Positions 1-64,000 of a DNA stretch of 64,000 nt are shown in pieces. A program made the translations under genes and the position numbers. This DNA comes from a virus. Position 1 is the stretch's first letter; the number at the start of each line of letters is the position of its first letter. Below the pieces are notes generated by a model, which saw only the letters and a program-made list of their open reading frames with translations, searched no databases and was not told the DNA's origin. The stretch covers positions 57,824 to 121,823 of the IMG/VR virus record IMGVR_UViG_3300021962_000035; one strand, 5' to 3'.

Positions 1-56
1 TGCTCCGAGTCTAATGGCTCTTTTAAGAACCATATAGGACTTATACCCTTTGACAT
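1..56 (-). CDS. Partial hypothetical protein, N-terminus only (runs off left edge)
   Basis: Read on the minus strand, an ATG at 54-56 opens a frame that stays open to the window edge and begins MSKGISPIWFLKEPLDSE. Only 18 residues are visible, so no family can be assigned. A promoter-like AATATATA element lies 29 bp upstream, the spacing seen at other genes here. The gene would therefore be divergently transcribed from the gene starting at 144. The call rests on the promoter and the protein-like composition of the fragment; chance cannot be excluded with so little sequence. Confidence 0.5.
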   Translation of the reverse strand, partial: MSKGISPIWFLKEPLDSE

Positions 57-85
57 CCCTATGTTATTTAGTTAATATACATAAT

Positions 86-93
86 TATATATT
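86..93 (-). promoter_or_regulatory. Candidate late-type promoter element (AATATATA, minus strand)
   Basis: On the minus strand the octamer AATATATA sits 29 bp before the ATG at 56. The same variant precedes the genes at 24697 (plus) and 29643 (minus). It forms a divergent pair with the plus-strand element at 118-125. Function is inferred from repeated position only. Confidence 0.45.
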
Positions 94-117
94 CTCTTCC
101 GTAAAAAATAAAAAATG

Positions 118-125
118 GATATATA
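118..125 (+). promoter_or_regulatory. Candidate late-type promoter element (GATATATA)
   Basis: GATATATA ends 18 bp before the GTG start at 144. Spacings of 16-19 bp recur at the genes starting at 15996, 51111, 56747 and 61754. The octamer resembles the T4 late promoter TATAAATA in length and composition. Promoter activity is inferred. Confidence 0.55.
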
Positions 126-143
126 GAAGAAAAACCTAACAAA

Positions 144-587
144 GTGGGAAGAATTTACGATTATTCTGCGTATAGCGCATCCAAAAAAGGAGGATCCAGA
201 GGTGACTATTCCTTCGGAAGCGAGCTAAAGTATTCTGAGATAGACTTGTTTAATAGACCCGAAGAATATGCAGACCTAGATGATGCTAAAGCTTTTATAG
301 AGTATAGCATAGATCTGATAGTAAAAAAATCTGGTATAGATGACTTTATATTTAATATAGATTCAATAGAACTAGAATTTAAGATTGATGATTACCCTAA
401 CGATCCTAAAGAATTTGATATTGATTTAATTCCTGGTAAAACTATAGATTACAGCCAACTTAATGCGGAAAAGCTTTCTTCTATTATACCTACCTACCCG
501 AATAATTTATCCATAGACATGAATAAATCTACGGACCCTAAGAATTTTAAAATTACCGCTTCCTTCGGAAGCGATTATGTTGACTAA
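144..587 (+). CDS. Hypothetical phage protein (147 aa, GTG start)
   Basis: I do not recognise a family. The protein is acidic and rich in Asp, Ile and Tyr, with a Gly/Ser/Lys-rich N-terminus and no membrane segment or signal peptide. The GTG at 144 is chosen because it lies 18 bp after a GATATATA element, with no closer ATG giving a comparable protein. The last 11 bases overlap the start of the next gene, suggesting translational coupling. It opens a run of small plus-strand genes leading to the tail cluster, so a virion or assembly role is possible but not shown. Confidence 0.7.
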   Translation: MGRIYDYSAYSASKKGGSRGDYSFGSELKYSEIDLFNRPEEYADLDDAKAFIEYSIDLIVKKSGIDDFIFNIDSIELEFKIDDYPNDPKEFDIDLIPGKTIDYSQLNAEKLSSIIPTYPNNLSIDMNKSTDPKNFKITASFGSDYVD

Positions 588-1503
588 TATGGTACTCGGA
601 TTTAATGATTATCAGAGATCCAAAATAAACGAGAGCGGATCTTATGCTGTCCCCGGAATAAAGGATTCTTGGGGGAGTGGATATGTGATCTCCGTTGTAG
701 ATGCAACCGACGGAAAGGAACAGCCAAAAGATAAGATAATCATACCAAAGAAGAATGAAAAATCTATAGCTTTATGCTACGTAGACAATGACGGAAATCA
801 GTCTGAGTATGTGTGGATACCTATGGATGCTTGTTCAATGAAAAAATCCGATGTCGACGAAATAACTGAGATCCATCTGGATCCATACAAAAAGTGGATA
901 ACTTCAAGCGTGAATAAATCTAAGGTTGATGATTTAATTGAAGATTTTGCAGATCATTTGGAGACATCAAAAACCACAGGGCAAGAAAGAATAAAACAAA
1001 ATGCACAAGATGATGTAGAATTGCTAATGGATCTGATAGGTATACCTGGGTCCATAGAATCTTTCGAATCCTGCGGTGATTATATTTGGGATGCTAAACT
1101 GGACAACGGTATGTTGATCGAAATAACTAAAAGAAGCAAGGACGATCTTTTATCTAAATTTAAAATATATCTAAATGCTAGCGATCACCATCCTTGTGTT
1201 TACATAAATAACGATTCATTAGATAAGAAAACCTCATTCAAAATACCTGATATGAATGTAATCACCGTTCCCAAGGGATTTACTGAGGTAAAGAATCCTG
1301 ATCCTTACATAAAGTACCTTACCAGAAGATCTATGGATATCCACACTCCATCTGATCAAGAGTCCCTTTTCAAACACTTCCAGAACTTAATATCATCAGG
1401 TTCAGGGGACAAGGAATTATTGAAAGATATAGTTTCTCTGCTTTCCGAATTTATGGATAAAAGAGATGTTGAAGAAGCATCGGGAAGCATTAATCAAGAA
1501 TAA
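577..1503 (+). CDS. Hypothetical protein with capsid-targeting-like N-terminus
   Basis: The 308-residue protein has no fold I recognise. Its N-terminus reads MLTNMVLGFNDYQRSKINE then SGSY, matching a pattern shared by six proteins here: an F-x-x-[F/Y/V] stretch followed by [I/L]-x-E. In T4, internal head proteins carry a short N-terminal capsid-targeting peptide cut by the gp21 protease after (I/L)-x-E, so this may be a head-internal protein cut after INE. An alternative ATG at 592 (MVLGFNDY) keeps the motif. The start at 577 gives the 11-base overlap with the upstream gene that recurs at three other junctions. The remainder is hydrophilic with several Lys/Asp-rich helices. Confidence 0.75.
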   Translation: MLTNMVLGFNDYQRSKINESGSYAVPGIKDSWGSGYVISVVDATDGKEQPKDKIIIPKKNEKSIALCYVDNDGNQSEYVWIPMDACSMKKSDVDEITEIHLDPYKKWITSSVNKSKVDDLIEDFADHLETSKTTGQERIKQNAQDDVELLMDLIGIPGSIESFESCGDYIWDAKLDNGMLIEITKRSKDDLLSKFKIYLNASDHHPCVYINNDSLDKKTSFKIPDMNVITVPKGFTEVKNPDPYIKYLTRRSMDIHTPSDQESLFKHFQNLISSGSGDKELLKDIVSLLSEFMDKRDVEEASGSINQE

Positions 1504-1548
1504 TCTTAATAGCCGAAACAAAGACCTTTCACATTTCTACAATTAGAT

Positions 1549-1818
1549 ATGGAAATAGGCGAGGATTTTGTTTTACCCTATGGTGAAAGACTTATTTTAA
1601 GTAAACCATCTGGATATTCTGTCGTCGAATATTCCCGTCATCCGGATAAAGATCTTGATAATATAGTGGAAGTTTGGAAATACGATAAGAGGAAGGGCAA
1701 GAAAGGAGAAGCTTCCTGGATAATCCTTAAAGATCTGTATTCCAACATAAGATCTCTGAGAGAAGAATATACACAGCAAACGTTGGAAACAATCCCTAAA
1801 AAATCAGATAAAAAATAA
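1549..1818 (+). CDS. Hypothetical small protein (89 aa)
   Basis: A basic, compact protein with no recognisable motif. It contains a Lys/Arg/Gly-rich patch in the middle (YDKRKGKKGEASW) and an amphipathic C-terminus ending in lysines. It starts 45 bases after the previous stop and ends four bases before the next start, so it is probably cotranscribed with both neighbours. An antisense frame covers the same stretch, but the plus frame fits the operon. Confidence 0.65.
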   Translation: MEIGEDFVLPYGERLILSKPSGYSVVEYSRHPDKDLDNIVEVWKYDKRKGKKGEASWIILKDLYSNIRSLREEYTQQTLETIPKKSDKK

Positions 1819-1822
1819 TGCT

Positions 1823-2467
1823 ATGGGGATATTTTCTTCATTATTTAAGAAAGATAAAAAAAAGAAAAAAATGGAAATAAACGAACAAACAATAAATGAT
1901 GCTCGTTCATATTACGGTGCACATGATTTTCAGTGGATTAAGGGGGATGACGCAGGAAATACTGAAATATTTAAAAACATATCCCTGAATGGAGATATCT
2001 CATTTATTGAATTTAATAGCGGTAAAAGAATAAACACGGAACTTCTGGAAGAATTTATGATAATGCTTCCAGCCCAACCAAAACCCGTTGAAATCCCTCA
2101 GCCTCAATATAATCCACCGGTTCAAACCCACCAGTCCACCGTTACCTCCATCATATATGACGATGCAAAAAATGCTCAAATTGATTCACCGATATATAAG
2201 TTACTGAAAAAGCAGAAAAAGAACATGGTCGAGGTTTCAATAAAGATAAAATTGAATCTTCCTCCTAAAGATCTTTACACTGTTCTTTCTGGCTCTTTTG
2301 AGGATGCAGAAAAGGAAATAATAGATTTTGTTTTGGATGGAGTTGATATAGAGAATATAAAAGCATCTCTATCCGATTCTATCAAAAAATCTTATTACAC
2401 TGACTCTAAACCGCAAGAGGGGGCAAAGAAAAGTACAAAACCACAAAAAGAAACCAATGAGCAATAA
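1823..2467 (+). CDS. Hypothetical protein with basic N-terminus and proline-rich linker
   Basis: The 214-residue protein starts with a hydrophobic patch and a run of lysines (residues about 9-16). A Pro/Gln-rich linker follows (about 85-110), then an alpha/beta C-terminal segment and a Lys/Gln-rich tail. The layout suggests two small domains joined by a flexible linker. No family is recognised. It overlaps the Nudix gene by 11 bases, which suggests coupled translation. A GATATATA octamer occurs inside the gene at 2191-2198 but is not near a start. Confidence 0.7.
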   Translation: MGIFSSLFKKDKKKKKMEINEQTINDARSYYGAHDFQWIKGDDAGNTEIFKNISLNGDISFIEFNSGKRINTELLEEFMIMLPAQPKPVEIPQPQYNPPVQTHQSTVTSIIYDDAKNAQIDSPIYKLLKKQKKNMVEVSIKIKLNLPPKDLYTVLSGSFEDAEKEIIDFVLDGVDIENIKASLSDSIKKSYYTDSKPQEGAKKSTKPQKETNEQ

Positions 2468-3044
2468 CGAAGAAAAAATATTGACATCCACCCCAAGATT
2501 TGATGTTATCGAAAGGGACGGAAAGGTTGGAATAAGATCCACTGTAGAATCTGTGATAATACTTCCCTTTGTCACAGATGATCAAGGCTTACCTCTAATG
2601 CTAGGAGTTCTTAAAGAAAAGAACCCTTTCAGAGAAGGAGGATATTCGGTTAGCTTGATATCAGGTACGTCAGAGGACGAGGATCCAGATTTTCTAGAGA
2701 CTGCAAAAAGAGAACTAAAGGAGGAATCTGGATTTGATGTTGAAGACAGTTCTAAGTGGTATTTTCTAGGAACAGTAACAGCTTCTAAAATGGTGGATGC
2801 CGAGCATCCGTGTTTTGCTGTAGATGTTACGGGAATAAATAAAGGTGAAGCGACAACTGATGGATCTGAACAGGAAAGACTTTCTGAATTTATTTTTATC
2901 CCTGCTAACGATGTGGTTAAAGCTAAGGATGTCTTTGTACCTGCAATATTTTTAAAACTTTTTAAATTTGTTGTTGGTATGGATCTTTATAATAGAGACG
3001 ATTCGACTTTTGGTAAATCAAAAGGATTTAGCGTAGAGATTTAA
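2457..3044 (+). CDS. Nudix-family hydrolase
   Basis: Nudix enzymes cleave nucleoside diphosphates linked to another moiety, such as (d)NTPs, NAD, ADP-ribose or dinucleoside polyphosphates. The protein has the core of the Nudix box, R-E-L-K-E-E-S-G-F at residues 85-93, matching REUxEExGU. A glycine lies upstream in GTSEDED, but the spacing from that Gly to Arg85 is about one residue longer than the classical box and the usual mid-box Glu is displaced, so the loop may be altered. The family is clear but the substrate is not. At 195 residues it is slightly longer than a minimal Nudix domain. It overlaps the preceding gene by 11 bases. A link to NAD metabolism with the NMNAT-like domain at 58-60 kb is conceivable but not shown. 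Confidence 0.85.
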   Translation: MSNNEEKILTSTPRFDVIERDGKVGIRSTVESVIILPFVTDDQGLPLMLGVLKEKNPFREGGYSVSLISGTSEDEDPDFLETAKRELKEESGFDVEDSSKWYFLGTVTASKMVDAEHPCFAVDVTGINKGEATTDGSEQERLSEFIFIPANDVVKAKDVFVPAIFLKLFKFVVGMDLYNRDDSTFGKSKGFSVEI

Positions 3045-3056
3045 AATTTTTTAAGA

Positions 3057-3344
3057 ATGCAAAATAGAAGAGAAAGAAGAAAACTTCTTAGACAGTTTGG
3101 TCTCCTTAAACCAAACAAATCAAATAAAGCTTTATCCGGTCTGAGCAACATAGAATCTGGTAAAGAACTTCATAGACAGAATCTCCAGGATATGAAGAAC
3201 CAAGAAATATTAAGAAACAAAATTCAGAATCCAGAATCTGTGGAAAATCATGAGATATTTTTCTATAGAAACGAATCCACAGACTATGGTAATTTCCAGT
3301 CGATGCTAATTAATAAAGACTGGGAAAATCTTGAAAATGATTGA
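3057..3344 (+). CDS. Hypothetical small basic protein (95 aa)
   Basis: The N-terminus is strongly basic (MQNRRERRKLLRQFGLL), followed by a Lys/Asn/Gln-rich helical region and an acidic C-terminus. No family is recognised. The basic helix could bind nucleic acid or a partner protein; this is a guess from composition. It begins 12 bases after the Nudix stop and overlaps the following gene, so it belongs to the same transcription unit. Confidence 0.65.
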   Translation: MQNRRERRKLLRQFGLLKPNKSNKALSGLSNIESGKELHRQNLQDMKNQEILRNKIQNPESVENHEIFFYRNESTDYGNFQSMLINKDWENLEND

Positions 3345-3684
3345 TTTAGTAGAAATGTCCAAAAGGATTAGTGTAAATTTTTATATCTCCAGGCACTCTC
3401 CAAAGGAAGCTAGAAAGCGGTCCAGCTTTTCTAGTGATTTCTATGTGATCGATATCACCAAGATTATAAGGGATCTTGGATACGAGACAATCAGCATGAC
3501 CCCCGAATCTGAATTCATATTAAACCATTCAATTCGTAATAAAATAACTCAGGGAATATATAGTACGAAGTGTGATAGTATACTCGTTTGCTATAGAAAT
3601 ATGCCCTCTGATTTTAGAGACAATCTAGAAGATTTCCTTGAGGAGTTCGTAGACACAATCGAATATTCTATCCACAATTTGTAA
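3331..3684 (+). CDS. Hypothetical protein (117 aa)
   Basis: A small alpha/beta-looking protein without a recognised motif. Two nearby ATG codons (3331 and 3337) could start it, overlapping the upstream gene by 14 or 8 bases. A serine/arginine-rich segment (SPKEARKRSSFSSDF) is followed by strands and a terminal acidic helix. It is the last gene before the tail structural block, separated by 20 bases. Confidence 0.65.
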   Translation: MKMIDLVEMSKRISVNFYISRHSPKEARKRSSFSSDFYVIDITKIIRDLGYETISMTPESEFILNHSIRNKITQGIYSTKCDSILVCYRNMPSDFRDNLEDFLEEFVDTIEYSIHNL

Positions 3685-3704
3685 AAAAATTAGGATGATA
3701 GAAA

Positions 3705-5594
3705 ATGCCATCGTATAATAAGGAAGCTTTAGGTCTTCTTTGGGAAGCTTCCCGCCAAGGAACAGCCCAGGACATAGTTTCAGAAATGAGTAACCTGGGG
3801 TCCAATAACCCCTTTAAAGGACCAACTGCTAGGTCTCTCTTTTATGAGGCTGGAAGAAGAAATCCTGGTAAATATGGCCAATACCTATTCTATTCATTGG
3901 GTAGTGGTGGTAACGATTTTATCGATGCCTACTACAGATCGGAATCGCAAGACTATAACACTAGAGTTTCCTCTATAGAATCTAAAAATCCTAGCGCGGG
4001 TTTTTTAGTTAACGAGACTCTTACATTAGAAATGTCCAGTGATTTAAACACCGGAATCCTCAGTGGTCTTATTTCGGGATATGAAGGATCGATAGTAGGA
4101 GGATTATCTGCACCATATTACTGGAAAGATTTCCTTTATTGTAAACACTATGGAACCATTCCAAATAACTATATGATAACTCTTAGGAGATATCCAACCC
4201 CAGTTTTAGATAATTTATCCATACCAGCATACAAGAAAGATTTAAAAAGCACTGAAGCATACACAGCGGGCGGAGTTGGAAGACCTGTTGCTCAAGCGGT
4301 TACATGGTTCGGCGGTAACACCTCTAATACTTTAAGCTCGCTAATCGGATTCACAACTGGGATTCAATGGGATGGTGCCAATCAACCGGACGTAAAAACC
4401 CAAGAAGCCTTTACAAAGGGATTCTTCCAGGACGGACCGGTAAAATGGATCGGTGGAGCTTTGCAAAAAATATCAGATAAAGCGGGTAATGCTTTTGATA
4501 TTGGAGCTGCCATTTTTAATGGAGCTATTGCCGCAACAGACGTTGATGAAACACTAACCAAATCAATCAGAGCTAAGAATTTTAGAGATAATGCCAAAGA
4601 AAGGGGAGGACTTTTAGGTGAATATATTTGGGTTCCTGTTGACGTTGTTTCGAATGGATATAAAAGAGGCATGGGACTTACCTTTAGCTGGGATGCTCTG
4701 ACCATTGTGTTTGAATATGAACTAAGTTCTGTTGGAGAAGTTAACAGTAAGGCGGCACTTTTGGATATCATGGGTAATTTATTGTCCATTGGAACAAACT
4801 ATGGTAATTTTTTAACCCCCGATATTAGATACAATAATCAATTTCCAGCTATAGGATTTCCGGGAGGAGAAAAAGGACTTAATGATTTTTACAATGATCC
4901 TTTAGCTTGGATAACCACTTACGGTGCAAAGCTAGCAAATTTAACTGCTGGTTCTAGCTCATCCGAAAGTCAAGACCAAGGAAGCGAACCGGAAACCATC
5001 GGTGGAGCTGGGGATCAATTTTCTTCCGATCAATTAAATGCCATAAGAGATATTTATACAAAAATAGGTAAGGGAACGGGAAGTCTAACAGAAGCTTTAG
5101 CACAATTGAAGAGTACTCTTGGTGACGACGCTTCTAGATTATTGAAATTTGCAGTGACCTCTGAATTTCTTTCCAGTTTCCAAGAGCCTGTGAGCTTTTT
5201 GACTGGAGCACCAATAGGGGAATGGCATTTGACTATCGGTAATCCATGTAACCCTATAGCAATGATAGGTAATCTAATTTGTGATGGGGTTTCTATAGAA
5301 TTTGGTGATGTACTAGGACCTGATGATTTCCCTACTACTTTAAAAGCCACCTTCACTTTAAAACACGCTAGAGATAGGGAGAGAGGGGAGATAGAAAGTA
5401 TATTCAACCGAGGTGATGGAAGACTTTATCAGACCGCACAACCCACCTCTGCAAATCAACAAAGCTTTGATGCTGTTTCTGATGTTAACGGTAACAGATT
5501 CAGCGAAGAATATGTTAACCAGGCTTTAAACGGAGGAGCTTGGGGTTCACAACTTGATGGATTGGGTGATCAGCAAGGCCCAACAAATCCCTAA
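3705..5594 (+). CDS. Putative tail/baseplate structural protein (629 aa)
   Basis: A large, Gly/Ser/Asn-rich protein of virion type. Near residues 500-565 it has a compact segment (EWHLTIGNPCNPIAMIG, then a DGVSIEFGDV stretch, then FPTTLKATFTLKHARDRERGEI). It reads like a beta-barrel tube or baseplate domain followed by a charged helix. It opens a run of closely spaced genes leading to LysM-like, gp27-like and gp5-like proteins. A hub or tube-cap role (T4 gp48/gp54 class) is therefore the best guess from position, not from clear homology. Residues about 415-440 are Ser/Glu-rich and probably a linker. There is no signal peptide. Confidence 0.6.
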   Translation: MPSYNKEALGLLWEASRQGTAQDIVSEMSNLGSNNPFKGPTARSLFYEAGRRNPGKYGQYLFYSLGSGGNDFIDAYYRSESQDYNTRVSSIESKNPSAGFLVNETLTLEMSSDLNTGILSGLISGYEGSIVGGLSAPYYWKDFLYCKHYGTIPNNYMITLRRYPTPVLDNLSIPAYKKDLKSTEAYTAGGVGRPVAQAVTWFGGNTSNTLSSLIGFTTGIQWDGANQPDVKTQEAFTKGFFQDGPVKWIGGALQKISDKAGNAFDIGAAIFNGAIAATDVDETLTKSIRAKNFRDNAKERGGLLGEYIWVPVDVVSNGYKRGMGLTFSWDALTIVFEYELSSVGEVNSKAALLDIMGNLLSIGTNYGNFLTPDIRYNNQFPAIGFPGGEKGLNDFYNDPLAWITTYGAKLANLTAGSSSSESQDQGSEPETIGGAGDQFSSDQLNAIRDIYTKIGKGTGSLTEALAQLKSTLGDDASRLLKFAVTSEFLSSFQEPVSFLTGAPIGEWHLTIGNPCNPIAMIGNLICDGVSIEFGDVLGPDDFPTTLKATFTLKHARDRERGEIESIFNRGDGRLYQTAQPTSANQQSFDAVSDVNGNRFSEEYVNQALNGGAWGSQLDGLGDQQGPTNP

Positions 5595-5612
5595 ATAAAA
5601 TAAATCAATAAA

Positions 5613-6200
5613 ATGGCACTGGAAATAGATACACTGACCAATAATAAAAGAATATTCAATCCGGATAGCACTTTAAATTCTACCGGTAGCTATGGAGTAT
5701 GGGATCTCACTAAAGCTTCCATGACTTATAATAATGTCTCTGTACAGATAAAAACATTTTTTGCAGTAACTGAGTACTATCAGATGAGACCTGATATCAT
5801 AGCTGCTATTAAGCTGGGTGATCAAGGAATGGTTGGGTCCTTGTTAAAATTCAATAGCGTAAGTAATCCTTTTGCTGTCAAGGAAGGCACTGTCTTTGCA
5901 ATACCTGAATCATCAACTGTACAGGAGAGCTTTAGAACAAAACAAATTAAAGATCAAACGGCCGTTAGTTCGAATACGAACACAAATCCAAATAACGTGT
6001 TTAAGAAAAACCAAGAACAGAAAAAATTCAAGGTTAGCGAGGGTAGGAAAAAATATTTGCAGGACAAAGTAAAAAATAAGCCTGCAATGGATTTACCGCC
6101 TAATGTTCTTCAACCAGGGGAGAAAGTAATAGATAAAAAGAACGGATTCTTCATATTTGCACCTGATGCAGGTGGAGGAGGATTCAATACACCTCAGTAA
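5613..6200 (+). CDS. Putative LysM-like baseplate protein
   Basis: The 195-residue protein has a central segment (YYQMRPDIIAAIKLGD, then VGSLLKFNSVSNPFAVKEG and TVFAIPE) that resembles the LysM-type fold of phage tail proteins. In these a short helix pair is followed by N-P-F/V, G-x-x and a final I-P. Such proteins (gpX/gp53-like) sit at the baseplate and help hold the hub. The C-terminal third is Lys/Gln/Asn-rich and ends in a Gly-rich tail. It lies 18 bases after the previous gene and 10 bases before the gp27-like gene, supporting a baseplate role. The domain call is by eye. Confidence 0.55.
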   Translation: MALEIDTLTNNKRIFNPDSTLNSTGSYGVWDLTKASMTYNNVSVQIKTFFAVTEYYQMRPDIIAAIKLGDQGMVGSLLKFNSVSNPFAVKEGTVFAIPESSTVQESFRTKQIKDQTAVSSNTNTNPNNVFKKNQEQKKFKVSEGRKKYLQDKVKNKPAMDLPPNVLQPGEKVIDKKNGFFIFAPDAGGGGFNTPQ

Positions 6201-6210
6201 ATCTATATAA

Positions 6211-7755
6211 ATGGGTAGAGATTCAATAAACATAGTAAACGTAGCTCTAAATAACATGAAGCTAGACGAGGCAATCCAAGTGGATTACTCGAATGGTGCT
6301 AGTGATATACAGTCTCTTAGAAATTCTGGAGAAACTGACGAAAAGCTAACTGGTCTAAATGTTCCTTTTCTTACAATAAACGGTTATAGTGTAACAAATT
6401 TCTTAACAAGATTCAATCTGGATTTGGGTGGATTTATACCAACTGTAAGATTCTCGTTCATAGCAGTTGAAAGTGTTTTTATATCTAACAACTACCCAAA
6501 GGACGGAGATATAGTTTCTCTTTATATGAGAGCACCCGGAGATTACTATAAACCGATTAGAATGGACTTCAATATACTAGATGTTGTCAGCGAGGTTTCT
6601 AGTACTTATTCAGAAACTGGTTCAGATCCTGATGGAAAGGGAATAAATTTGAGATTCACTATAGTAGCTGAATGTAGAATTCCTGGACTTTACACGGAGA
6701 GAATAAAGTCTTTTGCTAATATGAATTCCCATGATGCTTTATTGGAGATTTCACAAGATCTTAATTTGGGATTCTCGACAAATGAAGGTTCACCTGACGA
6801 TAAGATGACATGGCTATGTCCAAACTATTCATATTACGATCTTATAAGGGAAATTACTTTAAGCGCATATAAAGATGACGAGTCTAGTTTTTTCGATTGC
6901 TGGATAGATCCTTATTATAATCTCAATTTTATTAATATGGGTTCCCAGTTTGAATTTGACAGGGATCCAAAATGGCAGGCAAGAATAGTTCCGGGATATA
7001 CGTCAGCTGGTGTCAAAGTGGATAGCGCTATACCAGGAGCACCAACACCAGAAAATAAAACTTTGCCATTAGTTCTAACTAATATGGCTGGATTTGGAGT
7101 TGTACCATATTTTATAAACGGCTACACCTTAACATCAAGGGCTGGTACTAACACCAACGCCTCAGGTTATGTAACTGATATAGGATTCTATGACGAGTTA
7201 TTAGAAACCAACGATCCCACCGAAAAATACGTTACGTATTCTATGGAATCCATAACTCCGGAGACGATCGGGATCGGTTCGATACTTCAGAAAGGTAGAG
7301 CTAGAGATAATGAATATAAAGAAGAAAAAAGGAGACAGTGGATGGGTGTTTTGAACACCGACGGAGTACACAAGAATTATTATCATGCTAGACTGCAGAA
7401 CACAATAAACATGAATGACTGCACTAAGCTAACCTTGGAGGTCGAGCTTACTGATTTTTTCCCGGGTCTTTATAGAGGACAAGTTATCCCCGTCGGAATT
7501 TATGTTTTTACTCAAGGAACAAGACAACAAAATGTAGGGAATATGCCTAACGGTCAGCCTAATACTTCTGCTGCTCCCACAAAGGATGAATTCCTTTCTG
7601 GAAATTATGTGATAGTCTCTATGTCCATAAAATGGAGTATTAGTTCTGGCGGAATGAAACACTATCTGACATTGGCAAAAAGAACTTGGACAGCAAACTC
7701 TTCTGGACCTATACCTAAGGCTTTCCCTATCTCAGCTATAAAGAAGCTATTTTAA
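6211..7755 (+). CDS. gp27-like baseplate hub protein
   Basis: The 514-residue protein has the architecture of phage hub proteins (T4 gp27, gpD/VgrG N-terminal part): a beta-rich N-terminal barrel (PFLTINGYSV to FSFIAVESVF), a second barrel entered after CRIPGLYTERIKSF, and a middle SHDALLEISQDLNLGF helix of the type that links the hub domains. WIDPYYNLNFINM resembles the conserved hub segment. The hub trimer links the tail tube to the spike. Position supports this: it lies two genes upstream of the gp5-like spike gene. Identity is by pattern and synteny. Confidence 0.65.
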   Translation: MGRDSINIVNVALNNMKLDEAIQVDYSNGASDIQSLRNSGETDEKLTGLNVPFLTINGYSVTNFLTRFNLDLGGFIPTVRFSFIAVESVFISNNYPKDGDIVSLYMRAPGDYYKPIRMDFNILDVVSEVSSTYSETGSDPDGKGINLRFTIVAECRIPGLYTERIKSFANMNSHDALLEISQDLNLGFSTNEGSPDDKMTWLCPNYSYYDLIREITLSAYKDDESSFFDCWIDPYYNLNFINMGSQFEFDRDPKWQARIVPGYTSAGVKVDSAIPGAPTPENKTLPLVLTNMAGFGVVPYFINGYTLTSRAGTNTNASGYVTDIGFYDELLETNDPTEKYVTYSMESITPETIGIGSILQKGRARDNEYKEEKRRQWMGVLNTDGVHKNYYHARLQNTINMNDCTKLTLEVELTDFFPGLYRGQVIPVGIYVFTQGTRQQNVGNMPNGQPNTSAAPTKDEFLSGNYVIVSMSIKWSISSGGMKHYLTLAKRTWTANSSGPIPKAFPISAIKKLF

Positions 7756-7762
7756 AAGATGA

Positions 7763-7770
7763 GATAAATA
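7763..7770 (+). promoter_or_regulatory. Candidate late-type promoter element (GATAAATA variant)
   Basis: GATAAATA ends 20 bp before the ATG at 7791, in the spacing range of the GATATATA elements. It differs from the T4 late consensus TATAAATA only at the first base. As a single variant site it is weaker evidence. Confidence 0.35.
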
Positions 7771-7790
7771 CAATAAACTAAAACAGATTA

Positions 7791-10265
7791 ATGTCATTCG
7801 GAGCAACAGATCAACTAAGGAGTCTTTTCCTAAAGGGCTTTAAACTATCCAAACAAGGAAACTACGAGGATCCAACATATCTTGGATTTAAAATAGTGGT
7901 TGATTTTGGTGCTCTACCAGTCAGAGCTGATGATGGGCTTCCGCCTAGCCCGCTTTTCAGAGAGACAAGTTATATAAATAACGATTTTTTCGGTAACAAT
8001 CCTTTTGGTCAAGCCCAGTATTCGTACAGAACTCAGCCTAACGGAAACATATCATTTCATTCAGCAATATCTTATTTAAGAGAAAGAGAAGCACAGTTTC
8101 CCAGAGGCGGAAAGAGATCCGATATGTTAATCCAATTTAAAAATAGTTTTAGTGATCTCCTTAATAATTCACCTTGGTTTATTCAATCAATTAGCGGATT
8201 AGACCAATTGCCTTTAGTTTCGAGAAAGGGTTTTGCAGTTGAAGCAAATACAGAATTCAGTCCTCAGAGGACACAAGGGAAGGCTTTGGAATTTACCACT
8301 CTAGAATCTTTGAATTTAAGAATGACCGCTCTAGCGGATCTTTACAATCAAGCAACTTTCGATTATGATAATATGCGTGAACTTGTTCCTAGAAATCTTA
8401 GAAAGTTTACGATGTATATTTTCGTTTCGGAGATTCGTAATTTCTTTAAGACGTCTAGATTAATAGGTTCATCTGCAGCCCTAACTGCAATAGATAATAT
8501 AGCTACTCTTCTTGGATCAGGAAACAACCCTGGTACAAATGTTGGTGACGTAGCGGGAGAACAGAATAGCGAATATAACGGAGGTTCTTCGAACACCAAT
8601 CCTGCTAGTGCTTTTAATTCCTTTGTTGGTAATGTTTTAAATGGGGCTGGTGTTGATAATGACTTATCGATGCTCAGAAACCAGCAAGATCAGAGCGGAA
8701 TAAAACCAGTTATAGTTTTTGAGTGTAGAAATTGTGAGTTTGATTTTAGCGAAAGCACCCCGATACCTAGTGAAATAAACCCCGGTACAGATAGTGCAAC
8801 TCCGGTATCCCAAAAATTCAGAGTTATTGTTGGAAGGGTTAGGGTTAGAACTCAATATCCCAATATCAGGCAGGATGAAAAGCCTTTGATACTTGGTGAT
8901 AGCTGGGACGCTGCTAGATCTTCGGTACAGAGAAACCCTAACAATCTAGGAAATGATTTGCTTTCTATTGGTGGCGAGCTTCTAACTAATTTTTTAAGTA
9001 ATTCTTTAAATGATCTAATAAATGAGGGAGTTGCTAATTTCATTAAGCCCAATGTTGCAGGACTGGACACACTAGCTCTTGGTAATATCTATAGCTTGAA
9101 TCCTTCACAGGTATTAGGAAATCTTTCCTTCAACACTGCACAGCAGTTTTTGGACCAGCTAGGAAACATAAATCCCGGATTCAAAGAAACTAATTTACCA
9201 AATCCACAAACAACTGGACTTGGAGGTCCACCTCAAAGGGTTTATCCTGGAATTAACGATGACGTCTACACTAGGGTTCCTGGATCTGATCTGGGGGTAA
9301 GCTCTATAGCAGGTGTACAGGGAAGAGTCTACACTAAACCTACAGGAGACAACTATCCGGGTGTTCCTGGTCAGGATCTGGGGGTTCCTCAGAGAGTTTA
9401 CGTCGAGCCTAAGGGAGATGCTTATGGCGATGTTCCGGGAAAAGATCTGGGAGTTCCCGATAGGGTTTATCCAGCTCCTGTTGGAGACGCGTATGATGAA
9501 GTACCGGGAGCAGATCTTGGAGTTCCCGATAGGGTTTATCCAGCTCCGGGCGGAGACGCGTATGCGGACGTACCTGGTCAGGATTTAGGTGTTCCCCAAA
9601 GGGTTTATCCAGCTCCGGGCGGAGACGCGTATGCGGACGTACCCGGGCAGGATCTGGGAGTTCCTCAAAGGGTTTATCCAGCTCCGAGCGGAGACGCTTA
9701 CGGGAATGTTCCAGGAAGCGATTTAGGCGTGCCTAGCAGAACTTATCCGCAAATCCAAGATGATGTATACAAAAACGTTCCGGGCACAGATTTGGGTGTT
9801 CCTACACGTTCTTATGGTAAAATACAGGATGATGTGTACAAGTCAGTACCTGGTCAGGATCTAGGAGCTCCTGATAGAAGTTATAAGCCTGCAGACGGTA
9901 AAGTTTATCCTGATGCAAATAACGATCAAGCACCTCTTAATACTCAAAAAGTTTATCCCGATTCTGTAAAAACTTCTACTAATTCTCAGATAGAACCTGC
10001 TCCGGTATATTCACAAACCCAGAAGATCAGTTCTAACGGGGAACTTAGAGATCCATCAAACACATTCACCACACAGCCAAATGCTGTTTATCCAAAGGTA
10101 GATCAGGTTAATAGAAAATCCAGGGGGGAAATCGGAAAGGCTTACCCTCAGACAACCGGAGATTTTATAGTTGAAGCCCCACTAAATTTAGGAAATTTAA
10201 AGCCAGAAGGTAAGTATAATATCAGTACAGGCGGATTAAACCCGGAGCCTGAAAAGTTTGAATAA
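7791..10265 (+). CDS. Tail tube/baseplate-type protein with tandem 23-residue repeats
   Basis: The 824-residue protein has two parts. The N-terminal ~400 residues look like a tail tube-type or tube-initiator domain, with segments such as KFTMYIFVSEIRNFF and VIVFECRNCEFDF. From residue 483 to 695 it carries about nine tandem units of roughly 23 residues, each beginning R-x-Y and containing GD-x-Y, VPG-x-DLG and VP. Two central units are identical in protein and nearly so in DNA. The remainder (about 696-824) is low-complexity with decaying units (KVYP, PVYS, AVYP, KAYP). The gene lies between the gp27-like hub and gp5-like spike genes, so a baseplate location is likely. The repeat part may be an extended fibre or a protein-binding array, and repeat number probably varies among relatives. 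Confidence 0.6.
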   Translation: MSFGATDQLRSLFLKGFKLSKQGNYEDPTYLGFKIVVDFGALPVRADDGLPPSPLFRETSYINNDFFGNNPFGQAQYSYRTQPNGNISFHSAISYLREREAQFPRGGKRSDMLIQFKNSFSDLLNNSPWFIQSISGLDQLPLVSRKGFAVEANTEFSPQRTQGKALEFTTLESLNLRMTALADLYNQATFDYDNMRELVPRNLRKFTMYIFVSEIRNFFKTSRLIGSSAALTAIDNIATLLGSGNNPGTNVGDVAGEQNSEYNGGSSNTNPASAFNSFVGNVLNGAGVDNDLSMLRNQQDQSGIKPVIVFECRNCEFDFSESTPIPSEINPGTDSATPVSQKFRVIVGRVRVRTQYPNIRQDEKPLILGDSWDAARSSVQRNPNNLGNDLLSIGGELLTNFLSNSLNDLINEGVANFIKPNVAGLDTLALGNIYSLNPSQVLGNLSFNTAQQFLDQLGNINPGFKETNLPNPQTTGLGGPPQRVYPGINDDVYTRVPGSDLGVSSIAGVQGRVYTKPTGDNYPGVPGQDLGVPQRVYVEPKGDAYGDVPGKDLGVPDRVYPAPVGDAYDEVPGADLGVPDRVYPAPGGDAYADVPGQDLGVPQRVYPAPGGDAYADVPGQDLGVPQRVYPAPSGDAYGNVPGSDLGVPSRTYPQIQDDVYKNVPGTDLGVPTRSYGKIQDDVYKSVPGQDLGAPDRSYKPADGKVYPDANNDQAPLNTQKVYPDSVKTSTNSQIEPAPVYSQTQKISSNGELRDPSNTFTTQPNAVYPKVDQVNRKSRGEIGKAYPQTTGDFIVEAPLNLGNLKPEGKYNISTGGLNPEPEKFE
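9237..9875 (+). repeat. In-gene tandem repeat, about nine units of 69 bp (23 aa)
   Basis: Units begin with an Arg codon followed by x-Tyr. The first is longer (29 aa) and eight of 23 aa follow. The consensus carries RVYPAP, GDAY, VPG and DLGVP. Units five and six (about 9536-9673) encode identical 23-mers, pointing to recent duplication. Degenerate units continue to about 10160. Confidence 0.9.
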
Positions 10266-10267
10266 TT

Positions 10268-10972
10268 ATGTCAGGAGAAAATAAAACGTATCTTGGTAGG
10301 GTGGTTGATATCAAGGACCCACTTTACGAGGGAAGAGCAAAGGTTGAAGTCTTCGGTATATTTGACGGACTTCCAGTTGACGATATCCCTTGGGCAGAGC
10401 AGATTGCGGGTTTATCTTTTGGTGGGGATTTTGGTGGGGGTAACCTTACCATACCTAGACTTGGCTCTATAGTGGCGGTTAATTTTGAAGGTAATAACTA
10501 CTACAAACTAAATTTCCACTACGTCAAAGAAATCTCCAAAGATCTTATGGCTGAACTTAAAGAGGAAAACTCTTATGAAGGAACCAACTCTTTAATATAT
10601 GATTCCGAGGCTCAACCTGGAACATTAAAAATGATATACACCAGGAAGAAGGGTTTAGTTTTCCAACTGGGGGATGCCACAATACAACTGGATACTCAAA
10701 ACGGAGGAACTGATAAGGAGAAGCTAAGAATAGTTGTTAAGATGAATGATGACGAGATTAGAATGGAGAAGAGCGGGGGAAAACAGAAGGTGATAGTTAA
10801 ATCTGAAAATATAGAACTCGGAGAGGGAGCTGTAGAAAAGCTAGTTTTGGGTAGCACCTTTTTGACATTCTTTAATTCACACACTCATCCAACTGGAGTT
10901 GGTCCATCTGGTGTACCTGTTGTACCGATGTCCGATCCTCAGCATTTAAGTCAAGTATCTAAAACTAAATAA
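10268..10972 (+). CDS. gp5-like baseplate spike protein (OB-fold N-terminus, no lysozyme domain)
   Basis: The N-terminus (YLGRVVDIKDPLYEGRAKVEVFGIFDG, seen in part as VVDIKDP and GRAKVEV) and IPWAEQ match the OB-fold domain of T4 gp5/gpV spike proteins. The C-terminal SHTHPTGVGPSGVP is typical of phage spike tips. Between them the charged, repetitive strands (LQLDTQNG, IRMEKSGGKQKVIVKS) fit a short beta-helix. At 234 residues there is no room for the lysozyme domain that T4 gp5 carries, so peptidoglycan cutting must come from another protein. The gene starts two bases after the repeat protein and ends two bases before the next. Confidence 0.8.
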   Translation: MSGENKTYLGRVVDIKDPLYEGRAKVEVFGIFDGLPVDDIPWAEQIAGLSFGGDFGGGNLTIPRLGSIVAVNFEGNNYYKLNFHYVKEISKDLMAELKEENSYEGTNSLIYDSEAQPGTLKMIYTRKKGLVFQLGDATIQLDTQNGGTDKEKLRIVVKMNDDEIRMEKSGGKQKVIVKSENIELGEGAVEKLVLGSTFLTFFNSHTHPTGVGPSGVPVVPMSDPQHLSQVSKTK

Positions 10973-10974
10973 CA

Positions 10975-12435
10975 ATGCCAGCTGATTGGGGTACATTTAT
11001 AGCTAATGTCGGGAATAAACTTTCAGGCCAATCCATACAGGGATCTTACGATTCTGGAGGAAAGAATGTGGACGATTTTGCAACATATTTAGCTAATCAA
11101 TATGTCCTAGCTGTAGCTGGAAAAGCACAAACACCTTTTGGTAACCTTCATCAGAAGGGGAATGCTCAATTACTTACAACCGCTTTTACTCAAGCTTTTA
11201 AGCTTCTAGAAAAAGAACAAACCCCAACATTAGAGGAAAAGCTAAAAGATCCGGATTATTCAGATCTAGAAGATTCACTTCCTAATGTTAAAACTGACGA
11301 ATATCTGGATAAGTTCGATTTAGATTTTTTAGCGTGGGCTGAGTTAAATGGTGAATCAATACCAGATTTCACATATTCTATATTCTTCTCGCAATTTCCA
11401 GATTTCCCCACGACTAGAGAACAACAAGTTCTGGAGATAGCCAGAAGAATAGTTAAAAAATATGACGGTACATCTGACTACATACAATGGATCTATAGTT
11501 TAAGATTAAGTCCGGACTATCAGGAATGGTCAAAGGAAATTTCTGATAAAGCTTTAGAACTCATAAAAGGACTCGGTACCGCAGAGAGCAAGAAAATTGA
11601 AGATTTCAAAAACCTCCAGAACATAGAGATTACTAAGGAATTGTTTCAGGAAGAACATGCTAATGATCCAGAAAGAATCCCAGATTATATGGTAAAAGAC
11701 TTTATAATTAAATTCACTTACGATCAAAGATATGAGTCTGGTCTATTTAAGGCTTTTAGTGGAAATATTTCAGGCGTAAATAACCTAATTGATCGGAAAT
11801 TAGCAACTAATGTTATTCTAAAGAATCAGAACCTAGATAAGTTATTTTCTAATGACTTTTCGGGATTGGGGTTAGTTAATAAGCTGGACTCATTAAAAGT
11901 CGTACAACCAGGAACTCCTGCTTATCTTAATAGAACACTTAAATTCGCTTCTATTAAGCTCAGTAAATCTATTGCTTATGATTACGAGGCAGCTAGATTT
12001 AGAGATTTGAAGCAGAGATACATTCAGGAATTAGCGGACAAGGAGAAAAAGAATAGTGAATCTGATAATCAGAATGACCCATATTATATAATGGCAACCG
12101 GGGTTTTAGCATATTGGGCATCTACCTTACAACAGCCATTTACGCCAACTCCGCCAGTTCCCCCTTGTTTGCTTACCTTGCCTCTGGGAGGTTTTTTCAT
12201 TCCGATATACTACGGTAGCAGAAAAAGACTTGCAGATTATCTCAAAAGAGCTTTTAATAGTGGGAAAAAATTTAAAACTATTCCGGAGAGACAAATAGGC
12301 GCAAGAGTAGTTGCTTCAGCTTTAGCTTTCTCTTTTGCAGCCAATATGCTTGAATTTAAGCTCATTTATAATGGGGGTGTTCCTACAAGCGGTCCCCCAG
12401 CTCCTATGATCGGTTTTGTCCCCATTGTTTTTTAA
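10975..12435 (+). CDS. Putative baseplate-region structural protein (486 aa)
   Basis: No family is recognised. The N-terminal two-thirds is helical and charged. The C-terminal third contains Pro/Gly-rich hydrophobic stretches (TPPVPPCLLTLPLGGFFIPI and later ALAFSFAANMLEF) that could contact membrane or form a buried core. A YYGSRKRLADYLKRAF basic helix lies between them. It is tightly linked to the gp5-like gene upstream. The hydrophobic C-terminus might suit a tape-measure-like or hub-plug role, but 486 residues is short for a tape measure. Treat the function as unknown. Confidence 0.6.
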   Translation: MPADWGTFIANVGNKLSGQSIQGSYDSGGKNVDDFATYLANQYVLAVAGKAQTPFGNLHQKGNAQLLTTAFTQAFKLLEKEQTPTLEEKLKDPDYSDLEDSLPNVKTDEYLDKFDLDFLAWAELNGESIPDFTYSIFFSQFPDFPTTREQQVLEIARRIVKKYDGTSDYIQWIYSLRLSPDYQEWSKEISDKALELIKGLGTAESKKIEDFKNLQNIEITKELFQEEHANDPERIPDYMVKDFIIKFTYDQRYESGLFKAFSGNISGVNNLIDRKLATNVILKNQNLDKLFSNDFSGLGLVNKLDSLKVVQPGTPAYLNRTLKFASIKLSKSIAYDYEAARFRDLKQRYIQELADKEKKNSESDNQNDPYYIMATGVLAYWASTLQQPFTPTPPVPPCLLTLPLGGFFIPIYYGSRKRLADYLKRAFNSGKKFKTIPERQIGARVVASALAFSFAANMLEFKLIYNGGVPTSGPPAPMIGFVPIVF

Positions 12436-12469
12436 AATAATTCCGAGCTTTTAAAGGAACTTAAGCTTG

Positions 12470-12477
12470 GATATATA
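12470..12477 (+). promoter_or_regulatory. Candidate late-type promoter element (GATATATA)
   Basis: GATATATA ends 31 bp before the ATG at 12509, in a 73-bp gap between genes. A 31-bp gap also occurs at 43631-43638 and a 30-bp gap at 29667-29674. It would drive the S1-like gene and the overlapping amidoligase gene. Confidence 0.55.
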
Positions 12478-12508
12478 GTAAGATTAATAACTTCTTAAAC
12501 AAAAAAAT

Positions 12509-13699
12509 ATGATTGATTTTTCATCAACTAACACACCAAACTCAGACGATTTTAACTGGGACGTAAGGAATGGAAGAACTCCGAACACTAAACTCAAAAG
12601 GATTCCTAGTGGGTCTAAAATTTATTGCCACGAGCCTTATGCTCAGGAGCTTTTAGATGCTTATAATAACTATTTTGAAGGGTCTTCTTCTAATACAGTT
12701 TTCTCTAAGGATCTTGACGAGGGTAACGTTTATCCTTGCAAGATTGTATCTGTTAGCTTGAATGAAGCATTAGCTCAAACAAGTACGGGTCAAACAATTT
12801 ACATCGATCTTAAGAAGGAAAGAAAAGATGCAGATAAATTAAGAATAACTGGATTATCTTTCAATCCAGGCGACGTTTTACAAGCTAGAGTAAGAAAAAT
12901 CGGGGGTAATTACACAGGATCAGTGGTTGAATACTATATTCACAGTCTTAGAGCTGAATTATTCGAGCAGATTAAGAAAGAGTCTAGTGCATACAGCGTA
13001 AGAATTGAAAGCATCAATAAAGGTGGATACATCGTTGATCTATCGGGTATTAAATGTTTCTTACCTGGATCTTTAGCAGCTGCTAATAGAATCACTGATT
13101 TCGAATCTTATATCGGTAAAGAGCTACACGTAATGATTGAAGGTTATGTCGAAGCTAAAGATATCTTCATCGTTTCTTACAAGAAGTACCTTAACAAAAT
13201 TATGGAGAGCAAGATTCAAGAATTGGATCTTACTAAGAAATACAAAGGATATGTCACAGGAACAAGTGACTTTGGAGTATTTGTTGAATGGGAAGAAGTT
13301 TACACAGGACTCATTCACAAAACTGAATTCAGTGAAGAGCACACAATTGCTAGTGTAAATCCTGGAGACGAGATTGAATTCTACGTTAAGGAAATTAAGG
13401 ATAATAACAGATTAACATTGACACTAGAGAAACCTTTAGAGAGAAATGTTATCATACACGATCTTGATAAACAAATCAAGGACGGAACATGTGAGCCAAT
13501 CGAAGCAAAAATTAAACACAAGAGAAAAAACGGAATTTTAGTTGATCTTGTGGAATTTGGTCTTATGGCTCTTGTCCCTCAGGATAAAATTGGTAAAAAG
13601 ACCAAGAATCTTAAGCCTGGGGATGATCTACTAGTTACGGTTTATGAAGTTGAACCATCTAGCGGAAAAATCTTCGCAGAACCGGTAAATGACCGATAA
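12509..13699 (+). CDS. S1-domain (OB-fold) RNA-binding protein
   Basis: The 396-residue protein contains up to four S1-like OB-fold units. Unit 1 is at about 70-150. Unit 2 is at about 160-230 (SVRIESINKGGYIVDL, then CFLPGSLA). Unit 3 is at about 240-312, the clearest (YKGYVTGTSDFGVFVEW, then GLIHKTEF and NPGDEIEFYVKEI). Unit 4 is at about 325-396 (IEAKIKHKRKNGILVDL). This is the layout of bacterial ribosomal protein S1, which binds mRNA leaders and helps initiation. It has its own candidate promoter, and its 3' end overlaps the amidoligase gene by 11 bases. In a host group where mRNAs lack Shine-Dalgarno sequences, a phage S1-like protein could bias translation. That is inference. Confidence 0.85.
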   Translation: MIDFSSTNTPNSDDFNWDVRNGRTPNTKLKRIPSGSKIYCHEPYAQELLDAYNNYFEGSSSNTVFSKDLDEGNVYPCKIVSVSLNEALAQTSTGQTIYIDLKKERKDADKLRITGLSFNPGDVLQARVRKIGGNYTGSVVEYYIHSLRAELFEQIKKESSAYSVRIESINKGGYIVDLSGIKCFLPGSLAAANRITDFESYIGKELHVMIEGYVEAKDIFIVSYKKYLNKIMESKIQELDLTKKYKGYVTGTSDFGVFVEWEEVYTGLIHKTEFSEEHTIASVNPGDEIEFYVKEIKDNNRLTLTLEKPLERNVIIHDLDKQIKDGTCEPIEAKIKHKRKNGILVDLVEFGLMALVPQDKIGKKTKNLKPGDDLLVTVYEVEPSSGKIFAEPVNDR

Positions 13700-15095
13700 T
13701 AGAACTCATTTTGACAAAGCGCATGCCCTTAGCTCTTCTGTAATAGGATTCGAATTTGAATTTTATACTAATTTGCTAAAGGGCAGAGCAGCGGAGTTAC
13801 TTTCTAAGCTTGTTAATAAAAAGGTAGTGGTATCCGAAAGGTACCACTCTAATATTGAGGTAGATGCAAATACTTGCAAGCTAGAGCCAGATTATTCTGG
13901 CGGGAGCAAAATGATGGAGTTTATTACTGGTCCGCTTCCTTACAATGAGGCTATCCCTATATTAATTAAGGTTCTTAATTGGATAGACGAAAATGGGTGG
14001 ACAACGGATAGATGTGCATTCCAGTTTTCTGTTAGTTTTGATAAATTCAGAAGGGATGTTAAGGATAAAATAGAGAACTTAGATAAACTTAAATTTATAT
14101 TGGGTCTTGATGAAAACCTGATCTATTCTAAATTTGGAAACAGATCAAAAAACGTTTATGCTAAATCTATAAAAAGGGTGGTTCCCAGAAATAGATTTTC
14201 TATGGTTGAAAATCTGACATCTATTGATCCTAAGATGTTTAAAGTTCCGGAGGACAAATACTACGGAGTAAATTTCACAAAAATTCCAAAGGGATATTTA
14301 GAGTTCAGATATTTAGGAAACAGAGATTATCAAAAGAAAACTAAGGACATTAGAGAAATCATAGATTACGTTATCCTTTATATGTATGATTTATTAAGTC
14401 ATAGAATATCTGGATATACCAAGGAAGATCTTTCAAAGCTTCAGGGAATGATGAACCAATACACAAAGGTTGTTAGATCATTCAGTAACCCGGATTTCTT
14501 TTTCAGAAATTTTCCAGACTTTCATATATTCGTAGATCTTAAGGGTCTAGACGAAAACATAAAAACTTATTGGTCAATTATAAGAGACAAGGTCTTTGAA
14601 ATAATCGTGGAAGGAAACGTTACTTCGGGATACTTCAACTACGACACAACCACAGGAAGATGTCAATTAAAAGATGCTAGAAGTAGAGAAGCTTTAGAAT
14701 TAAAGGATATAGATCTTATTTTATGTGACATAAAGAATGGTATAGTTAAAAATTGTAACATATACAGTTCCAAGATAAAGAAGTCTTCAGTAGAGGAGTG
14801 TTACATAGTTAATGACACTAAAGTTATATCGTCCAAGATTAAGAATTGTGTTGTAGATTTTGGAAATGAACTAGAAGATTGTTTTATAGACTGCGAGGGT
14901 AAAACCATAAACTGTAAAATAATAGAAGGAGTCTTAAGAGCTGGTAACGTTGGTGAAAATGCTGAGGTAAGCAAAGAAACGCTAAAAGTTAAAGGATGGG
15001 AAGATTTTAGAAAAGAAAGATTTATTACAGATAAAAGATTGAAGGATCTCAACGATAGATACAATAATCCAAGGTTCGGTAATATGAACTTTTAA
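13689..15095 (+). CDS. Amidoligase-like enzyme with C-terminal repeat region
   Basis: The N-terminal half resembles the amidoligase family (glutamine synthetase/GCS-like fold that forms amide bonds with ATP). Supporting motifs are G-F-E-F-E at 20-24, then L-E-P-D-Y-S at 65-70, and M-M-E-F-I-T-G-P-L-P around 75-84, corresponding to the family's GxExE, PDxS and ExxTxPL signatures. Published analysis of the family predicts peptide-type modifications and finds phage members. Residues about 340-430 form a Cys/Ile-rich irregular repeat (CDIKNG, NCNIYSSKI, ECYIVNDTKV) like a beta-helix, which I infer may bind a partner. It overlaps the S1-like gene by 11 bases (ATG at 13689). Substrate is unknown. 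Confidence 0.75.
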   Translation: MTDNRTHFDKAHALSSSVIGFEFEFYTNLLKGRAAELLSKLVNKKVVVSERYHSNIEVDANTCKLEPDYSGGSKMMEFITGPLPYNEAIPILIKVLNWIDENGWTTDRCAFQFSVSFDKFRRDVKDKIENLDKLKFILGLDENLIYSKFGNRSKNVYAKSIKRVVPRNRFSMVENLTSIDPKMFKVPEDKYYGVNFTKIPKGYLEFRYLGNRDYQKKTKDIREIIDYVILYMYDLLSHRISGYTKEDLSKLQGMMNQYTKVVRSFSNPDFFFRNFPDFHIFVDLKGLDENIKTYWSIIRDKVFEIIVEGNVTSGYFNYDTTTGRCQLKDARSREALELKDIDLILCDIKNGIVKNCNIYSSKIKKSSVEECYIVNDTKVISSKIKNCVVDFGNELEDCFIDCEGKTINCKIIEGVLRAGNVGENAEVSKETLKVKGWEDFRKERFITDKRLKDLNDRYNNPRFGNMNF

Positions 15096-15111
15096 AAATA
15101 ATCGCTAAAAG

Positions 15112-15888
15112 ATGACAGAAGAAGAACTAATCCAGGAAATAGAAGATGCGCTTTCTTTTAGTTGTGCCCTCCCTTATAATCTAAACGAGCAGGAAACCAA
15201 AAGGATAATAAAGAGAGCGAGAGCATGGTTTCTTGATAACTATCAATATGCGGTAGAGGAGAGAGTTTTTGTTCTTGCAAACGCAATATTTCAGCATCCT
15301 GAATTTAGAGCAACCAGACAATTAAAGCTACCTGAATCTATAGTTACCGTTTATGACGTTAGAGAAGTTGGTGGGTATGGTATATCGGGTAACCCTGACA
15401 GGGATTTTGGTGATTCTAAATTGCTCGGATCTGAGCTTCTATTATCGCCTTTCGTAGGAGATAACCTTGTTTATCGTACAGTAATGTACTCATACTTCGA
15501 TCTAGCCAAAGCTTATTTGTTAAATAGCTTTGCTTTCAAATGGAATAAAAACAGTAAAAAACTAACTATTTTAGGTAGAGACCCAAACAGGACTGGAAAG
15601 GGGCAACTTGCTCAGGGATTTGGTGCTGGTGGGGTGGACGTATCAATTAGATGTTTCGTAGCTTTAAATGACGATGACCTCTTTGCAGACGAGCTTTTCA
15701 TCAGATATTGTATAGCCAAGGCTAAAATTGCATTGGCAAATATGCTTTCAGTTTTTACATATAACTTACCGGGTGGGGTACAGGTGAATGCAGCAGATAT
15801 AAGATCCACTGGAGAAGCAGAATTACAGGAAGTTATGGATATGATCAACGGAGAAAATACTCCAAGTTACTTCCTTCAGTGGAACTAA
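15112..15888 (+). CDS. Putative neck/baseplate structural protein (258 aa)
   Basis: No specific family is recognised. The pattern is that of a small phage virion protein: a helical N-terminus (EEELIQEIEDALSFSCALPYNL), a central strand-rich part, WNKNSKKLTILGRDP, and a C-terminus with NLPGGVQVNAADIR followed by an acidic helix. It lies just upstream of a strong terminator and of the gp25 gene. A neck, tail-completion or wedge role is plausible. It is cotranscribed with the amidoligase gene (16-base gap). Confidence 0.6.
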   Translation: MTEEELIQEIEDALSFSCALPYNLNEQETKRIIKRARAWFLDNYQYAVEERVFVLANAIFQHPEFRATRQLKLPESIVTVYDVREVGGYGISGNPDRDFGDSKLLGSELLLSPFVGDNLVYRTVMYSYFDLAKAYLLNSFAFKWNKNSKKLTILGRDPNRTGKGQLAQGFGAGGVDVSIRCFVALNDDDLFADELFIRYCIAKAKIALANMLSVFTYNLPGGVQVNAADIRSTGEAELQEVMDMINGENTPSYFLQWN

Positions 15889-15907
15889 TAGACTTAATTT
15901 TAATTAT

Positions 15908-15942
15908 AAACCCCTGGTTTTTAAAAATCCGGGGGTTTTTTG
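15908..15942 (+). terminator. Rho-independent terminator
   Basis: AACCCCTGG (15909-15917) pairs with CCGGGGGTT (15929-15937); one pair is G-U. The loop is AT-rich and can pair further, and a T-run follows. It ends the unit that includes 15112-15888 and precedes the gp25 promoter. Confidence 0.85.
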
Positions 15943-15969
15943 TTTACGTTTACTGTGTTTAAAATCTGC

Positions 15970-15977
15970 GATATATA
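15970..15977 (+). promoter_or_regulatory. Candidate late-type promoter element (GATATATA)
   Basis: GATATATA ends 18 bp before the gp25 ATG and lies 28 bp after the terminator, so a new transcription unit must start here. This makes it one of the best-supported copies. Confidence 0.65.
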
Positions 15978-15995
15978 ATACGAAAAAAGATTCCA

Positions 15996-16367
15996 ATGAG
16001 AGAGATTTACAACAGAGATCCTTTAGATCCCAACTACAATCCATACCAGATCGAAACGTCGGATCCGGTAGAGATTTGCGTGGGTCAAATAAAAATGCTT
16101 CTCCTGACAAACAAGGGAGAAGTTTTGGGAGATCCTAAGTTCGGACTCAATCTGGAAGATCTGATATTTACACTTAATTTATCCGAAGCTAGCATAAGGA
16201 AAGAGCTCGATTTATTCCTGCAAACTTATATCCCTTTATTTAAGAAATTGGGTGGTTCATATTCGCTTAAATTTTATCAAGGGACACAAAGAGATATAGC
16301 TACACTTGATTTTAATATACCAGTTAACGGTGGATTAAGTCCGGTCGTTACACTAAGAATAACTTAA
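15996..16367 (+). CDS. gp25-like baseplate wedge protein
   Basis: T4 gp25/gpW-like proteins are baseplate wedge components that nucleate the sheath. The 123-residue length fits the family. Diagnostic features are C-V-G-Q-I-K-M-L-L-L-T-N-K-G-E followed by G-D-P-K-F-G-L-N-L, matching the conserved LLTxKGExxxxPxFG core, and a C-terminal strand region ending in VTLRIT. It is the first gene after a terminator and promoter, and it precedes the gp6-like gene by nine bases, as in many contractile tails. Confidence 0.9.
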   Translation: MREIYNRDPLDPNYNPYQIETSDPVEICVGQIKMLLLTNKGEVLGDPKFGLNLEDLIFTLNLSEASIRKELDLFLQTYIPLFKKLGGSYSLKFYQGTQRDIATLDFNIPVNGGLSPVVTLRIT

Positions 16368-16376
16368 TATAGAGAA

Positions 16377-18101
16377 ATGAACATTTTTAAGAAAAATAAC
16401 ATCCTGATTAACGGTCTATTAAATGACACGTTTACTTTTTTGCAGGACACATATAACCAAACGGCTAATTTATTTACCGTTGCATCTGCATGGGGACAAA
16501 TACTATTTGTTCTCCAGAATCTTTCTCAGATGATCTTATATTTCATTGAGGATTCAATCACTGAGCTTAACATGGAGCAAGCAACTAGAGATTACTCAGT
16601 CAGAAGTTTAGCTAGAATAGCTGGGTATGACCCAGGAAGAGCTTCTGCTGCTCAGGGAGAAGTTACGCTTTCATGGAACAGGAGAGAATCTGATGTTGGC
16701 GGAAGTGCGGTCATAATAAACAATAACGCTTTAATAAGATGCCAAGAAAATGGTAAAGTCTATGCTTTAGTTTTTGGTTCATCTAGAGTAACCATTCAGC
16801 TTAGCGGAAGTTATCCTGCATTGAGAACTAAAATAGCTCAGGGAGAATTTCAGACATCCGTTGTTACCGGTACAGGTAACGCTCTCCAAAGTTTCAATCT
16901 ACCTTCAAGCACTGGTGCTTATCTAGACCAATTTTATGTTAACGTTTATGTAAACGAGGAGAAATGGAGAAGATATGATTCACTATATGACATACCTCTA
17001 AATGGAAAGGGATTCATGGTAAGAACAGGGATTCAAGAAGGCCTTGATATTTATTTCGGTAATTCTAACTTTGGTATGATCCCTCAGAGAGGATCAAGGA
17101 TAAGAATAGAATATTTACAGACATCGGGTTCTTCAGGAAATGCGAATTCTACAAAAGATAAGGGTCTAACCTATAAATTCGTTACAACAGGAACAGATCT
17201 ATTTGGTAAAGAAGTTGATTTAAACAATTACCTGGATATCTCTAACCAGATCGATCCTTCTTTTGGTACAAATCCGGAATCTATAAACCTCATAAGACTA
17301 GTTGCTCCGAAAACAAGTAGATCCTTCGTTTTTGCAAATGCACAGAACTATGAGATATTCTTAAATAAATTGGGAATATTTTCACAGATCCAAGCATTCT
17401 CCACTTTCGATGACGAGTATCTGGATGATGATAACGTTATTTACATTTTCTTGGTACCTGATATAACACTAAACATTTCTTCTAATGAGGATTATTTCGA
17501 TATACCGGTATCTAATTTCCTTCTTACGACTGCACAGAAAAACAAGGTTATAAATCTTATAGAGGATTCAGGTTCAATGATAGCAACAACCGTTGTTAAA
17601 ATTGTCGAACCTACTGTAGCTAGATTTGTAGGTAATGCGGTTATAACAATGTTTGAGGGATATGATCCTGAAACGATCCGACAAGCTATAAGAAAGAAAA
17701 TTTCAGAATACATGCTGAATCTTAAAAGAAGAGATTTTATACCTAAGTCTGACATGATTGCTTTAATTGAATCTGTAGAGGGTGTGGATTCAGTTTCCTT
17801 CTATTTCGTTGGGGAAGCAAATGAAAAGAATCAGCAGCTTATGAGTGGATTAAGCAACGTTAGTCAGGAGCAATTACAGCAACAGGTTGGATTAAATGAA
17901 TTTGGTGATATAATTATAGGAAGAAATCAATTGGTAGTTCTTAGAGGTGGATGGACGGATAGAAACGGAACAGAATATCAGACTGGTATAGTTACAGGTA
18001 AACCTGGACCTTTAAATATAAGCATATCTAAAGTGGTTCCGATGAATTTTAACATGTCTCTAAATTCAGAGATGAAAGCTCAACTTATAAGCAATAAATA
18101 A
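16377..18101 (+). CDS. gp6/J-like baseplate wedge protein
   Basis: The 574-residue protein is typical of baseplate J/gp6 proteins, which form the ring of wedges around the hub. Near the N-terminus a helical region leads to RDYSVRSLARIAGYDPGRASAAQGEV, the conserved approach to the J core. The middle is beta-rich (IRCQENGKVYALV and later strands), and the C-terminal region has VEPTVARFVGNAVI followed by ETIRQAIRKKISEYML, as seen before the terminal domain of J-like proteins. It follows gp25 by nine bases. Its last base is shared with the start codon of the next gene (TAATG). Confidence 0.8.
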   Translation: MNIFKKNNILINGLLNDTFTFLQDTYNQTANLFTVASAWGQILFVLQNLSQMILYFIEDSITELNMEQATRDYSVRSLARIAGYDPGRASAAQGEVTLSWNRRESDVGGSAVIINNNALIRCQENGKVYALVFGSSRVTIQLSGSYPALRTKIAQGEFQTSVVTGTGNALQSFNLPSSTGAYLDQFYVNVYVNEEKWRRYDSLYDIPLNGKGFMVRTGIQEGLDIYFGNSNFGMIPQRGSRIRIEYLQTSGSSGNANSTKDKGLTYKFVTTGTDLFGKEVDLNNYLDISNQIDPSFGTNPESINLIRLVAPKTSRSFVFANAQNYEIFLNKLGIFSQIQAFSTFDDEYLDDDNVIYIFLVPDITLNISSNEDYFDIPVSNFLLTTAQKNKVINLIEDSGSMIATTVVKIVEPTVARFVGNAVITMFEGYDPETIRQAIRKKISEYMLNLKRRDFIPKSDMIALIESVEGVDSVSFYFVGEANEKNQQLMSGLSNVSQEQLQQQVGLNEFGDIIIGRNQLVVLRGGWTDRNGTEYQTGIVTGKPGPLNISISKVVPMNFNMSLNSEMKAQLISNK

Positions 18102-18631
18102 TGGAAAAATTTTCACCTTTCTTCCCCGATCTAAAGAAGGATATTAATTATACGGTATCCGGAATAAAACCCCGTACCAATAATACAACTTTCTATAACT
18201 CTAAGGATGCTTATCCTACACAGGCTCTTGCTGAGGATAGAGCAATTAACATAGGATGCTCTGGCTATCGAAGAATCATAGTTAGCGGCACAGGCGAATA
18301 TAAATTTTCACCTTGCTCTGATGCTAATGAATATAAAACAATTATGAAAGCTATGCCTAAGATTCCGGTTGAGAGAAGGTATTACGAATATGATCCGACA
18401 TCAAATATCTATGATATAAGGGATAGCTTTAATGACAATCTCTATAATGGTTTCGAATATAAAGATCAAATATTAAAGAGATCTTTAGCTAATGCTATGT
18501 ACAGAGATCCCATTAAAGAAGCAATACTGGGTTACTTCAATAGAGTAGTTTTTGGGTTGATCGAAACAACAAAGCAAATTAAAAATTTTGTTAACTATAC
18601 AGTTAAGAAAAACAACAGAAGAGTTTTTTAA
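18101..18631 (+). CDS. Hypothetical baseplate-region protein (176 aa)
   Basis: The ATG shares one base with the previous stop (TAATG), indicating coupled translation with the gp6-like gene. The N-terminal half has YPTQALAEDRAINIGCSGYR, suggesting a short repeat-like strand-helix unit. The C-terminal half is helical and basic. No family is recognised. Position between gp6-like and the giant wedge protein suggests a wedge accessory. Confidence 0.65.
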   Translation: MEKFSPFFPDLKKDINYTVSGIKPRTNNTTFYNSKDAYPTQALAEDRAINIGCSGYRRIIVSGTGEYKFSPCSDANEYKTIMKAMPKIPVERRYYEYDPTSNIYDIRDSFNDNLYNGFEYKDQILKRSLANAMYRDPIKEAILGYFNRVVFGLIETTKQIKNFVNYTVKKNNRRVF

Positions 18632-18634
18632 AGT

Positions 18635-21600
18635 ATGTCAAATTTTTTCTACAGAAGGCTTAATTTTTATGATAAAACTGGAAGTCCATTAAATTTCGAA
18701 TATATCGGAGCTACTGGACCGAGCGAGCTTGATCTTAAATTTACCTACATAACTAACTCGTCTGTTTCTAGCTCGGGTGCATGTTCAGTTGCTCAACTTG
18801 ATAATAACACGTCACCTTACATAGACTTAAATCCTACTGATTTAAACGGGTACTACATAAACAGTTGGGCAACGGAAGCAAATGATTATATTCTAAATGG
18901 AGCTGATGTATTTCTATACGGAAGAATTGCAGGTCAGAATGAATTCAGCGCAAAGATAACTTCGGTTGTTGACAATTCAACATATTACAGAGTAAACTTC
19001 GAAACTGATAGCGTATCTGGACAGGAGTTAATAAGCTTGGATAATCAGATATATTTCAACACTGTCTATACAAATAGACCGGGTGGATATTTTAAGGGTA
19101 ACATATATTTCGATCCGGTTTCTTCTGGACTTTACGAAAACCAGCAGATATTCATAGTACAGCTACTCGAATCTTCTGGTAATTTTGAATACGGACTTCC
19201 ACACACTGGGGTAACTGGAGCTACTGCAGGTGTATGGAGAACTAGATGGTACAATGACAGCTACGGCGAAACTGATGTATCTGAAATACTTTTTACTTAC
19301 AAGATCGAAGACCAGTTAGAGGGGGGTGAAGGCAAACCTCTTATAGTTAGCTACCCAAACATAGTTTATAGTGTTGATGCAGATCCTACTGACTCATTGA
19401 CTGGAAACGGATACGTTTCAACAAGCACTGTTAGTTCAGAGGCTCTTTCGATTAACGTTGCAATTAACGCAACAGATCTTGCTTCAAATATTTACGAGAG
19501 AAAATTAATAGTAGAAGATATCAGTAGTGGAACCCCACAGAAGGTAATTGAGATAGATTTCTATGGTGAAATTATTGGCGAGGATGAAAGATTTGATATA
19601 ATGCTTCGAAATATAGGTAGAGCTTTCTACCAAGAAGATTCGATTATATTAAGAGATCACGATCCGAATGAGCCCCTTCCGAATTATTTGGAAATAAACG
19701 AGAAAAGGAAAGAGCTACTTGTAGCAGGAGAGGAAATTTTTCCTTATTTGGGAAGTTATAAGGGGCTTATAAATGTAATAAAATTTTTCGGGTATCAGGA
19801 TCTTAGAATAAAGGAGTATTGGTTAAATCTTCAATACCAAAGCTTGAAGCTGGAATCGCCTTTGCAACAGAATGCACAGTTTCTTAGGGCGATAAAGAAT
19901 CAGCAGAAAGGTGGATATTCCCAAAGCTACCAGATAGGAGATGTATTAGACAATCCAAATTCAGGTAAATATAAGCTGGTTCAGACATATGGACCCGACG
20001 GGAACGGTAACTACGTGTTAGATGTTTCTTCAGAGGAAACCTTGCTTCCTAGCAGAACCTATAAAAAGACCTCCCTATTCGGTCTCTATTACGATATAAA
20101 TAAGACAACCGGATATGATTCTGATTTTGGATATCCTGAGGTTATAGATTCTTTTCAGTTTACTCAAGAGGAAGTTCTTATAAAGATGTTTGCACTAAAG
20201 GAAAGGCTCAAGAGAGATTATCTTCCTTTAAACGCAAGAATCATAGACATCACGGGCGAGGGTATTTACTTCAACGTTTATAATACTAAGGCTTGGACCG
20301 ATGTTATGGAAAGACCTGACATCGAATCAGGATTTTATACTGACATAAAGGTTACACCGGATTTTGGATTTTTAGAAGATCTTAGAAATTTCTCAACAAG
20401 ACCTTTAGCAAATTCAATACAAACCCCAAGCTCATACAATAATTATTATAAAATCGAATCCAGCGTTGGCGGCGGAACCGGAAGTGCTATGTATTTCTCC
20501 GGAATTCCTGCAACGGGACCGAATCCTTTATTGACGGTAACCGCGGGTAAAACATACGAATTTAGTTTCGATACAGATGGATTTGATCTCTACATAACAA
20601 CCGATAGCTCTTTAAATCAGAGCGATCCTATCGGATTAACTGGAAATGGTGCAACTGCGGGTTCTTCTAGTATTGTTTGGTATGTAAATCCTCAGCAGAC
20701 ATCTCCTGTTTATTATTATTCTTCGCCCAATAAGGCACTTCTGAATGGTGTGATCAATGTCTTGCCTTCCGAATTATCTGATCTTGGTAATATAATAGAC
20801 CCTCTTTCATTCCAACAGAATTATAGTGCAAATCAGAATCAATCACTTATAAGTTCAATAAGCGAATTCTATACACTTAAACAGAATTCCGACCTAGTTG
20901 AACTTGGAGATGGGAAATACGATCCACCTGCCTACATAGATCCTGTAACGGGACTCCAATACCAGACACCGATAGGAATGCCTATTATATTGGAGTTGAT
21001 CAGAGACATATGGTCTTGGGATGAGCTTAACATAAGCTGGTCTTCATTATTAATACCTTCGTTCAAAGTTGGAAGCAGGGTATTGTATAAACCCACAAAC
21101 ATATATGGAACGGTTACTAGCGTTGATTACTCTACAGGGATCTACGATATTTTACTCGATAATTCAACTACAGTAACAACTGACGAGTCCTCCTTATTTT
21201 CAAGCATCCAAAATTACACCATACTTAACTGGAAGAACGTAGATTTCTCAAACATGGTTGATATTGAATGGATCATAAATAAACCAGCAACACAACAAGG
21301 AAGCCCTTATAATTTTCAATTTAGAGGATCTATACTGGACTTTTATACATTAGCCCACTTTGTACCATACACTGGGGTTTATCAAGTAACTTGCAACGTT
21401 TATGATGCGTTTAATGCTAAAACAGTAGCAATCAAGAATGGAGCTATAACAGTTAGTCCTAAAGTTATAGATATCGATGCTTGGTCTAGATTTAGAGAGG
21501 TTGAAGACTATAGATGGAGAAATGTATATAGGGGATGGGACGATTACAGCTCTATCTGGGAATATCCCGCCGAGGGAAAATCTATAGAAGTTCTGGAAAG

Positions 21601-22813
21601 AACAATTCCTGCGGAAATACTTGATTTTGCAACATACGGTAATAAATCAGAAGAAGGACAGGATGTTTACGTCAAGGTCAACCCTGATCCAATAGGTGCA
21701 ACCGGATACGTTTCTTTTACCCAGTCTGAAATATCAATAAGCGACATATCATCGTATTTAATAATATCTGGACAATATGGTTTAGCAACAATAACTTGTT
21801 CAACTGCTCACGGTTTACAAACGGGAGACGAAGTAACTTTACTTAACACAATTTCTCAGCTAACTGGAAGATGGGTGGTGACGGTGCCTTCCGGATCAAC
21901 TACCACTTTTAAGATTCCTGTAACAATGGAATCTACTTGGAACTTTACTTATATTCAAACCGGTCCTACTAGAATCTCTGTTGATACATCAATATACCCA
22001 AATCAGTATTTTACTGGAACTGGATCTGTCTCAGTTTATGCTGGGGGCAGACTTATTGGATCAGCTGAAACGGGGGATTCCCTATACAGAACAGCTAATG
22101 CTATAGTTTCCTCTGTAAATTCATTGAGAACTTACCCCGATTATTTCGCATCTTGCTCAGATCCTGGCCTAGACCCTGTTACTGTTGTTATCAGTGCTCC
22201 GGATGAATTAGGCGCAGATCAAAACGGCGTGGCACTGGCTTTTGAAGTTAGCGGATCGCTATCAATATCATCAGCTTCTACTGGATTGACAGGTGGGGTC
22301 ACAGCAGAGGAAACTTACGTATACTGGACAGAGTCTAGTGAATCCCTGCCCAACTCAAATCTTAAATATTGGGGAACAAAGAGGATAAACTGGAACATAT
22401 TCTCTGATAATAACTGGGATAATGGATACGCACACACGTGGTTCGATTATGAATTTAATAATGATTGGCTAGGTGGTTATGAATTACATAATATTAATCC
22501 CGGTGATTTTATAAAGATTAGCACGGCTAATGAATTTGACCCATTCCCAATCGGTATAACAGTTCAGCCTGGAGTTTCCGCTCTAACTATACAGGAGTTA
22601 TCAAATCAGTTAAATAACGCTTCAGATCCTAATCTGACTAATTTTTATTACAGACCCATACCAAACGAGAGCGGTAGCTTACCTTTAAACTCTCCGCCGA
22701 TAAACTTGTCAATATCTAATTCGGTTGTTTCCGCATCTGGATATTTAGCACCTCCTAGTATACTTGGGGGTAATGGATTATTAGTAGCTTCTTTCAATTA
22801 CACTGCGGTGTAA
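18635..22813 (+). CDS. Giant baseplate wedge protein, gp7 position (1392 aa)
   Basis: The protein follows gp25 and gp6 in T4 gp7 position. A conserved-looking region at about 310-400 (MLRNIGRAFYQED, then FPYLGSYKGLINVIKFFGYQDL) reads like the core of gp7-like wedge proteins. Later segments include a KOW/Tudor-like barrel (GSRVLYKPTNIYGTVTSV), a helix-rich part (DAWSRFREVEDYRWRN), and a beta domain of FCCH type (TAHGLQTGDEVTLLN). Scattered TGxTG loops occur, as in other virion proteins here. It is much larger than T4 gp7 is known to need for its core, so extra adhesive domains appear to have been added. Homology is by pattern and synteny. Confidence 0.6.
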   Translation: MSNFFYRRLNFYDKTGSPLNFEYIGATGPSELDLKFTYITNSSVSSSGACSVAQLDNNTSPYIDLNPTDLNGYYINSWATEANDYILNGADVFLYGRIAGQNEFSAKITSVVDNSTYYRVNFETDSVSGQELISLDNQIYFNTVYTNRPGGYFKGNIYFDPVSSGLYENQQIFIVQLLESSGNFEYGLPHTGVTGATAGVWRTRWYNDSYGETDVSEILFTYKIEDQLEGGEGKPLIVSYPNIVYSVDADPTDSLTGNGYVSTSTVSSEALSINVAINATDLASNIYERKLIVEDISSGTPQKVIEIDFYGEIIGEDERFDIMLRNIGRAFYQEDSIILRDHDPNEPLPNYLEINEKRKELLVAGEEIFPYLGSYKGLINVIKFFGYQDLRIKEYWLNLQYQSLKLESPLQQNAQFLRAIKNQQKGGYSQSYQIGDVLDNPNSGKYKLVQTYGPDGNGNYVLDVSSEETLLPSRTYKKTSLFGLYYDINKTTGYDSDFGYPEVIDSFQFTQEEVLIKMFALKERLKRDYLPLNARIIDITGEGIYFNVYNTKAWTDVMERPDIESGFYTDIKVTPDFGFLEDLRNFSTRPLANSIQTPSSYNNYYKIESSVGGGTGSAMYFSGIPATGPNPLLTVTAGKTYEFSFDTDGFDLYITTDSSLNQSDPIGLTGNGATAGSSSIVWYVNPQQTSPVYYYSSPNKALLNGVINVLPSELSDLGNIIDPLSFQQNYSANQNQSLISSISEFYTLKQNSDLVELGDGKYDPPAYIDPVTGLQYQTPIGMPIILELIRDIWSWDELNISWSSLLIPSFKVGSRVLYKPTNIYGTVTSVDYSTGIYDILLDNSTTVTTDESSLFSSIQNYTILNWKNVDFSNMVDIEWIINKPATQQGSPYNFQFRGSILDFYTLAHFVPYTGVYQVTCNVYDAFNAKTVAIKNGAITVSPKVIDIDAWSRFREVEDYRWRNVYRGWDDYSSIWEYPAEGKSIEVLERTIPAEILDFATYGNKSEEGQDVYVKVNPDPIGATGYVSFTQSEISISDISSYLIISGQYGLATITCSTAHGLQTGDEVTLLNTISQLTGRWVVTVPSGSTTTFKIPVTMESTWNFTYIQTGPTRISVDTSIYPNQYFTGTGSVSVYAGGRLIGSAETGDSLYRTANAIVSSVNSLRTYPDYFASCSDPGLDPVTVVISAPDELGADQNGVALAFEVSGSLSISSASTGLTGGVTAEETYVYWTESSESLPNSNLKYWGTKRINWNIFSDNNWDNGYAHTWFDYEFNNDWLGGYELHNINPGDFIKISTANEFDPFPIGITVQPGVSALTIQELSNQLNNASDPNLTNFYYRPIPNESGSLPLNSPPINLSISNSVVSASGYLAPPSILGGNGLLVASFNYTAV

Positions 22814-22852
22814 AAAGATGTTTTTGATAATTACATAGACTCTTAGACTAGG

Positions 22853-22860
22853 GATATATA
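22853..22860 (+). promoter_or_regulatory. Candidate late-type promoter element (GATATATA)
   Basis: GATATATA ends 25 bp before the ATG at 22886, in a 72-bp gap. The downstream bases (ATTAAATTAAA) are nearly the same as after the element at 51084. Confidence 0.55.
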
Positions 22861-22885
22861 ATTAAATTAAATTGTAATTCTTTAA

Positions 22886-24646
22886 ATGTCTTTAACAATA
22901 ACTCAGGGAGATTATGTATACTATCAGGACACCAGTTCGGGTGGTCCTAACGGATGGACATGGAATTTCTCTGGAGGTAGCCCAACCGGTTCTACTGCTC
23001 AGAACCCTTTAGTTAGATATCTCTCCCCATCAACTCCTGGATTCGATACCGTTTTAACCGCATCAAAAACAATACCAGGGGGAATCATTCTAACATCAGT
23101 TAAAACCGAACCTAACCTTATAAAGGTCAATGCAGAAAATCTTACTGTTTCTTTAAGTGCAACTCCATCAACTATAAGAATGAGCCAAAACGTGGTGTAT
23201 GGTGCTAGTGGACCTACTGGTAACCTATCATACTATACATGGTCTTTAGCAGGAACTGCAGGATACACAGGTTTGACTGCAAGTCAGTCTCTTAACGTTA
23301 TTAATTGGCTGACTCTTACCGGATCCGAATTGGGAGCAACTTATTCTACTTATTCTACATCGTCCAGTGTTACTGTTACCAGTATATTGTCAAACACCGC
23401 AAATTCTACGGTGAATGTCACTTATAGCAAGAATGGTCCGGTAGAGATCTATAACTATCTTGATATAGATATTTATCAACCAAACGTAAGCTATTCCACC
23501 ACTACTGCTGTTGCTGGGGGTGCACTTTTAACATCAAATCCTACCCTGGCACTATCTGGGTCCGGATATCTTTTTAATATCGATACTCATGCATCAGTCC
23601 CTAAAAATATAGACAATCAATATTTTAGAGCCCATGGGGAATTTCTTGCTTACTTTTCCCCTTCAATGGATTTTGCTTATCTTAGCCAGTATGGTTATAT
23701 TCCGGGACAACTGGTAACAGCTTTTAATGCACTGACCCTGTGTGGCCTGACACCTCCTCCATTGACGAGATATACCCAGGGAAACTATATGCTTCCTGGT
23801 GATATTGGAACTTATTTCGGAGACCAGTTTATTTTCGCCGATGTTCTTTCAGTGACTAAGACTCTTGTAGATAATAGATATTGGGCTGTCTCAGATGTTG
23901 AATCGATTGTGTTTAGCGATACTTCTGTTGCTTCTCAGTCTTCCAGATCTCTAGAAATTGCAAACGCTACTATATTCTTTCCTGTGGCTTGTAAAGAGAA
24001 CATAGACGGAGGATATACCGGGTTTTCTACGGGGAAGGGCGGAATTTGCTTACCTTCATCCAGTTTTGCCATAGGAAACCCTGAAATACACCTATTCTTT
24101 AACATAGAATACAGCCCAACCGGAAGTATATCAACCATAAATCCTGCATTGACACATCAGATAGATATTCCAATTTCTATGGGGGGATCAGTCGGAAATA
24201 CCCCCGATGGAAGCTTGATAACCGCTCAAGACTCTGCATTCGGTACCTTTTATGGAATTGCATCATTGATAAATACGGAGTTAACAAATCAGGGATATTC
24301 CGCGTATATCCAAGCGGAGGCTTCGCCCGCATATGCATGGGGAAAGGGACAAAATTCTTCGGGTGTTTTTTATAATGCGAATGAATTCCAGGGATTGAAG
24401 ATATCAATAATAGACAGAGGTCCTACCGGGCCTGCAAACCAATTAATTACAAGAATAACGATAACTGATAACGGCCCTTGGCCTATACCTTCAAATCCAG
24501 CTAACACGTATTCTGCTACAGGACTAACGGGAGGAATTACAGCAAACTGGTTAGGCTTTTATAATGACTATATAGCAAATCCTTGGCAAATTACAAATCA
24601 GGCGGATTCTCAACCTAGAAGAGAATGGTATTTTGGATTACCTTAA
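22886..24646 (+). CDS. Virion protein with N-terminal PKD-like domain (586 aa)
   Basis: The first ~75 residues look like a PKD-type Ig fold: W-T-W-N-F-S-G-G-S-P around 24-33, then NPLVRYLSPSTPG and a Thr/Val strand, fitting the WxFGDG...P...Y..PG pattern. The rest is beta-rich, Ser/Thr/Gly-rich and of unknown type, with TGLTGG and GPTG loops. PKD domains commonly mediate extracellular binding, so a tail fibre or baseplate adhesin is likely. It has its own candidate promoter and is not clearly related to a T4 protein. Confidence 0.6.
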   Translation: MSLTITQGDYVYYQDTSSGGPNGWTWNFSGGSPTGSTAQNPLVRYLSPSTPGFDTVLTASKTIPGGIILTSVKTEPNLIKVNAENLTVSLSATPSTIRMSQNVVYGASGPTGNLSYYTWSLAGTAGYTGLTASQSLNVINWLTLTGSELGATYSTYSTSSSVTVTSILSNTANSTVNVTYSKNGPVEIYNYLDIDIYQPNVSYSTTTAVAGGALLTSNPTLALSGSGYLFNIDTHASVPKNIDNQYFRAHGEFLAYFSPSMDFAYLSQYGYIPGQLVTAFNALTLCGLTPPPLTRYTQGNYMLPGDIGTYFGDQFIFADVLSVTKTLVDNRYWAVSDVESIVFSDTSVASQSSRSLEIANATIFFPVACKENIDGGYTGFSTGKGGICLPSSSFAIGNPEIHLFFNIEYSPTGSISTINPALTHQIDIPISMGGSVGNTPDGSLITAQDSAFGTFYGIASLINTELTNQGYSAYIQAEASPAYAWGKGQNSSGVFYNANEFQGLKISIIDRGPTGPANQLITRITITDNGPWPIPSNPANTYSATGLTGGITANWLGFYNDYIANPWQITNQADSQPRREWYFGLP

Positions 24647-24669
24647 TAATAATGAGATATCGGAAATAA

Positions 24670-24677
24670 AATATATA
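24670..24677 (+). promoter_or_regulatory. Candidate late-type promoter element (AATATATA variant)
   Basis: AATATATA ends 19 bp before the ATG at 24697. The same variant occurs on the minus strand at 86-93 and 29669-29676. Confidence 0.45.
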
Positions 24678-24696
24678 ATTTACACTAGAAAATTAA

Positions 24697-27600
24697 ATGC
24701 CTAACAGTTCAATCTACATAAATCAAATAGCTTTAGATCAGGAATTCTATGTCTGGGCTTCGGGACAGGATCTTAGAAGATTCAATGGTTCCACTTGGGA
24801 ATATTATGACTCTACAAATTCTGCTGTTCCCTCTGCATCTCCTTACTATATGGACACCAGATCTATATCTATGGATAATGAGGATAAAGTATGGGTTGGA
24901 GCAGCTCAGGGATTAACGGCAGGATTTAATGATGTTGCTGTTTTTTATGTAAATACTAATAAAGTCACCGAGGGTAGAAGCTGGAATTTTAGTGATTTGG
25001 GAACATTTACTCAACCACAGGAGGTTTCCTTAGTTCACGCCTGTCAGTTTGGCGACGATATCCTTGCCTTTATTAACCCACTTAACGGTGTTGGTGGAAC
25101 TGCTGGTGTTAGTGCATATACTAGGATTACTGGTGTTACCGGGGGGAGACTTTTTTACTATTTGAAGGAAACCGACCAGTGGAAGGAAACTGTCGAAAAT
25201 TACACTTGGCCACACATATACGATATAAAAACCAAAGGGTATGGAGGGTTGGATTATTTCTACTATATGGGGACCTCAGAGGGTCTTTTTGTTGTACCTC
25301 AGGGATCTTTACAAACTTTAACACTAACGGACGGATCTGAATATATTCAACAGGCAAAAGTTTATAACACTAGCACTAGTGGGATAATCTCCGATAATAT
25401 TTACTGTCTAGATTTTGACGAGAATGGAAATCTTTGGATGGGCACTGACTCGGGACTTTCATATTTTAATGGAAAGGAATTTTGGAATTATGGTGTCACT
25501 GGAGGCCCAATAAGTTCTATAAAGTCTAGAGAAAATGGGCATGTATTTTACTCCAAAGGTGACGGGGAGCTTTTAAACGGTACAGGTATTTGGCATTTTA
25601 ATGGTACTACACACACTCAATTCAATACATCTAATTCATCCTTACTAAGCGACGATGTGCTCGATATAAAGCTAATAGAGCACGGTACGACTCAGGAATC
25701 TTTAACTATCCACGAGAACGATCTTTGGGTTCTTGGATATAACACTATTTCTCTTTTTGATTACGATATTCCGCATGTTTACGCCTCTTCTAAGTACGCT
25801 GGAGCAACGGGATGGAACTTTACATACTATACACCCACCGGAGGAGCAGCTCCTCTACCAAAGGTAAACAAATACACATGGACATATCCTGAGTGGATGG
25901 TTTATCAAACAGAATACTTAGCTGATAAGCATCCTGGTTTAGATCCAGATAACCTATTTTTGACTACGAAATTAAGTGATATAGCAGACGGAAGAGCGGG
26001 TAAACAAGCTTATTGGAACAATTGGCCTTTGCCTTCTTTCGAGCAGGATCAAACATCCGAATCTATACAACCTGCTGCTTGGGAAGATGCTATTTCTTAT
26101 ATTTCAGGTGCTTCAGGTAATATCGGAATGCTTAAAGTAACATCCGCTACAACACAGACTTTTCTGGGCGATAAAAAATATTACGTTGGTGGATACATTC
26201 AGCCTGACATTTACACAGGGACTTACTCTATTCAATTTGGATATTACGAGGATTCAACCCCAGCAATACTATCAGGTTATGGTCCTAGCTTAAATTCGGG
26301 TACTTCTTCGACATACAACTCGATGAACAACGGAAAAACTGGATTCGTAGTATCATATTCCGAAAGCGGTAATGTCGATTCTATACTTCCATTTAAAGGA
26401 TTTAGTACAGAGGTTCAGAGCTTATGTGCAAGTGACGATGGACTTTATTTATATGCCTCTGGTACTTTTGATAAATTCATCGAAGTCGGTGAATTTGTAT
26501 GGGGAGCATATGAAAATTTAAGCGGACCAACAGGAGCTACCGGTTCTCCTATAGGAATAACTAATTCTATGGTTCCCGGAGCTACCTCAGGCTCTTATGC
26601 TGGAATAGGAACACCTTCTAACGGAACTCTTATTCTTTCTGCCTCTTGGTTGGTCTCGATTGGCAGCGGTGATGCTGTAGCTTCAACTTATTGTGATTTT
26701 GGATTCAATGGTATAGCAGCAGGAACCGGTGGAAAATATAGTGATGTTAATATAGTTTATCTTAACTTCCTAGATTCTGGAAGTACTAATAGATCTTCGA
26801 CAATTCTTGCTAGATTAACCGGACAAACCATAGTAATTACTCAGGGTAGTAATACTGCATATTACAGAATAGATCAGATTTACAGAGACGGAAATTCATT
26901 TGGGATCAGAACTACCTATCAAAGTGGTGCTACAGTTTCATTCCCTTATAATAACGGAGCTTCAATTACCATAAGCTTTTATGATCGATATAGTACTGTT
27001 TATCCATATACTCTTTATAATGGGTCGTCCCAGGCAAATTCTAAAGCAATTTATGTTGCCAAGATAGGAAGAGATTTGGGTGACTCCTCAACATTTGCTG
27101 ATATAAATGGAGTTACTGGAGATTACCCAAGAAGTGTAAGAAAAAGATATAGAGTAAATTCGTTTAGATACTTTCCGCCAGTTTCGACGTATCCCGGAGG
27201 AACTGCAAGTACCAAAATAGATTCGTCCAAGTATTACGTAAATCTTGCTATAACCCACACTGCAAGTACTCCTGTTACTTTTAATGCTCTAAAAAATCAA
27301 TGGAATAGAACCACTGATTTACCAACGAGTCTTTCTTATATTGGGGATTCAGCATCAAATCAATTTGGAGCTTATGTTAAATTGGATTCCGATAATTTGG
27401 ATTTAGTCGAGATTGCTAATACTTCGGGGTCAACTGGAGGATTTTCTATAGGAGACATCAAATCAGCTAATAACGAAAGCGGAGTAATTATAACAGGTCA
27501 ATCCTCTGGAACTTTTAACATGATGGGCATAGAGGTTCTACACCCTTCGCCATCAGCAACTAAAAACTATCCATTCTACTTAATATCTGGGGCAACTGCT

Positions 27601-28710
27601 AACGGAATAACTGGAGGAATAGTAGATATAGGAGGAACCTCTGCTTATAATAACATAAAGAAAATAATTCCACTTAAGGATAATTCGGGATATTATGTAA
27701 GTACGGTGTTGGGAGATTATGGTCAGGGAATAACAGGTAGTTATTTCGGTAGTCAAACAGTACTCGGATCTACCGGACAAAATTACATATACACCGCTAA
27801 GATAACAGATCAAGCAACCTTAGTAAAAACTTTTAGTAATTCTACTGGAGTCCTTGATCCTGATATGGGACTTATAGCTTTCGAAAAGATAAATGATCAG
27901 CAGTTCTTTACCTCGTATGAAATTAATACCCCAGGATTAACCGGATATAATGTTGCTCTACTTAAAACAAATAACGCTAACAAAAATTTAGATTTAAAAA
28001 ATCTGGATCTCTTTGAAGGAAACTTAGCTTTCGCTAAGGATTCAGATTCTAATATATTTATGTTCGGAGTTAACACGGGAGGAACAGCGGGAGGAACCGG
28101 CAGCTTTATCTCTTTTGGATCGACCGGGGGATTTGCTGCTCTTTCTGAGCAGTACTATCCGGATCTAGGTATAAATTTAGGAAATATAATCTCCAGGCCT
28201 GGATCAGGAGCTTGGACATGGTGCGATGTTCACTCCACTGATAACTATATGGAAGTACCTCTTTTATCTACCGTAGTATTCAGTAACTATGCTTCAAACA
28301 TATACGGTAAAAATAGCAATAAATGGATTCTAAGTAATCCTGAAACCGGCGAGGAGTATCTAAATGTGAAGGAAACTCCTTATTTTATATACACTTTCAT
28401 TAATCCAGGATTCTACAGCATATACAATCAGGTGGAGGATTCATATGGTAATATCTATGAAGTTTCCAAACCCGGATTCATAAAAGTTGTGAATCATAAA
28501 GAGAAAAGAGCAGACGATCCTAGACCAGATTTTGTTGACTCTAGTGACTACACTCTGGAAACTCCTTTAGAATCAAGAAGAGCTTATCAAACTTCAAGAT
28601 TAAACAGAGAATTAGAGGCTGATGAAAAATCAATAATGGAAGCTAACGAAGGCCAATTCGGATCTGCAGTTATCATTCCTGATAATCCAGATGCAACTTT
28701 TAATCGCTAA
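24697..28710 (+). CDS. Giant virion adhesin with beta-propeller-type repeats (1337 aa)
   Basis: The N-terminal ~360 residues hold repeats like the propeller units of Bacteroidota hybrid sensors: FYVWASGQDLRRFNG, DEDK-type VWVGAAQGL, then NLWMGTDSGLSYFNG near residue 245 and LWVLGYNTISLFD later. These suggest a beta-propeller. The centre is beta-rich with many TGxTG loops. The last ~100 residues include a PKD-like WILSNPETGEEYL/YTFINPGFYSIYNQVEDSYGN unit and a charged tail. A receptor-binding or baseplate-fibre role is likely. The stop overlaps the convergent PhoH gene by four bases, with no terminator between. Confidence 0.65.
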   Translation: MPNSSIYINQIALDQEFYVWASGQDLRRFNGSTWEYYDSTNSAVPSASPYYMDTRSISMDNEDKVWVGAAQGLTAGFNDVAVFYVNTNKVTEGRSWNFSDLGTFTQPQEVSLVHACQFGDDILAFINPLNGVGGTAGVSAYTRITGVTGGRLFYYLKETDQWKETVENYTWPHIYDIKTKGYGGLDYFYYMGTSEGLFVVPQGSLQTLTLTDGSEYIQQAKVYNTSTSGIISDNIYCLDFDENGNLWMGTDSGLSYFNGKEFWNYGVTGGPISSIKSRENGHVFYSKGDGELLNGTGIWHFNGTTHTQFNTSNSSLLSDDVLDIKLIEHGTTQESLTIHENDLWVLGYNTISLFDYDIPHVYASSKYAGATGWNFTYYTPTGGAAPLPKVNKYTWTYPEWMVYQTEYLADKHPGLDPDNLFLTTKLSDIADGRAGKQAYWNNWPLPSFEQDQTSESIQPAAWEDAISYISGASGNIGMLKVTSATTQTFLGDKKYYVGGYIQPDIYTGTYSIQFGYYEDSTPAILSGYGPSLNSGTSSTYNSMNNGKTGFVVSYSESGNVDSILPFKGFSTEVQSLCASDDGLYLYASGTFDKFIEVGEFVWGAYENLSGPTGATGSPIGITNSMVPGATSGSYAGIGTPSNGTLILSASWLVSIGSGDAVASTYCDFGFNGIAAGTGGKYSDVNIVYLNFLDSGSTNRSSTILARLTGQTIVITQGSNTAYYRIDQIYRDGNSFGIRTTYQSGATVSFPYNNGASITISFYDRYSTVYPYTLYNGSSQANSKAIYVAKIGRDLGDSSTFADINGVTGDYPRSVRKRYRVNSFRYFPPVSTYPGGTASTKIDSSKYYVNLAITHTASTPVTFNALKNQWNRTTDLPTSLSYIGDSASNQFGAYVKLDSDNLDLVEIANTSGSTGGFSIGDIKSANNESGVIITGQSSGTFNMMGIEVLHPSPSATKNYPFYLISGATANGITGGIVDIGGTSAYNNIKKIIPLKDNSGYYVSTVLGDYGQGITGSYFGSQTVLGSTGQNYIYTAKITDQATLVKTFSNSTGVLDPDMGLIAFEKINDQQFFTSYEINTPGLTGYNVALLKTNNANKNLDLKNLDLFEGNLAFAKDSDSNIFMFGVNTGGTAGGTGSFISFGSTGGFAALSEQYYPDLGINLGNIISRPGSGAWTWCDVHSTDNYMEVPLLSTVVFSNYASNIYGKNSNKWILSNPETGEEYLNVKETPYFIYTFINPGFYSIYNQVEDSYGNIYEVSKPGFIKVVNHKEKRADDPRPDFVDSSDYTLETPLESRRAYQTSRLNRELEADEKSIMEANEGQFGSAVIIPDNPDATFNR

Positions 28711-29474
28711 TTAGAATTACCCGGCTTAGTATTTTTTTCTTCCCATTCGTCAAAGGTTTCCTCTATCAGTCTCACGATAGGATCTCTAACAATGTCGCTT
28801 ACGGCAAAGTGCATAGTTCCGATGTCATCTTTGTTCTCGAATAGTCTAATAACTAGATCTAATGAAGAAAACTTAGAGTTCTTCATATCAATCTGTTTTG
28901 TATCTCCAGTGATGATCATTTTAGTGTCAGTACCTATTCTGGTCATCGTCGATCTCATGTTTTTCTGAGTGATATTCTGAGCTTCGTCAACTATGATAAT
29001 AGCGTTATCGATAGATCTACCCCTAATGAAAGCTAAAGGTAACACTTCAATGTAACCCTGATCTACCATGATTTGAGTTAGTCCTTCGCCTATTATCTTG
29101 TGGAAGTTATCTAGAAATGATATGGTAAACGGAAGCATTTTTTCTTTAAGATCTCCCTTGAGAAATCCAACCTCTTCTCCCTCAAGAACCGTCACACTTT
29201 TAACGAGTATGATTTTCTTAAATCTTGAATCTGTTTTTAGAAGTTTTAATGCTTGAGCACAAGCGAGATAAGTTTTACCTGTTCCTGCAGGGCCTGCTAC
29301 AATAGTTATCTTATTGTTGTTTATTAAGGTTACTAGAGACTTTTGGCTTTCGTTTTTGAATTTGTAATCCAGTTTCAATTTTTCTAAATTGAAAGATCCA
29401 TTAGATGGCTGATACCCCGGTGGGAATGTCTCGTAAAATTCTTCGTCGCTAATTCTTTTTTTTCTGTTCGCCAT
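28707..29474 (-). CDS. phoH: PhoH-family ATPase
   Basis: The protein has a Walker A GPAGTGKT at residues 61-68, a Walker B IIIVDEAQN near the middle, and the PhoH hallmarks GDTKQID and LIEE, in the usual C-terminal part of the family. PhoH-like proteins are RNA/DNA-linked ATPases, common in phages; their exact phage role is unsettled. I chose ATG at 29474 (MANRKKR) because it has an A-rich leader. A GTG at 29495 would add seven residues and overlap the small upstream gene. It runs against the surrounding tail genes and overlaps the convergent adhesin gene by four bases. Confidence 0.92.
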   Translation of the reverse strand: MANRKKRISDEEFYETFPPGYQPSNGSFNLEKLKLDYKFKNESQKSLVTLINNNKITIVAGPAGTGKTYLACAQALKLLKTDSRFKKIILVKSVTVLEGEEVGFLKGDLKEKMLPFTISFLDNFHKIIGEGLTQIMVDQGYIEVLPLAFIRGRSIDNAIIIVDEAQNITQKNMRSTMTRIGTDTKMIITGDTKQIDMKNSKFSSLDLVIRLFENKDDIGTMHFAVSDIVRDPIVRLIEETFDEWEEKNTKPGNSN

Positions 29475-29484
29475 ATTATATTTT

Positions 29485-29643
29485 TTATTGTACACCAGGA
29501 TTTAACACCTTCCTAGGCTGTTTATTCTTACTTAATAAAATTATTGATTTTTTTGGGATTATTGGGGAATAAATCTCCTTTTTTTGACTTAAAGATATGT
29601 CTTCGATGTCATTTATGGTAAGTTTGTGTTTTTGTACTGCCAT
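29485..29643 (-). CDS. Small hypothetical protein upstream of phoH (52 aa)
   Basis: A minus-strand frame from ATG at 29643 to TAA at 29485 encodes 52 residues: a basic N-terminus (MAVQKHKLTINDIEDI), a KKE/IPKK centre and a C-terminal KQPRKVLNPGVQ. It ends 10 bases before the phoH ATG, and an AATATATA promoter-like site lies 25 bp upstream. Length and position argue for a real cotranscribed gene. No family is recognised. Confidence 0.6.
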   Translation of the reverse strand: MAVQKHKLTINDIEDISLSQKKEIYSPIIPKKSIILLSKNKQPRKVLNPGVQ

Positions 29644-29666
29644 ATTTAAGTGTTGTCTGAGACATA

Positions 29667-29676
29667 GATATATATT
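29667..29676. promoter_or_regulatory. Candidate bidirectional promoter (overlapping GATATATA and AATATATA)
   Basis: On the plus strand GATATATA (29667-29674) ends 30 bp before the ATG at 29705. On the minus strand AATATATA (29669-29676) ends 25 bp before the ATG at 29643. The near-palindrome could serve both directions, in the only divergent intergenic space inside the window. Confidence 0.5.
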
Positions 29677-29704
29677 TCACTTTAAAAAGAAATAAAACAA
29701 CAAA

Positions 29705-30619
29705 ATGGCAACAGTAAACATTACAGAAATTTTAGGAACCGATTCCATCTCAGGATCTAGAGTAACTATCAATTCCAATTTTCTTATTCTACAAAACTGG
29801 ATAAACGGGTACGTTACAGTTTTTGGAGTAGACTCGGTGAATGGTATATTAGATCTTAGCTCAGCTTCAACAGGTAAAGTTCAGGCAAAAATAGGAGCTT
29901 TTGATGCTATATCAGTACCTAGTACAGGAACGGTCAAAGCATCTATTAGCAACCTTGGAGCTGCTGGATTCGTTGACGTTCAGACTACCACTTTAACGGC
30001 TTCGGGAGCGGTTACACTAAACGGAGCGGTTACTTACGGAACTGGCTCAGTATTTACGGTAGGTGGAACGGCCAGCTTCAACGGAAGCTTTAGCGCTAAT
30101 GCTGCTTTAAACCTAGGAACACAGGGTCACATAGTAAGTGCTAACACTACATATCAAACAGGTTTAACAGCAGGATCTGCTTTCCCTGCCAATACTTCAG
30201 GTATCGGAGGCGGTGGACGTATTACTTCAGTGAACTCCCCTTATGCAATAACTGGTTTAGAAGACGTTATTTATGCAAATTGCGGTCCAACAGGATTTTT
30301 CATGAAGGTTGTTGACGGAACTTCCCCTGTAGGAGGTACTTTACCTAACATTCCTCAAGGAACTAGAATTACCATTATTAACACTTCAGCAGCTACTGGT
30401 TACATCTATACTGGTTTAACCGGAACTACCTCCACTTATTATACTGGATTTAATACCAGTGCTTCTTACGGAGGATATTCTTCTACTGGTATCGTTCTAA
30501 CCGCTAGTAAATCGTACAGATCAGCGGTAACTTTACAATGGGAATCTAGAGTTGGACAAGGCCAGGCAACACAAAATGGTTCTTGGATAGTTCTAGCTTC
30601 TACTAATGCTACGGTTTAA
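29705..30619 (+). CDS. Putative fibre protein (304 aa)
   Basis: The protein is Gly/Ser/Thr/Ala-rich and beta-repetitive in the middle (ASGAVTLNGAVTYGTGSV), as in triple-stranded fibre shafts. The N-terminus has D-S-I-S-G-S-R-V-T-I-N-S-N-F, a variant of the N-x-N-F head motif found in the three fibre paralogues at 42-47 kb. The C-terminal part (PQGTRITIIN, then ASKSYRSAVTLQW and GSWIVL) looks like a compact tip domain. It starts the large virion block after the divergent promoter. Confidence 0.6.
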   Translation: MATVNITEILGTDSISGSRVTINSNFLILQNWINGYVTVFGVDSVNGILDLSSASTGKVQAKIGAFDAISVPSTGTVKASISNLGAAGFVDVQTTTLTASGAVTLNGAVTYGTGSVFTVGGTASFNGSFSANAALNLGTQGHIVSANTTYQTGLTAGSAFPANTSGIGGGGRITSVNSPYAITGLEDVIYANCGPTGFFMKVVDGTSPVGGTLPNIPQGTRITIINTSAATGYIYTGLTGTTSTYYTGFNTSASYGGYSSTGIVLTASKSYRSAVTLQWESRVGQGQATQNGSWIVLASTNATV

Positions 30620-30644
30620 TTAGAATAAAAATAAAAGAAATTTA

Positions 30645-32846
30645 ATGGCAAAGACACCATTTATAAGGCCACTACAAGTACAAGGCGGAACATTTTACAC
30701 ATTCTCTTCTTCTGCAGAGGATCTGTCTTTTACGTTTAATAGTTCGGATAGCAAATTTAGATTCTCTAAATTCGCTTTGTTGAATATTCCAAATATAGAC
30801 AACAACGCATCTACTCAGACAAACTATATAAGACTAAATGGACCTGATAGTGCTTTTCTAGACTGGGCAAACAACACGCAACAAATTATAACTGGTGACG
30901 CAAACATAGATTTTTCTCAAAGTTTTCAAAGTTATTGCTTAAATATAGAATCAACTATAACTGGAGACGATCAATACGATTCAAGCTTAAAACAAAACAT
31001 TTCTGAAAGAATATTTTTTAAGTGGCTAAAGGAAATAGGAGCTATAAGATATAGGGCTGCAAACTCTACCGAGGTTTCTCCTGCTCTAGATCAAAACACC
31101 GTTACTGTTGTCAATGATGTTCCTATAACTCAGAAAAGATATGTTGAAGGTGACGCATCCTATGGTACTACCGGAGCATACGGTATGACCGGAACAACAT
31201 ACAATAGAGTAGTTCAGTATGTGGGAAATTTGGATATAGTAAATTCTGTGAAGAATTCAACTAATGCTTATTCTGAAGTTTATGTTTATATTCCAACCAA
31301 AGATGGTAATACACCATATGTTCTTTTCAAGAACGTAACTGATCAGAATTATTATCCAGACTACCAATGGACAAACAATCCAGCTAATCCATTAAACGAT
31401 GAGTATTTATTCTCAAGAAATTATGACGAGACGAATCCTAGCGGATTAACAACTCTTGCTATATTCGATGATGATGTTTTAGGTTCTCCTACAGCTACTT
31501 ATTTTGACACTGGGATAAATGGTGCTACTGCAGCAGGTAACTGGTATTCACCAAGAGATACTGCTAACACATACTTCTCGGACGAACTATTTACCGATCC
31601 TGCTAACTACATATTAACTAAAACTGCAAATTCTCAAACATTAAGTTATGTAAGAAGCAAACTGGACTCAGTCGGGATAGATTTTGATCCTGATTCATAT
31701 CAGGAAATTCTTAGCAACTCTAACATTTCTACTCTTGAAGAATTTAATGCTACTGCGGAAGCATCTGACTTTGAATTTAATGCAGTTTTGATCTATTATG
31801 ATGTCTATGACCCAGCAAATCCTGCTACCTCAGCAACTAATCTTTATGGCGTACTATTTTTAGATGATGTAAACAGTGAAGGAGGAGACATATACATTCC
31901 TAGACTAAAAAAATATAGACCTAATCCAGTAACCAAATTAAACGGTAACTCTTATGGATTTAAGATCAATTTAAAATTTGATACTGACGTAGATCAAACG
32001 GGGGTAGAACAAGCTATTAACGACTACTCTCCATTCTCGCTTTCCATGTTCATGGACGCTATGAACGTTTTACAGGATGCAAGTTCAACTTTAAATAACG
32101 CATCTAGTGACTTCATACAGCTTAGCGATCGAGTTACAAACTTAGAAAACATAACCCTAAGTAGTCCTACTGCTATCAATATGGATAGAAGGATAGAGAA
32201 CATAGAAAGAACACTAGCTGCAAACCAGGCTTTATTTAACAATACACAGTCTGTAATGCAGTTAATAAATCAAAACTATGATCTAGTAAGGTCTATTCTA
32301 AATAATCAAACTAGCGTTGAAATATCATATGATTTAGACTTGGTTAAGCAAGGATCTGGTATCATTGTGGATAGAACGGTACCTAATCAGCTTTCGATTA
32401 TAAATGATTCTCAGGACTTTAATATCGGAGCAGATTCCGGCAGAGGAACTCTAACACAGAACGGACTTAATGAGATAAAGCTTCTTGATTATTCCAATTA
32501 CTATAAACACGTAAATAACGGAAACCCACTTACCCTTACTGGGGATATGACCATAAGATTAAAAGACGATCCTACCCGATGGAAGAAGGGACAGAGATTT
32601 AGATTATCTTTTGGCGACGAGATTTATCCTGGAGGGTTCATAATTAACATACTAACTAATTCTACGGGTCTATATCCTTTAAGTTCACCTAGTGGTGTTA
32701 GCTACTCTACATTGATCGTTTCATTAGACGACTCAGTATTCTCTCCGTACGACTATCTCCCAGTTTTTGACATAGTTTGTATAGACGATAAATCTTTAAA
32801 ATTCCAAGTAGATATAGTAGGAAAAAGTTTAACCAACAACCAATAA
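30645..32846 (+). CDS. Large virion structural protein (733 aa)
   Basis: No family is recognised. The N-terminus (FIRPLQVQGGTFYTFSSSAEDLSFTF) begins a beta-rich region. A predicted coiled coil occupies about residues 450-545 (QDASSTLNNASSDF, LENITL, IENIERTLAANQALF). A compact C-terminal domain follows with TLTGDMTIRLKDDPTRWKKGQRFRLSFGDEI. The beta-coil-beta order suits a trimeric fibre or connector. It lies between the fibre gene and another giant protein, with short gaps on both sides. Confidence 0.6.
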   Translation: MAKTPFIRPLQVQGGTFYTFSSSAEDLSFTFNSSDSKFRFSKFALLNIPNIDNNASTQTNYIRLNGPDSAFLDWANNTQQIITGDANIDFSQSFQSYCLNIESTITGDDQYDSSLKQNISERIFFKWLKEIGAIRYRAANSTEVSPALDQNTVTVVNDVPITQKRYVEGDASYGTTGAYGMTGTTYNRVVQYVGNLDIVNSVKNSTNAYSEVYVYIPTKDGNTPYVLFKNVTDQNYYPDYQWTNNPANPLNDEYLFSRNYDETNPSGLTTLAIFDDDVLGSPTATYFDTGINGATAAGNWYSPRDTANTYFSDELFTDPANYILTKTANSQTLSYVRSKLDSVGIDFDPDSYQEILSNSNISTLEEFNATAEASDFEFNAVLIYYDVYDPANPATSATNLYGVLFLDDVNSEGGDIYIPRLKKYRPNPVTKLNGNSYGFKINLKFDTDVDQTGVEQAINDYSPFSLSMFMDAMNVLQDASSTLNNASSDFIQLSDRVTNLENITLSSPTAINMDRRIENIERTLAANQALFNNTQSVMQLINQNYDLVRSILNNQTSVEISYDLDLVKQGSGIIVDRTVPNQLSIINDSQDFNIGADSGRGTLTQNGLNEIKLLDYSNYYKHVNNGNPLTLTGDMTIRLKDDPTRWKKGQRFRLSFGDEIYPGGFIINILTNSTGLYPLSSPSGVSYSTLIVSLDDSVFSPYDYLPVFDIVCIDDKSLKFQVDIVGKSLTNNQ

Positions 32847-32859
32847 TATTAAAAAGTAA

Positions 32860-35800
32860 ATGGCAGGCACACAAAATTCCATAAGTTCATTAGTAGCTCA
32901 ATTCCTGAGACTTCAAAAAAATTCATTAGAAATTATAAATGGATTAAACGAAGTTGCGGTATCTACCAATAATACGGTTACTATTGAGGTCCTTGATGAG
33001 CAAGGTCTACCTCAGAACGCTAATATCCCATCTTACGGATTTCTAAGAGGAGAAATACAAAGAATAGACAACAATATAAAAGCTTTAGCAGGGATTAGCG
33101 AATCCTCAGCTACAGTAAGAAATCCTGATGGAACTTACTCACAAGTTTACAAATCGGAAACTTTAAAAGAGCCAGCAAGAATAACTAATCTATCAGTACC
33201 CAGTACTTTTGACGTTAAGGATAATTGGTTTTTTGAAAGCTTCTTAACTCCGCTTCTATACATAAACGTAAATGTAACTGGACAAATACCAGATTCTGCT
33301 GATAGAATAGTTGTTAAGAGAATTATAGCTAACACGACTACTGACGCACAGAAAGATTATTTTGATACTTCTCTTAAGGGACGAAATGATTTATCCTACG
33401 ATCAGTTCGTACAGGCTTTAACTGATAATGGTATAGGCTATTTCGTAGACGAAGACATTGCACAGCTTCCTTTAAGAACGATAAGATTCATTGGTAATTT
33501 TAGCGTTCTAAGCTACTATGATGATTTAGTTACTATAACGGATGCTAGCGGAAACACATTCCAAGAAACGAGAAGAAACTACAAGCTAGATAAATTATCT
33601 TATACTGATACGCTTAGCACATTCAGAGACGGAAGATCTCTTAATGTTGGAGACAAGATATCAACACAGGATGGATCTTTGTACCAGGTAACTTCTGTTG
33701 ATAGAGACCAATCTTCAATACAGGCTAAGAGGGTTTCTGGATATCAACCAATTACTCTCGGTGCAGGAACTCTCTCAATATCTTCTACCGATTTTGGACC
33801 AAGATATGCTCAGGTCAACATAGGATATAACGAGAGACAGGGGATTTTCTTTAAAGCGATAGATGATAATTTTAATATCGTTGCCGCTGTTTGGTCTACT
33901 GGTATAGTTTTCTGGAGTAATGAGCTACAGACAAAAAATCAAAACGGAACAGTCGTTAACTTGGAAACGTACTACCTGAGCGAAGTTTCCGACTTGGGTA
34001 AAATCTTTTTGGGAGCTGCTAAAGAAAATAAGGTACCAGCGGTTGAAGGTTTAGTTCCTAATGTACCGGTAGTAAATCAAACAAACTTCACTGTTGTACA
34101 GATTAATAAACAGGTAACTGAATCAACACCAATAAAGGTGATTAATGATAAGCTACAGGTTAAGTCTTCTATAAAAAATGAAATAGCAGCTCTAGACGAT
34201 TCCATCAACCAAGCTAAACTTCAACTAAACACTGGACTTGCAGCTATAAACGAGGGATCACTTCAGTTAACTAACGTTAGTGATAGTCCTATACTTGGAA
34301 ACAATCTAACTCCAGTTAGCGTAACCGGACAACAAAACACTCCAATTGGTGTTAACACTCAGGCAGTTAAAGCTAATCTATTCTCTTTAATAGGAGAAAG
34401 AGCTAAAAAAGTAGAACTTTATTCATCTCTTGTAACTGAGGTTAAAACTTTATCGATAGACGTTCCCCAAATAGTAACTCCACCTAAATATAGAGTTAGA
34501 GGATTTTGGCCTATACCTTCTCCGCAATTAAGTCCATCTACGGGAGCTCAGGAGGTAATACAATTCTCTGTTAGATATAGATATTTGAGCGACAGCGGTG
34601 CAGCGGTACCTTCAGAGCAGATAGAATTTATAGACAATGACGGAACTAGAAAAAATGCTGCTTTTTCTAACTGGACTGAATACAAGACTGATATCAGGAA
34701 GAAAGTTTATGACCCTAAAAGAGGTATTTACGTTTGGGCTCCAGAGGACACTTCAAATTCTAATGTACAGAACATTAATCAACTGGATCTTGCGATCACA
34801 AAGGGAGAAAAATTAGAAATTCAAATAGCTGCTATATCAGAAGCAGGTTGGCCTGACAATCCTCTAACCTCTGACTACTCACCTTCAGTTATAATTAGCT
34901 TCCCTGATAATTTATCTGTAACTGGTGTTGATGTTGCATTAAGAACAAATAGTGAAGATGCTGCAGTTAATAAAATGCAGGCAGAATTAAATGCTCAAGG
35001 TCTTCCTTCCCATCTTTCGCAACAATTTGTTGCTAATGATAAAACTTATTATCATGACTCAACAGGAATTGCTAGTGGATTCTATACAAATAGTGGGGGA
35101 GTAATAAATCTTTTCGATAAGATCACGGATTTACAAAATCAGATCTCAGTTCTTAAATCTCAATTAAGCCAAGCTAAGGGAGTACTTCAGGTGTTTATCG
35201 TTGATTCAAACAACAACAAGGTAAAAGTTTCTAAAGGTTCTACGGTTAAGCTTAACGCTGGATTTTATAACGAAATATACACAAATCCAACCACAACGGA
35301 CGCTGGTAAAGTTGCATCGGTAACTTATAACATCCAGCTTTTCAACGAGCAATCATCACCTGTTGAATTAGCTTCTGTTATACCAGGAGGTCTTGAAACT
35401 AAAGCACCTTCATCTATAGCTTCATCATATCCTGCTGGTTACAACGACAATCTAAGATACGGCGACGGACCAATATCATTAACTTCTCTCGTAGCAAGTA
35501 ATGTTGAAACGTCAACTGACTTTAGACAAGCACCTCCTTATGCTTCCTCGAGTGCTTATTCACAGTTTCTTTATCCAAGATACAGAAATATAGGATTTAA
35601 TCAGGTTCTTTATTATAACACGGCATTAACTGATATCGGTCAATACTTCACTAACGCTTACAGCTCTTCTTACACATACAATGGGGTTTCTTCTTCAACT
35701 CAAACTAACTTTGGTATTGATGGGGTTTATCCTCAGAATGGTACGATATTTACCCCATACGATCCTACACTTTATGCAGACTATAGCACAGTAACAGGGG

Positions 35801-36510
35801 GTACCGCAGCGGCTGTTTGGAACGGTACGTTTACCGGAAGTACTGGCGGTAATCCGGTAGGAAGCGGATATTTATCAGAATTCTGTATTCATACGAGTCA
35901 CCCTTATCTAACAAGCGTAGGAAGCTCTTATTCATTCACCAGCTATTCTGATATGGTTAAACCTTATAGTTCAACTGTAGTTAGCTACGCTCCTTTCAGA
36001 CACACCCAAACATTCTGGGGAGATACATCTCTTCCTCAATATTGGGTACAGCAATCTTTTAGAACCCCTATAACATTTGCTACTGGTGCTACTGCTTCTA
36101 GAGAAGATAATATGTATGCAGATAAATTAGGTTTCTCCGCTAATGACGAATACCTAATCGGTAAATATTCATGTGGGGCTTACCTATACTTAGGACCTGT
36201 TACTAACACGGTTTTACAAGTACCTGGAACTACTGCATTATCGGTAACTTATCTAGGAGAGGGAGAGACGAATGCAATAAACGTCCCTGTTATATTCCAA
36301 TTTAGAGCAGTCGATAAGCTTGGATATATCGGTGGATGGAGAAAGGCAGGAATACTTTCAAATATAACTTACACTAAGAAAATAGGTATAGATATTCAGC
36401 TTAGAAATGATGACGCATTTTCTTTCGATGTACAAGTTAGTGGATCTTACCAAAATGACACATTAGTAGCTCCTAATTTCGATAGCGGAATTAAAGCTCT
36501 TAATTTTTAA
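32860..36510 (+). CDS. Giant virion structural protein (1216 aa)
   Basis: A beta-rich protein with two or three helical stretches: near 5-35 (SSLVAQFLRLQKNSLEIING), about 435-465, and about 755-775 (ITDLQNQISVLKSQLSQAKG), typical of trimerisation coiled coils. No catalytic motif is visible. Between them are Ser/Thr/Asn/Tyr-rich strands of unknown fold. TGSTGG-type loops occur near the C-terminus. It is part of a cotranscribed run of giant proteins and is probably a tail or fibre component. Confidence 0.6.
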   Translation: MAGTQNSISSLVAQFLRLQKNSLEIINGLNEVAVSTNNTVTIEVLDEQGLPQNANIPSYGFLRGEIQRIDNNIKALAGISESSATVRNPDGTYSQVYKSETLKEPARITNLSVPSTFDVKDNWFFESFLTPLLYINVNVTGQIPDSADRIVVKRIIANTTTDAQKDYFDTSLKGRNDLSYDQFVQALTDNGIGYFVDEDIAQLPLRTIRFIGNFSVLSYYDDLVTITDASGNTFQETRRNYKLDKLSYTDTLSTFRDGRSLNVGDKISTQDGSLYQVTSVDRDQSSIQAKRVSGYQPITLGAGTLSISSTDFGPRYAQVNIGYNERQGIFFKAIDDNFNIVAAVWSTGIVFWSNELQTKNQNGTVVNLETYYLSEVSDLGKIFLGAAKENKVPAVEGLVPNVPVVNQTNFTVVQINKQVTESTPIKVINDKLQVKSSIKNEIAALDDSINQAKLQLNTGLAAINEGSLQLTNVSDSPILGNNLTPVSVTGQQNTPIGVNTQAVKANLFSLIGERAKKVELYSSLVTEVKTLSIDVPQIVTPPKYRVRGFWPIPSPQLSPSTGAQEVIQFSVRYRYLSDSGAAVPSEQIEFIDNDGTRKNAAFSNWTEYKTDIRKKVYDPKRGIYVWAPEDTSNSNVQNINQLDLAITKGEKLEIQIAAISEAGWPDNPLTSDYSPSVIISFPDNLSVTGVDVALRTNSEDAAVNKMQAELNAQGLPSHLSQQFVANDKTYYHDSTGIASGFYTNSGGVINLFDKITDLQNQISVLKSQLSQAKGVLQVFIVDSNNNKVKVSKGSTVKLNAGFYNEIYTNPTTTDAGKVASVTYNIQLFNEQSSPVELASVIPGGLETKAPSSIASSYPAGYNDNLRYGDGPISLTSLVASNVETSTDFRQAPPYASSSAYSQFLYPRYRNIGFNQVLYYNTALTDIGQYFTNAYSSSYTYNGVSSSTQTNFGIDGVYPQNGTIFTPYDPTLYADYSTVTGGTAAAVWNGTFTGSTGGNPVGSGYLSEFCIHTSHPYLTSVGSSYSFTSYSDMVKPYSSTVVSYAPFRHTQTFWGDTSLPQYWVQQSFRTPITFATGATASREDNMYADKLGFSANDEYLIGKYSCGAYLYLGPVTNTVLQVPGTTALSVTYLGEGETNAINVPVIFQFRAVDKLGYIGGWRKAGILSNITYTKKIGIDIQLRNDDAFSFDVQVSGSYQNDTLVAPNFDSGIKALNF

Positions 36511-36534
36511 TATAATATAATTTGGGCTTAAAAT

Positions 36535-39500
36535 ATGTCTCAATCTAGACTTTTTGATTATAATTCTTCGTTCGCTGTAATTAGAACAAATCCTAAATTA
36601 ACGGGTAATTTTAAAATATCTGTTGATTCTCAAGGTGGAGTTTATTTCAATTCGATGAATGTAAATGACACTTTGAGTAATGATGCTTTTAAAAATTTCA
36701 ATATCAGCGGAGAGAACAGTTATGCTACGGATGTATCAGATTTCTTCAGAAACGGAAAGATATCCAATGATCTAATATTTCAGGTTGGAAATTTCACAAA
36801 CGGACAGGCACAATCGGCCCAAGATTTTTCAGATCAATATGATTTCTTTTATGCTAGCGGAGCATCATCTTTAGCTGATAAAAACTATCCCGAAGATTTT
36901 AGCTACTTCGCACCACTTTGGATTAAAAACGAGATCCCTGATTTCTTTGTAATATTTAAACTTAATGATCCATTAGATTATCCATATTCTAAGAACGTTA
37001 CCACTATCGAGCCTTTGACTAAATATAAAGTCATACAAGATTTTGATAGTTCAGAGACATTTAAGATTGCTTATGGTAAAACCCCAGCCGGAAATGATAT
37101 CTACTATTCATCGGGTGAAGTATTTACCGGAAAAACTAGCTCTACTACATATAGCGTAATATCAGGATCTGGTAAGGTTGCTATTTATAATGAGATTGAA
37201 TACTTATCCTCAGTTAATGATGTTTCGTCAACTTTCAGGAATAAGATCTTGAATAAAGCTACTGCAATAAAAACTTTCGATCTTAGAGAAAATACAAAAA
37301 TAGGTAAGTACATTAGAGCCCTCTTCAATAATGATCAATTCTCTAATTCACCTCTTGAGGTTAGTTGGGGATATGATTCTTATACGTATTATAAAGGTGC
37401 AAGCATATCCGATGGTGTTTACACTAAAAAAGGAGAGCTACTTAATCAATACCTTTCAACATCTAAGTCGGATCCTATGATAGATTTGGAGGATTATGTA
37501 ACCTCCGGATTTTCTAGAAATGGTATAGTTTGTCCCAATTTATTGAATCTTGAATTTTTCTTTGATGACGACGATTCAGATCTTTACACGATCAACAGAT
37601 ACATCGGAATGTATGTTTCTAGAAATGATATTGCTTCTATCCGAACCAACGGTAATTTCTTTTACGAATTCAGGAATATGGACGGTAACGAGAATACTCC
37701 AATCCCATCCAGAAATAATGTAGGATACTACTATAATAACACCCCATATGAAATCGGAGCTACTTCGGGCGTTAGAATTTTCTATGAAAATGGATCTGGA
37801 TTTTTACCCGGATCTGATAATGTAAATTTGCTTGATCCTAATAAGCTTTTTTACGTAACTGATAAAAATGACAGTTTCTATAGCTTAAAAAGATCTGAAG
37901 ATTATGCAGTTTATGGCGGAACCGGTCCTAAATATGCCTATGGTCCTTATAGTTACACTACCGAAACCTTTTCAGCAACAGGTTCAACTGGTGCTACTTC
38001 CGGATCTTTAGTTCTCCAGAATAAGACAATAAATCTTCTGAATTTCACAGGTAGCGATGATAAGCTTGCAACAATAAAGGGAGAGCTTGCTTTAGAACCA
38101 GGAAGGGCATACACTGAAATAGAATTCTTAAAAGCTTATGACAAAGAAAAGCCTTTAACTTTTAAGATATTCTGGCCTAACGGCTCTATGAAAGAAGGAC
38201 CAAGAAGATATGACACAGTTAGCTCTGGTGACTATTCTTCTATATTAATATGGACTGGTGGATCGTATTACTCAACTGGTAACTCATATTACTTTAATGC
38301 CTCTACTGGTACTACTAGCGAGATAGCTTCTGCTTTAGCTTCAGTTATAAAAGATATGGATGAATCCACGATGGACTCTGGATACGATTCTTCGTCTTCT
38401 ATAATAAGAGTTAAGAATCCTGGTACTTATGGTAACAGTGCATTTTCTATATCTGTTTTTGGCGACTATAAATCTTTTGAAGACAAATATGCTGGAACTT
38501 GGGATAATAAAACAACATACTCAGCTGATTCGATCGTATTATATGACGAGAACTACTATAAAGCCTCCGGATCTGTGGGTCCAACCGGGGGAAATCAATT
38601 TTCAGCAAATCCTGAACAGACAACCCTTTGGCAGGAATATTCTACGTTCTCTTACCCGGGATATCTTAAAATAAACGGTACCGACGCATCAGACCTAAAT
38701 AAGAATGTAAACTTTATAGGAGGAACTGTTAATAGAAACAATAGAATCATATTCAGCAGTAGCTATTCAGATCTAGTACTACCTGGATATTATGTCAACA
38801 CGGAGTCCGGATATTCTATGATAGAATCTGTTAATAAATTTGTAGATGTACCTAAAGTAGATCCGATAACAAGAAAGCCCGTCGGATTCGTTGACTTCTC
38901 TTATAAGTTAGTTTTAAATTTAAAGGACATCTATTCTCAAATAGATTTGGGATCTGATCAATCATTTAATGTATATGACTCAGCTTCATTAAACATAGGG
39001 GTCTTTACATTCTTCGATATGAAAGAATTTAATTTCGATTTCTGGAGTTCTGACTATGGATACACCCCAAATCCAGAGACTTATAAGTACTTTGAGATCC
39101 AGCCAAACACTCAGAATTCTATAGAAGCTAATGTACCGTATTTCGTTAAAAAGGGACAGATCAGTTATGGAGGAAACATTTATAATGCTGGGAATCTTTT
39201 CTATGGTGCAACGGGATATACATCCTTCTCCGTATCTGATCCTAGCTTAAATCTCAGTGCTTCCGCATTAACGTCAAGCTCTTCCGGTACATCTAACGTT
39301 CCTTCCGGTAATGTTGTTGTTTTCCCTGCACAGTATTCTGACGTCATATACAACTCTTCAACAAGCACTTATTCGGAAATAAACTATACCAGGGATTTGG
39401 AAGGATTCAGTGGATTCTTAGGGATCCAAGGATTACTTCTTGATCCTAAATCTGCTAATCCAACTAAAGAGCAGGTATTCTATTATGGAAAACTGAACAC

Positions 39501-42078
39501 TGAATACGACTACTTAAAAGAAAATTATACCACAGAAAGAGCTAACATATCTAGAATAGTTCCTTATATAAATAAATGGGGATCCTCGATAGGAACAGAT
39601 TCTAGAGGTAACAGATATAGGTTAAACAGCAGTCCAGCTTTTTCTCCTACGAACTTTTCCCCGAGCTTTGATAGGATTCAGCCAGATCCGAAGTATTTAA
39701 CACATGAATGGTTCTTACTTGAGCAGCCTCCGAGATATTTCCCGAAGGAATTTATGAACGATCAGAACAGCTATCTCCCGCATAAGATAGATTTAACTAA
39801 AGCTAGAAGTTCAGATCCGGATGACTCGTTATATCTTTCATCATATTTTACTGTGGATCCTAGCGATTATGATTCAGAATTTAGTGATAGTAGTAACTAT
39901 ACTAAGGAATTGTTTACGCCTCTGGTATTCAACCAAGCTTCTGGATTTTATGAAACTATTTTCAGAGGGGTAAAAATAGTTTTAAAGAAAAGATCTGACG
40001 TAGAAAACACAGGAACTGTACAGAGTTTAAACTCCGACAGGTACATTAAGAATTACAGAGGATACGAGGATTATAAATTCTCTGCTATACTAAGAGCTAT
40101 ACCTGAAGATAATACGATCATACAGTCCCCAGTTAAATATAGCGTAATAGAAAATGAAGAGCAGAAATTCGTATTATTCGTATGCGACTTTATAGTAAAA
40201 GATCAGAAGGCTTTTGATCTAGGTTATACTGGAGGAACGGGCGGAAATCCTATATTAGATTACACTCTCCTTTACACACTAAACGATAAGGAAAAAATAA
40301 AAAGTCCGCTAGTTTCTTCGCAGAATTTTTATCAAATAGACGATATTAAATTAAGCGCAGCTTTGGATCTTTCCCTAAGTTCAGGAAGCTCTGTTAACAC
40401 TACCCAGAGCCCTGGTGTAATAAACATAGTTAGAAACCCTGAATATGATACTGATTTAAGGGAGGAAATACATTCGGTATATGTAGAAAATGCAGTGGGA
40501 GCAACCGGCGGTCCCAGCTCTTCCGGACCTTTAAGTTTTAGCGTTTCTGGTATAAATTCAACTTATCCCTGGCCTACTGGAGTTGGTCCATCCTTCGTAG
40601 AGTTTGGTAGAGTTGCAACCGGATCATCCTACTTATTCTCGATACCTTTCTCGACGTCTAACCCAGTTACGGTTCCGGTCGGGCCTTCTTCGGTATATAA
40701 AAAATACCCGGTTATACAGTCGGAGGGTGGAGCTAAATATTATAAATCCCTTTTGGGTAGATGCTCGGTTTCTTATATAGCTAATAAGTTCAATCTAGGA
40801 TCTCCTTACATATCATATAGAAGTTATGAATGGGATTCTGCTAATCAAATTACCATTGAGACTCCAGATTCATTCGAGCTTTATTTCGAGAAACCCACTA
40901 AAATAACTAAGCCTAGCGGATCTTTAGTAAGCAGATCTTATAACGGACCTCAGGCATTGAAGGGTGCTAGAGTAGAAACTGGATTTGTAATAAGAAAAGC
41001 TCAGATAGGTCTCCCTTCAATAATTACTAGGTATTCTGGTGAATATGAACCCCTTTTCAGAAAGGTTATTCACTTTGATAGAGATAAAACGGATACTATA
41101 GCTGGGTCCGATTCTATAGATCTCTCCTTCAGAAATTGCAATTTTGCACCGGACAAGAAATATTTCGGAATATCTAGGAATCTATCTTTCACAAAAGTTT
41201 CGCAGGGATCAGATATATTGGCAGCAGCAGTCCCTTATCCAGAAGGTCCTGTTTATCCATTGATTGGATTAACCCCAATAGACAAGAAAGACTTTAATTT
41301 ATTCTCATCATCATGGGATCCTGGATATTATAGCAGGTACACCAGTGCAACCGTGGGTAATTATGTTGCTGGTACTAGATCTATGCTCGAGTATAAGACA
41401 TTCTTTGGGTCTAAAGTTATGCAAACCCCAGATCCGGTACAGGTAAACAACTACATAACCCTCGAGATATCAAGAACCTCTGGATTAAAGAGTCCAAATC
41501 TTGTAAATGCTCAGATAGACAGCTATATAGAATCTGTACAGAATATCTCTAAAACAAATTCGAATACAGGAATAGGATCTGTTGGTCCTTATCTATCTGG
41601 TGTTGATTTTAATAAGTTGGATCTAAACATATTTCCCAATGCGGAGATAATTTGGCAGAATTTCCCGGAGCAAAGAAAGGTTAAGGGAATAATCAGATTG
41701 GATAGAATGCTAAGAAGATTTCTACTCAATTCAGGAATCAAGAAGGTGTTTATAGATAACATGATATCAGAATTTGGAGTAGGCGATCCCAAGTCAATAA
41801 ACGACGATGTTAACAACTACATCGACTTAAACGTTTCGCCTTTATACCAGGGTCAAGTTTTTAATTTTTATGTTAAAAAAGTTGCTAATGAGACGATACC
41901 AACTTCCCAATTAGTAAGAGGAGATTTATTCTCTTCCGATCGCTATAAACTGGAATATTTTATAGATAGCGACTATAAATTAATAACGAGAAGTAATTTA
42001 ACATACGAATTCGAATATCCGATGGATAAGGGATTTTCATATTCAATGATGTTCAATTTCACAATAAGTAAGATATAA
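36535..42078 (+). CDS. Giant virion structural protein (1847 aa), largest gene in window
   Basis: The 5.5-kb gene encodes a Ser/Asp/Tyr-rich, beta-dominated protein with no enzyme motif. N-terminal segment PEDFSYFAPLWIKNEIPDFF looks like a conserved core; GATG, TGSTGATSG and GPTGG loops are scattered through the rest. A C-terminal region (about 1690-1780) has alternating helices and LDRMLRRFLLNSGIKKVF. Size and neighbours suggest a long fibre or a baseplate appendage. It has no T4 counterpart that I recognise. It is preceded by a 24-base gap and followed by the first collagen-like fibre paralogue after three bases. Confidence 0.6.
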   Translation: MSQSRLFDYNSSFAVIRTNPKLTGNFKISVDSQGGVYFNSMNVNDTLSNDAFKNFNISGENSYATDVSDFFRNGKISNDLIFQVGNFTNGQAQSAQDFSDQYDFFYASGASSLADKNYPEDFSYFAPLWIKNEIPDFFVIFKLNDPLDYPYSKNVTTIEPLTKYKVIQDFDSSETFKIAYGKTPAGNDIYYSSGEVFTGKTSSTTYSVISGSGKVAIYNEIEYLSSVNDVSSTFRNKILNKATAIKTFDLRENTKIGKYIRALFNNDQFSNSPLEVSWGYDSYTYYKGASISDGVYTKKGELLNQYLSTSKSDPMIDLEDYVTSGFSRNGIVCPNLLNLEFFFDDDDSDLYTINRYIGMYVSRNDIASIRTNGNFFYEFRNMDGNENTPIPSRNNVGYYYNNTPYEIGATSGVRIFYENGSGFLPGSDNVNLLDPNKLFYVTDKNDSFYSLKRSEDYAVYGGTGPKYAYGPYSYTTETFSATGSTGATSGSLVLQNKTINLLNFTGSDDKLATIKGELALEPGRAYTEIEFLKAYDKEKPLTFKIFWPNGSMKEGPRRYDTVSSGDYSSILIWTGGSYYSTGNSYYFNASTGTTSEIASALASVIKDMDESTMDSGYDSSSSIIRVKNPGTYGNSAFSISVFGDYKSFEDKYAGTWDNKTTYSADSIVLYDENYYKASGSVGPTGGNQFSANPEQTTLWQEYSTFSYPGYLKINGTDASDLNKNVNFIGGTVNRNNRIIFSSSYSDLVLPGYYVNTESGYSMIESVNKFVDVPKVDPITRKPVGFVDFSYKLVLNLKDIYSQIDLGSDQSFNVYDSASLNIGVFTFFDMKEFNFDFWSSDYGYTPNPETYKYFEIQPNTQNSIEANVPYFVKKGQISYGGNIYNAGNLFYGATGYTSFSVSDPSLNLSASALTSSSSGTSNVPSGNVVVFPAQYSDVIYNSSTSTYSEINYTRDLEGFSGFLGIQGLLLDPKSANPTKEQVFYYGKLNTEYDYLKENYTTERANISRIVPYINKWGSSIGTDSRGNRYRLNSSPAFSPTNFSPSFDRIQPDPKYLTHEWFLLEQPPRYFPKEFMNDQNSYLPHKIDLTKARSSDPDDSLYLSSYFTVDPSDYDSEFSDSSNYTKELFTPLVFNQASGFYETIFRGVKIVLKKRSDVENTGTVQSLNSDRYIKNYRGYEDYKFSAILRAIPEDNTIIQSPVKYSVIENEEQKFVLFVCDFIVKDQKAFDLGYTGGTGGNPILDYTLLYTLNDKEKIKSPLVSSQNFYQIDDIKLSAALDLSLSSGSSVNTTQSPGVINIVRNPEYDTDLREEIHSVYVENAVGATGGPSSSGPLSFSVSGINSTYPWPTGVGPSFVEFGRVATGSSYLFSIPFSTSNPVTVPVGPSSVYKKYPVIQSEGGAKYYKSLLGRCSVSYIANKFNLGSPYISYRSYEWDSANQITIETPDSFELYFEKPTKITKPSGSLVSRSYNGPQALKGARVETGFVIRKAQIGLPSIITRYSGEYEPLFRKVIHFDRDKTDTIAGSDSIDLSFRNCNFAPDKKYFGISRNLSFTKVSQGSDILAAAVPYPEGPVYPLIGLTPIDKKDFNLFSSSWDPGYYSRYTSATVGNYVAGTRSMLEYKTFFGSKVMQTPDPVQVNNYITLEISRTSGLKSPNLVNAQIDSYIESVQNISKTNSNTGIGSVGPYLSGVDFNKLDLNIFPNAEIIWQNFPEQRKVKGIIRLDRMLRRFLLNSGIKKVFIDNMISEFGVGDPKSINDDVNNYIDLNVSPLYQGQVFNFYVKKVANETIPTSQLVRGDLFSSDRYKLEYFIDSDYKLITRSNLTYEFEYPMDKGFSYSMMFNFTISKI

Positions 42079-42081
42079 GAA

Positions 42082-43632
42082 ATGCCAAATACTAATATAC
42101 AATCTTTAAATTATAGCGACGATCAAAGTCAGATAGTATCTAAGTTAAATAATAACTTTGATGAGATTGTAGAGCTTCATGGAGGAACTCAAGGAACGAT
42201 AGGTATAACCGGACCAAGAGGAGCAATAGGAGACATTGGAAATTTTGGGCCCACTGGTATTTCTGGAGGCAGAGGGACCAGATGGTTTGTTTCCTCGTCC
42301 CAGCCTGCAGGATATGCACAGGAGGGAGATTATTGGATAGACACGAATAGCTCTATTTATATTTTAGAATCTAGCGGATGGAATTGGACCGGATATAATA
42401 TAGGGAATTCTTCCTCGCTTTTTAACGTTTCTAATTATTTCTATTCGGGTGGAACTGGATCTGCTATACAGCTAAATCAGGTTATACCACAAAATTATCT
42501 TTTCGTACTTAGTGACGTTACCCCAGAATCAGGGGTTCTTAATGAGCTACTTTCTAAGTTTTCGCTATCGACCAATTCATCAGTAAATGATTCTCCATTA
42601 TTAGAATTTTCAAGAAGTGACATAGAGGACGGATCGATAGCTGATTATTCTCTACATCCGGTTTTTTATTGGCCTTCAGCTATACCGACTGAAAATTCTT
42701 TAGGACTTAGAATTCCTGGTGGTGCTTTTAATATAGGGGTTTCCGGAGGATTTGAAGCTAGTTTTAATAGTCTAACAATAAATTCTCAGAAGGATACCAA
42801 TATAGATTATGGTGCTACTTCGGGGTCAGGAATCTTTGCTACCGGCGGTTATAACGTAAGTGCAGCGGGTGAGTTTAAGATCACCAGTAAATATATGAAT
42901 ATATCGGGAGGATCTGGTAGCATACTAGATCCGGTCCAGTCTGTTGTAACTTTACCCGGAACTTCCCCTCATGTTTATGTAACACCTACAGGGGTTACTG
43001 GGATAAGATCGTCTAGAACCGGAGACACTTATTCTAAACTTTCTCCTTCGGTTTATCATTTGTCTCTAGAAAGCTCTTCAAATAGAGAATTTTGGCTTTC
43101 CACTAAGGGTAAGCTAAGAACTAATAAAGTTAGAGAAAGCATCACATATTCTTCGATAACGCCAACTGCAACCGGTTCAAGCGGATCTACAAACCCGATA
43201 AATTGGTACTTCGTGTCTAGAACATCCGCCACCGGGGGTGCTTATTTAACTAACGGTAATACTGTTATAATAAATCCTTCCGGAACGACAAGTACCCTAG
43301 TAGGTATCGGATTATACAATTCTGCTGATGAAAACTGGGGAACTACTGGTGGATTAATGATGGGCCAATCCATAGATATTACAATCCACAATTCTTCTGA
43401 CGCTAGCGGATCCATTAACGGGTTTAAATATATTGGGGTTGGAACTGGAGCAACTGCTTCGTGTGTAACTAAAGTAACCCTACCATTCTATGCCAAGACC
43501 GTGGATCTTACAGTTGCTAGAGGAATGACATCGGGAGCACTAACCACTGTTTATTACAGAGCTTATGCGCCTTGGTCATACACAGGAGCTGTTGGATCAA
43601 CCGGAGGTTCTGGGGGATCTTTTACTTATTGA
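42082..43632 (+). CDS. Collagen-like tail fibre paralogue 1 (516 aa)
   Basis: The protein has a head motif (SDDQSQIVSKLNNNFDEIVELHGG), then collagen-like Gly-X-Y triplets at about 35-62 (GTIGITGPRGAIGDIG), then a GDYWIDTNSSIYILESSGWNW segment, and a long beta-rich body. The two following genes have the same order, so these are tandem paralogues. They are probably fibres whose different bodies could bind different receptors. The stop codon TGA overlaps the next promoter element. The 3' half includes LSLESSSNREFWLSTKGKL, a pattern also found in paralogue 2. Confidence 0.75.
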   Translation: MPNTNIQSLNYSDDQSQIVSKLNNNFDEIVELHGGTQGTIGITGPRGAIGDIGNFGPTGISGGRGTRWFVSSSQPAGYAQEGDYWIDTNSSIYILESSGWNWTGYNIGNSSSLFNVSNYFYSGGTGSAIQLNQVIPQNYLFVLSDVTPESGVLNELLSKFSLSTNSSVNDSPLLEFSRSDIEDGSIADYSLHPVFYWPSAIPTENSLGLRIPGGAFNIGVSGGFEASFNSLTINSQKDTNIDYGATSGSGIFATGGYNVSAAGEFKITSKYMNISGGSGSILDPVQSVVTLPGTSPHVYVTPTGVTGIRSSRTGDTYSKLSPSVYHLSLESSSNREFWLSTKGKLRTNKVRESITYSSITPTATGSSGSTNPINWYFVSRTSATGGAYLTNGNTVIINPSGTTSTLVGIGLYNSADENWGTTGGLMMGQSIDITIHNSSDASGSINGFKYIGVGTGATASCVTKVTLPFYAKTVDLTVARGMTSGALTTVYYRAYAPWSYTGAVGSTGGSGGSFTY

Positions 43633-43638
43633 TATATA
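43631..43638 (+). promoter_or_regulatory. Candidate late-type promoter element (GATATATA), overlapping a stop codon
   Basis: GATATATA begins inside the TGA stop of the previous fibre gene and ends 31 bp before the ATG at 43670. It suggests separate transcription of paralogue 2. Confidence 0.5.
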
Positions 43639-43669
43639 CAATAACTTATTAAGAACTCCATAGAAAAAG

Positions 43670-45373
43670 ATGCCAGATTTAAAATTACTAAGAATAGAAG
43701 AAGGGGATAATCAGAAAAATTTAGTTGATAAAGTCAACTCAAATTTTTCTAACATTATAACTTTCGGAGGAGGACCTTACGGTAAGCTGGGACAGGAAGG
43801 TCCAGAGGGGGATAAAGGTGCAACTGGTCCGGTGGGTTCTTATGGTGATATGGGTGCTAGAGGAAGCATTTGGGTAGTAGGTATAACTAACCCGGGAACT
43901 ACTGGCTACATTAACGGCGATTTCTGGCTCAACCTTACACCCGGATCAGGAAATCAGATATATCAATTTTCTTCAGAAGCTTGGAGTCCTTATGGATTCA
44001 ATTTACTTTCACAAGATCTATTTAGGATATATCCAAACGTACCAACTTCAGCGGGGGATTCTTCTTATAATGGGTACCATTTAACATCCATAAATCCCTC
44101 CGACTACACATTGGTACTTAGCGACAATTCATTAGTTGGTGCAACTGCAAGTACAAATCCTCAATACTCTAAGCTAGTTCTATCTATAGACGGTGGAGCT
44201 ACCGGAAAGGGATTATTAGAGTTTAGTAAATATGAATATTCTTCTTCCCCTTCATTTACATCTAAAACACCTAGATTCCTTTGGTCCTCAACATCAACAT
44301 CAGCATCTCTTAAATATGGCCTAAGCTTAAGATTAGGAGATTCATTATTTATTGATATACCTAATGGTAATCTTGGATTAAATAACACTTCTTCAGCAGG
44401 AAGCAATCTAAGCCACAGATCTACCGGATTTAATTTATATCTCACAGAAAGTAGAGGACTATCGGTAACAACATCTGGTGATTTCATATTAAATTTTTCC
44501 AGCACTGGAACTGCTTTATTTTCTAATAGAAACATAACTTATACCGCATCAGCTGTCTCTGTTGCTGCAAATTTCAGTATTCCAGTTAGTCTTACTTTTT
44601 CCAATTCGTCTGCTGACTCTTTGCCTCCCCTTTGGCTTTCCAGCAGTTTGCCTAATGTTGGAGGATTAAGACACAGAACTAATGTAGCATCAAGTAGAAG
44701 TTCCAGTCTTTTTTACTTATATGGTCCTAGTGAATTTTATGTAGATGTTAGAGCAAACGGAGAATTCTGGTACAATAAAAGAATAAATTCAATACAGCCA
44801 GTTCAGAACGTCACTTCGATAGGTACTGGAAACGTTACTATTCCTTCTGGACCTACGGTTTCTACTCAATGGTATGCCGTTGTTCCTGGTGTCGTTTATG
44901 CTGCTGGAACACCTTCTCAAAGAATAAATTCAAATAACGGAATAGACTTTGTAGTAAATCCGGCTACTTCGGGTCCTTCTACCTCTACTGGAGTGTATTT
45001 ATGGACACCCGCAACGGGGGCAACTGCAGATTCTAATGGAGGATTTCTTAATCTTCTAAACGATCACGAATCTATAGAACTAAGAGTAAGAACAGCGTCA
45101 GAAAGTAAGTTCTTCAGATTTGTTGGTTTGGGTACATCAAACACTTTTTCAGATCTTCCTTACGTTCCTTACACGTCATATCAAGCAGCAGATCTTAGTG
45201 GTAGTAATTCTGTTGGAGCTTCTCATATAGATTTTACCATAATGAATATAACTGGAACAGGATCTACGGCAGGAACTAGCAGATGGTTTAAGGTCTACTA
45301 TAGTGCTTATGGAGGAAATTTGAATGGAAGTAAATGCGGAATACTATACACTACAGGATCAACAGCAATCTAA
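43670..45373 (+). CDS. Collagen-like tail fibre paralogue 2 (567 aa)
   Basis: The head motif is EEGDNQKNLVDKVNSNFSNI followed by GGGPYG, then collagen-like triplets (GQEGPEGDKGATGPVG) and a GDFWLNLTPGSGNQIYQFSSEAW segment matching paralogue 1. The body is beta-rich. A shared feature with paralogue 1 is EFYVDVRANGEFWYNKRIN, equivalent to EFWLSTKGKLRTNKVRE. A tail-fibre or receptor-binding role is inferred. It is followed after 11 bases by paralogue 3. Confidence 0.75.
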   Translation: MPDLKLLRIEEGDNQKNLVDKVNSNFSNIITFGGGPYGKLGQEGPEGDKGATGPVGSYGDMGARGSIWVVGITNPGTTGYINGDFWLNLTPGSGNQIYQFSSEAWSPYGFNLLSQDLFRIYPNVPTSAGDSSYNGYHLTSINPSDYTLVLSDNSLVGATASTNPQYSKLVLSIDGGATGKGLLEFSKYEYSSSPSFTSKTPRFLWSSTSTSASLKYGLSLRLGDSLFIDIPNGNLGLNNTSSAGSNLSHRSTGFNLYLTESRGLSVTTSGDFILNFSSTGTALFSNRNITYTASAVSVAANFSIPVSLTFSNSSADSLPPLWLSSSLPNVGGLRHRTNVASSRSSSLFYLYGPSEFYVDVRANGEFWYNKRINSIQPVQNVTSIGTGNVTIPSGPTVSTQWYAVVPGVVYAAGTPSQRINSNNGIDFVVNPATSGPSTSTGVYLWTPATGATADSNGGFLNLLNDHESIELRVRTASESKFFRFVGLGTSNTFSDLPYVPYTSYQAADLSGSNSVGASHIDFTIMNITGTGSTAGTSRWFKVYYSAYGGNLNGSKCGILYTTGSTAI

Positions 45374-45384
45374 AGATATAAAAA

Positions 45385-47148
45385 ATGCACTTCAATACTA
45401 AATATATTTTAACGGGTGATTCAGCTTCTGAGATAAGGAAAAAGATCAATTATAATTTTGATCAGATCATATCCTTTGCTGTAGGTCCTGATGGCCACCA
45501 GGGTCCTAAAGGACCAGATGGTTACGACGGGCCTGCGGGTCATAAAGGTCTGACTGGCCTAACCGGATTAAGAGGAACTATTTGGTATAAACAGGACGAC
45601 CAGCCAGGAAATTCCAGCAATCCCTTTGATCTTTGGATAGACTCAAATACCAGCGATTATCAGGTAAATTCTAAAGGGACAAATGGTGCATGGAGTTACA
45701 CTGGGTATTCTCTATTTACATCCCCTTATTTTGCCTCTTATGATGGTATTATAGGACCAGCTGGAGTAACTGATAAATATGCTATTGGAATAAAGAGCGG
45801 AGTGGGTCTAACAGAATCCCTTACATCTCTGATAGTGGGGGATCTTGGATTAGGCACAACCGGAGCAAATCCGAATAGATCTAAACTCCTCGTATCTACT
45901 GAAGACCAAACAGCCAGACCAATATTTACGTTTTCTAAAACTGGAGCTATATCTTCGGGTGTTCCCGCTTTCTATTGGAGAACTTCCGGTGCTTCGGCAA
46001 GTTTAAGGTACAATTCTACGGGTGGATTAGAAATTTCTTCTTTATTAGGATTAAGCGTAGATTCTTATACTGCTAGAGCACTTCTATATGGTAATTATGC
46101 AAACATAACATCAACACAAAGCGTTACTATAGGAGGAACAGGTGATTTTTATTTATTCTCCAATACTACAGTTGGACAGGGTGGAAATTTTGCAGTGGAA
46201 TCAACCACCATGAGATTAACATCTTCACTTTTATCACTCTATAGGCCTACTAAAATATCAACCACTTCCACAACTGCTGCTAGTGGATTTGTACTAGACA
46301 CCACAAAAAATCTCCCTTCTGGTACTACTATCAGTGCAAGAGGGATAGAATTGTATGCTGCAGATTCTACCCCTAATGCTTTATTTGAGTTCAGAGATCT
46401 CAAAGACGCTCCTATATTTTCTGCAAGTCCTAGGGGTTCTTTAGATAGCGGTAAACACTCACAGGTTACCTTTGGGTCTACTGGGGGAGCAACTGCAGGT
46501 GCAACGGGTGGACCTTATTTTTATCACGTTAAAAGAGTTAAAGAAGTGAGGGGAGCTACAACTACTGTCACTTGTAGAGCCTGGACAGGAACCACTGTAA
46601 CTTGGCCTCCTGGACCGGTCTATAATGTAATGGACTTATCGTCTACTACTCTATGGGACAGCGACGTCATTTTAGTTACCCCTACTTCTTTTACCTTTGC
46701 TTCAAATAACTATGTTTTCATAAGAATACCTAGTTCATATTCCACAAATTTAGATGGCGTTTACTCTGGTGGATATGCCAATAAGTATAGAATATTCTTG
46801 AATGATATCACTACCTCATCTAGCTATGTTATAGCAGGTTTAGTTTATGATTACTTTACAAAGGCGGGCACTAATATAATTACAAATACCGCATTAATTA
46901 CTTTCAACGCACCAGGGGCATTCTCCACTGGTGATAAATGTCTATATGTTGATATCACCTATCTTGCTCCAGCAAGCACAACTAACGGAAACCCAAGAGT
47001 TTTCTGGAAAACGTGTAACGGAACTAGCGGATTCATAAATCTATCAAACATATACAGTATCGGTAGTATAGTTTCAACTGCTCCAAGTACCGCAGCATCG
47101 CAAACTATAGCAACAACAACAGCAAAAGGAGGAATAGTCTCTGCATAA
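45385..47148 (+). CDS. Collagen-like tail fibre paralogue 3 (587 aa)
   Basis: The head is TGDSASEIRKKINYNFDQI, then collagen-like triplets (GPDGHQGPKGPDGYDG, GHKGLTGLTGLRG), then FDLWIDSNTSDYQ and a beta-rich body with a Ser/Thr-rich middle. The body differs strongly from paralogues 1 and 2, whereas the head, collagen and W-I-D segments are aligned. The heads probably attach to a common site, with diversified tips. The C-terminus (TAPSTAASQTIATTTAKGG) is low-complexity. Confidence 0.75.
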   Translation: MHFNTKYILTGDSASEIRKKINYNFDQIISFAVGPDGHQGPKGPDGYDGPAGHKGLTGLTGLRGTIWYKQDDQPGNSSNPFDLWIDSNTSDYQVNSKGTNGAWSYTGYSLFTSPYFASYDGIIGPAGVTDKYAIGIKSGVGLTESLTSLIVGDLGLGTTGANPNRSKLLVSTEDQTARPIFTFSKTGAISSGVPAFYWRTSGASASLRYNSTGGLEISSLLGLSVDSYTARALLYGNYANITSTQSVTIGGTGDFYLFSNTTVGQGGNFAVESTTMRLTSSLLSLYRPTKISTTSTTAASGFVLDTTKNLPSGTTISARGIELYAADSTPNALFEFRDLKDAPIFSASPRGSLDSGKHSQVTFGSTGGATAGATGGPYFYHVKRVKEVRGATTTVTCRAWTGTTVTWPPGPVYNVMDLSSTTLWDSDVILVTPTSFTFASNNYVFIRIPSSYSTNLDGVYSGGYANKYRIFLNDITTSSSYVIAGLVYDYFTKAGTNIITNTALITFNAPGAFSTGDKCLYVDITYLAPASTTNGNPRVFWKTCNGTSGFINLSNIYSIGSIVSTAPSTAASQTIATTTAKGGIVSA

Positions 47149-47158
47149 AAAATAAATT

Positions 47159-47434
47159 ATGATAAATATGACTGAATTATCAAAAAAAGAAAAAGAAGAG
47201 GTTTTAAATCTCTCTCAAGAGTTTATCAGAATCCACGGTGAAATACTAACTGTAGAGGAAACGATAAAGAAAATGGAAATTAGATCTTCCGAGCTTATAG
47301 AGGAATTAGAAAACTGCAGAGAAAGAGAAAGATATTTCAGCGAAAATCTAGCCAAAAAATACGGCGAGGGAAGTTTAGATCCGACCGGGTTAAAATGGAA
47401 AAAAGAAAATATTGTATATGAAATTACCAAATAA
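47159..47434 (+). CDS. Small coiled-coil protein (91 aa)
   Basis: An acidic, helical protein with heptad-like spacing (EEVLNLSQEFIRIHGEILTVEETIKKMEIRSSELIEELENC) that suggests a coiled coil. A second ATG at 47168 is possible. Its last 17 bases overlap the membrane-anchored protein gene. No family is recognised. With its neighbour it forms a two-gene unit between fibre and virion genes, a place where lysis or virion accessory genes occur in other phages. Confidence 0.65.
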   Translation: MINMTELSKKEKEEVLNLSQEFIRIHGEILTVEETIKKMEIRSSELIEELENCRERERYFSENLAKKYGEGSLDPTGLKWKKENIVYEITK

Positions 47435-48263
47435 AGAAAAATTGTCACAGATTTCTGCTATTCTTTCCAGCAGGTTTTCTATGCTGGTTGTTATTGTTAT
47501 TCTTCTCCTCCTGTTTTTAAAACAATGCGGCGAAACCGCCCACATGGAAGCTGAAGCTAAAAGAGAACATAATAACTACTTAGCATCCTTGGATAGTGTG
47601 AGAACTATCAAAAGTGAAAATGGGCACTTGATTCAAGAGAAATCCGCTTACGAGTTAAAGGCTTCGGAACTATCTAAAAGCCAAAAAGAACTGATTCATC
47701 AATTGGGGCTGAAATCTAGCGGGAGAGGAAACACCCCAAATACAGTAATAAATGTTGTGACTGAAATTAGAGATAGCGTTAAGATTGCTTCTACGGTCGT
47801 AAAGGATCCGAACGGAGAAGAGTCAATTAATTTCTTGCACAATCCACAGATGCCAGGAAATAATAGATTGAAAATTACGGGTAAAACCCCATACACAATA
47901 AGTTTACATGTTGATCCGCTAGATTCCACCAAATATCTTGCCTCTATCTTACCAGGTCTTACATCTTTAAATCTTGAGCAAAACATAGATATTACTACCG
48001 GAATCTATAGAGATCCCAAAACTAAGAGAATGATGACCAGAGTTACTACCACTTATCCAGGTCTAACTTTTAATGATATAAATTCCTTTGACATAACTGA
48101 CAATGCGGATACTAGAAAAGCCCTTAAAGCAGCTAGAAAAGAATTTGGTTTAGGAGTTCAGTTAGGATACGGTATATCAGGATCACAATCTGGGATTTCC
48201 CCAGGTTTTTATATCGGATTTGGAGTTCATTATTCGCCTAAATTTTTACAGTTCGGAAAATAA
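47418..48263 (+). CDS. Membrane-anchored coiled-coil protein, Bacteroidota-phage type
   Basis: Start ATG at 47418 (MKLPNKEKLS) is preferred over a TTG six bases upstream. Residues about 19-36 form a transmembrane helix (MLVVIVILLLLFLKQ). A periplasmic helix rich in Glu/Lys/Ala follows, then a beta-rich domain, and a C-terminal GLGVQLGYGISGSQSGISPG strand pair that ends FGVHYSPKFLQF, like outer-membrane-contact segments. An inner-membrane anchor with a long periplasmic part recalls spanin-like proteins, but no pair is evident. Function is inferred, not shown. The gene overlaps the preceding coiled-coil gene by 17 bases. Confidence 0.65.
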   Translation: MKLPNKEKLSQISAILSSRFSMLVVIVILLLLFLKQCGETAHMEAEAKREHNNYLASLDSVRTIKSENGHLIQEKSAYELKASELSKSQKELIHQLGLKSSGRGNTPNTVINVVTEIRDSVKIASTVVKDPNGEESINFLHNPQMPGNNRLKITGKTPYTISLHVDPLDSTKYLASILPGLTSLNLEQNIDITTGIYRDPKTKRMMTRVTTTYPGLTFNDINSFDITDNADTRKALKAARKEFGLGVQLGYGISGSQSGISPGFYIGFGVHYSPKFLQFGK

Positions 48264-48274
48264 TTTAAAATTAA

Positions 48275-50524
48275 ATGTCTTACAGCACAACATCAAAATA
48301 CGTACAGCTTACTCCATATTTGCTTATGGAGTATATGTATGCTGACCAGCCTCAACCGGAGGAATATTTCGTAAATACCGGTCCTAATACCGTTGGGTAT
48401 CAGAAACTAATCAACGGTTACCAGGATGATGCTGTACAGATATTGAATCCTACAGCGGATTATGATACCACACATAACACTGTTAATAATAGCGTAGTAC
48501 AGATAGGAACTAACTCTTTTGTTACCTTAGATTCCAATTTAATTATACCATTTAATGATTATTCTGACAAGTTAACAAATACTGCTGATTTGGGAATAAC
48601 CTTCCCGTCCAACTTATTGGTTATTTATGATACTGTTAGATACCACATAAGAGCTGGTTACAACCTTTCGAATCTTGATGGTATAATACTGAAAGTTGAA
48701 TATCAAGATCAGAATCTTAATTATGTAACAGCTTCTCAAATATTGCTTAAAAGGGGAACAGAACAGGACTATGAGCTTAATCCGAATCCGGTAACTATCG
48801 GATCCAACATATACGACAAGTACTTTGAGATCAAGCTTCCTAATTTGAAGGATATGAACTACAAGTATCTTGCTGCATCTGAAGCCTTTAAACCACAGAC
48901 TTTAGCTTCATTGATAAGTCAAAGCGGGGACGGATTTGTTTCTGATGCTCCGCTAAGAATATCAGTATGGCAGGTTCAGAGCACAGTTGACTTCGAGGGA
49001 TACTCAAGATACGACTCTGCGAGGGTTGCTTTACTTTCTTTAGAGCAAGAAGATCCTTTTTCTAACATAGGTGCTACTATAAAAGAATCTAACAGGGGAC
49101 AATTCTTCGAATACTATGCTACTGATAACGAAGGATTTATCGAAGACTTTATACTCTTTCAGAACTCGATAGGAAACAGCTATTATATTAGTCACCAAAT
49201 AGAGGTTCTGGAACAGATCGGGGCTGCTATTATACAGACGTCTAGCTTTCAGTCAATTCAAACTACTGCTTACGACACACCAAACTATTACAGACCCATA
49301 GTAAGAAATGCTGCATACTCGTCTTCATTCTTTCTTAGATATACAATGTCACTGATTAATAATGTGGATCAGAGCAGAGTTATAAGGATAGCTTCTTACG
49401 CTTCTAATAATCCTGCACAATGGGGAACTAACATAACTCCGATAGCTCTATCGACTCTTCCGCAGGTACAAAAGATCTATAATAGGGTTTATTCTGCCTC
49501 TGCCATTAATCTAGGAAATAACAGCACACCTACCCCGAAGGAGATAGTTAAATACACTAACGTTTTCATTCAGCAGAACTATGTTACCGCTACTGCTAAT
49601 AATCTTACTTTCACGAATGGTAATTTGACACAGAACAACGGTACATCGAACACGACTGCTGTTGGAATAGGCAAGCTTACTATTTCTATATCACCGTTTG
49701 ATAACTACTACAAATTCAAATTCGTTTTAGCTGGACCGAACGGTATACCTACATCTATAGATTTAAGTAATAGCGGACTATTCAAATTAGCTTTCCTTGA
49801 TAATGCGGGTAATAAAAACTATGTGCCTTCTTTGCTTGATAATAATATCGCTAAGCCAGCTTTAGGTGAACTTGCTTTTAAAGTTAACGAATCACAATCT
49901 ACAAAGATACTTCAATTCACGGATAGAAGATTTTTCATAACAAATGGAAACGTAACAGTTTCTCAGGCTAATGAAACTTTGGCCCAATCTGCAGCCAGCA
50001 ATTCTTCTTCTTTGCTTAGAACTTCTACCCAAACTTTGGCAGAAACAAATACTCCAGTAGCTTCGACCTCGCCTACGAATGAGTCAACCTCTGTTTTATA
50101 TTGGGGATACTGGAAGAAGGACGGTGAAACTGAATTTGTTGTCGGCGCAACAGCAGCATCACCTATTATACCTGATGCCATGACTTCTTCGGGAACAATG
50201 CCAATCGGTCTTACTGAAACTGCTCCTAAGCCGATAGTTCAATCTATAGTGCCAGCAGCAGGTTTGGGTAGCGGGGTAATAAATGCGGGATCTCCTGACG
50301 GAACTAATCAGACTAGTCAGTTAACTGGATCAGCTCTTATAAGTGCTTTATCTGCTCAAATAGAGGGATTCGTTGCTACTGGATGGAAGGATCAAACGAT
50401 AATCACATACTTCTTAACACCAGGTAGACCTGGATATTTGCAATACCCAGGTTTAACCAAAGCTGAGTTTATAAAGGCTGCTGACGGTATACTATCAGAT
50501 GCCTCAATAGAGAAACTAAAATAA
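48275..50524 (+). CDS. Virion structural protein (749 aa)
   Basis: A beta-rich, Asn/Ser/Thr-rich protein. It lacks any recognised enzyme motif. Residues about 1-470 form a regular body; residues 560-640 are Ser/Thr/Ala-rich, probably a linker; the C-terminal ~45 residues (GWKDQTIITYFLTPGRPGYLQYPG) form a compact, possibly conserved tip. It is followed after 10 bases by the tube-like protein gene. The order large protein then small tube protein resembles sheath-tube, but the sequence does not look like a sheath to me. Confidence 0.6.
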   Translation: MSYSTTSKYVQLTPYLLMEYMYADQPQPEEYFVNTGPNTVGYQKLINGYQDDAVQILNPTADYDTTHNTVNNSVVQIGTNSFVTLDSNLIIPFNDYSDKLTNTADLGITFPSNLLVIYDTVRYHIRAGYNLSNLDGIILKVEYQDQNLNYVTASQILLKRGTEQDYELNPNPVTIGSNIYDKYFEIKLPNLKDMNYKYLAASEAFKPQTLASLISQSGDGFVSDAPLRISVWQVQSTVDFEGYSRYDSARVALLSLEQEDPFSNIGATIKESNRGQFFEYYATDNEGFIEDFILFQNSIGNSYYISHQIEVLEQIGAAIIQTSSFQSIQTTAYDTPNYYRPIVRNAAYSSSFFLRYTMSLINNVDQSRVIRIASYASNNPAQWGTNITPIALSTLPQVQKIYNRVYSASAINLGNNSTPTPKEIVKYTNVFIQQNYVTATANNLTFTNGNLTQNNGTSNTTAVGIGKLTISISPFDNYYKFKFVLAGPNGIPTSIDLSNSGLFKLAFLDNAGNKNYVPSLLDNNIAKPALGELAFKVNESQSTKILQFTDRRFFITNGNVTVSQANETLAQSAASNSSSLLRTSTQTLAETNTPVASTSPTNESTSVLYWGYWKKDGETEFVVGATAASPIIPDAMTSSGTMPIGLTETAPKPIVQSIVPAAGLGSGVINAGSPDGTNQTSQLTGSALISALSAQIEGFVATGWKDQTIITYFLTPGRPGYLQYPGLTKAEFIKAADGILSDASIEKLK

Positions 50525-50534
50525 ATAGAAGAAC

Positions 50535-51083
50535 GTGTTACTTAATCCGAAATCAAATAGCTTCTACTTCAACTTTCCTAAAGGATTCTTTTCTGACAGG
50601 GTAACACAGAAGTATGAGGAGTACATTAAAAAACAACCAATTCCATTTGATAACGTTCCTCAGTATGTGAATAGCACTATCCAATCTGTCGGATTTCCTG
50701 GACTGGCAATAGATTCAGTAGAGCAGGTTAGAAATTTGGGTAAAAAGATAGCTTATAAGAGCTCTACCCCTATACAGGATCTTTTCTCGAAGGATTTCAC
50801 CATGAACTTTAAAATGGCTGACGGCTTTATAAACTATTTTATAATGCTCGATACCGTTTTGGATTTTTTGAATTTTGCAAATGATCAGATCTTTATCCAG
50901 GCGCTTCCATTGAGAATAATGGACAATGAGGGTAACATAATTATGTCGGTGACTTTCCAGGAGGTTCTTTTCACGTCATTTTCTGAATTAGAACTTAATT
51001 ACACCAACAATAATCCAGGATACAGCTCATTTAGTTTGGGCTTCAAATGTAACTACATAGATATAGTTCTCGAAGCTAAGTGA
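50535..51083 (+). CDS. Putative tail tube-like protein (182 aa, GTG start)
   Basis: The size fits T4 gp19-type tail tube proteins. The middle (FPGLAIDSVEQV, then KDFTMNFKMADGFINYFIMLDT) and the C-terminal strands (ELNYTNNNPGYSSFSLGFKCNYIDI) follow the tube pattern of a beta-barrel with a conserved helix. The start is GTG at 50535, the only reasonable start with the full N-terminus. A gp54-like tube-initiator is the alternative. The gene precedes the promoter at 51084. Confidence 0.55.
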   Translation: MLLNPKSNSFYFNFPKGFFSDRVTQKYEEYIKKQPIPFDNVPQYVNSTIQSVGFPGLAIDSVEQVRNLGKKIAYKSSTPIQDLFSKDFTMNFKMADGFINYFIMLDTVLDFLNFANDQIFIQALPLRIMDNEGNIIMSVTFQEVLFTSFSELELNYTNNNPGYSSFSLGFKCNYIDIVLEAK

Positions 51084-51091
51084 GATATATA
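51084..51091 (+). promoter_or_regulatory. Candidate late-type promoter element (GATATATA)
   Basis: GATATATA starts one base after the previous stop codon and ends 19 bp before the ATG at 51111. The spacer (ATTAAATTAAA) is shared with the element at 22853. Confidence 0.6.
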
Positions 51092-51110
51092 ATTAAATTA
51101 AACACTAAAG

Positions 51111-51347
51111 ATGAAAAAGTTTTCAGAAGTAAAAGAACTAAACGAGATGAAGTACGGTCAGCCACTAGGTGGTGAAAAAGACCAAATGAAAAATCTTTTG
51201 GTAGCAGCTGCAGGTAACGACCAAAGAGTATTAAATGACTTGGTAAACTGTCTAACTGATGCACAAATGAAATCTTGTTTCGAAAAGCTTTCTAAAGTTT
51301 ATGGATATACAGGTTCTGTTGGTCAGATAGTTCACCCTGCAGTTTAA
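51111..51347 (+). CDS. Small protein with capsid-targeting-like N-terminus (78 aa)
   Basis: The N-terminus MKKFSEVKELNE then MKYG fits the shared pattern F-x-x-V with L-x-E. If cut after LNE by a gp21-like protease, a 66-residue mature protein would remain. That rest is helical (DQMKNLLVAAAGNDQRVLNDL) with a Cys near residue 54. No family is recognised. It has its own candidate promoter, which suggests high late expression, as expected for an abundant internal head protein. Confidence 0.7.
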   Translation: MKKFSEVKELNEMKYGQPLGGEKDQMKNLLVAAAGNDQRVLNDLVNCLTDAQMKSCFEKLSKVYGYTGSVGQIVHPAV

Positions 51348-51364
51348 TCCATAAAAATATTTGC

Positions 51365-52072
51365 ATGAATTTAGTAGGAATAGATTTTTCTATCAACTCC
51401 CCCGCATTTTGCTGTTTTAAAGATGGGAAGTACACTTGGGGATCTTTAACTAGGTCCGATAGGAGTCCCGAGTCCCTTAGAAAGAACTCTAAGAAGCCCT
51501 TTTCAGTTTTAGATACGGAAGAAGATTTCAAAATGATTTTCCTAGACAAAAAGGAGTTACCCGAGGATTATACCGGAAGGGAGAGAATCAAGATAGTTTA
51601 CTTCTTGGAGATTGTGGATTCTTTATGGAGTAGCATAGAAAATATTATGGGAGATTCCGAATTTCATGTTGCTATGGAGGGTTTAAGCTTCTCCTCTAAT
51701 GGTAATGCACTTATAGATATTTCCATGGCTACTGCATTGCTAAGAAAAAAGATAATTGATAGGGTTGGTGCGGATAGGTTTCATGTTTTCTCCCCGACCT
51801 CTATTAAAAAGTTTGCCTTAAAGGGAAACGCCAAAAAAGACGAATTGTATAATTCCCTATGTTCTTACAAAGGGGACGAAACAAATTTAGCAAACTTTGC
51901 TAATATATTAGAAGCTAACCAAACTGAGTGGATAACACCAGCTAAAGTGGTTAACAAACCGATTGATGATATTGTGGACGCAACTTGGATAACATTGTAC
52001 TTAAAGAAAGAATTAAAGGAAATTTATGGAATTAAAGGAAATTTTGAACCAGAACTCACAGAAAGCCTCTAG
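51365..52072 (+). CDS. RuvC-like Holliday junction resolvase
   Basis: RNase H-fold resolvases cut four-way DNA junctions, needed for processing branched replicative DNA. Four acidic positions are visible: D7 in LVGIDFS, E105 in AMEGLSF, D159 in KKDELY, and D201/D202/D205 in DDIVDA, the order expected for the RuvC catalytic tetrad. The FSPTSIKKFALKGNAKKDEL segment is typical of this family before the last acidic cluster. At 235 residues it is of family length with an insert at 30-80. T4 uses endonuclease VII for this step, so this phage appears to use a RuvC-type enzyme. It heads the replication genes. Confidence 0.85.
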   Translation: MNLVGIDFSINSPAFCCFKDGKYTWGSLTRSDRSPESLRKNSKKPFSVLDTEEDFKMIFLDKKELPEDYTGRERIKIVYFLEIVDSLWSSIENIMGDSEFHVAMEGLSFSSNGNALIDISMATALLRKKIIDRVGADRFHVFSPTSIKKFALKGNAKKDELYNSLCSYKGDETNLANFANILEANQTEWITPAKVVNKPIDDIVDATWITLYLKKELKEIYGIKGNFEPELTESL

Positions 52073-52292
52073 TAAACTAAACTACATCACTGGACCTTCA
52101 GGTCACTCAAACGAGGCATTTCCCGCACCATTCAATTTATTGTATGCTATTCTAAAGATAGCTAATCGTAAGAGCCATTTAGGAGCTCGCTACGAGACTA
52201 TATCCCTTTCTTTAATGAAAACATCTAATGTGGATTATCATGTCCGCACACATCACCTATTGAGCAAGAATACACATCAAACCAAGATATAA
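52026..52292 (+). CDS. Questionable small ORF (88 aa)
   Basis: A frame starting inside the resolvase 3' end (47-base overlap) and continuing to 52292. The part after residue 17 is His/Ser/Asn-rich with arginine codons CGT and CGC, uncommon in this AGA-biased genome. No motif is seen. It fills an otherwise unannotated 316-base stretch (52073-52388). I see no tRNA-like fold there, and no other frame is better. It may be real, horizontally acquired, or a chance frame. Confidence 0.35.
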   Translation: MELKEILNQNSQKASSKLNYITGPSGHSNEAFPAPFNLLYAILKIANRKSHLGARYETISLSLMKTSNVDYHVRTHHLLSKNTHQTKI

Positions 52293-52388
52293 GTAGAAAA
52301 AAAAGACAATTTTATGGGAAAATAAAAAAAATCAAGAGAAACAAAAAGAAAACACAAAGTAAAACTAAAAATTAAAATTTAAAAAATC
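52293..52388 (+). promoter_or_regulatory. A-rich leader of the gp32-like gene
   Basis: The 96 bases before the ATG at 52389 are very A-rich and nearly free of G/C. Long A-rich leaders are favoured for translation in Bacteroidota, where Shine-Dalgarno pairing is rare. No clear promoter octamer is seen. A strongly expressed gene such as an ssDNA-binding protein fits this. Confidence 0.5.
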
Positions 52389-53360
52389 ATGAGTAATTTA
52401 GACATCTTCAATCTCGACGCAGAGGCGTTCGTAACCCCAACCGCTAAACAAGGAGCAGGAAAAGACCTTGAATTTTACAAACCTTATCCAGAGGACGGTA
52501 AAGACGGAGTTTACAAATCTTTAATCAGATTCGTACCAAACCCAGCTAATCCAGCAAAATCTAAAATCCACAAGTACTACGTTTACTTAAACGATCCAGT
52601 TAGTGGAAACGCATTTTCTGCAGATTGTCCTTCAACAGTAGGTAAAAGATCTATTCTTAAAGACCTATTCTGGAAATTGAAAAATTCGCATTCAGCTGCT
52701 GATCAAGAATTAGCTAAGAAATTCTCAAGAAAAGAGGATTACTATTCATTAGTTCAAATCGTACAAGACAAGAACAAACCTGAATTAGAAGGTAAAGTAA
52801 TGATCTTCAAATTCGGCAAAAAATTGAACGACATGATCGAGGCCCAGCTTCAACCAGAATACGGAGATCCTTGCAATCCTTTCGATCTTTTCGAAGGTAG
52901 AGAATTTGCGGTAAGCGTTAGAAAGGTCGGAGAATGGAACAACTACGATCTTTGTTCTTTCATCGGAGAGAAAACCCCAATCAAAGTTGCAGGTAAGCCA
53001 ATGAAGAAAACCCAAGAGGATATGAACACTATCTTGGAATACTTAAACGAAGGACCTAAAAATCTAACAAGCTTTGATTACAAAGATTGGGATGACGAAA
53101 TGACTGACAAAGTTATGAGTGTTATTAAGAACACAGTTCCAGAGGCACGTATCATCAATGAAATCGTTGGAGGAGTTAGTTCAGCACCTGTAAAGAGTGC
53201 ACCATCTACTTCTTCTAATGACATCTACGCTGAAGCAAGCCAAACTAAAGTTGGAAATTCAGTTAAAAGAGAAGAGCCAGTTCAGGAAGAAGCTCCTGTT
53301 AGATCTAGCAGCAGCTCATCTTCTTCATCTTCATTAGAGGATCTTTACAACGACCTTTAA
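52389..53360 (+). CDS. 32: gp32-like single-stranded DNA-binding protein
   Basis: gp32 coats ssDNA and organises replication and recombination. The protein has an N-terminal arm (SNLDIFNLDAEAF), an OB-type core with KSLIRFVPNPANPAKSKIHKYYVYLNDPVSG and RSILKDLFWKLKNS, and a C-terminal Ser-rich linker ending in an acidic EDLYNDL tail, as in gp32. T4 gp32 binds zinc through His64, Cys77, Cys87 and Cys90. Here only one Cys (in ADCPS) is near the equivalent region and no CxxC pair exists, so zinc is probably absent. Placed between a resolvase and primase, it fits a T4-like replication set. A terminator follows. Confidence 0.88.
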   Translation: MSNLDIFNLDAEAFVTPTAKQGAGKDLEFYKPYPEDGKDGVYKSLIRFVPNPANPAKSKIHKYYVYLNDPVSGNAFSADCPSTVGKRSILKDLFWKLKNSHSAADQELAKKFSRKEDYYSLVQIVQDKNKPELEGKVMIFKFGKKLNDMIEAQLQPEYGDPCNPFDLFEGREFAVSVRKVGEWNNYDLCSFIGEKTPIKVAGKPMKKTQEDMNTILEYLNEGPKNLTSFDYKDWDDEMTDKVMSVIKNTVPEARIINEIVGGVSSAPVKSAPSTSSNDIYAEASQTKVGNSVKREEPVQEEAPVRSSSSSSSSSSLEDLYNDL

Positions 53361-53373
53361 TAGATAATTTAAC

Positions 53374-53405
53374 CGGGGACGGCTTTATGGCTGTCCCCTT
53401 TTTTT
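53374..53405 (+). terminator. Rho-independent terminator after gp32-like gene
   Basis: GGGGACGG (53375-53382) pairs with CTGTCCCC (53391-53398), one pair being G-U, followed by a T-run to 53405. It lies between the gp32 stop and the primase start at 53411. This shows that a frame beginning at 53387 is inside the terminator and not the true primase start. Confidence 0.88.
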
Positions 53406-53410
53406 ATCCC

Positions 53411-54475
53411 ATGCAATTAGAAAAAATCGAGGACCTAATAGGTGTAATTCTCAATAGGGAATTTCAAGGCAATCCTGCTAAACAAATAGTTTATAAGTCA
53501 GGAAATCGCCTTAATTTCTCGTGTCCTTATTGCGGGGATTCTCATGACGCCAAGAAAAAGAGGGGTAATTTTTATCTGGATACTTTAGCTTACAAATGTT
53601 ATAATGGAGGATGTGGAATATTCAAAGATTCTGTAACTTTCTTAAAAGATTTCGGTCTTTATAATAAACTAACAGGAAGCGAGAAGGAAGAGATAAAAAA
53701 TATCATAGAGGAGAACAGAGGAAAAAGAAGAACGGTTTATGGCAAAGTTGACATAAGCTACTTCTTTGAGAATGACATCTCAGAAATATTAATAAAGAGA
53801 TCCGACTTTATGAACGCTCTTGGGTTACAGGAGGTCTGGGGATCTAAGATACAAAGATATGTTCAGAGAAGGAATCAGAGAATAGATTCTAGATTTGCCT
53901 GGGATGCTAAAAAAGAAAGACTATTTCTATTCAATCTAACTCCAGATGAAAAGATAATAGGTCTCCAGGTCAGAAACATGAATTCTATAAAGGGCTCTTC
54001 CAAATATCTAACTTACAAATTAAGCGGGATATATGAAAAGCTATTGAATATTAAGGATGCCGAACTTCTGGATAAAGCCAGAGCTATAGATCCTATTTCG
54101 CATGTTTTTGGTATAGGATTCTTAGATTTCGGTCAATCTATAACCATTTTCGAGGGACCAATGGATTCTTGGATGTGGACAAACTCGGTTGGTCTATGTT
54201 CTCTTGAAAACAAATTCCCATTCGAGATAGATGATGTTAGATATTGGTATGACTGGGATAAAGCAGGAATAGAAAAATCTGTCGATTTATTGGCTAAAGG
54301 TTTTACTGTTTTCAACTGGGGAAAATTCTTAGAAGAAAACGATATAACAAAGAACAGAAAATGGGATCTTAATGATCTCGTGGTTCATCTCAGAACCACA
54401 GGAAAGAAAATTAGGAGATTTGATAACTACTTTACAAACGAAGCACTTGACCTTAGATATTTTATTGATAAATGA
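53411..54475 (+). CDS. gp61-like DNA primase (zinc-finger and TOPRIM)
   Basis: Primases make short RNA primers for the lagging strand. I place the start at ATG 53411 (MQLEKIEDL), since a longer frame would begin within the terminator. The CHC2-type zinc finger is CPYC at 38-41, then C63 and C68. The TOPRIM core shows E248-G-P-M-D252 and Y-D281-W-D283-K, the metal-binding acidic residues. At 354 residues it fits phage primases of the T4 gp61 type. No helicase domain is attached. Its last 11 bases overlap the next gene. Confidence 0.9.
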   Translation: MQLEKIEDLIGVILNREFQGNPAKQIVYKSGNRLNFSCPYCGDSHDAKKKRGNFYLDTLAYKCYNGGCGIFKDSVTFLKDFGLYNKLTGSEKEEIKNIIEENRGKRRTVYGKVDISYFFENDISEILIKRSDFMNALGLQEVWGSKIQRYVQRRNQRIDSRFAWDAKKERLFLFNLTPDEKIIGLQVRNMNSIKGSSKYLTYKLSGIYEKLLNIKDAELLDKARAIDPISHVFGIGFLDFGQSITIFEGPMDSWMWTNSVGLCSLENKFPFEIDDVRYWYDWDKAGIEKSVDLLAKGFTVFNWGKFLEENDITKNRKWDLNDLVVHLRTTGKKIRRFDNYFTNEALDLRYFIDK

Positions 54476-54719
54476 TCCTAGCTCAGGAACCGATAAAACC
54501 GGTGAATGGGAAAAACAGTGCGATGAGAGAAGTACTCCCCGCATAAAGTTTCCTCTTAAGCTTAAAGACGATTCTCTTGGACAGCTCAGTACAGAATTTC
54601 CTGAACCTGTTGTAGAGGAACCAAAAAAGAAAGTGGTGGATAAAACCAAAGATTCGGTTAAAGTTGTTTCTTTAACCAATAACAGAAAGAAAGATAAAAA
54701 TAAAAATAAACTATTTTAG
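54465..54719 (+). CDS. Hypothetical protein (84 aa, TTG start proposed)
   Basis: An ATG-started frame begins at 54372, deep inside the primase gene. A TTG at 54465 gives an 11-base overlap like those at 577, 2457 and 13689, and a more sensible N-terminus (MINDPSSGTDKTGEWEKQ if TTG starts). The protein is charged, with Pro/Glu/Lys-rich VVEEPKKKVVDKTKD and a Lys/Asn C-terminus, suggesting a disordered, nucleic-acid-associated protein. It precedes UvsY directly. No family is recognised. Confidence 0.55.
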   Translation: MINDPSSGTDKTGEWEKQCDERSTPRIKFPLKLKDDSLGQLSTEFPEPVVEEPKKKVVDKTKDSVKVVSLTNNRKKDKNKNKLF

Positions 54720-55163
54720 ATGTCAGGCGAAAAAACAGACTTCGGTAAGATCTTTGAAAACGAAAGATCAGAATGGAAAGAAACAATACAGGTAATAGCT
54801 ATCCAAATGAAGGATATAAAAACCCTTGCAAAAGCCCAGGTTGATCTTTTCAGCCAACGCCAGGTGCTACTTGAATACAGCTATAAATTGGCAGCGATTG
54901 TTTCCAAATTAAATTCTAAATCGAGAGTAGAAAAATCTAAGAAGCTAAAGGATTATTCAGAAAGAAGCGATGTTAGATATGGTGCTAACGAGAAGACAGT
55001 ATTAATAGACGGAGATTTAACCGAGATAGCAGAAAAAATAGAGCTTGTGGAAAGCCACAGAAAATTCATAGATCAAACCATACAAACGGTTGATCATATG
55101 TTATATGGGATCAAATCGAGAATAGCCTTAGAAGACTATTTAAGGGGGTCCACTGTAAAATAA
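54720..55163 (+). CDS. uvsY: UvsY-like recombination mediator
   Basis: T4 UvsY helps load UvsX recombinase on gp32-coated DNA. The 147-residue helical protein fits its size. A key C-terminal stretch (EKTVLIDGDL, then QTVDHMLYGIKSRIALEDYLRG) aligns by eye with T4 UvsY (KTVLAADKDV and AIKSRSFAIKHIQDMRAFEAG). The basic helix KSKKLKDY precedes it. The neighbours strengthen the call: the UvsW gene follows, as in T4, and gp32-like and primase genes precede. It starts directly after the previous stop. Confidence 0.72.
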   Translation: MSGEKTDFGKIFENERSEWKETIQVIAIQMKDIKTLAKAQVDLFSQRQVLLEYSYKLAAIVSKLNSKSRVEKSKKLKDYSERSDVRYGANEKTVLIDGDLTEIAEKIELVESHRKFIDQTIQTVDHMLYGIKSRIALEDYLRGSTVK

Positions 55164-55171
55164 GATATATA
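55164..55171 (+). promoter_or_regulatory. GATATATA octamer directly before the UvsW-like gene
   Basis: GATATATA ends only four bases before the ATG at 55176. This is too close for a leader, so it may give leaderless transcripts, act for a downstream start, or be coincidental. Weaker than the other copies. Confidence 0.3.
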
Positions 55172-55175
55172 CAGA

Positions 55176-56714
55176 ATGATTAAATTTCAAGTTTCTGACG
55201 ATGATCAATGGATAGTGCTAATGGAAGCATTAGACGAGGTTGAGAAGAAGCAGATCGACATATCATTAACCAAGAAAATACACAATTTCTATTTTCATCC
55301 CCTAGTTAAGAAAAAAATCTGGGATGGAAATATATGCTTTATTGAAAAGAAGGGTGGGGCATGGAAAATTCCCATAGGCCTTTGGAGAGAAGTTTTGCAA
55401 ATTGGCGAGGATTATAATATCAAGATCGAAATAAATGGTCTGGATAAAATAGTGAATAACGATCTTACACTGGAGGAGTACACAGAGTGGGTTAATGAAT
55501 TTTTTGCTGGTGGTATCGGAGGAGATCCCGATAAGATGCCTAGGGATTATCAAATTGAAACAGCATGGAAGTTAATTAAATACAGATACTCGATATCGGA
55601 GGTTGCTACATCATCAGGTAAGACCCTTATATCTTTTATGATATTCGCTTACCTTAAACAGAAAGGACTGATAAGAAAGTTCGTTATGATCGTTCCTAGT
55701 ACAAACTTGGTTTTTCAAGGCAGCGAGGATTTTGAAGATTATGGAATGCACAAGATTGGTTCTAAAATACAGCAGGTAGGCGGAGGATCGAAATTAAGAG
55801 AAGGATGCGATGTTATTATCGGAACTTTCCAGTCTCTGGTTAAACAAGGTCCAGAATTCTTTGAAGAAGCTGACTTGGTTTTCGTTGACGAAGCTCACCA
55901 TACAAACAGTATGTCAATCAAGAAAATTGTTGCAAACTGTATGCACTCTAGATGGAGATTTGGACTAACTGGTACTCTAACAAAAAGAGGAACCGCGGAT
56001 TATCTAACAATTCAACAATTTTTAGGACCGCTTATAGTTGAGATCTCACCAAGCTTTCTTTTTGATAATAATTATGCAACCCCCGTTTCCATCAAGGTTG
56101 TTATTATGGATTGGCTTGAAAAAGAACTCAAGGACAAACTTGCGGATCTTAAGCTCAACAATAATAATCTAGAAGGAAATGAAGTTTACAACCTAGAGAG
56201 AAAGCTTGTTGTTGAAAGCAAGAAAAGGCTTAATTACGTGGTTGATTTCATAAGTAAAACCTCCAAAAATTCACTTGTTCTTTTCCAATCGGTTAAGGAT
56301 GAGTATGGTAAGCAAATTTGGAACCTGCTAAGGGAGAAGAATAACGACAAGGAGGTTTTTTACGTTGATGGCGACACTAACGAAGGTTTAAGAGAGGAAT
56401 ATAAGGCAAGAATGGCATCAGGCTCTAATAAGATCCTTATAGCAACCTATGGTACATTTTCTACCGGTATCTCCATAAATAACCTACATAACATCTTTTT
56501 AGTGGAATCTTATAAAAGTGAGGTCCTTATTAAGCAGAGTCTGGGTAGGGGTATGAGGAAGATGGAGGGGAAGGATAAAGTGAATATTATTGACTTTGTG
56601 GACGATTTCTCGACACCAAAGTACCAGAACTACCTTTTAAAGCATTCTGAGGCCAGAATACAGATCTATAAGAACGAATCCTTCGAATATAAGATATACA
56701 AAGTAAAACTTTAA
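55176..56714 (+). CDS. uvsW: UvsW-like SF2 helicase
   Basis: UvsW is a T4 helicase that remodels branched DNA and R-loops. The 512-residue protein has SF2 motifs: Q-type MPRDYQIETAW, Walker A S-S-G-K-T at 146-150, TxGx as GTFQSL, DEAH box D238-E-A-H241, GLTGTL (motif III), then motif V (TYGTFSTGI) and motif VI (QSLGRGMRK). The ~115-residue N-terminal domain before the first motif is consistent with UvsW. It follows UvsY as in T4. The start is ATG at 55176. Confidence 0.9.
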   Translation: MIKFQVSDDDQWIVLMEALDEVEKKQIDISLTKKIHNFYFHPLVKKKIWDGNICFIEKKGGAWKIPIGLWREVLQIGEDYNIKIEINGLDKIVNNDLTLEEYTEWVNEFFAGGIGGDPDKMPRDYQIETAWKLIKYRYSISEVATSSGKTLISFMIFAYLKQKGLIRKFVMIVPSTNLVFQGSEDFEDYGMHKIGSKIQQVGGGSKLREGCDVIIGTFQSLVKQGPEFFEEADLVFVDEAHHTNSMSIKKIVANCMHSRWRFGLTGTLTKRGTADYLTIQQFLGPLIVEISPSFLFDNNYATPVSIKVVIMDWLEKELKDKLADLKLNNNNLEGNEVYNLERKLVVESKKRLNYVVDFISKTSKNSLVLFQSVKDEYGKQIWNLLREKNNDKEVFYVDGDTNEGLREEYKARMASGSNKILIATYGTFSTGISINNLHNIFLVESYKSEVLIKQSLGRGMRKMEGKDKVNIIDFVDDFSTPKYQNYLLKHSEARIQIYKNESFEYKIYKVKL

Positions 56715-56722
56715 TTTTTGGG

Positions 56723-56730
56723 GATATATA
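56723..56730 (+). promoter_or_regulatory. Candidate late-type promoter element (GATATATA)
   Basis: GATATATA ends 16 bp before the ATG at 56747. It would drive the run of genes that includes the nucleotidyltransferase and ligase/NMNAT genes. Confidence 0.6.
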
Positions 56731-56746
56731 AAGAAAAACTTCGGAA

Positions 56747-57286
56747 ATGAGAATAAAGAAATTTGACACTTTTAGCGAATCTATATTAGAGGGTAAGTCT
56801 GATTATTATAAAGGAAACACCAAATTAAGCAGATGGCTTAGAAAAGTGGACGGGAATATGGAGTACGAATATGATAAGCTTAGAGCTGCATCGGAGCCAG
56901 TAGGCAACGACAACGGGGCTTCTACTATCAATAGCGTAAATTCTCTTTTACCTTTAATGGGAAGATTAATAGCTAGCTCTGGTGCTGCTATAGCAGATTT
57001 CTTCTTTAAAGGTGATTCTAAGGATTCCTACTCTAAATTATCGAAATCTGAGCTAAAGGATAAAAAGAAAGACGTTTTAGACGATTGGGAGAAAGAAAAG
57101 ATAGGTGATAAGAACGTTACAGAAAAAGACGCTGAAGATTTTTATAAATCTGGGGTACTTAAGGGCAAAAAATACTTTGGTAAAGATTATCAACCACTTA
57201 AGCCTAAAAACGACGACGAGAAACAATATAGCAGCTATTTGACGGGTGCTATGGGAAGATATTACGATAAAATCCACAAGAAATAA
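56747..57286 (+). CDS. Hypothetical protein with capsid-targeting-like N-terminus (179 aa)
   Basis: The N-terminus MRIKKFDTFSESILE then GKSD fits the shared motif (KFDTFSE, then I-L-E). A cut after ILE would release the rest as a mature head-internal protein. The rest includes a mildly hydrophobic stretch (SLLPLMGRLIASSGAAIADFFF, about 67-88) that could insert into a membrane or form a coil, and a Lys/Asp-rich C-terminus. No family is recognised. It starts a unit that continues with the nucleotidyltransferase after one base. Confidence 0.7.
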   Translation: MRIKKFDTFSESILEGKSDYYKGNTKLSRWLRKVDGNMEYEYDKLRAASEPVGNDNGASTINSVNSLLPLMGRLIASSGAAIADFFFKGDSKDSYSKLSKSELKDKKKDVLDDWEKEKIGDKNVTEKDAEDFYKSGVLKGKKYFGKDYQPLKPKNDDEKQYSSYLTGAMGRYYDKIHKK

Positions 57287-57287
57287 T

Positions 57288-58220
57288 ATGAGTAATAGGG
57301 TTTTAGATTTTTCTGGCTTTAACAAGCTTTTTGAAGGCGGTGCTGCTATAAAGACCGCAAGGAGAATCCGTGAGGACGAATTTCCCAAAACCCTTGAGAG
57401 TATAAAGCAAATTCTTTTCCCGTTACTTTCAATTGACCCAACTAAGATTAATGACGAGTATATAATAATCGGAAGTATCGGTAAGAAGAAGAACCCGGAC
57501 GACACATCCGGTGACCTTGATCTTGGATACGATAGCTCTTGGTTTGCCAGAGAACATGGTATAACTGTGAAAGAGGTTTCTTCATTTACCTATAATATTA
57601 TCATAGAGAAATTAGGAGATGCTTTAGGGTATCAGCCTGAGATAAATTTTATGAAGGGACTGAACATAGTTAGCGTTGGATGGCCAATTGAAGGTGATGT
57701 TAATAAGGGAATAGTTCAGCTTGATCTTATCCCGATTTCTAGTATGGAATGGGCGGAGTTTATTTACTATTCGCCAAACTATAAGATAGGAGAAAGCAAA
57801 TATAAATCGGCTCACAGAAACTGGTTGCTTTCCGCTATATTATCAGCAAGAAAAGAAGTATTAGATACTGACGAAGCTGGTGAAATTATGGACTACAATT
57901 CACCTGTCCTAATTCTTAGTGATGGTCTCTTCTGGCACACCAAATCATATAGAGGGGCTAGAATACCTAGATTAAAACACTCTAAAAAAGTGGAGGGAAG
58001 CGAGAGATTCGTAACCAGAGACCCACAGGAATTTGTAGATTTCGCTCTAGGACCTGGCTACACTGTGAATGATGTTAAAACATTTGAGGATGTGCTAAAA
58101 ATTATAGAAGACCCAAAATTTGATCTGCATGACAAATTACCTGAAATAAAACAGAGATTTTTGGAATACCTTGAGAGAGTTGGACTAGAAATACCAACGG
58201 AAATAAATAGAATCGATTAA
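57288..58220 (+). CDS. Pol-beta-type nucleotidyltransferase with capsid-targeting-like N-terminus
   Basis: The start is ATG at 57288; a longer frame from 57246 overlaps the previous gene and hides the motif. The N-terminus MSNRVLDFSGFNKLFE then GGAA fits the shared capsid-targeting pattern. The catalytic core resembles the nucleotidyltransferase superfamily: G62-S63 with D76-L-D78, then L-D146-L-I-P as the third acidic strand. The family adds nucleotides to RNA, protein or small molecules, so the substrate is open. The family assignment is good, the substrate unknown. The ligase/NMNAT gene follows after 10 bases, suggesting they work together, possibly in nucleic-acid repair or cofactor chemistry. 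Confidence 0.8.
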   Translation: MSNRVLDFSGFNKLFEGGAAIKTARRIREDEFPKTLESIKQILFPLLSIDPTKINDEYIIIGSIGKKKNPDDTSGDLDLGYDSSWFAREHGITVKEVSSFTYNIIIEKLGDALGYQPEINFMKGLNIVSVGWPIEGDVNKGIVQLDLIPISSMEWAEFIYYSPNYKIGESKYKSAHRNWLLSAILSARKEVLDTDEAGEIMDYNSPVLILSDGLFWHTKSYRGARIPRLKHSKKVEGSERFVTRDPQEFVDFALGPGYTVNDVKTFEDVLKIIEDPKFDLHDKLPEIKQRFLEYLERVGLEIPTEINRID

Positions 58221-58230
58221 AAAATAAAAT

Positions 58231-60258
58231 ATGTCAGGAATTAGTCATTTATATGATCTCTATAACAAGAAAGGAAAGGATTTTATCGATAGTCTTTTCA
58301 ATTCTTATGTTACCGTCAATGAGAAGATGGATGGATCTGCTTTTATCTTCGAAAGAGATATAGAGACAGGTAAATTTAATTTCTTCAAGAGAGATCAAAG
58401 AAACCCTATAACGTTAGTTGATAGGACATTGATGAAGTATTACGAGAAGCCTATTCAGTATATCGAATCCCTTCCTCCTCACATCATCAAGGAGATTCCT
58501 AGAGGGTGGAGATTCGGTCTTGAATATTTTGCCAACAATGCTCCAGTAGAGATTGTTTATGACGAGGTACCTAAAAACAACCTAATACTTTCTTATGTTC
58601 ATAAGAAGGATGAATTAGGAAAGGCTATGGGAACTATTCAGGGCAAAAATAAGCTTGACGATTGGGCAGATTTATTAGGTGTTGAAAGACCTCCTATTAT
58701 TTTTCAAGGATACTTAAGCAAAGAACAAAAGGACAGAATCCTAGATTTCTTAAGAACCCCATTCGAAGATCTCGTAACTGAGTACAAAACTAGAAGCTTC
58801 GTTGCTTTTATTATCGGAGTACTTAATCCGGAATTAAAGAAAACAGCTTTAAATGCAGATCTACAAAAACCAATAGAAGGTATTGTATTTAGATTCGGAG
58901 AAGAGGATGCAGAGCAGGAGCCAATCTTATCTAAGATGGTAGATCCTGTTTTCACAGAACTTGCTAAATCTAAAGCGAAAAAGAGAGTAGAAGAAAAACC
59001 TAGCGACTTCTTAGGAATCACGATACTTGATGTAATGAACTTCATTCTTGAACAAGGTGTCGAGACATTCGAGGTTGAAGGAACAACGGAGGATGAAAGA
59101 TACATTTCATTCATTTCTGACGTCTTCTCTAAATTCCTTGATGAGTATGGTTATAAGTACAAAGGAGCAGATTTTCAGGAGCCTGAGTACTTAAAAAGAG
59201 AAGAGTTTAGATTAAACAAAAATCTGATAACTGATAAAAGAGTATTAAGATACCTAGATGAGGATGAGTCTTTTGAATCTTTATTTAAGCTTATTCTAAA
59301 TTCGTTTAGAAAGATCAAAAAAAGAGCAGGCGGAATAATAACTCCGGGAATCATAGATCAATTCAATTCGGTGGTTTCTTCGATAGAGAAGATGGTAGCT
59401 GCCAAAGAGAGCAAGCCAGCTATAACCGAATCCGAAATGCCTTCCTTCCTTGACTTCAAAAAGAATAATCTAAAACCTAAAAAGGTGGAGTATGTAACTA
59501 GCGAATCTGAGGATGGATCAAAGGCTGACGATCACTTCTATTCTTATAACGAATTCATATCAGCTTTAGAAACAATTGATACAACCAAGAAGGATATACC
59601 TAAAATTGAGGAGAACAAAGAAAAGGTAGAAGAGGATGAAAAACCCGAACTTAAAGACGTTAATCTTTTAGTCGGTAGATTCCAACCATTCCATAACGGG
59701 CATTTAAAAATGGCCACTTTCCTTAAGGAGAAAAATGATCTTCCGAGTATAGTTGCTGTCGTTCACCCCGGACATAATAAATCAGGTAAATCCCCATTCA
59801 GTGAGAATGTGGTAGCAAAATATATGGAATCGGTGGTAAAAGACAGCCCGGGAAAAATTGAAGGGTACTTCATTGTTAAAAGGGGTTTACTTGGAGTAAT
59901 TTACGGAGCAGCTAAAGAGATGGGTTACAAAGTTAATCTAATCGGAGCTGGTGACGATAGAATGGAAGACTACAAAAAACAATCAGAATACCTTAAAAAA
60001 GCTGGTGGAGATTTTCCTAAGGAAATTGAGGTTGTAGAAACACCTAGATCCACATCAGGTACAGAAGTTAGAAAAGCTATAGAAAATGAAGATTTCTTAG
60101 CATTCAAGAAATTGGTTCCGCAGGGGGTATCATCTTTCTATAACAGCTTGCTTTCCTCAATAAACGGTAAGGGTATCAAGGAATCGGAAGAAGCTATTAC
60201 AGAGAGTGAAATAGCGGAGCTTGAAACAAAAGCTTTAAAAGAAAATATTGAAAAATAA
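58231..60258 (+). CDS. Fusion: ATP-grasp-like polynucleotide ligase plus NMNAT-like domain
   Basis: The term ATP-grasp here denotes the covalent nucleotidyltransferase fold of DNA/RNA ligases, not true ATP-grasp enzymes. Ligase motif I is K32-M-D-G35 (lysine accepts AMP), motif IIIa is RFGLEYF, motif IV is E216-G-I-V-F and motif V is near K235. Residues about 470-640 resemble archaeal NadM-type nicotinamide-mononucleotide adenylyltransferase: G482-R-F-Q-P-F-H488-N-G-H491 and S609-G-T-E-V-R614, then KLVPQGV. A linker (about 397-470) is acidic. The sequence AITESE occurs twice, at 397-402 and 655-660, flanking the second domain. These I-T-E sites match the (I/L)-x-E protease pattern. The fusion is clear; the function is inferred as RNA/DNA sealing plus NAD synthesis. 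Pantetheine- or FAD-type adenylyltransferases are alternatives for the second domain. Confidence 0.85.
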   Translation: MSGISHLYDLYNKKGKDFIDSLFNSYVTVNEKMDGSAFIFERDIETGKFNFFKRDQRNPITLVDRTLMKYYEKPIQYIESLPPHIIKEIPRGWRFGLEYFANNAPVEIVYDEVPKNNLILSYVHKKDELGKAMGTIQGKNKLDDWADLLGVERPPIIFQGYLSKEQKDRILDFLRTPFEDLVTEYKTRSFVAFIIGVLNPELKKTALNADLQKPIEGIVFRFGEEDAEQEPILSKMVDPVFTELAKSKAKKRVEEKPSDFLGITILDVMNFILEQGVETFEVEGTTEDERYISFISDVFSKFLDEYGYKYKGADFQEPEYLKREEFRLNKNLITDKRVLRYLDEDESFESLFKLILNSFRKIKKRAGGIITPGIIDQFNSVVSSIEKMVAAKESKPAITESEMPSFLDFKKNNLKPKKVEYVTSESEDGSKADDHFYSYNEFISALETIDTTKKDIPKIEENKEKVEEDEKPELKDVNLLVGRFQPFHNGHLKMATFLKEKNDLPSIVAVVHPGHNKSGKSPFSENVVAKYMESVVKDSPGKIEGYFIVKRGLLGVIYGAAKEMGYKVNLIGAGDDRMEDYKKQSEYLKKAGGDFPKEIEVVETPRSTSGTEVRKAIENEDFLAFKKLVPQGVSSFYNSLLSSINGKGIKESEEAITESEIAELETKALKENIEK

Positions 60259-60266
60259 AACTTAAA

Positions 60267-60830
60267 ATGAGAAGACTAATATCTACATTCGAGCAATTCA
60301 AAATAAACGAGATGGATTCAAAGAATCTACACGAATCGGATGGATTCGGGACTTCCCCATTTCTACTAATTAAGAACGGTGATATTTACAACTACTTCTT
60401 TAACATAGAAGAAGAAAATGGAGAATCCGAGAAGGGGTTTCATTTCATAGTTGGGAAATACTCTAACAACGAAGTTATTGATGGACCTAAAAATTCTTAT
60501 TGCGTATTAACTTTAAATGAAATAGCTCAAGAGCTCATAGAGGATATCGCTGTAGAGAAGGAGGAAGTTCCCCAGCCAAACACTATGAAATTCAAAGCTG
60601 GCGGAAACATGGTTTCTAGAATAATGGAATATTGCTCAAAATGCTTAAGCAGCTATTTGGAGGCAAATCCTAAGGTGAATAGAATATATGACGAGATTCA
60701 GGATAATCTAGAGTTTGACGGGAAGGGAGAGTATATTGAGTTTATGAAATCGATAGTTATTTCTTACCTAGGAACAAACTGGTCAGTTCAACAGGGATCC
60801 ACTAAAAAATCGGTGTTAATAAGCAGATAG
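60267..60830 (+). CDS. Hypothetical protein with capsid-targeting-like N-terminus (187 aa)
   Basis: The N-terminus MRRLISTFEQFKINE then MDSK fits the shared motif (TFEQF, then I-N-E). The rest has strands (FLLIKNGDIYNYFFNIEEE) and a helix-rich middle with Cys (IMEYCSKCLSSYL). No family is recognised. It ends the unit that begins at 56747; eight bases separate it from the ligase/NMNAT gene. If cut after INE, the mature protein would be about 172 residues. Confidence 0.7.
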   Translation: MRRLISTFEQFKINEMDSKNLHESDGFGTSPFLLIKNGDIYNYFFNIEEENGESEKGFHFIVGKYSNNEVIDGPKNSYCVLTLNEIAQELIEDIAVEKEEVPQPNTMKFKAGGNMVSRIMEYCSKCLSSYLEANPKVNRIYDEIQDNLEFDGKGEYIEFMKSIVISYLGTNWSVQQGSTKKSVLISR

Positions 60831-60855
60831 GGTGAAACATTCACAATAAATAAAG

Positions 60856-60863
60856 TATAAATT
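60856..60863 (+). promoter_or_regulatory. Candidate promoter element (TATAAATT variant)
   Basis: TATAAATT ends 23 bp before the ATG of the histone-like gene. It resembles the T4 late consensus but differs from GATATATA. The leader is A/T-rich. A single weaker site. Confidence 0.3.
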
Positions 60864-60886
60864 ACAATCTAAATAAATAAATAATC

Positions 60887-61066
60887 ATGGAAAAATTCGA
60901 ACAAATCAAGGCCTTGATCGAAAGCACTCAAGGAGACGTAGAAAAGTTTTTTGAAAAAGGTAACGGCTCAGCTGGTACAAGAGTAAGACAAGCTATGCAA
61001 GAGTTAAAGAAGCTTGCTCAAGATCTTAGATTAGAAGTACAAGAGGCTAAAAACAAAAAAGCTTAA
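60887..61066 (+). CDS. Histone H1/Hc1-like DNA-binding protein (59 aa)
   Basis: The 59-residue protein begins MEKFEQIKALIEST, then FFEKGNGSAGTRVRQAMQEL and KKLAQDLRLEVQEAKNKK. This matches the small histone H1-like (Hc1-like) proteins found in most Bacteroidota, which share K-G-N-x-x-A-G-T-R-V-R and A-Q-x-x-R-x-E-V-Q-E. Its role would be DNA packing or host nucleoid control. It is too short for common length filters, so easily missed. It sits in its own leader, 57 bases after the previous stop. The resemblance implies acquisition from a Bacteroidota host. Confidence 0.85.
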   Translation: MEKFEQIKALIESTQGDVEKFFEKGNGSAGTRVRQAMQELKKLAQDLRLEVQEAKNKKA

Positions 61067-61089
61067 TTAACCCTTTAAACAAAAAGCTA

Positions 61090-61299
61090 ATGAGCTATTA
61101 CGTAGTTAAGACAAGTTTCGAATCCGGAGAGGTTAACAAGAACGGAGATCCTGTTTACAAAAAAGCAGAATTCTTAGTATCTGGTGAATCTGTTATGGAA
61201 GTTGAAACTAAGATGGCTGAATACTTAGATGGTTCAGTCGGAGGATTTGAGACAACTCAAATCACAAAATCAAAAATAGAGGCTGTCGTAGGCGAATAA
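61090..61299 (+). CDS. DUF4494-like small protein (69 aa)
   Basis: The protein (MSYYVVKTSFESGEVNKNGD, then YKKAEFLVSGESVMEVETKM and a GGFETTQITKSK end) recalls the Bacteroidota DUF4494 family: a short strand, a lysine-rich turn, a ValSerxxS-type helix and a final I-x-x-x-K strand. I recall this family from memory only. It lies 23 bases after the histone-like gene, in a tight group of small genes. Function unknown. Confidence 0.5.
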   Translation: MSYYVVKTSFESGEVNKNGDPVYKKAEFLVSGESVMEVETKMAEYLDGSVGGFETTQITKSKIEAVVGE

Positions 61300-61300
61300 A

Positions 61301-61486
61301 ATGTCTAAAACAAAAAATCCCGAAACAAGTTCTTACACACCGCCAAAAACCATTAGGAAAATCCAAAAAGGTGATAAAGGCTACGCCCTAGTTAAAAAAG
61401 CTTTTGATAAAGCTTTTGAAGGAGATACAATCATGAATTTTTCTGATTGGACAAAAAAAGAGAATAAAGAAAATGTCGAAGACTAA
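61301..61486 (+). CDS. Small tandem paralogue A (61 aa)
   Basis: MSKTKNPETSSYTPPKTIRK, then IQKGDKGYALVKK and a FSDW near the end. The next gene repeats the same order (MSKT, Y-x-P-P, I-Q-x-G-D-x-G-x-A-L-V, F-x-D-W), so the two arose by duplication. No family is recognised. The 14-base overlap with the next gene suggests coupled translation. Confidence 0.65.
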   Translation: MSKTKNPETSSYTPPKTIRKIQKGDKGYALVKKAFDKAFEGDTIMNFSDWTKKENKENVED

Positions 61487-61712
61487 TGCTGAAACAAAAT
61501 TTTATGCTCCCCCTCAATCGCCAATTGCTATTCAACCAGGAGATACTGGATTTGCCTTAGTAGGCAAAGGATATAATCGATTTATTTGGACCTTCAATGA
61601 TTGGTACAAATCTAAAAAGAAAATTATCAATCCAGACAAGAATTGGGATTTATCCTCTAAACCCATAACCCAAAAGGAATGGGAAGAAAAGAAAAAGGAC
61701 TTATATTTATAA
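61473..61712 (+). CDS. Small tandem paralogue B (79 aa)
   Basis: MSKTNAETKFYAPPQSPIAIQ followed by PGDTGFALVGKGY, then FNDWYKSKKK and a charged C-terminus with an EWEEKKKDLYL end. It is the longer copy of the preceding gene. The stop codon lies inside the stem of the terminator at 61693-61725, so termination and coding overlap. Function unknown. Confidence 0.65.
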   Translation: MSKTNAETKFYAPPQSPIAIQPGDTGFALVGKGYNRFIWTFNDWYKSKKKIINPDKNWDLSSKPITQKEWEEKKKDLYL

Positions 61713-61725
61713 GTCCTTTTTTTTG
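61693..61725 (+). terminator. Rho-independent terminator overlapping a stop codon
   Basis: AAAAGGACTTATA pairs perfectly with TATAAGTCCTTTT (13 bp, very tight loop), followed by a T-run. The stop codon TAA (61710-61712) of the upstream gene lies in the second arm. It is followed immediately by a promoter element. Confidence 0.88.
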
Positions 61726-61726
61726 T

Positions 61727-61734
61727 GATATATA
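61727..61734 (+). promoter_or_regulatory. Candidate late-type promoter element (GATATATA)
   Basis: GATATATA begins two bases after the terminator and ends 19 bp before the ATG at 61754. A new unit must start here, so this is among the best-supported copies. Confidence 0.68.
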
Positions 61735-61753
61735 GATCAAAATAGAATCGACA

Positions 61754-62560
61754 ATGCTTAGGATTTTATCATTTGATCAATATTTATCAGAAGGAGCGGA
61801 TTTCGCAGATAAACTAAATGTTCTTAAAACAACTAAAACAACTTCAGCAGATCCTGTTGTTGATAGTTTTTATAGCTCCATTAAAAATACCCAGCCAGAA
61901 GAATTGCCTAGAGGCAGCAACAAAGGTCCAAAGGTCGAGCCTTTACAAAAAGGTGTTGGTGCAAGACCCGGAGATCCTTGGTGTGCAGCATTTGTTCATA
62001 GTGTTTTAACCAAGACTAATTTTTCTTCGGATATAAAGAAACAAATACCTGACGATGCAGCAGTTAGATATCATTGGAATAATTCAAAGGCAAAAAAGAT
62101 CTCATATGATTCAAAAACAAGCCTAGATACTATACTTCCTGGTATGGTTTTTTGTTATCTTACGAAGGATAAAAAAACTAATACTTACCCTGGACACGGA
62201 CACACTGGTATAATTTTATCGGTTGATAAAGACAAGAAAACTTGGACCGGTGTGGAGGGTAACGCAAATCCTCTAGACGGGAGCAGAGAAGGTTATGGAA
62301 CCTTCATCGTAACTAGAAAATTTGCAGATCCAAGCATATCTAAAGATCCCAAAGATCACCCTGCTAAAATGCTAGGTTTCATAGATTATTTTGCACCATA
62401 CAGAAAAAATTCAGGATTTACTAATTCTCTATCATCTAAATTGAAATCAGCTCTAAATGAGCTACTACCCAAAACCAATAAAGAGGTAGCTTATCTCTCG
62501 GCGCATCCAGAGGTATTAAAAGATTACGAAGAAAATTATAACAACAGAAATAAATCATAA
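61754..62560 (+). CDS. CHAP-like peptidoglycan hydrolase with capsid-targeting-like N-terminus
   Basis: CHAP/NlpC-type enzymes cut peptidoglycan amide or peptide bonds. The 268-residue protein has the catalytic Cys C77 in DPWCAAFVH and the His H150 in GHGHTGIIL, followed by VEGNAN, the usual third position. The N-terminus MLRILSFDQYLSE then GADF fits the shared capsid-targeting motif, so a cut after LSE is possible. It has no signal peptide. It could be an endolysin or a head-packaged hydrolase; the motif favours the second. The C-terminal ~70 residues are Lys/Asn/Glu-rich and may bind wall. It has its own promoter after a terminator. Confidence 0.82.
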   Translation: MLRILSFDQYLSEGADFADKLNVLKTTKTTSADPVVDSFYSSIKNTQPEELPRGSNKGPKVEPLQKGVGARPGDPWCAAFVHSVLTKTNFSSDIKKQIPDDAAVRYHWNNSKAKKISYDSKTSLDTILPGMVFCYLTKDKKTNTYPGHGHTGIILSVDKDKKTWTGVEGNANPLDGSREGYGTFIVTRKFADPSISKDPKDHPAKMLGFIDYFAPYRKNSGFTNSLSSKLKSALNELLPKTNKEVAYLSAHPEVLKDYEENYNNRNKS

Positions 62561-62564
62561 GAAT

Positions 62565-62942
62565 ATGCCAGCAGTAAGTACAGCACAACAGAGATTAATG
62601 GCTCAGGCCTATGCAATAAAAATGGGGGAGATGGATCCTTCAGATCTTAATCCTAAATACAAGAAAGCTATTCTGAATCTTGCAGATAGCATGACCAAGA
62701 AGGAGTTGGAAAAATACGCTTCGACAAAGCACAAAAATTTACCACATCACGTTAACGAGGAAGTAATGGGTGATATGCCAGTTAGTTTAGAACCTGTTGG
62801 TTCTGATAAAATACCGACGTTTCAACCGAAGGGACCTGGAAAAATAGTTCCCTTCCTAGATCCAGACTCTAGACAAAAGAAAAAAGGTAAGAAGAATTTA
62901 GAAAATCTTAAAGATTATAGAGATTGGTTGGATCAAAAATAA
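62565..62942 (+). CDS. DUF3008-like protein (125 aa)
   Basis: MPAVSTAQQRLMAQAYAIKMG followed by MTKKELEKYASTKHKNLPHHV matches the DUF3008-like pattern I recall (MPA-x-S-x-A-Q-Q-R, then S-x-x-E-x-x-x-F/Y-A-x-T-K-H-K-x-L-P). The family is frequent in phages and its role is unknown. The C-terminal half is Pro/Lys-rich and ends in a charged NLKDYRDWLDQK helix. It is four bases after the CHAP gene and 17 before the collagen-like gene. Confidence 0.65.
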   Translation: MPAVSTAQQRLMAQAYAIKMGEMDPSDLNPKYKKAILNLADSMTKKELEKYASTKHKNLPHHVNEEVMGDMPVSLEPVGSDKIPTFQPKGPGKIVPFLDPDSRQKKKGKKNLENLKDYRDWLDQK

Positions 62943-62959
62943 TCTTCTCTTAGTAGTTA

Positions 62960-64000
62960 ATGGCTAAATTCCCATCAAATCCCAAGATTGGCCAAGCTTT
63001 TATTGGCGATCCAGGAACGTTATACGTCTGGAACGGATATCAGTGGCAGCTAGTTACGGTTGGGGGGAGTGCTGGAGCACAAGGTGCCCAGGGAGCACAA
63101 GGACCAGCTTATGGTTCTAGCGGTTCTAGCGGATCCTCAGGAGCCCAGGGTGCTCAAGGTGCTTCTGGATCGGGAACATCTGGTTCTTCCGGTGCTCAAG
63201 GGGCTCAGGGTGCTCAAGGTGCTTCTGGATCGGGAACATCTGGTTCGTCCGGTGCTCAAGGGGCTCAGGGTGCTCAAGGTGCTTCTGGCTCTGGTTCTTC
63301 TGGCTCTGCTGGTACTAGCGGGGTTGATGGTAATTTTTATGGTTCTTCTGGAAGCTCTGGTAAAAATGGGTCTTCGGGAACATCAGGATCTAACGGGTCC
63401 TCGGGGACATCAGGATCTAATGGGTCTTCGGGAAGTTCGGGAAGTTCGGGAAGTTCTGGTACCTCGGGTACCTCTGGTAGTTCAGGCAGCAGTGGAAGCA
63501 GTGGAACTTCGGGAAGCAGCGGAACTTCGGGATCTAATGGATCTAGCGGAACATCGGGAACCTCTGGTATTGCAGGAATCTCAGGTATTAACGGTTCCGA
63601 TGGAACTAGTGGAACTTCGGGATCTAGCGGGACCTCAGGATCTAGCGGGACCTCCGGAGCTAACGGTTCCAGTGGAACCTCTGGTGCTAATGGATCATCT
63701 GGATCTAGTGGAACTTCAGGAACATCTGGACTTGCAGGAATTGCTGGCGTCAATGGTTCTAATGGAACGAGTGGAAGTTCAGGGAGCAGTGGAGGTACTG
63801 GATCTTCAGGAACATCCGGATCTAGTGGATCTAGTGGATCTAGCGGAACATCTGGATCTAGTGGGTCTGCAGGAACATCCGGATCTTCAGGAACCTCTGG
63901 CTCTAGTGGAAACACGGGTTCTAGCGGAACATCAGGTTCCAGCGGAACTTCGGGTTCTAGTGGAAGCTCTGGATCCAGCGGGATTACCGGATCTAGTGGA
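62960..64000 (+). CDS. Collagen-like tail fibre protein, 3' end beyond window
   Basis: ATG at 62960 opens a frame that has no stop up to the window end (347 codons). The N-terminus (MAKFPSNPKIGQAF, then GTLYVWNGYQWQLVTVGG) looks like a fibre head, with the W-N-G-x-x-W pattern seen in phage fibres. From residue about 36 on it is a near-perfect run of Gly-x-x triplets (GAQ, GSS, GTS, GSN), more than 90 of them with few interruptions. Proline is almost absent and Ser/Thr dominates. The three fibre paralogues at 42-47 kb have short collagen-like parts; this one is far longer. An antisense frame at 63337-63915 is an artefact of the triplets. Confidence 0.85.
   Translation, partial: MAKFPSNPKIGQAFIGDPGTLYVWNGYQWQLVTVGGSAGAQGAQGAQGPAYGSSGSSGSSGAQGAQGASGSGTSGSSGAQGAQGAQGASGSGTSGSSGAQGAQGAQGASGSGSSGSAGTSGVDGNFYGSSGSSGKNGSSGTSGSNGSSGTSGSNGSSGSSGSSGSSGTSGTSGSSGSSGSSGTSGSSGTSGSNGSSGTSGTSGIAGISGINGSDGTSGTSGSSGTSGSSGTSGANGSSGTSGANGSSGSSGTSGTSGLAGIAGVNGSNGTSGSSGSSGGTGSSGTSGSSGSSGSSGTSGSSGSAGTSGSSGTSGSSGNTGSSGTSGSSGTSGSSGSSGSSGITGSSG
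63121..63300 (+). repeat. Direct 60-bp repeat, three copies, within the collagen-like gene
   Basis: Three consecutive 60-bp units encode GSS-GAQ-GAQ-GAQ-GAS-GSG-T type 20-residue blocks. The first two are nearly identical in DNA, and the third diverges at its end. It indicates recent slippage or recombination that keeps the frame. Confidence 0.85.

Follow-up and report, generated by a model that had tools for sequence, protein, structure and literature searches.

Dozens of otherwise unrelated proteins in a family of putative T4-like jumbo phages share a short N-terminal tag, which is very probably a capsid-targeting sequence (CTS) of the T4 type, greatly expanded and loading cargo into the head; docking, cleavage and packaging are what we infer from the sequence. 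This interpretation was originally predicted from a window of 64,000 nt (the whole stretch of DNA analysed) and is supported by a prohead protease gene on the same contig, selection on the motif among orthologues, a match to the T4 mutational map, late-promoter-like sequences at the starts of the transcription units, and a tagged enzyme of cyanophage virions. The accompanying claim of an undescribed system holds in part: the scale, the cargo and the CTS-like scaffold repeats appear undescribed, while the mechanism is known from T4. Literature searches within an open-access collection yielded no description of an expanded CTS repertoire, of such cargo or of CTS-like scaffold repeats.

Origin of the DNA

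The window spans positions 57824-121823 of a virus record 121,823 bases long. The remainder of the contig to the left of the window was retrieved and its genes were called, and 109 contig genes were analysed; all gene calls, on the contig and in its relatives, were made with a home-made script. Relatives were found as contigs whose length reaches 434 kb. Because the nearest annotated relatives of the capsid protein belong to phages of Prevotella, Tenacibaculum, Flavobacterium, Chryseobacterium and Sphingomonas and to uncultured huge phages, the contig is probably part of the genome of a T4-like jumbo phage whose host probably belongs to Bacteroidota. A megablast comparison of the last 24 kb of the window with annotated phages returned 0 matches.

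Tagged genes of the contig

The tag consists of a basic or hydrophobic start, F-x-x-[FYW], 0-5 residues, [ILV]-x-E and then a small residue. Six genes of the window had been predicted to carry it, and all six open reading frames are present at the predicted starts; the tag is clear in 577, 56747, 57288, 60267 and 61754, while 51111 has a degenerate form. The features are as follows, with a slash at the predicted cut and contig coordinates named as such.

577-1503, plus strand: CTS-tagged protein of 308 aa, CTS ..FNDYQRSKINE/SGSY
577-633, plus strand: predicted CTS propeptide of 577
51111-51347, plus strand: 78-aa protein with degenerate CTS MKKFSEVKELNE/MKYG, second aromatic absent
56747-57286, plus strand: CTS-tagged protein of 179 aa, CTS MRIKKFDTFSESILE/GKSD (codons 56747-56791)
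57288-58220, plus strand: CTS-tagged, tentatively nucleotidyltransferase-like protein of 310 aa, CTS MSNRVLDFSGFNKLFE/GGAA (codons 57288-57335)
58231-60258, plus strand: RNA-ligase-like and NMNAT/cytidylyltransferase-like protein without CTS, in one unit with 56747, 57288 and 60267
60267-60830, plus strand: CTS-tagged protein of 187 aa, predicted cut LHE-23/SDGFG (codon ends at 60335)
61754-62560, plus strand: CTS-tagged CHAP-domain hydrolase, CTS MLRILSFDQYLSE/GADF (codons 61754-61792)
Contig 49119, 50261, 51183 and 56072, outside the window: four more tagged genes

The last four came from extending the motif search beyond the window, and the bodies behind the tag are unrelated, as had been proposed: the seven profile-passing G000 proteins fall into seven separate BLAST clusters. 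The motif is retained in 16 of 16 distinct orthologues of 56747, and among the 22 aligned orthologues of 57288 E16-G17-G18 is invariant and F8 and F11 are nearly so, with variable spacer residues. The predicted structures of 57288 and 60267 are disordered as far as the predicted cut, over residues 1-18 and 1-28, respectively, and folded thereafter. For 60267 the motif had been thought to end at INE-15, which reads IND in its four nearest relatives in the alignment; it is E23 that is invariant, within [LMIV]-x-E/[SA]DGFGTSPF, so the cut is probably at LHE-23 and not at INE-15. Orthologues of 51111 retain F/Y-4 and [LIVM]-N-E, and this gene is the weakest case because its body is as conserved as its tag.

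Family searches with Pfam and PHROGs found no match for 56747, 57288 and 60267 and a single marginal PHROG match for 577 (E 0.009). The latter probably starts at 589, i.e., at Met-5 (MVLGFNDYQRSKINE), like its orthologue G001_290232. The nucleotidyltransferase-like reading of 57288 is tentative, since a Foldseek search with its model gave only weak matches to DNA polymerase mu/beta (best E 0.05) and the assignment draws mostly on a GS...DxD-like signature. The CHAP relatives of 61754 in unrelated phages have no tag.

Other genes lie beside or resemble the tagged ones. The product of 58231 is untagged inside a tagged operon, whereas the cytidylyltransferase GC190 of cyanophages is tagged. A gene to the left of the window (contig 39447-39965) encodes a protein whose N-terminus is conserved as MK[HY]I..[IL][NY]E but lacks the aromatic pair; like 51111, it may represent a second, shorter class of tag. 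The CHAP gene is followed by a DUF3008 protein gene (PF11450, 62565-62942) and then by a gene for a long collagen-like GSSGTSG repeat protein (62960-64000), which extends past the end of the window.

Frequency and form of the tag

The strict motif, defined as F..[FY].{0,6}[IL].E within the first 30 residues, was found in 8 of the 109 contig genes, where internal windows gave an expectation of 0.83 and shuffled N-termini one of 0.79, with a maximum of 5 across 1000 shuffles; the C-termini of the contig genes contained 0 matches. One match, at contig 26214, is probably due to chance and the remaining seven of the eight look genuine. Position P3 is L, I or V in 100/104 tags, Asn stands at P2 in 69/104 and S, A or G at P1' in 71/104, which gives the consensus preference [IL]-N-E/[SAG], and the median cut falls after residue 14.

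In three large relatives (319-434 kb), scored by cross-validation with a profile built from the remaining genomes and applied to the held-out one, 33 of 438, 39 of 440 and 38 of 575 proteins are tagged (the last count covering 400 of 434 kb), where 1.5-2.5 would be expected; each count refers to one record. The cross-validated excess is thus 15- to 20-fold, and genomes of this jumbo-phage family appear to encode roughly 30-40 tagged proteins each, many of them enzymes. A tight pattern gave no matches in the controls (0/462 in unrelated phages) or in PTm1 (0/63), PAU (0/77) and Lak-A1 (0/127), and for a 642-kb phage, as for these three, the excess was not significant; the 462-kb phage LR756500 had 5 matches among 223, compared with 0.8 expected. 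Since the related phages PTm1, PAU and Lak lack it, this form of the tag is, on these counts, specific to the lineage.

Prohead protease, scaffold repeats and capsid protein

The absence of a gp21-like protease had been named as grounds for abandoning the prediction. The contig encodes one to the left of the window, adjoined by a gp23-type capsid gene:

Contig 45290-47251: S77 (T4 gp21-type) prohead protease, 653 aa, PF03420 above the curated cut-off

An S77 protease is present in 8 of 9 relatives' records searched. The C-terminal part of the contig protein carries thirteen 14-residue repeats [YF]xxY[LVI]xE (e.g., YSEYLAE), compared with 0.1 in shuffles, each with a potential cut site, and 10-15 such repeats occur in each of 74 relatives. 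The repeats, which resemble the CTS, make up the putative scaffold, and their likeness to the tag suggests that the tag may bind there. The capsid protein contains HSLNE/SA, identical in all relatives listed and in agreement with the preference seen in the tags. Two adjacent portal-like genes (contig 31043-32656 and 32666-34291, left of the window) both match T4 gp20 and also occur in relatives.

Predicted cargo

The 117 tagged proteins form 66 unrelated body clusters, among them RimK ATP-grasp ligase, adenylate kinase, DEDD exonuclease, Tlde1/YkuD, GDPD, CHAP, SLT, peptidoglycan-binding, OmpA, AAA/MoxR-like and LRR proteins and one weak kinase-like match. By alignment, the tag is an extension added in front of the body: residue 24 of the tagged adenylate kinase aligns to residue 2 of bacterial adenylate kinase, and residue 22 of the tagged RimK to residue 3 of its relative. 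The tagged CHAP, SLT, peptidoglycan-binding and OmpA proteins could act at the tail or in lysis rather than within the head. In one relative (G002:C1:38668-48400, loci L170 and L171), about 11 leucine-rich-repeat paralogues lie in tandem, each with its own CTS.

It could be argued that the tagged proteins are processed parts of the prohead core or the head structure, kept in the particle or degraded and not delivered as cargo. Some of them are indeed encoded near head genes (contig 49119, 50261 and 51183 directly follow the capsid gene), and the T4 core proteins gp22, gp67 and gp68 are cleaved at the same motif (PMC9026906). We nevertheless consider this unlikely, as most tagged genes are dispersed across the genome and patchily conserved, unlike a conserved head-building set, and recognisable enzymes (RimK, adenylate kinase, GDPD, exonuclease) and a tandem LRR array in one genome carry the tag. 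The common N-terminus could also be another localisation signal, directing proteins to the membrane, periplasm or assembly site, with an incidental [IL]-x-E, and several tagged cell-wall enzymes (CHAP, SLT, Tlde1/YkuD, peptidoglycan-binding) would fit such a role. This is less probable still: the tags have no visible hydrophobic signal peptide, cytoplasmic-type enzymes are tagged too, and conservation is highest at the Glu, which matches both the capsid-protein site and the specificity of T4 gp21.

A late-promoter-like octamer upstream of tagged genes

An unbiased k-mer comparison of the regions upstream of tagged genes brought out the octamer GATATATA, which precedes 47/111 tagged genes (42%) and 129/1452 others (9%); with the LRR array left out, the figure is 46/104 (p ~3e-19). 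It is mostly located 10-40 bases ahead of start codons. On the contig 17 of 22 sites are followed within 50 bases by the start of a gene, compared with 0.5 expected, and the excess in relatives is comparable. The octamer stands ahead of sheath (4/4), portal and protease genes and ahead of 0/26 genes matching T4 replication or recombination proteins. It is a probable late promoter of the jumbo-phage family, the T4 counterpart for comparison being TATAAATA. Every transcription unit with a tagged gene within the window begins with it:

118-125, plus strand: GATATATA site of the unit holding 144 and 577
51084-51091, plus strand: GATATATA site of 51111
56723-56730, plus strand: GATATATA site of the unit 56747-57288-58231-60267
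61727-61734, plus strand: GATATATA site of 61754

All sites in the window are at 118, 2191, 12470, 15970, 22853, 29667, 43631, 51084, 55164, 56723 and 61727. Chance, i.e., short degenerate motifs picked by eye in Lys/Ile/Asn-rich N-termini, is hardly credible as the source of the tag: a loose regex did give 12-14 false matches per relative genome and was for that reason dropped for counting, but chance is contradicted by the cross-validated excess, the position-specific conservation among orthologues and the enrichment of the octamer.

Proposed mechanism

We propose that late in infection the tagged proteins would be made alongside the head genes, and that the aromatic pair F-x-x-[FYW] would dock them on the prohead core, whose scaffold would be the protease-fused series of ~13 tandem, CTS-like 14-residue repeats [YF]-x-x-Y-[LVI]-[AG]-E. 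During maturation the protease would cleave after [ILV]-x-E and release the cargo from the core, and it would also shred the scaffold and trim the major capsid protein. Once mature, the cargo would stay alongside the DNA inside the head, and injection of at least some of it is probable, though we hold this less firmly than docking, cleavage and packaging. Roles in host takeover, anti-defence or passage of the envelope might follow, a suggestion made more weakly. We tentatively hypothesize that the core scaffold is made up of CTS-like repeats and that the tag mimics it; almost any gene, such as those for RimK-type ligases, adenylate kinase, LRR arrays, nucleases and phosphodiesterases, could possibly be recruited in this way, and each virion might inject 30-40 effectors.

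Sequence alone thus singles out proteins that are probably packaged in the head of a giant phage and perhaps injected, i.e., dozens of candidate takeover or anti-defence proteins for the first minute of infection, in phages with nearly all genes annotated as hypothetical. It also bears on the way in which T4-type phages gain new injected proteins, namely by addition of a tag of ~14 residues, which might lend itself to packaging foreign proteins in heads larger than that of T4.

Comparison with known systems

The internal proteins IPI-III and Alt of T4 carry a capsid-targeting sequence cleaved by gp21 (Mullaney and Black; reviews PMC9026906, PMC3012670). In the CTS of IPIII, residues 4 and 7 target the protein and residues 8 and 10 are required for processing, and Asp-10 stops processing without affecting targeting (PMC9026906); this is the position that the Asp of IND occupies in the relatives of 60267. 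The T4 tag MKTYQEFIAE fits this mutational map exactly, and the two aromatics and [IL]-x-E of the contig's family match the targeting and processing residues, respectively. Our tag profile needs four residues ahead of the first aromatic and thus misses the CTS of T4 itself, which was therefore checked by regex; this recovered IPII and IPIII. Both systems have an N-terminal propeptide of 10-20 residues, an S77 protease and unrelated bodies behind a single tag. They differ in scale, with a handful of tagged proteins in T4 and 33-39 per genome in the jumbo-phage relatives, in the cargo set, in the spacer after the aromatic pair, which is variable and mostly 0-5 residues long in the jumbo phages, and in the jumbo-phage scaffold, which is fused to the protease and built of CTS-like repeats.

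In phiKZ and SPN3US, a divergent protease of the gp21 type cleaves many head proteins behind a Glu, and they are ejected with the DNA (PMC5694885, PMC10052503). Their propeptides are mostly far longer (~80-130 residues), with the motif A-x-E or S/A/G-x-E, and no common short tag is shared across dozens of unrelated proteins. The jumbo-phage tags, with a median cut at 14 and L, I or V at P3, do not belong to this type of ejection protein.

The cytidylyltransferase GC190 starts with MKKFSAFLNE/A in cyanophage S-SM1 and similarly in P-SSM2, P-RSM4, S-SRM01 and S-BM1. It was detected by mass spectrometry in purified S-SM1 virions (Sullivan et al. 2010, PMC3037559), in a passage that does not itself mention a tag. 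A tag recognised by sequence thus marks an enzyme that is known from a virion. The likeness to our proteins lies in an enzyme with a canonical N-terminal CTS, the difference in that the stretches examined contain just this one case.

Sphingomonas phage PAU, which has a related major capsid protein, also has unrelated proteins with a common, removable-looking N-terminus ending in LNE/A, but with a tag consensus of its own, MK[ST][LI]xxLYE[ASN][KR]LNE. The PAU tag is present on five genes (L215:11031, 16051, 16521, 22994 and 23313), two of which are annotated as internal capsid protein (gp142 and gp154).
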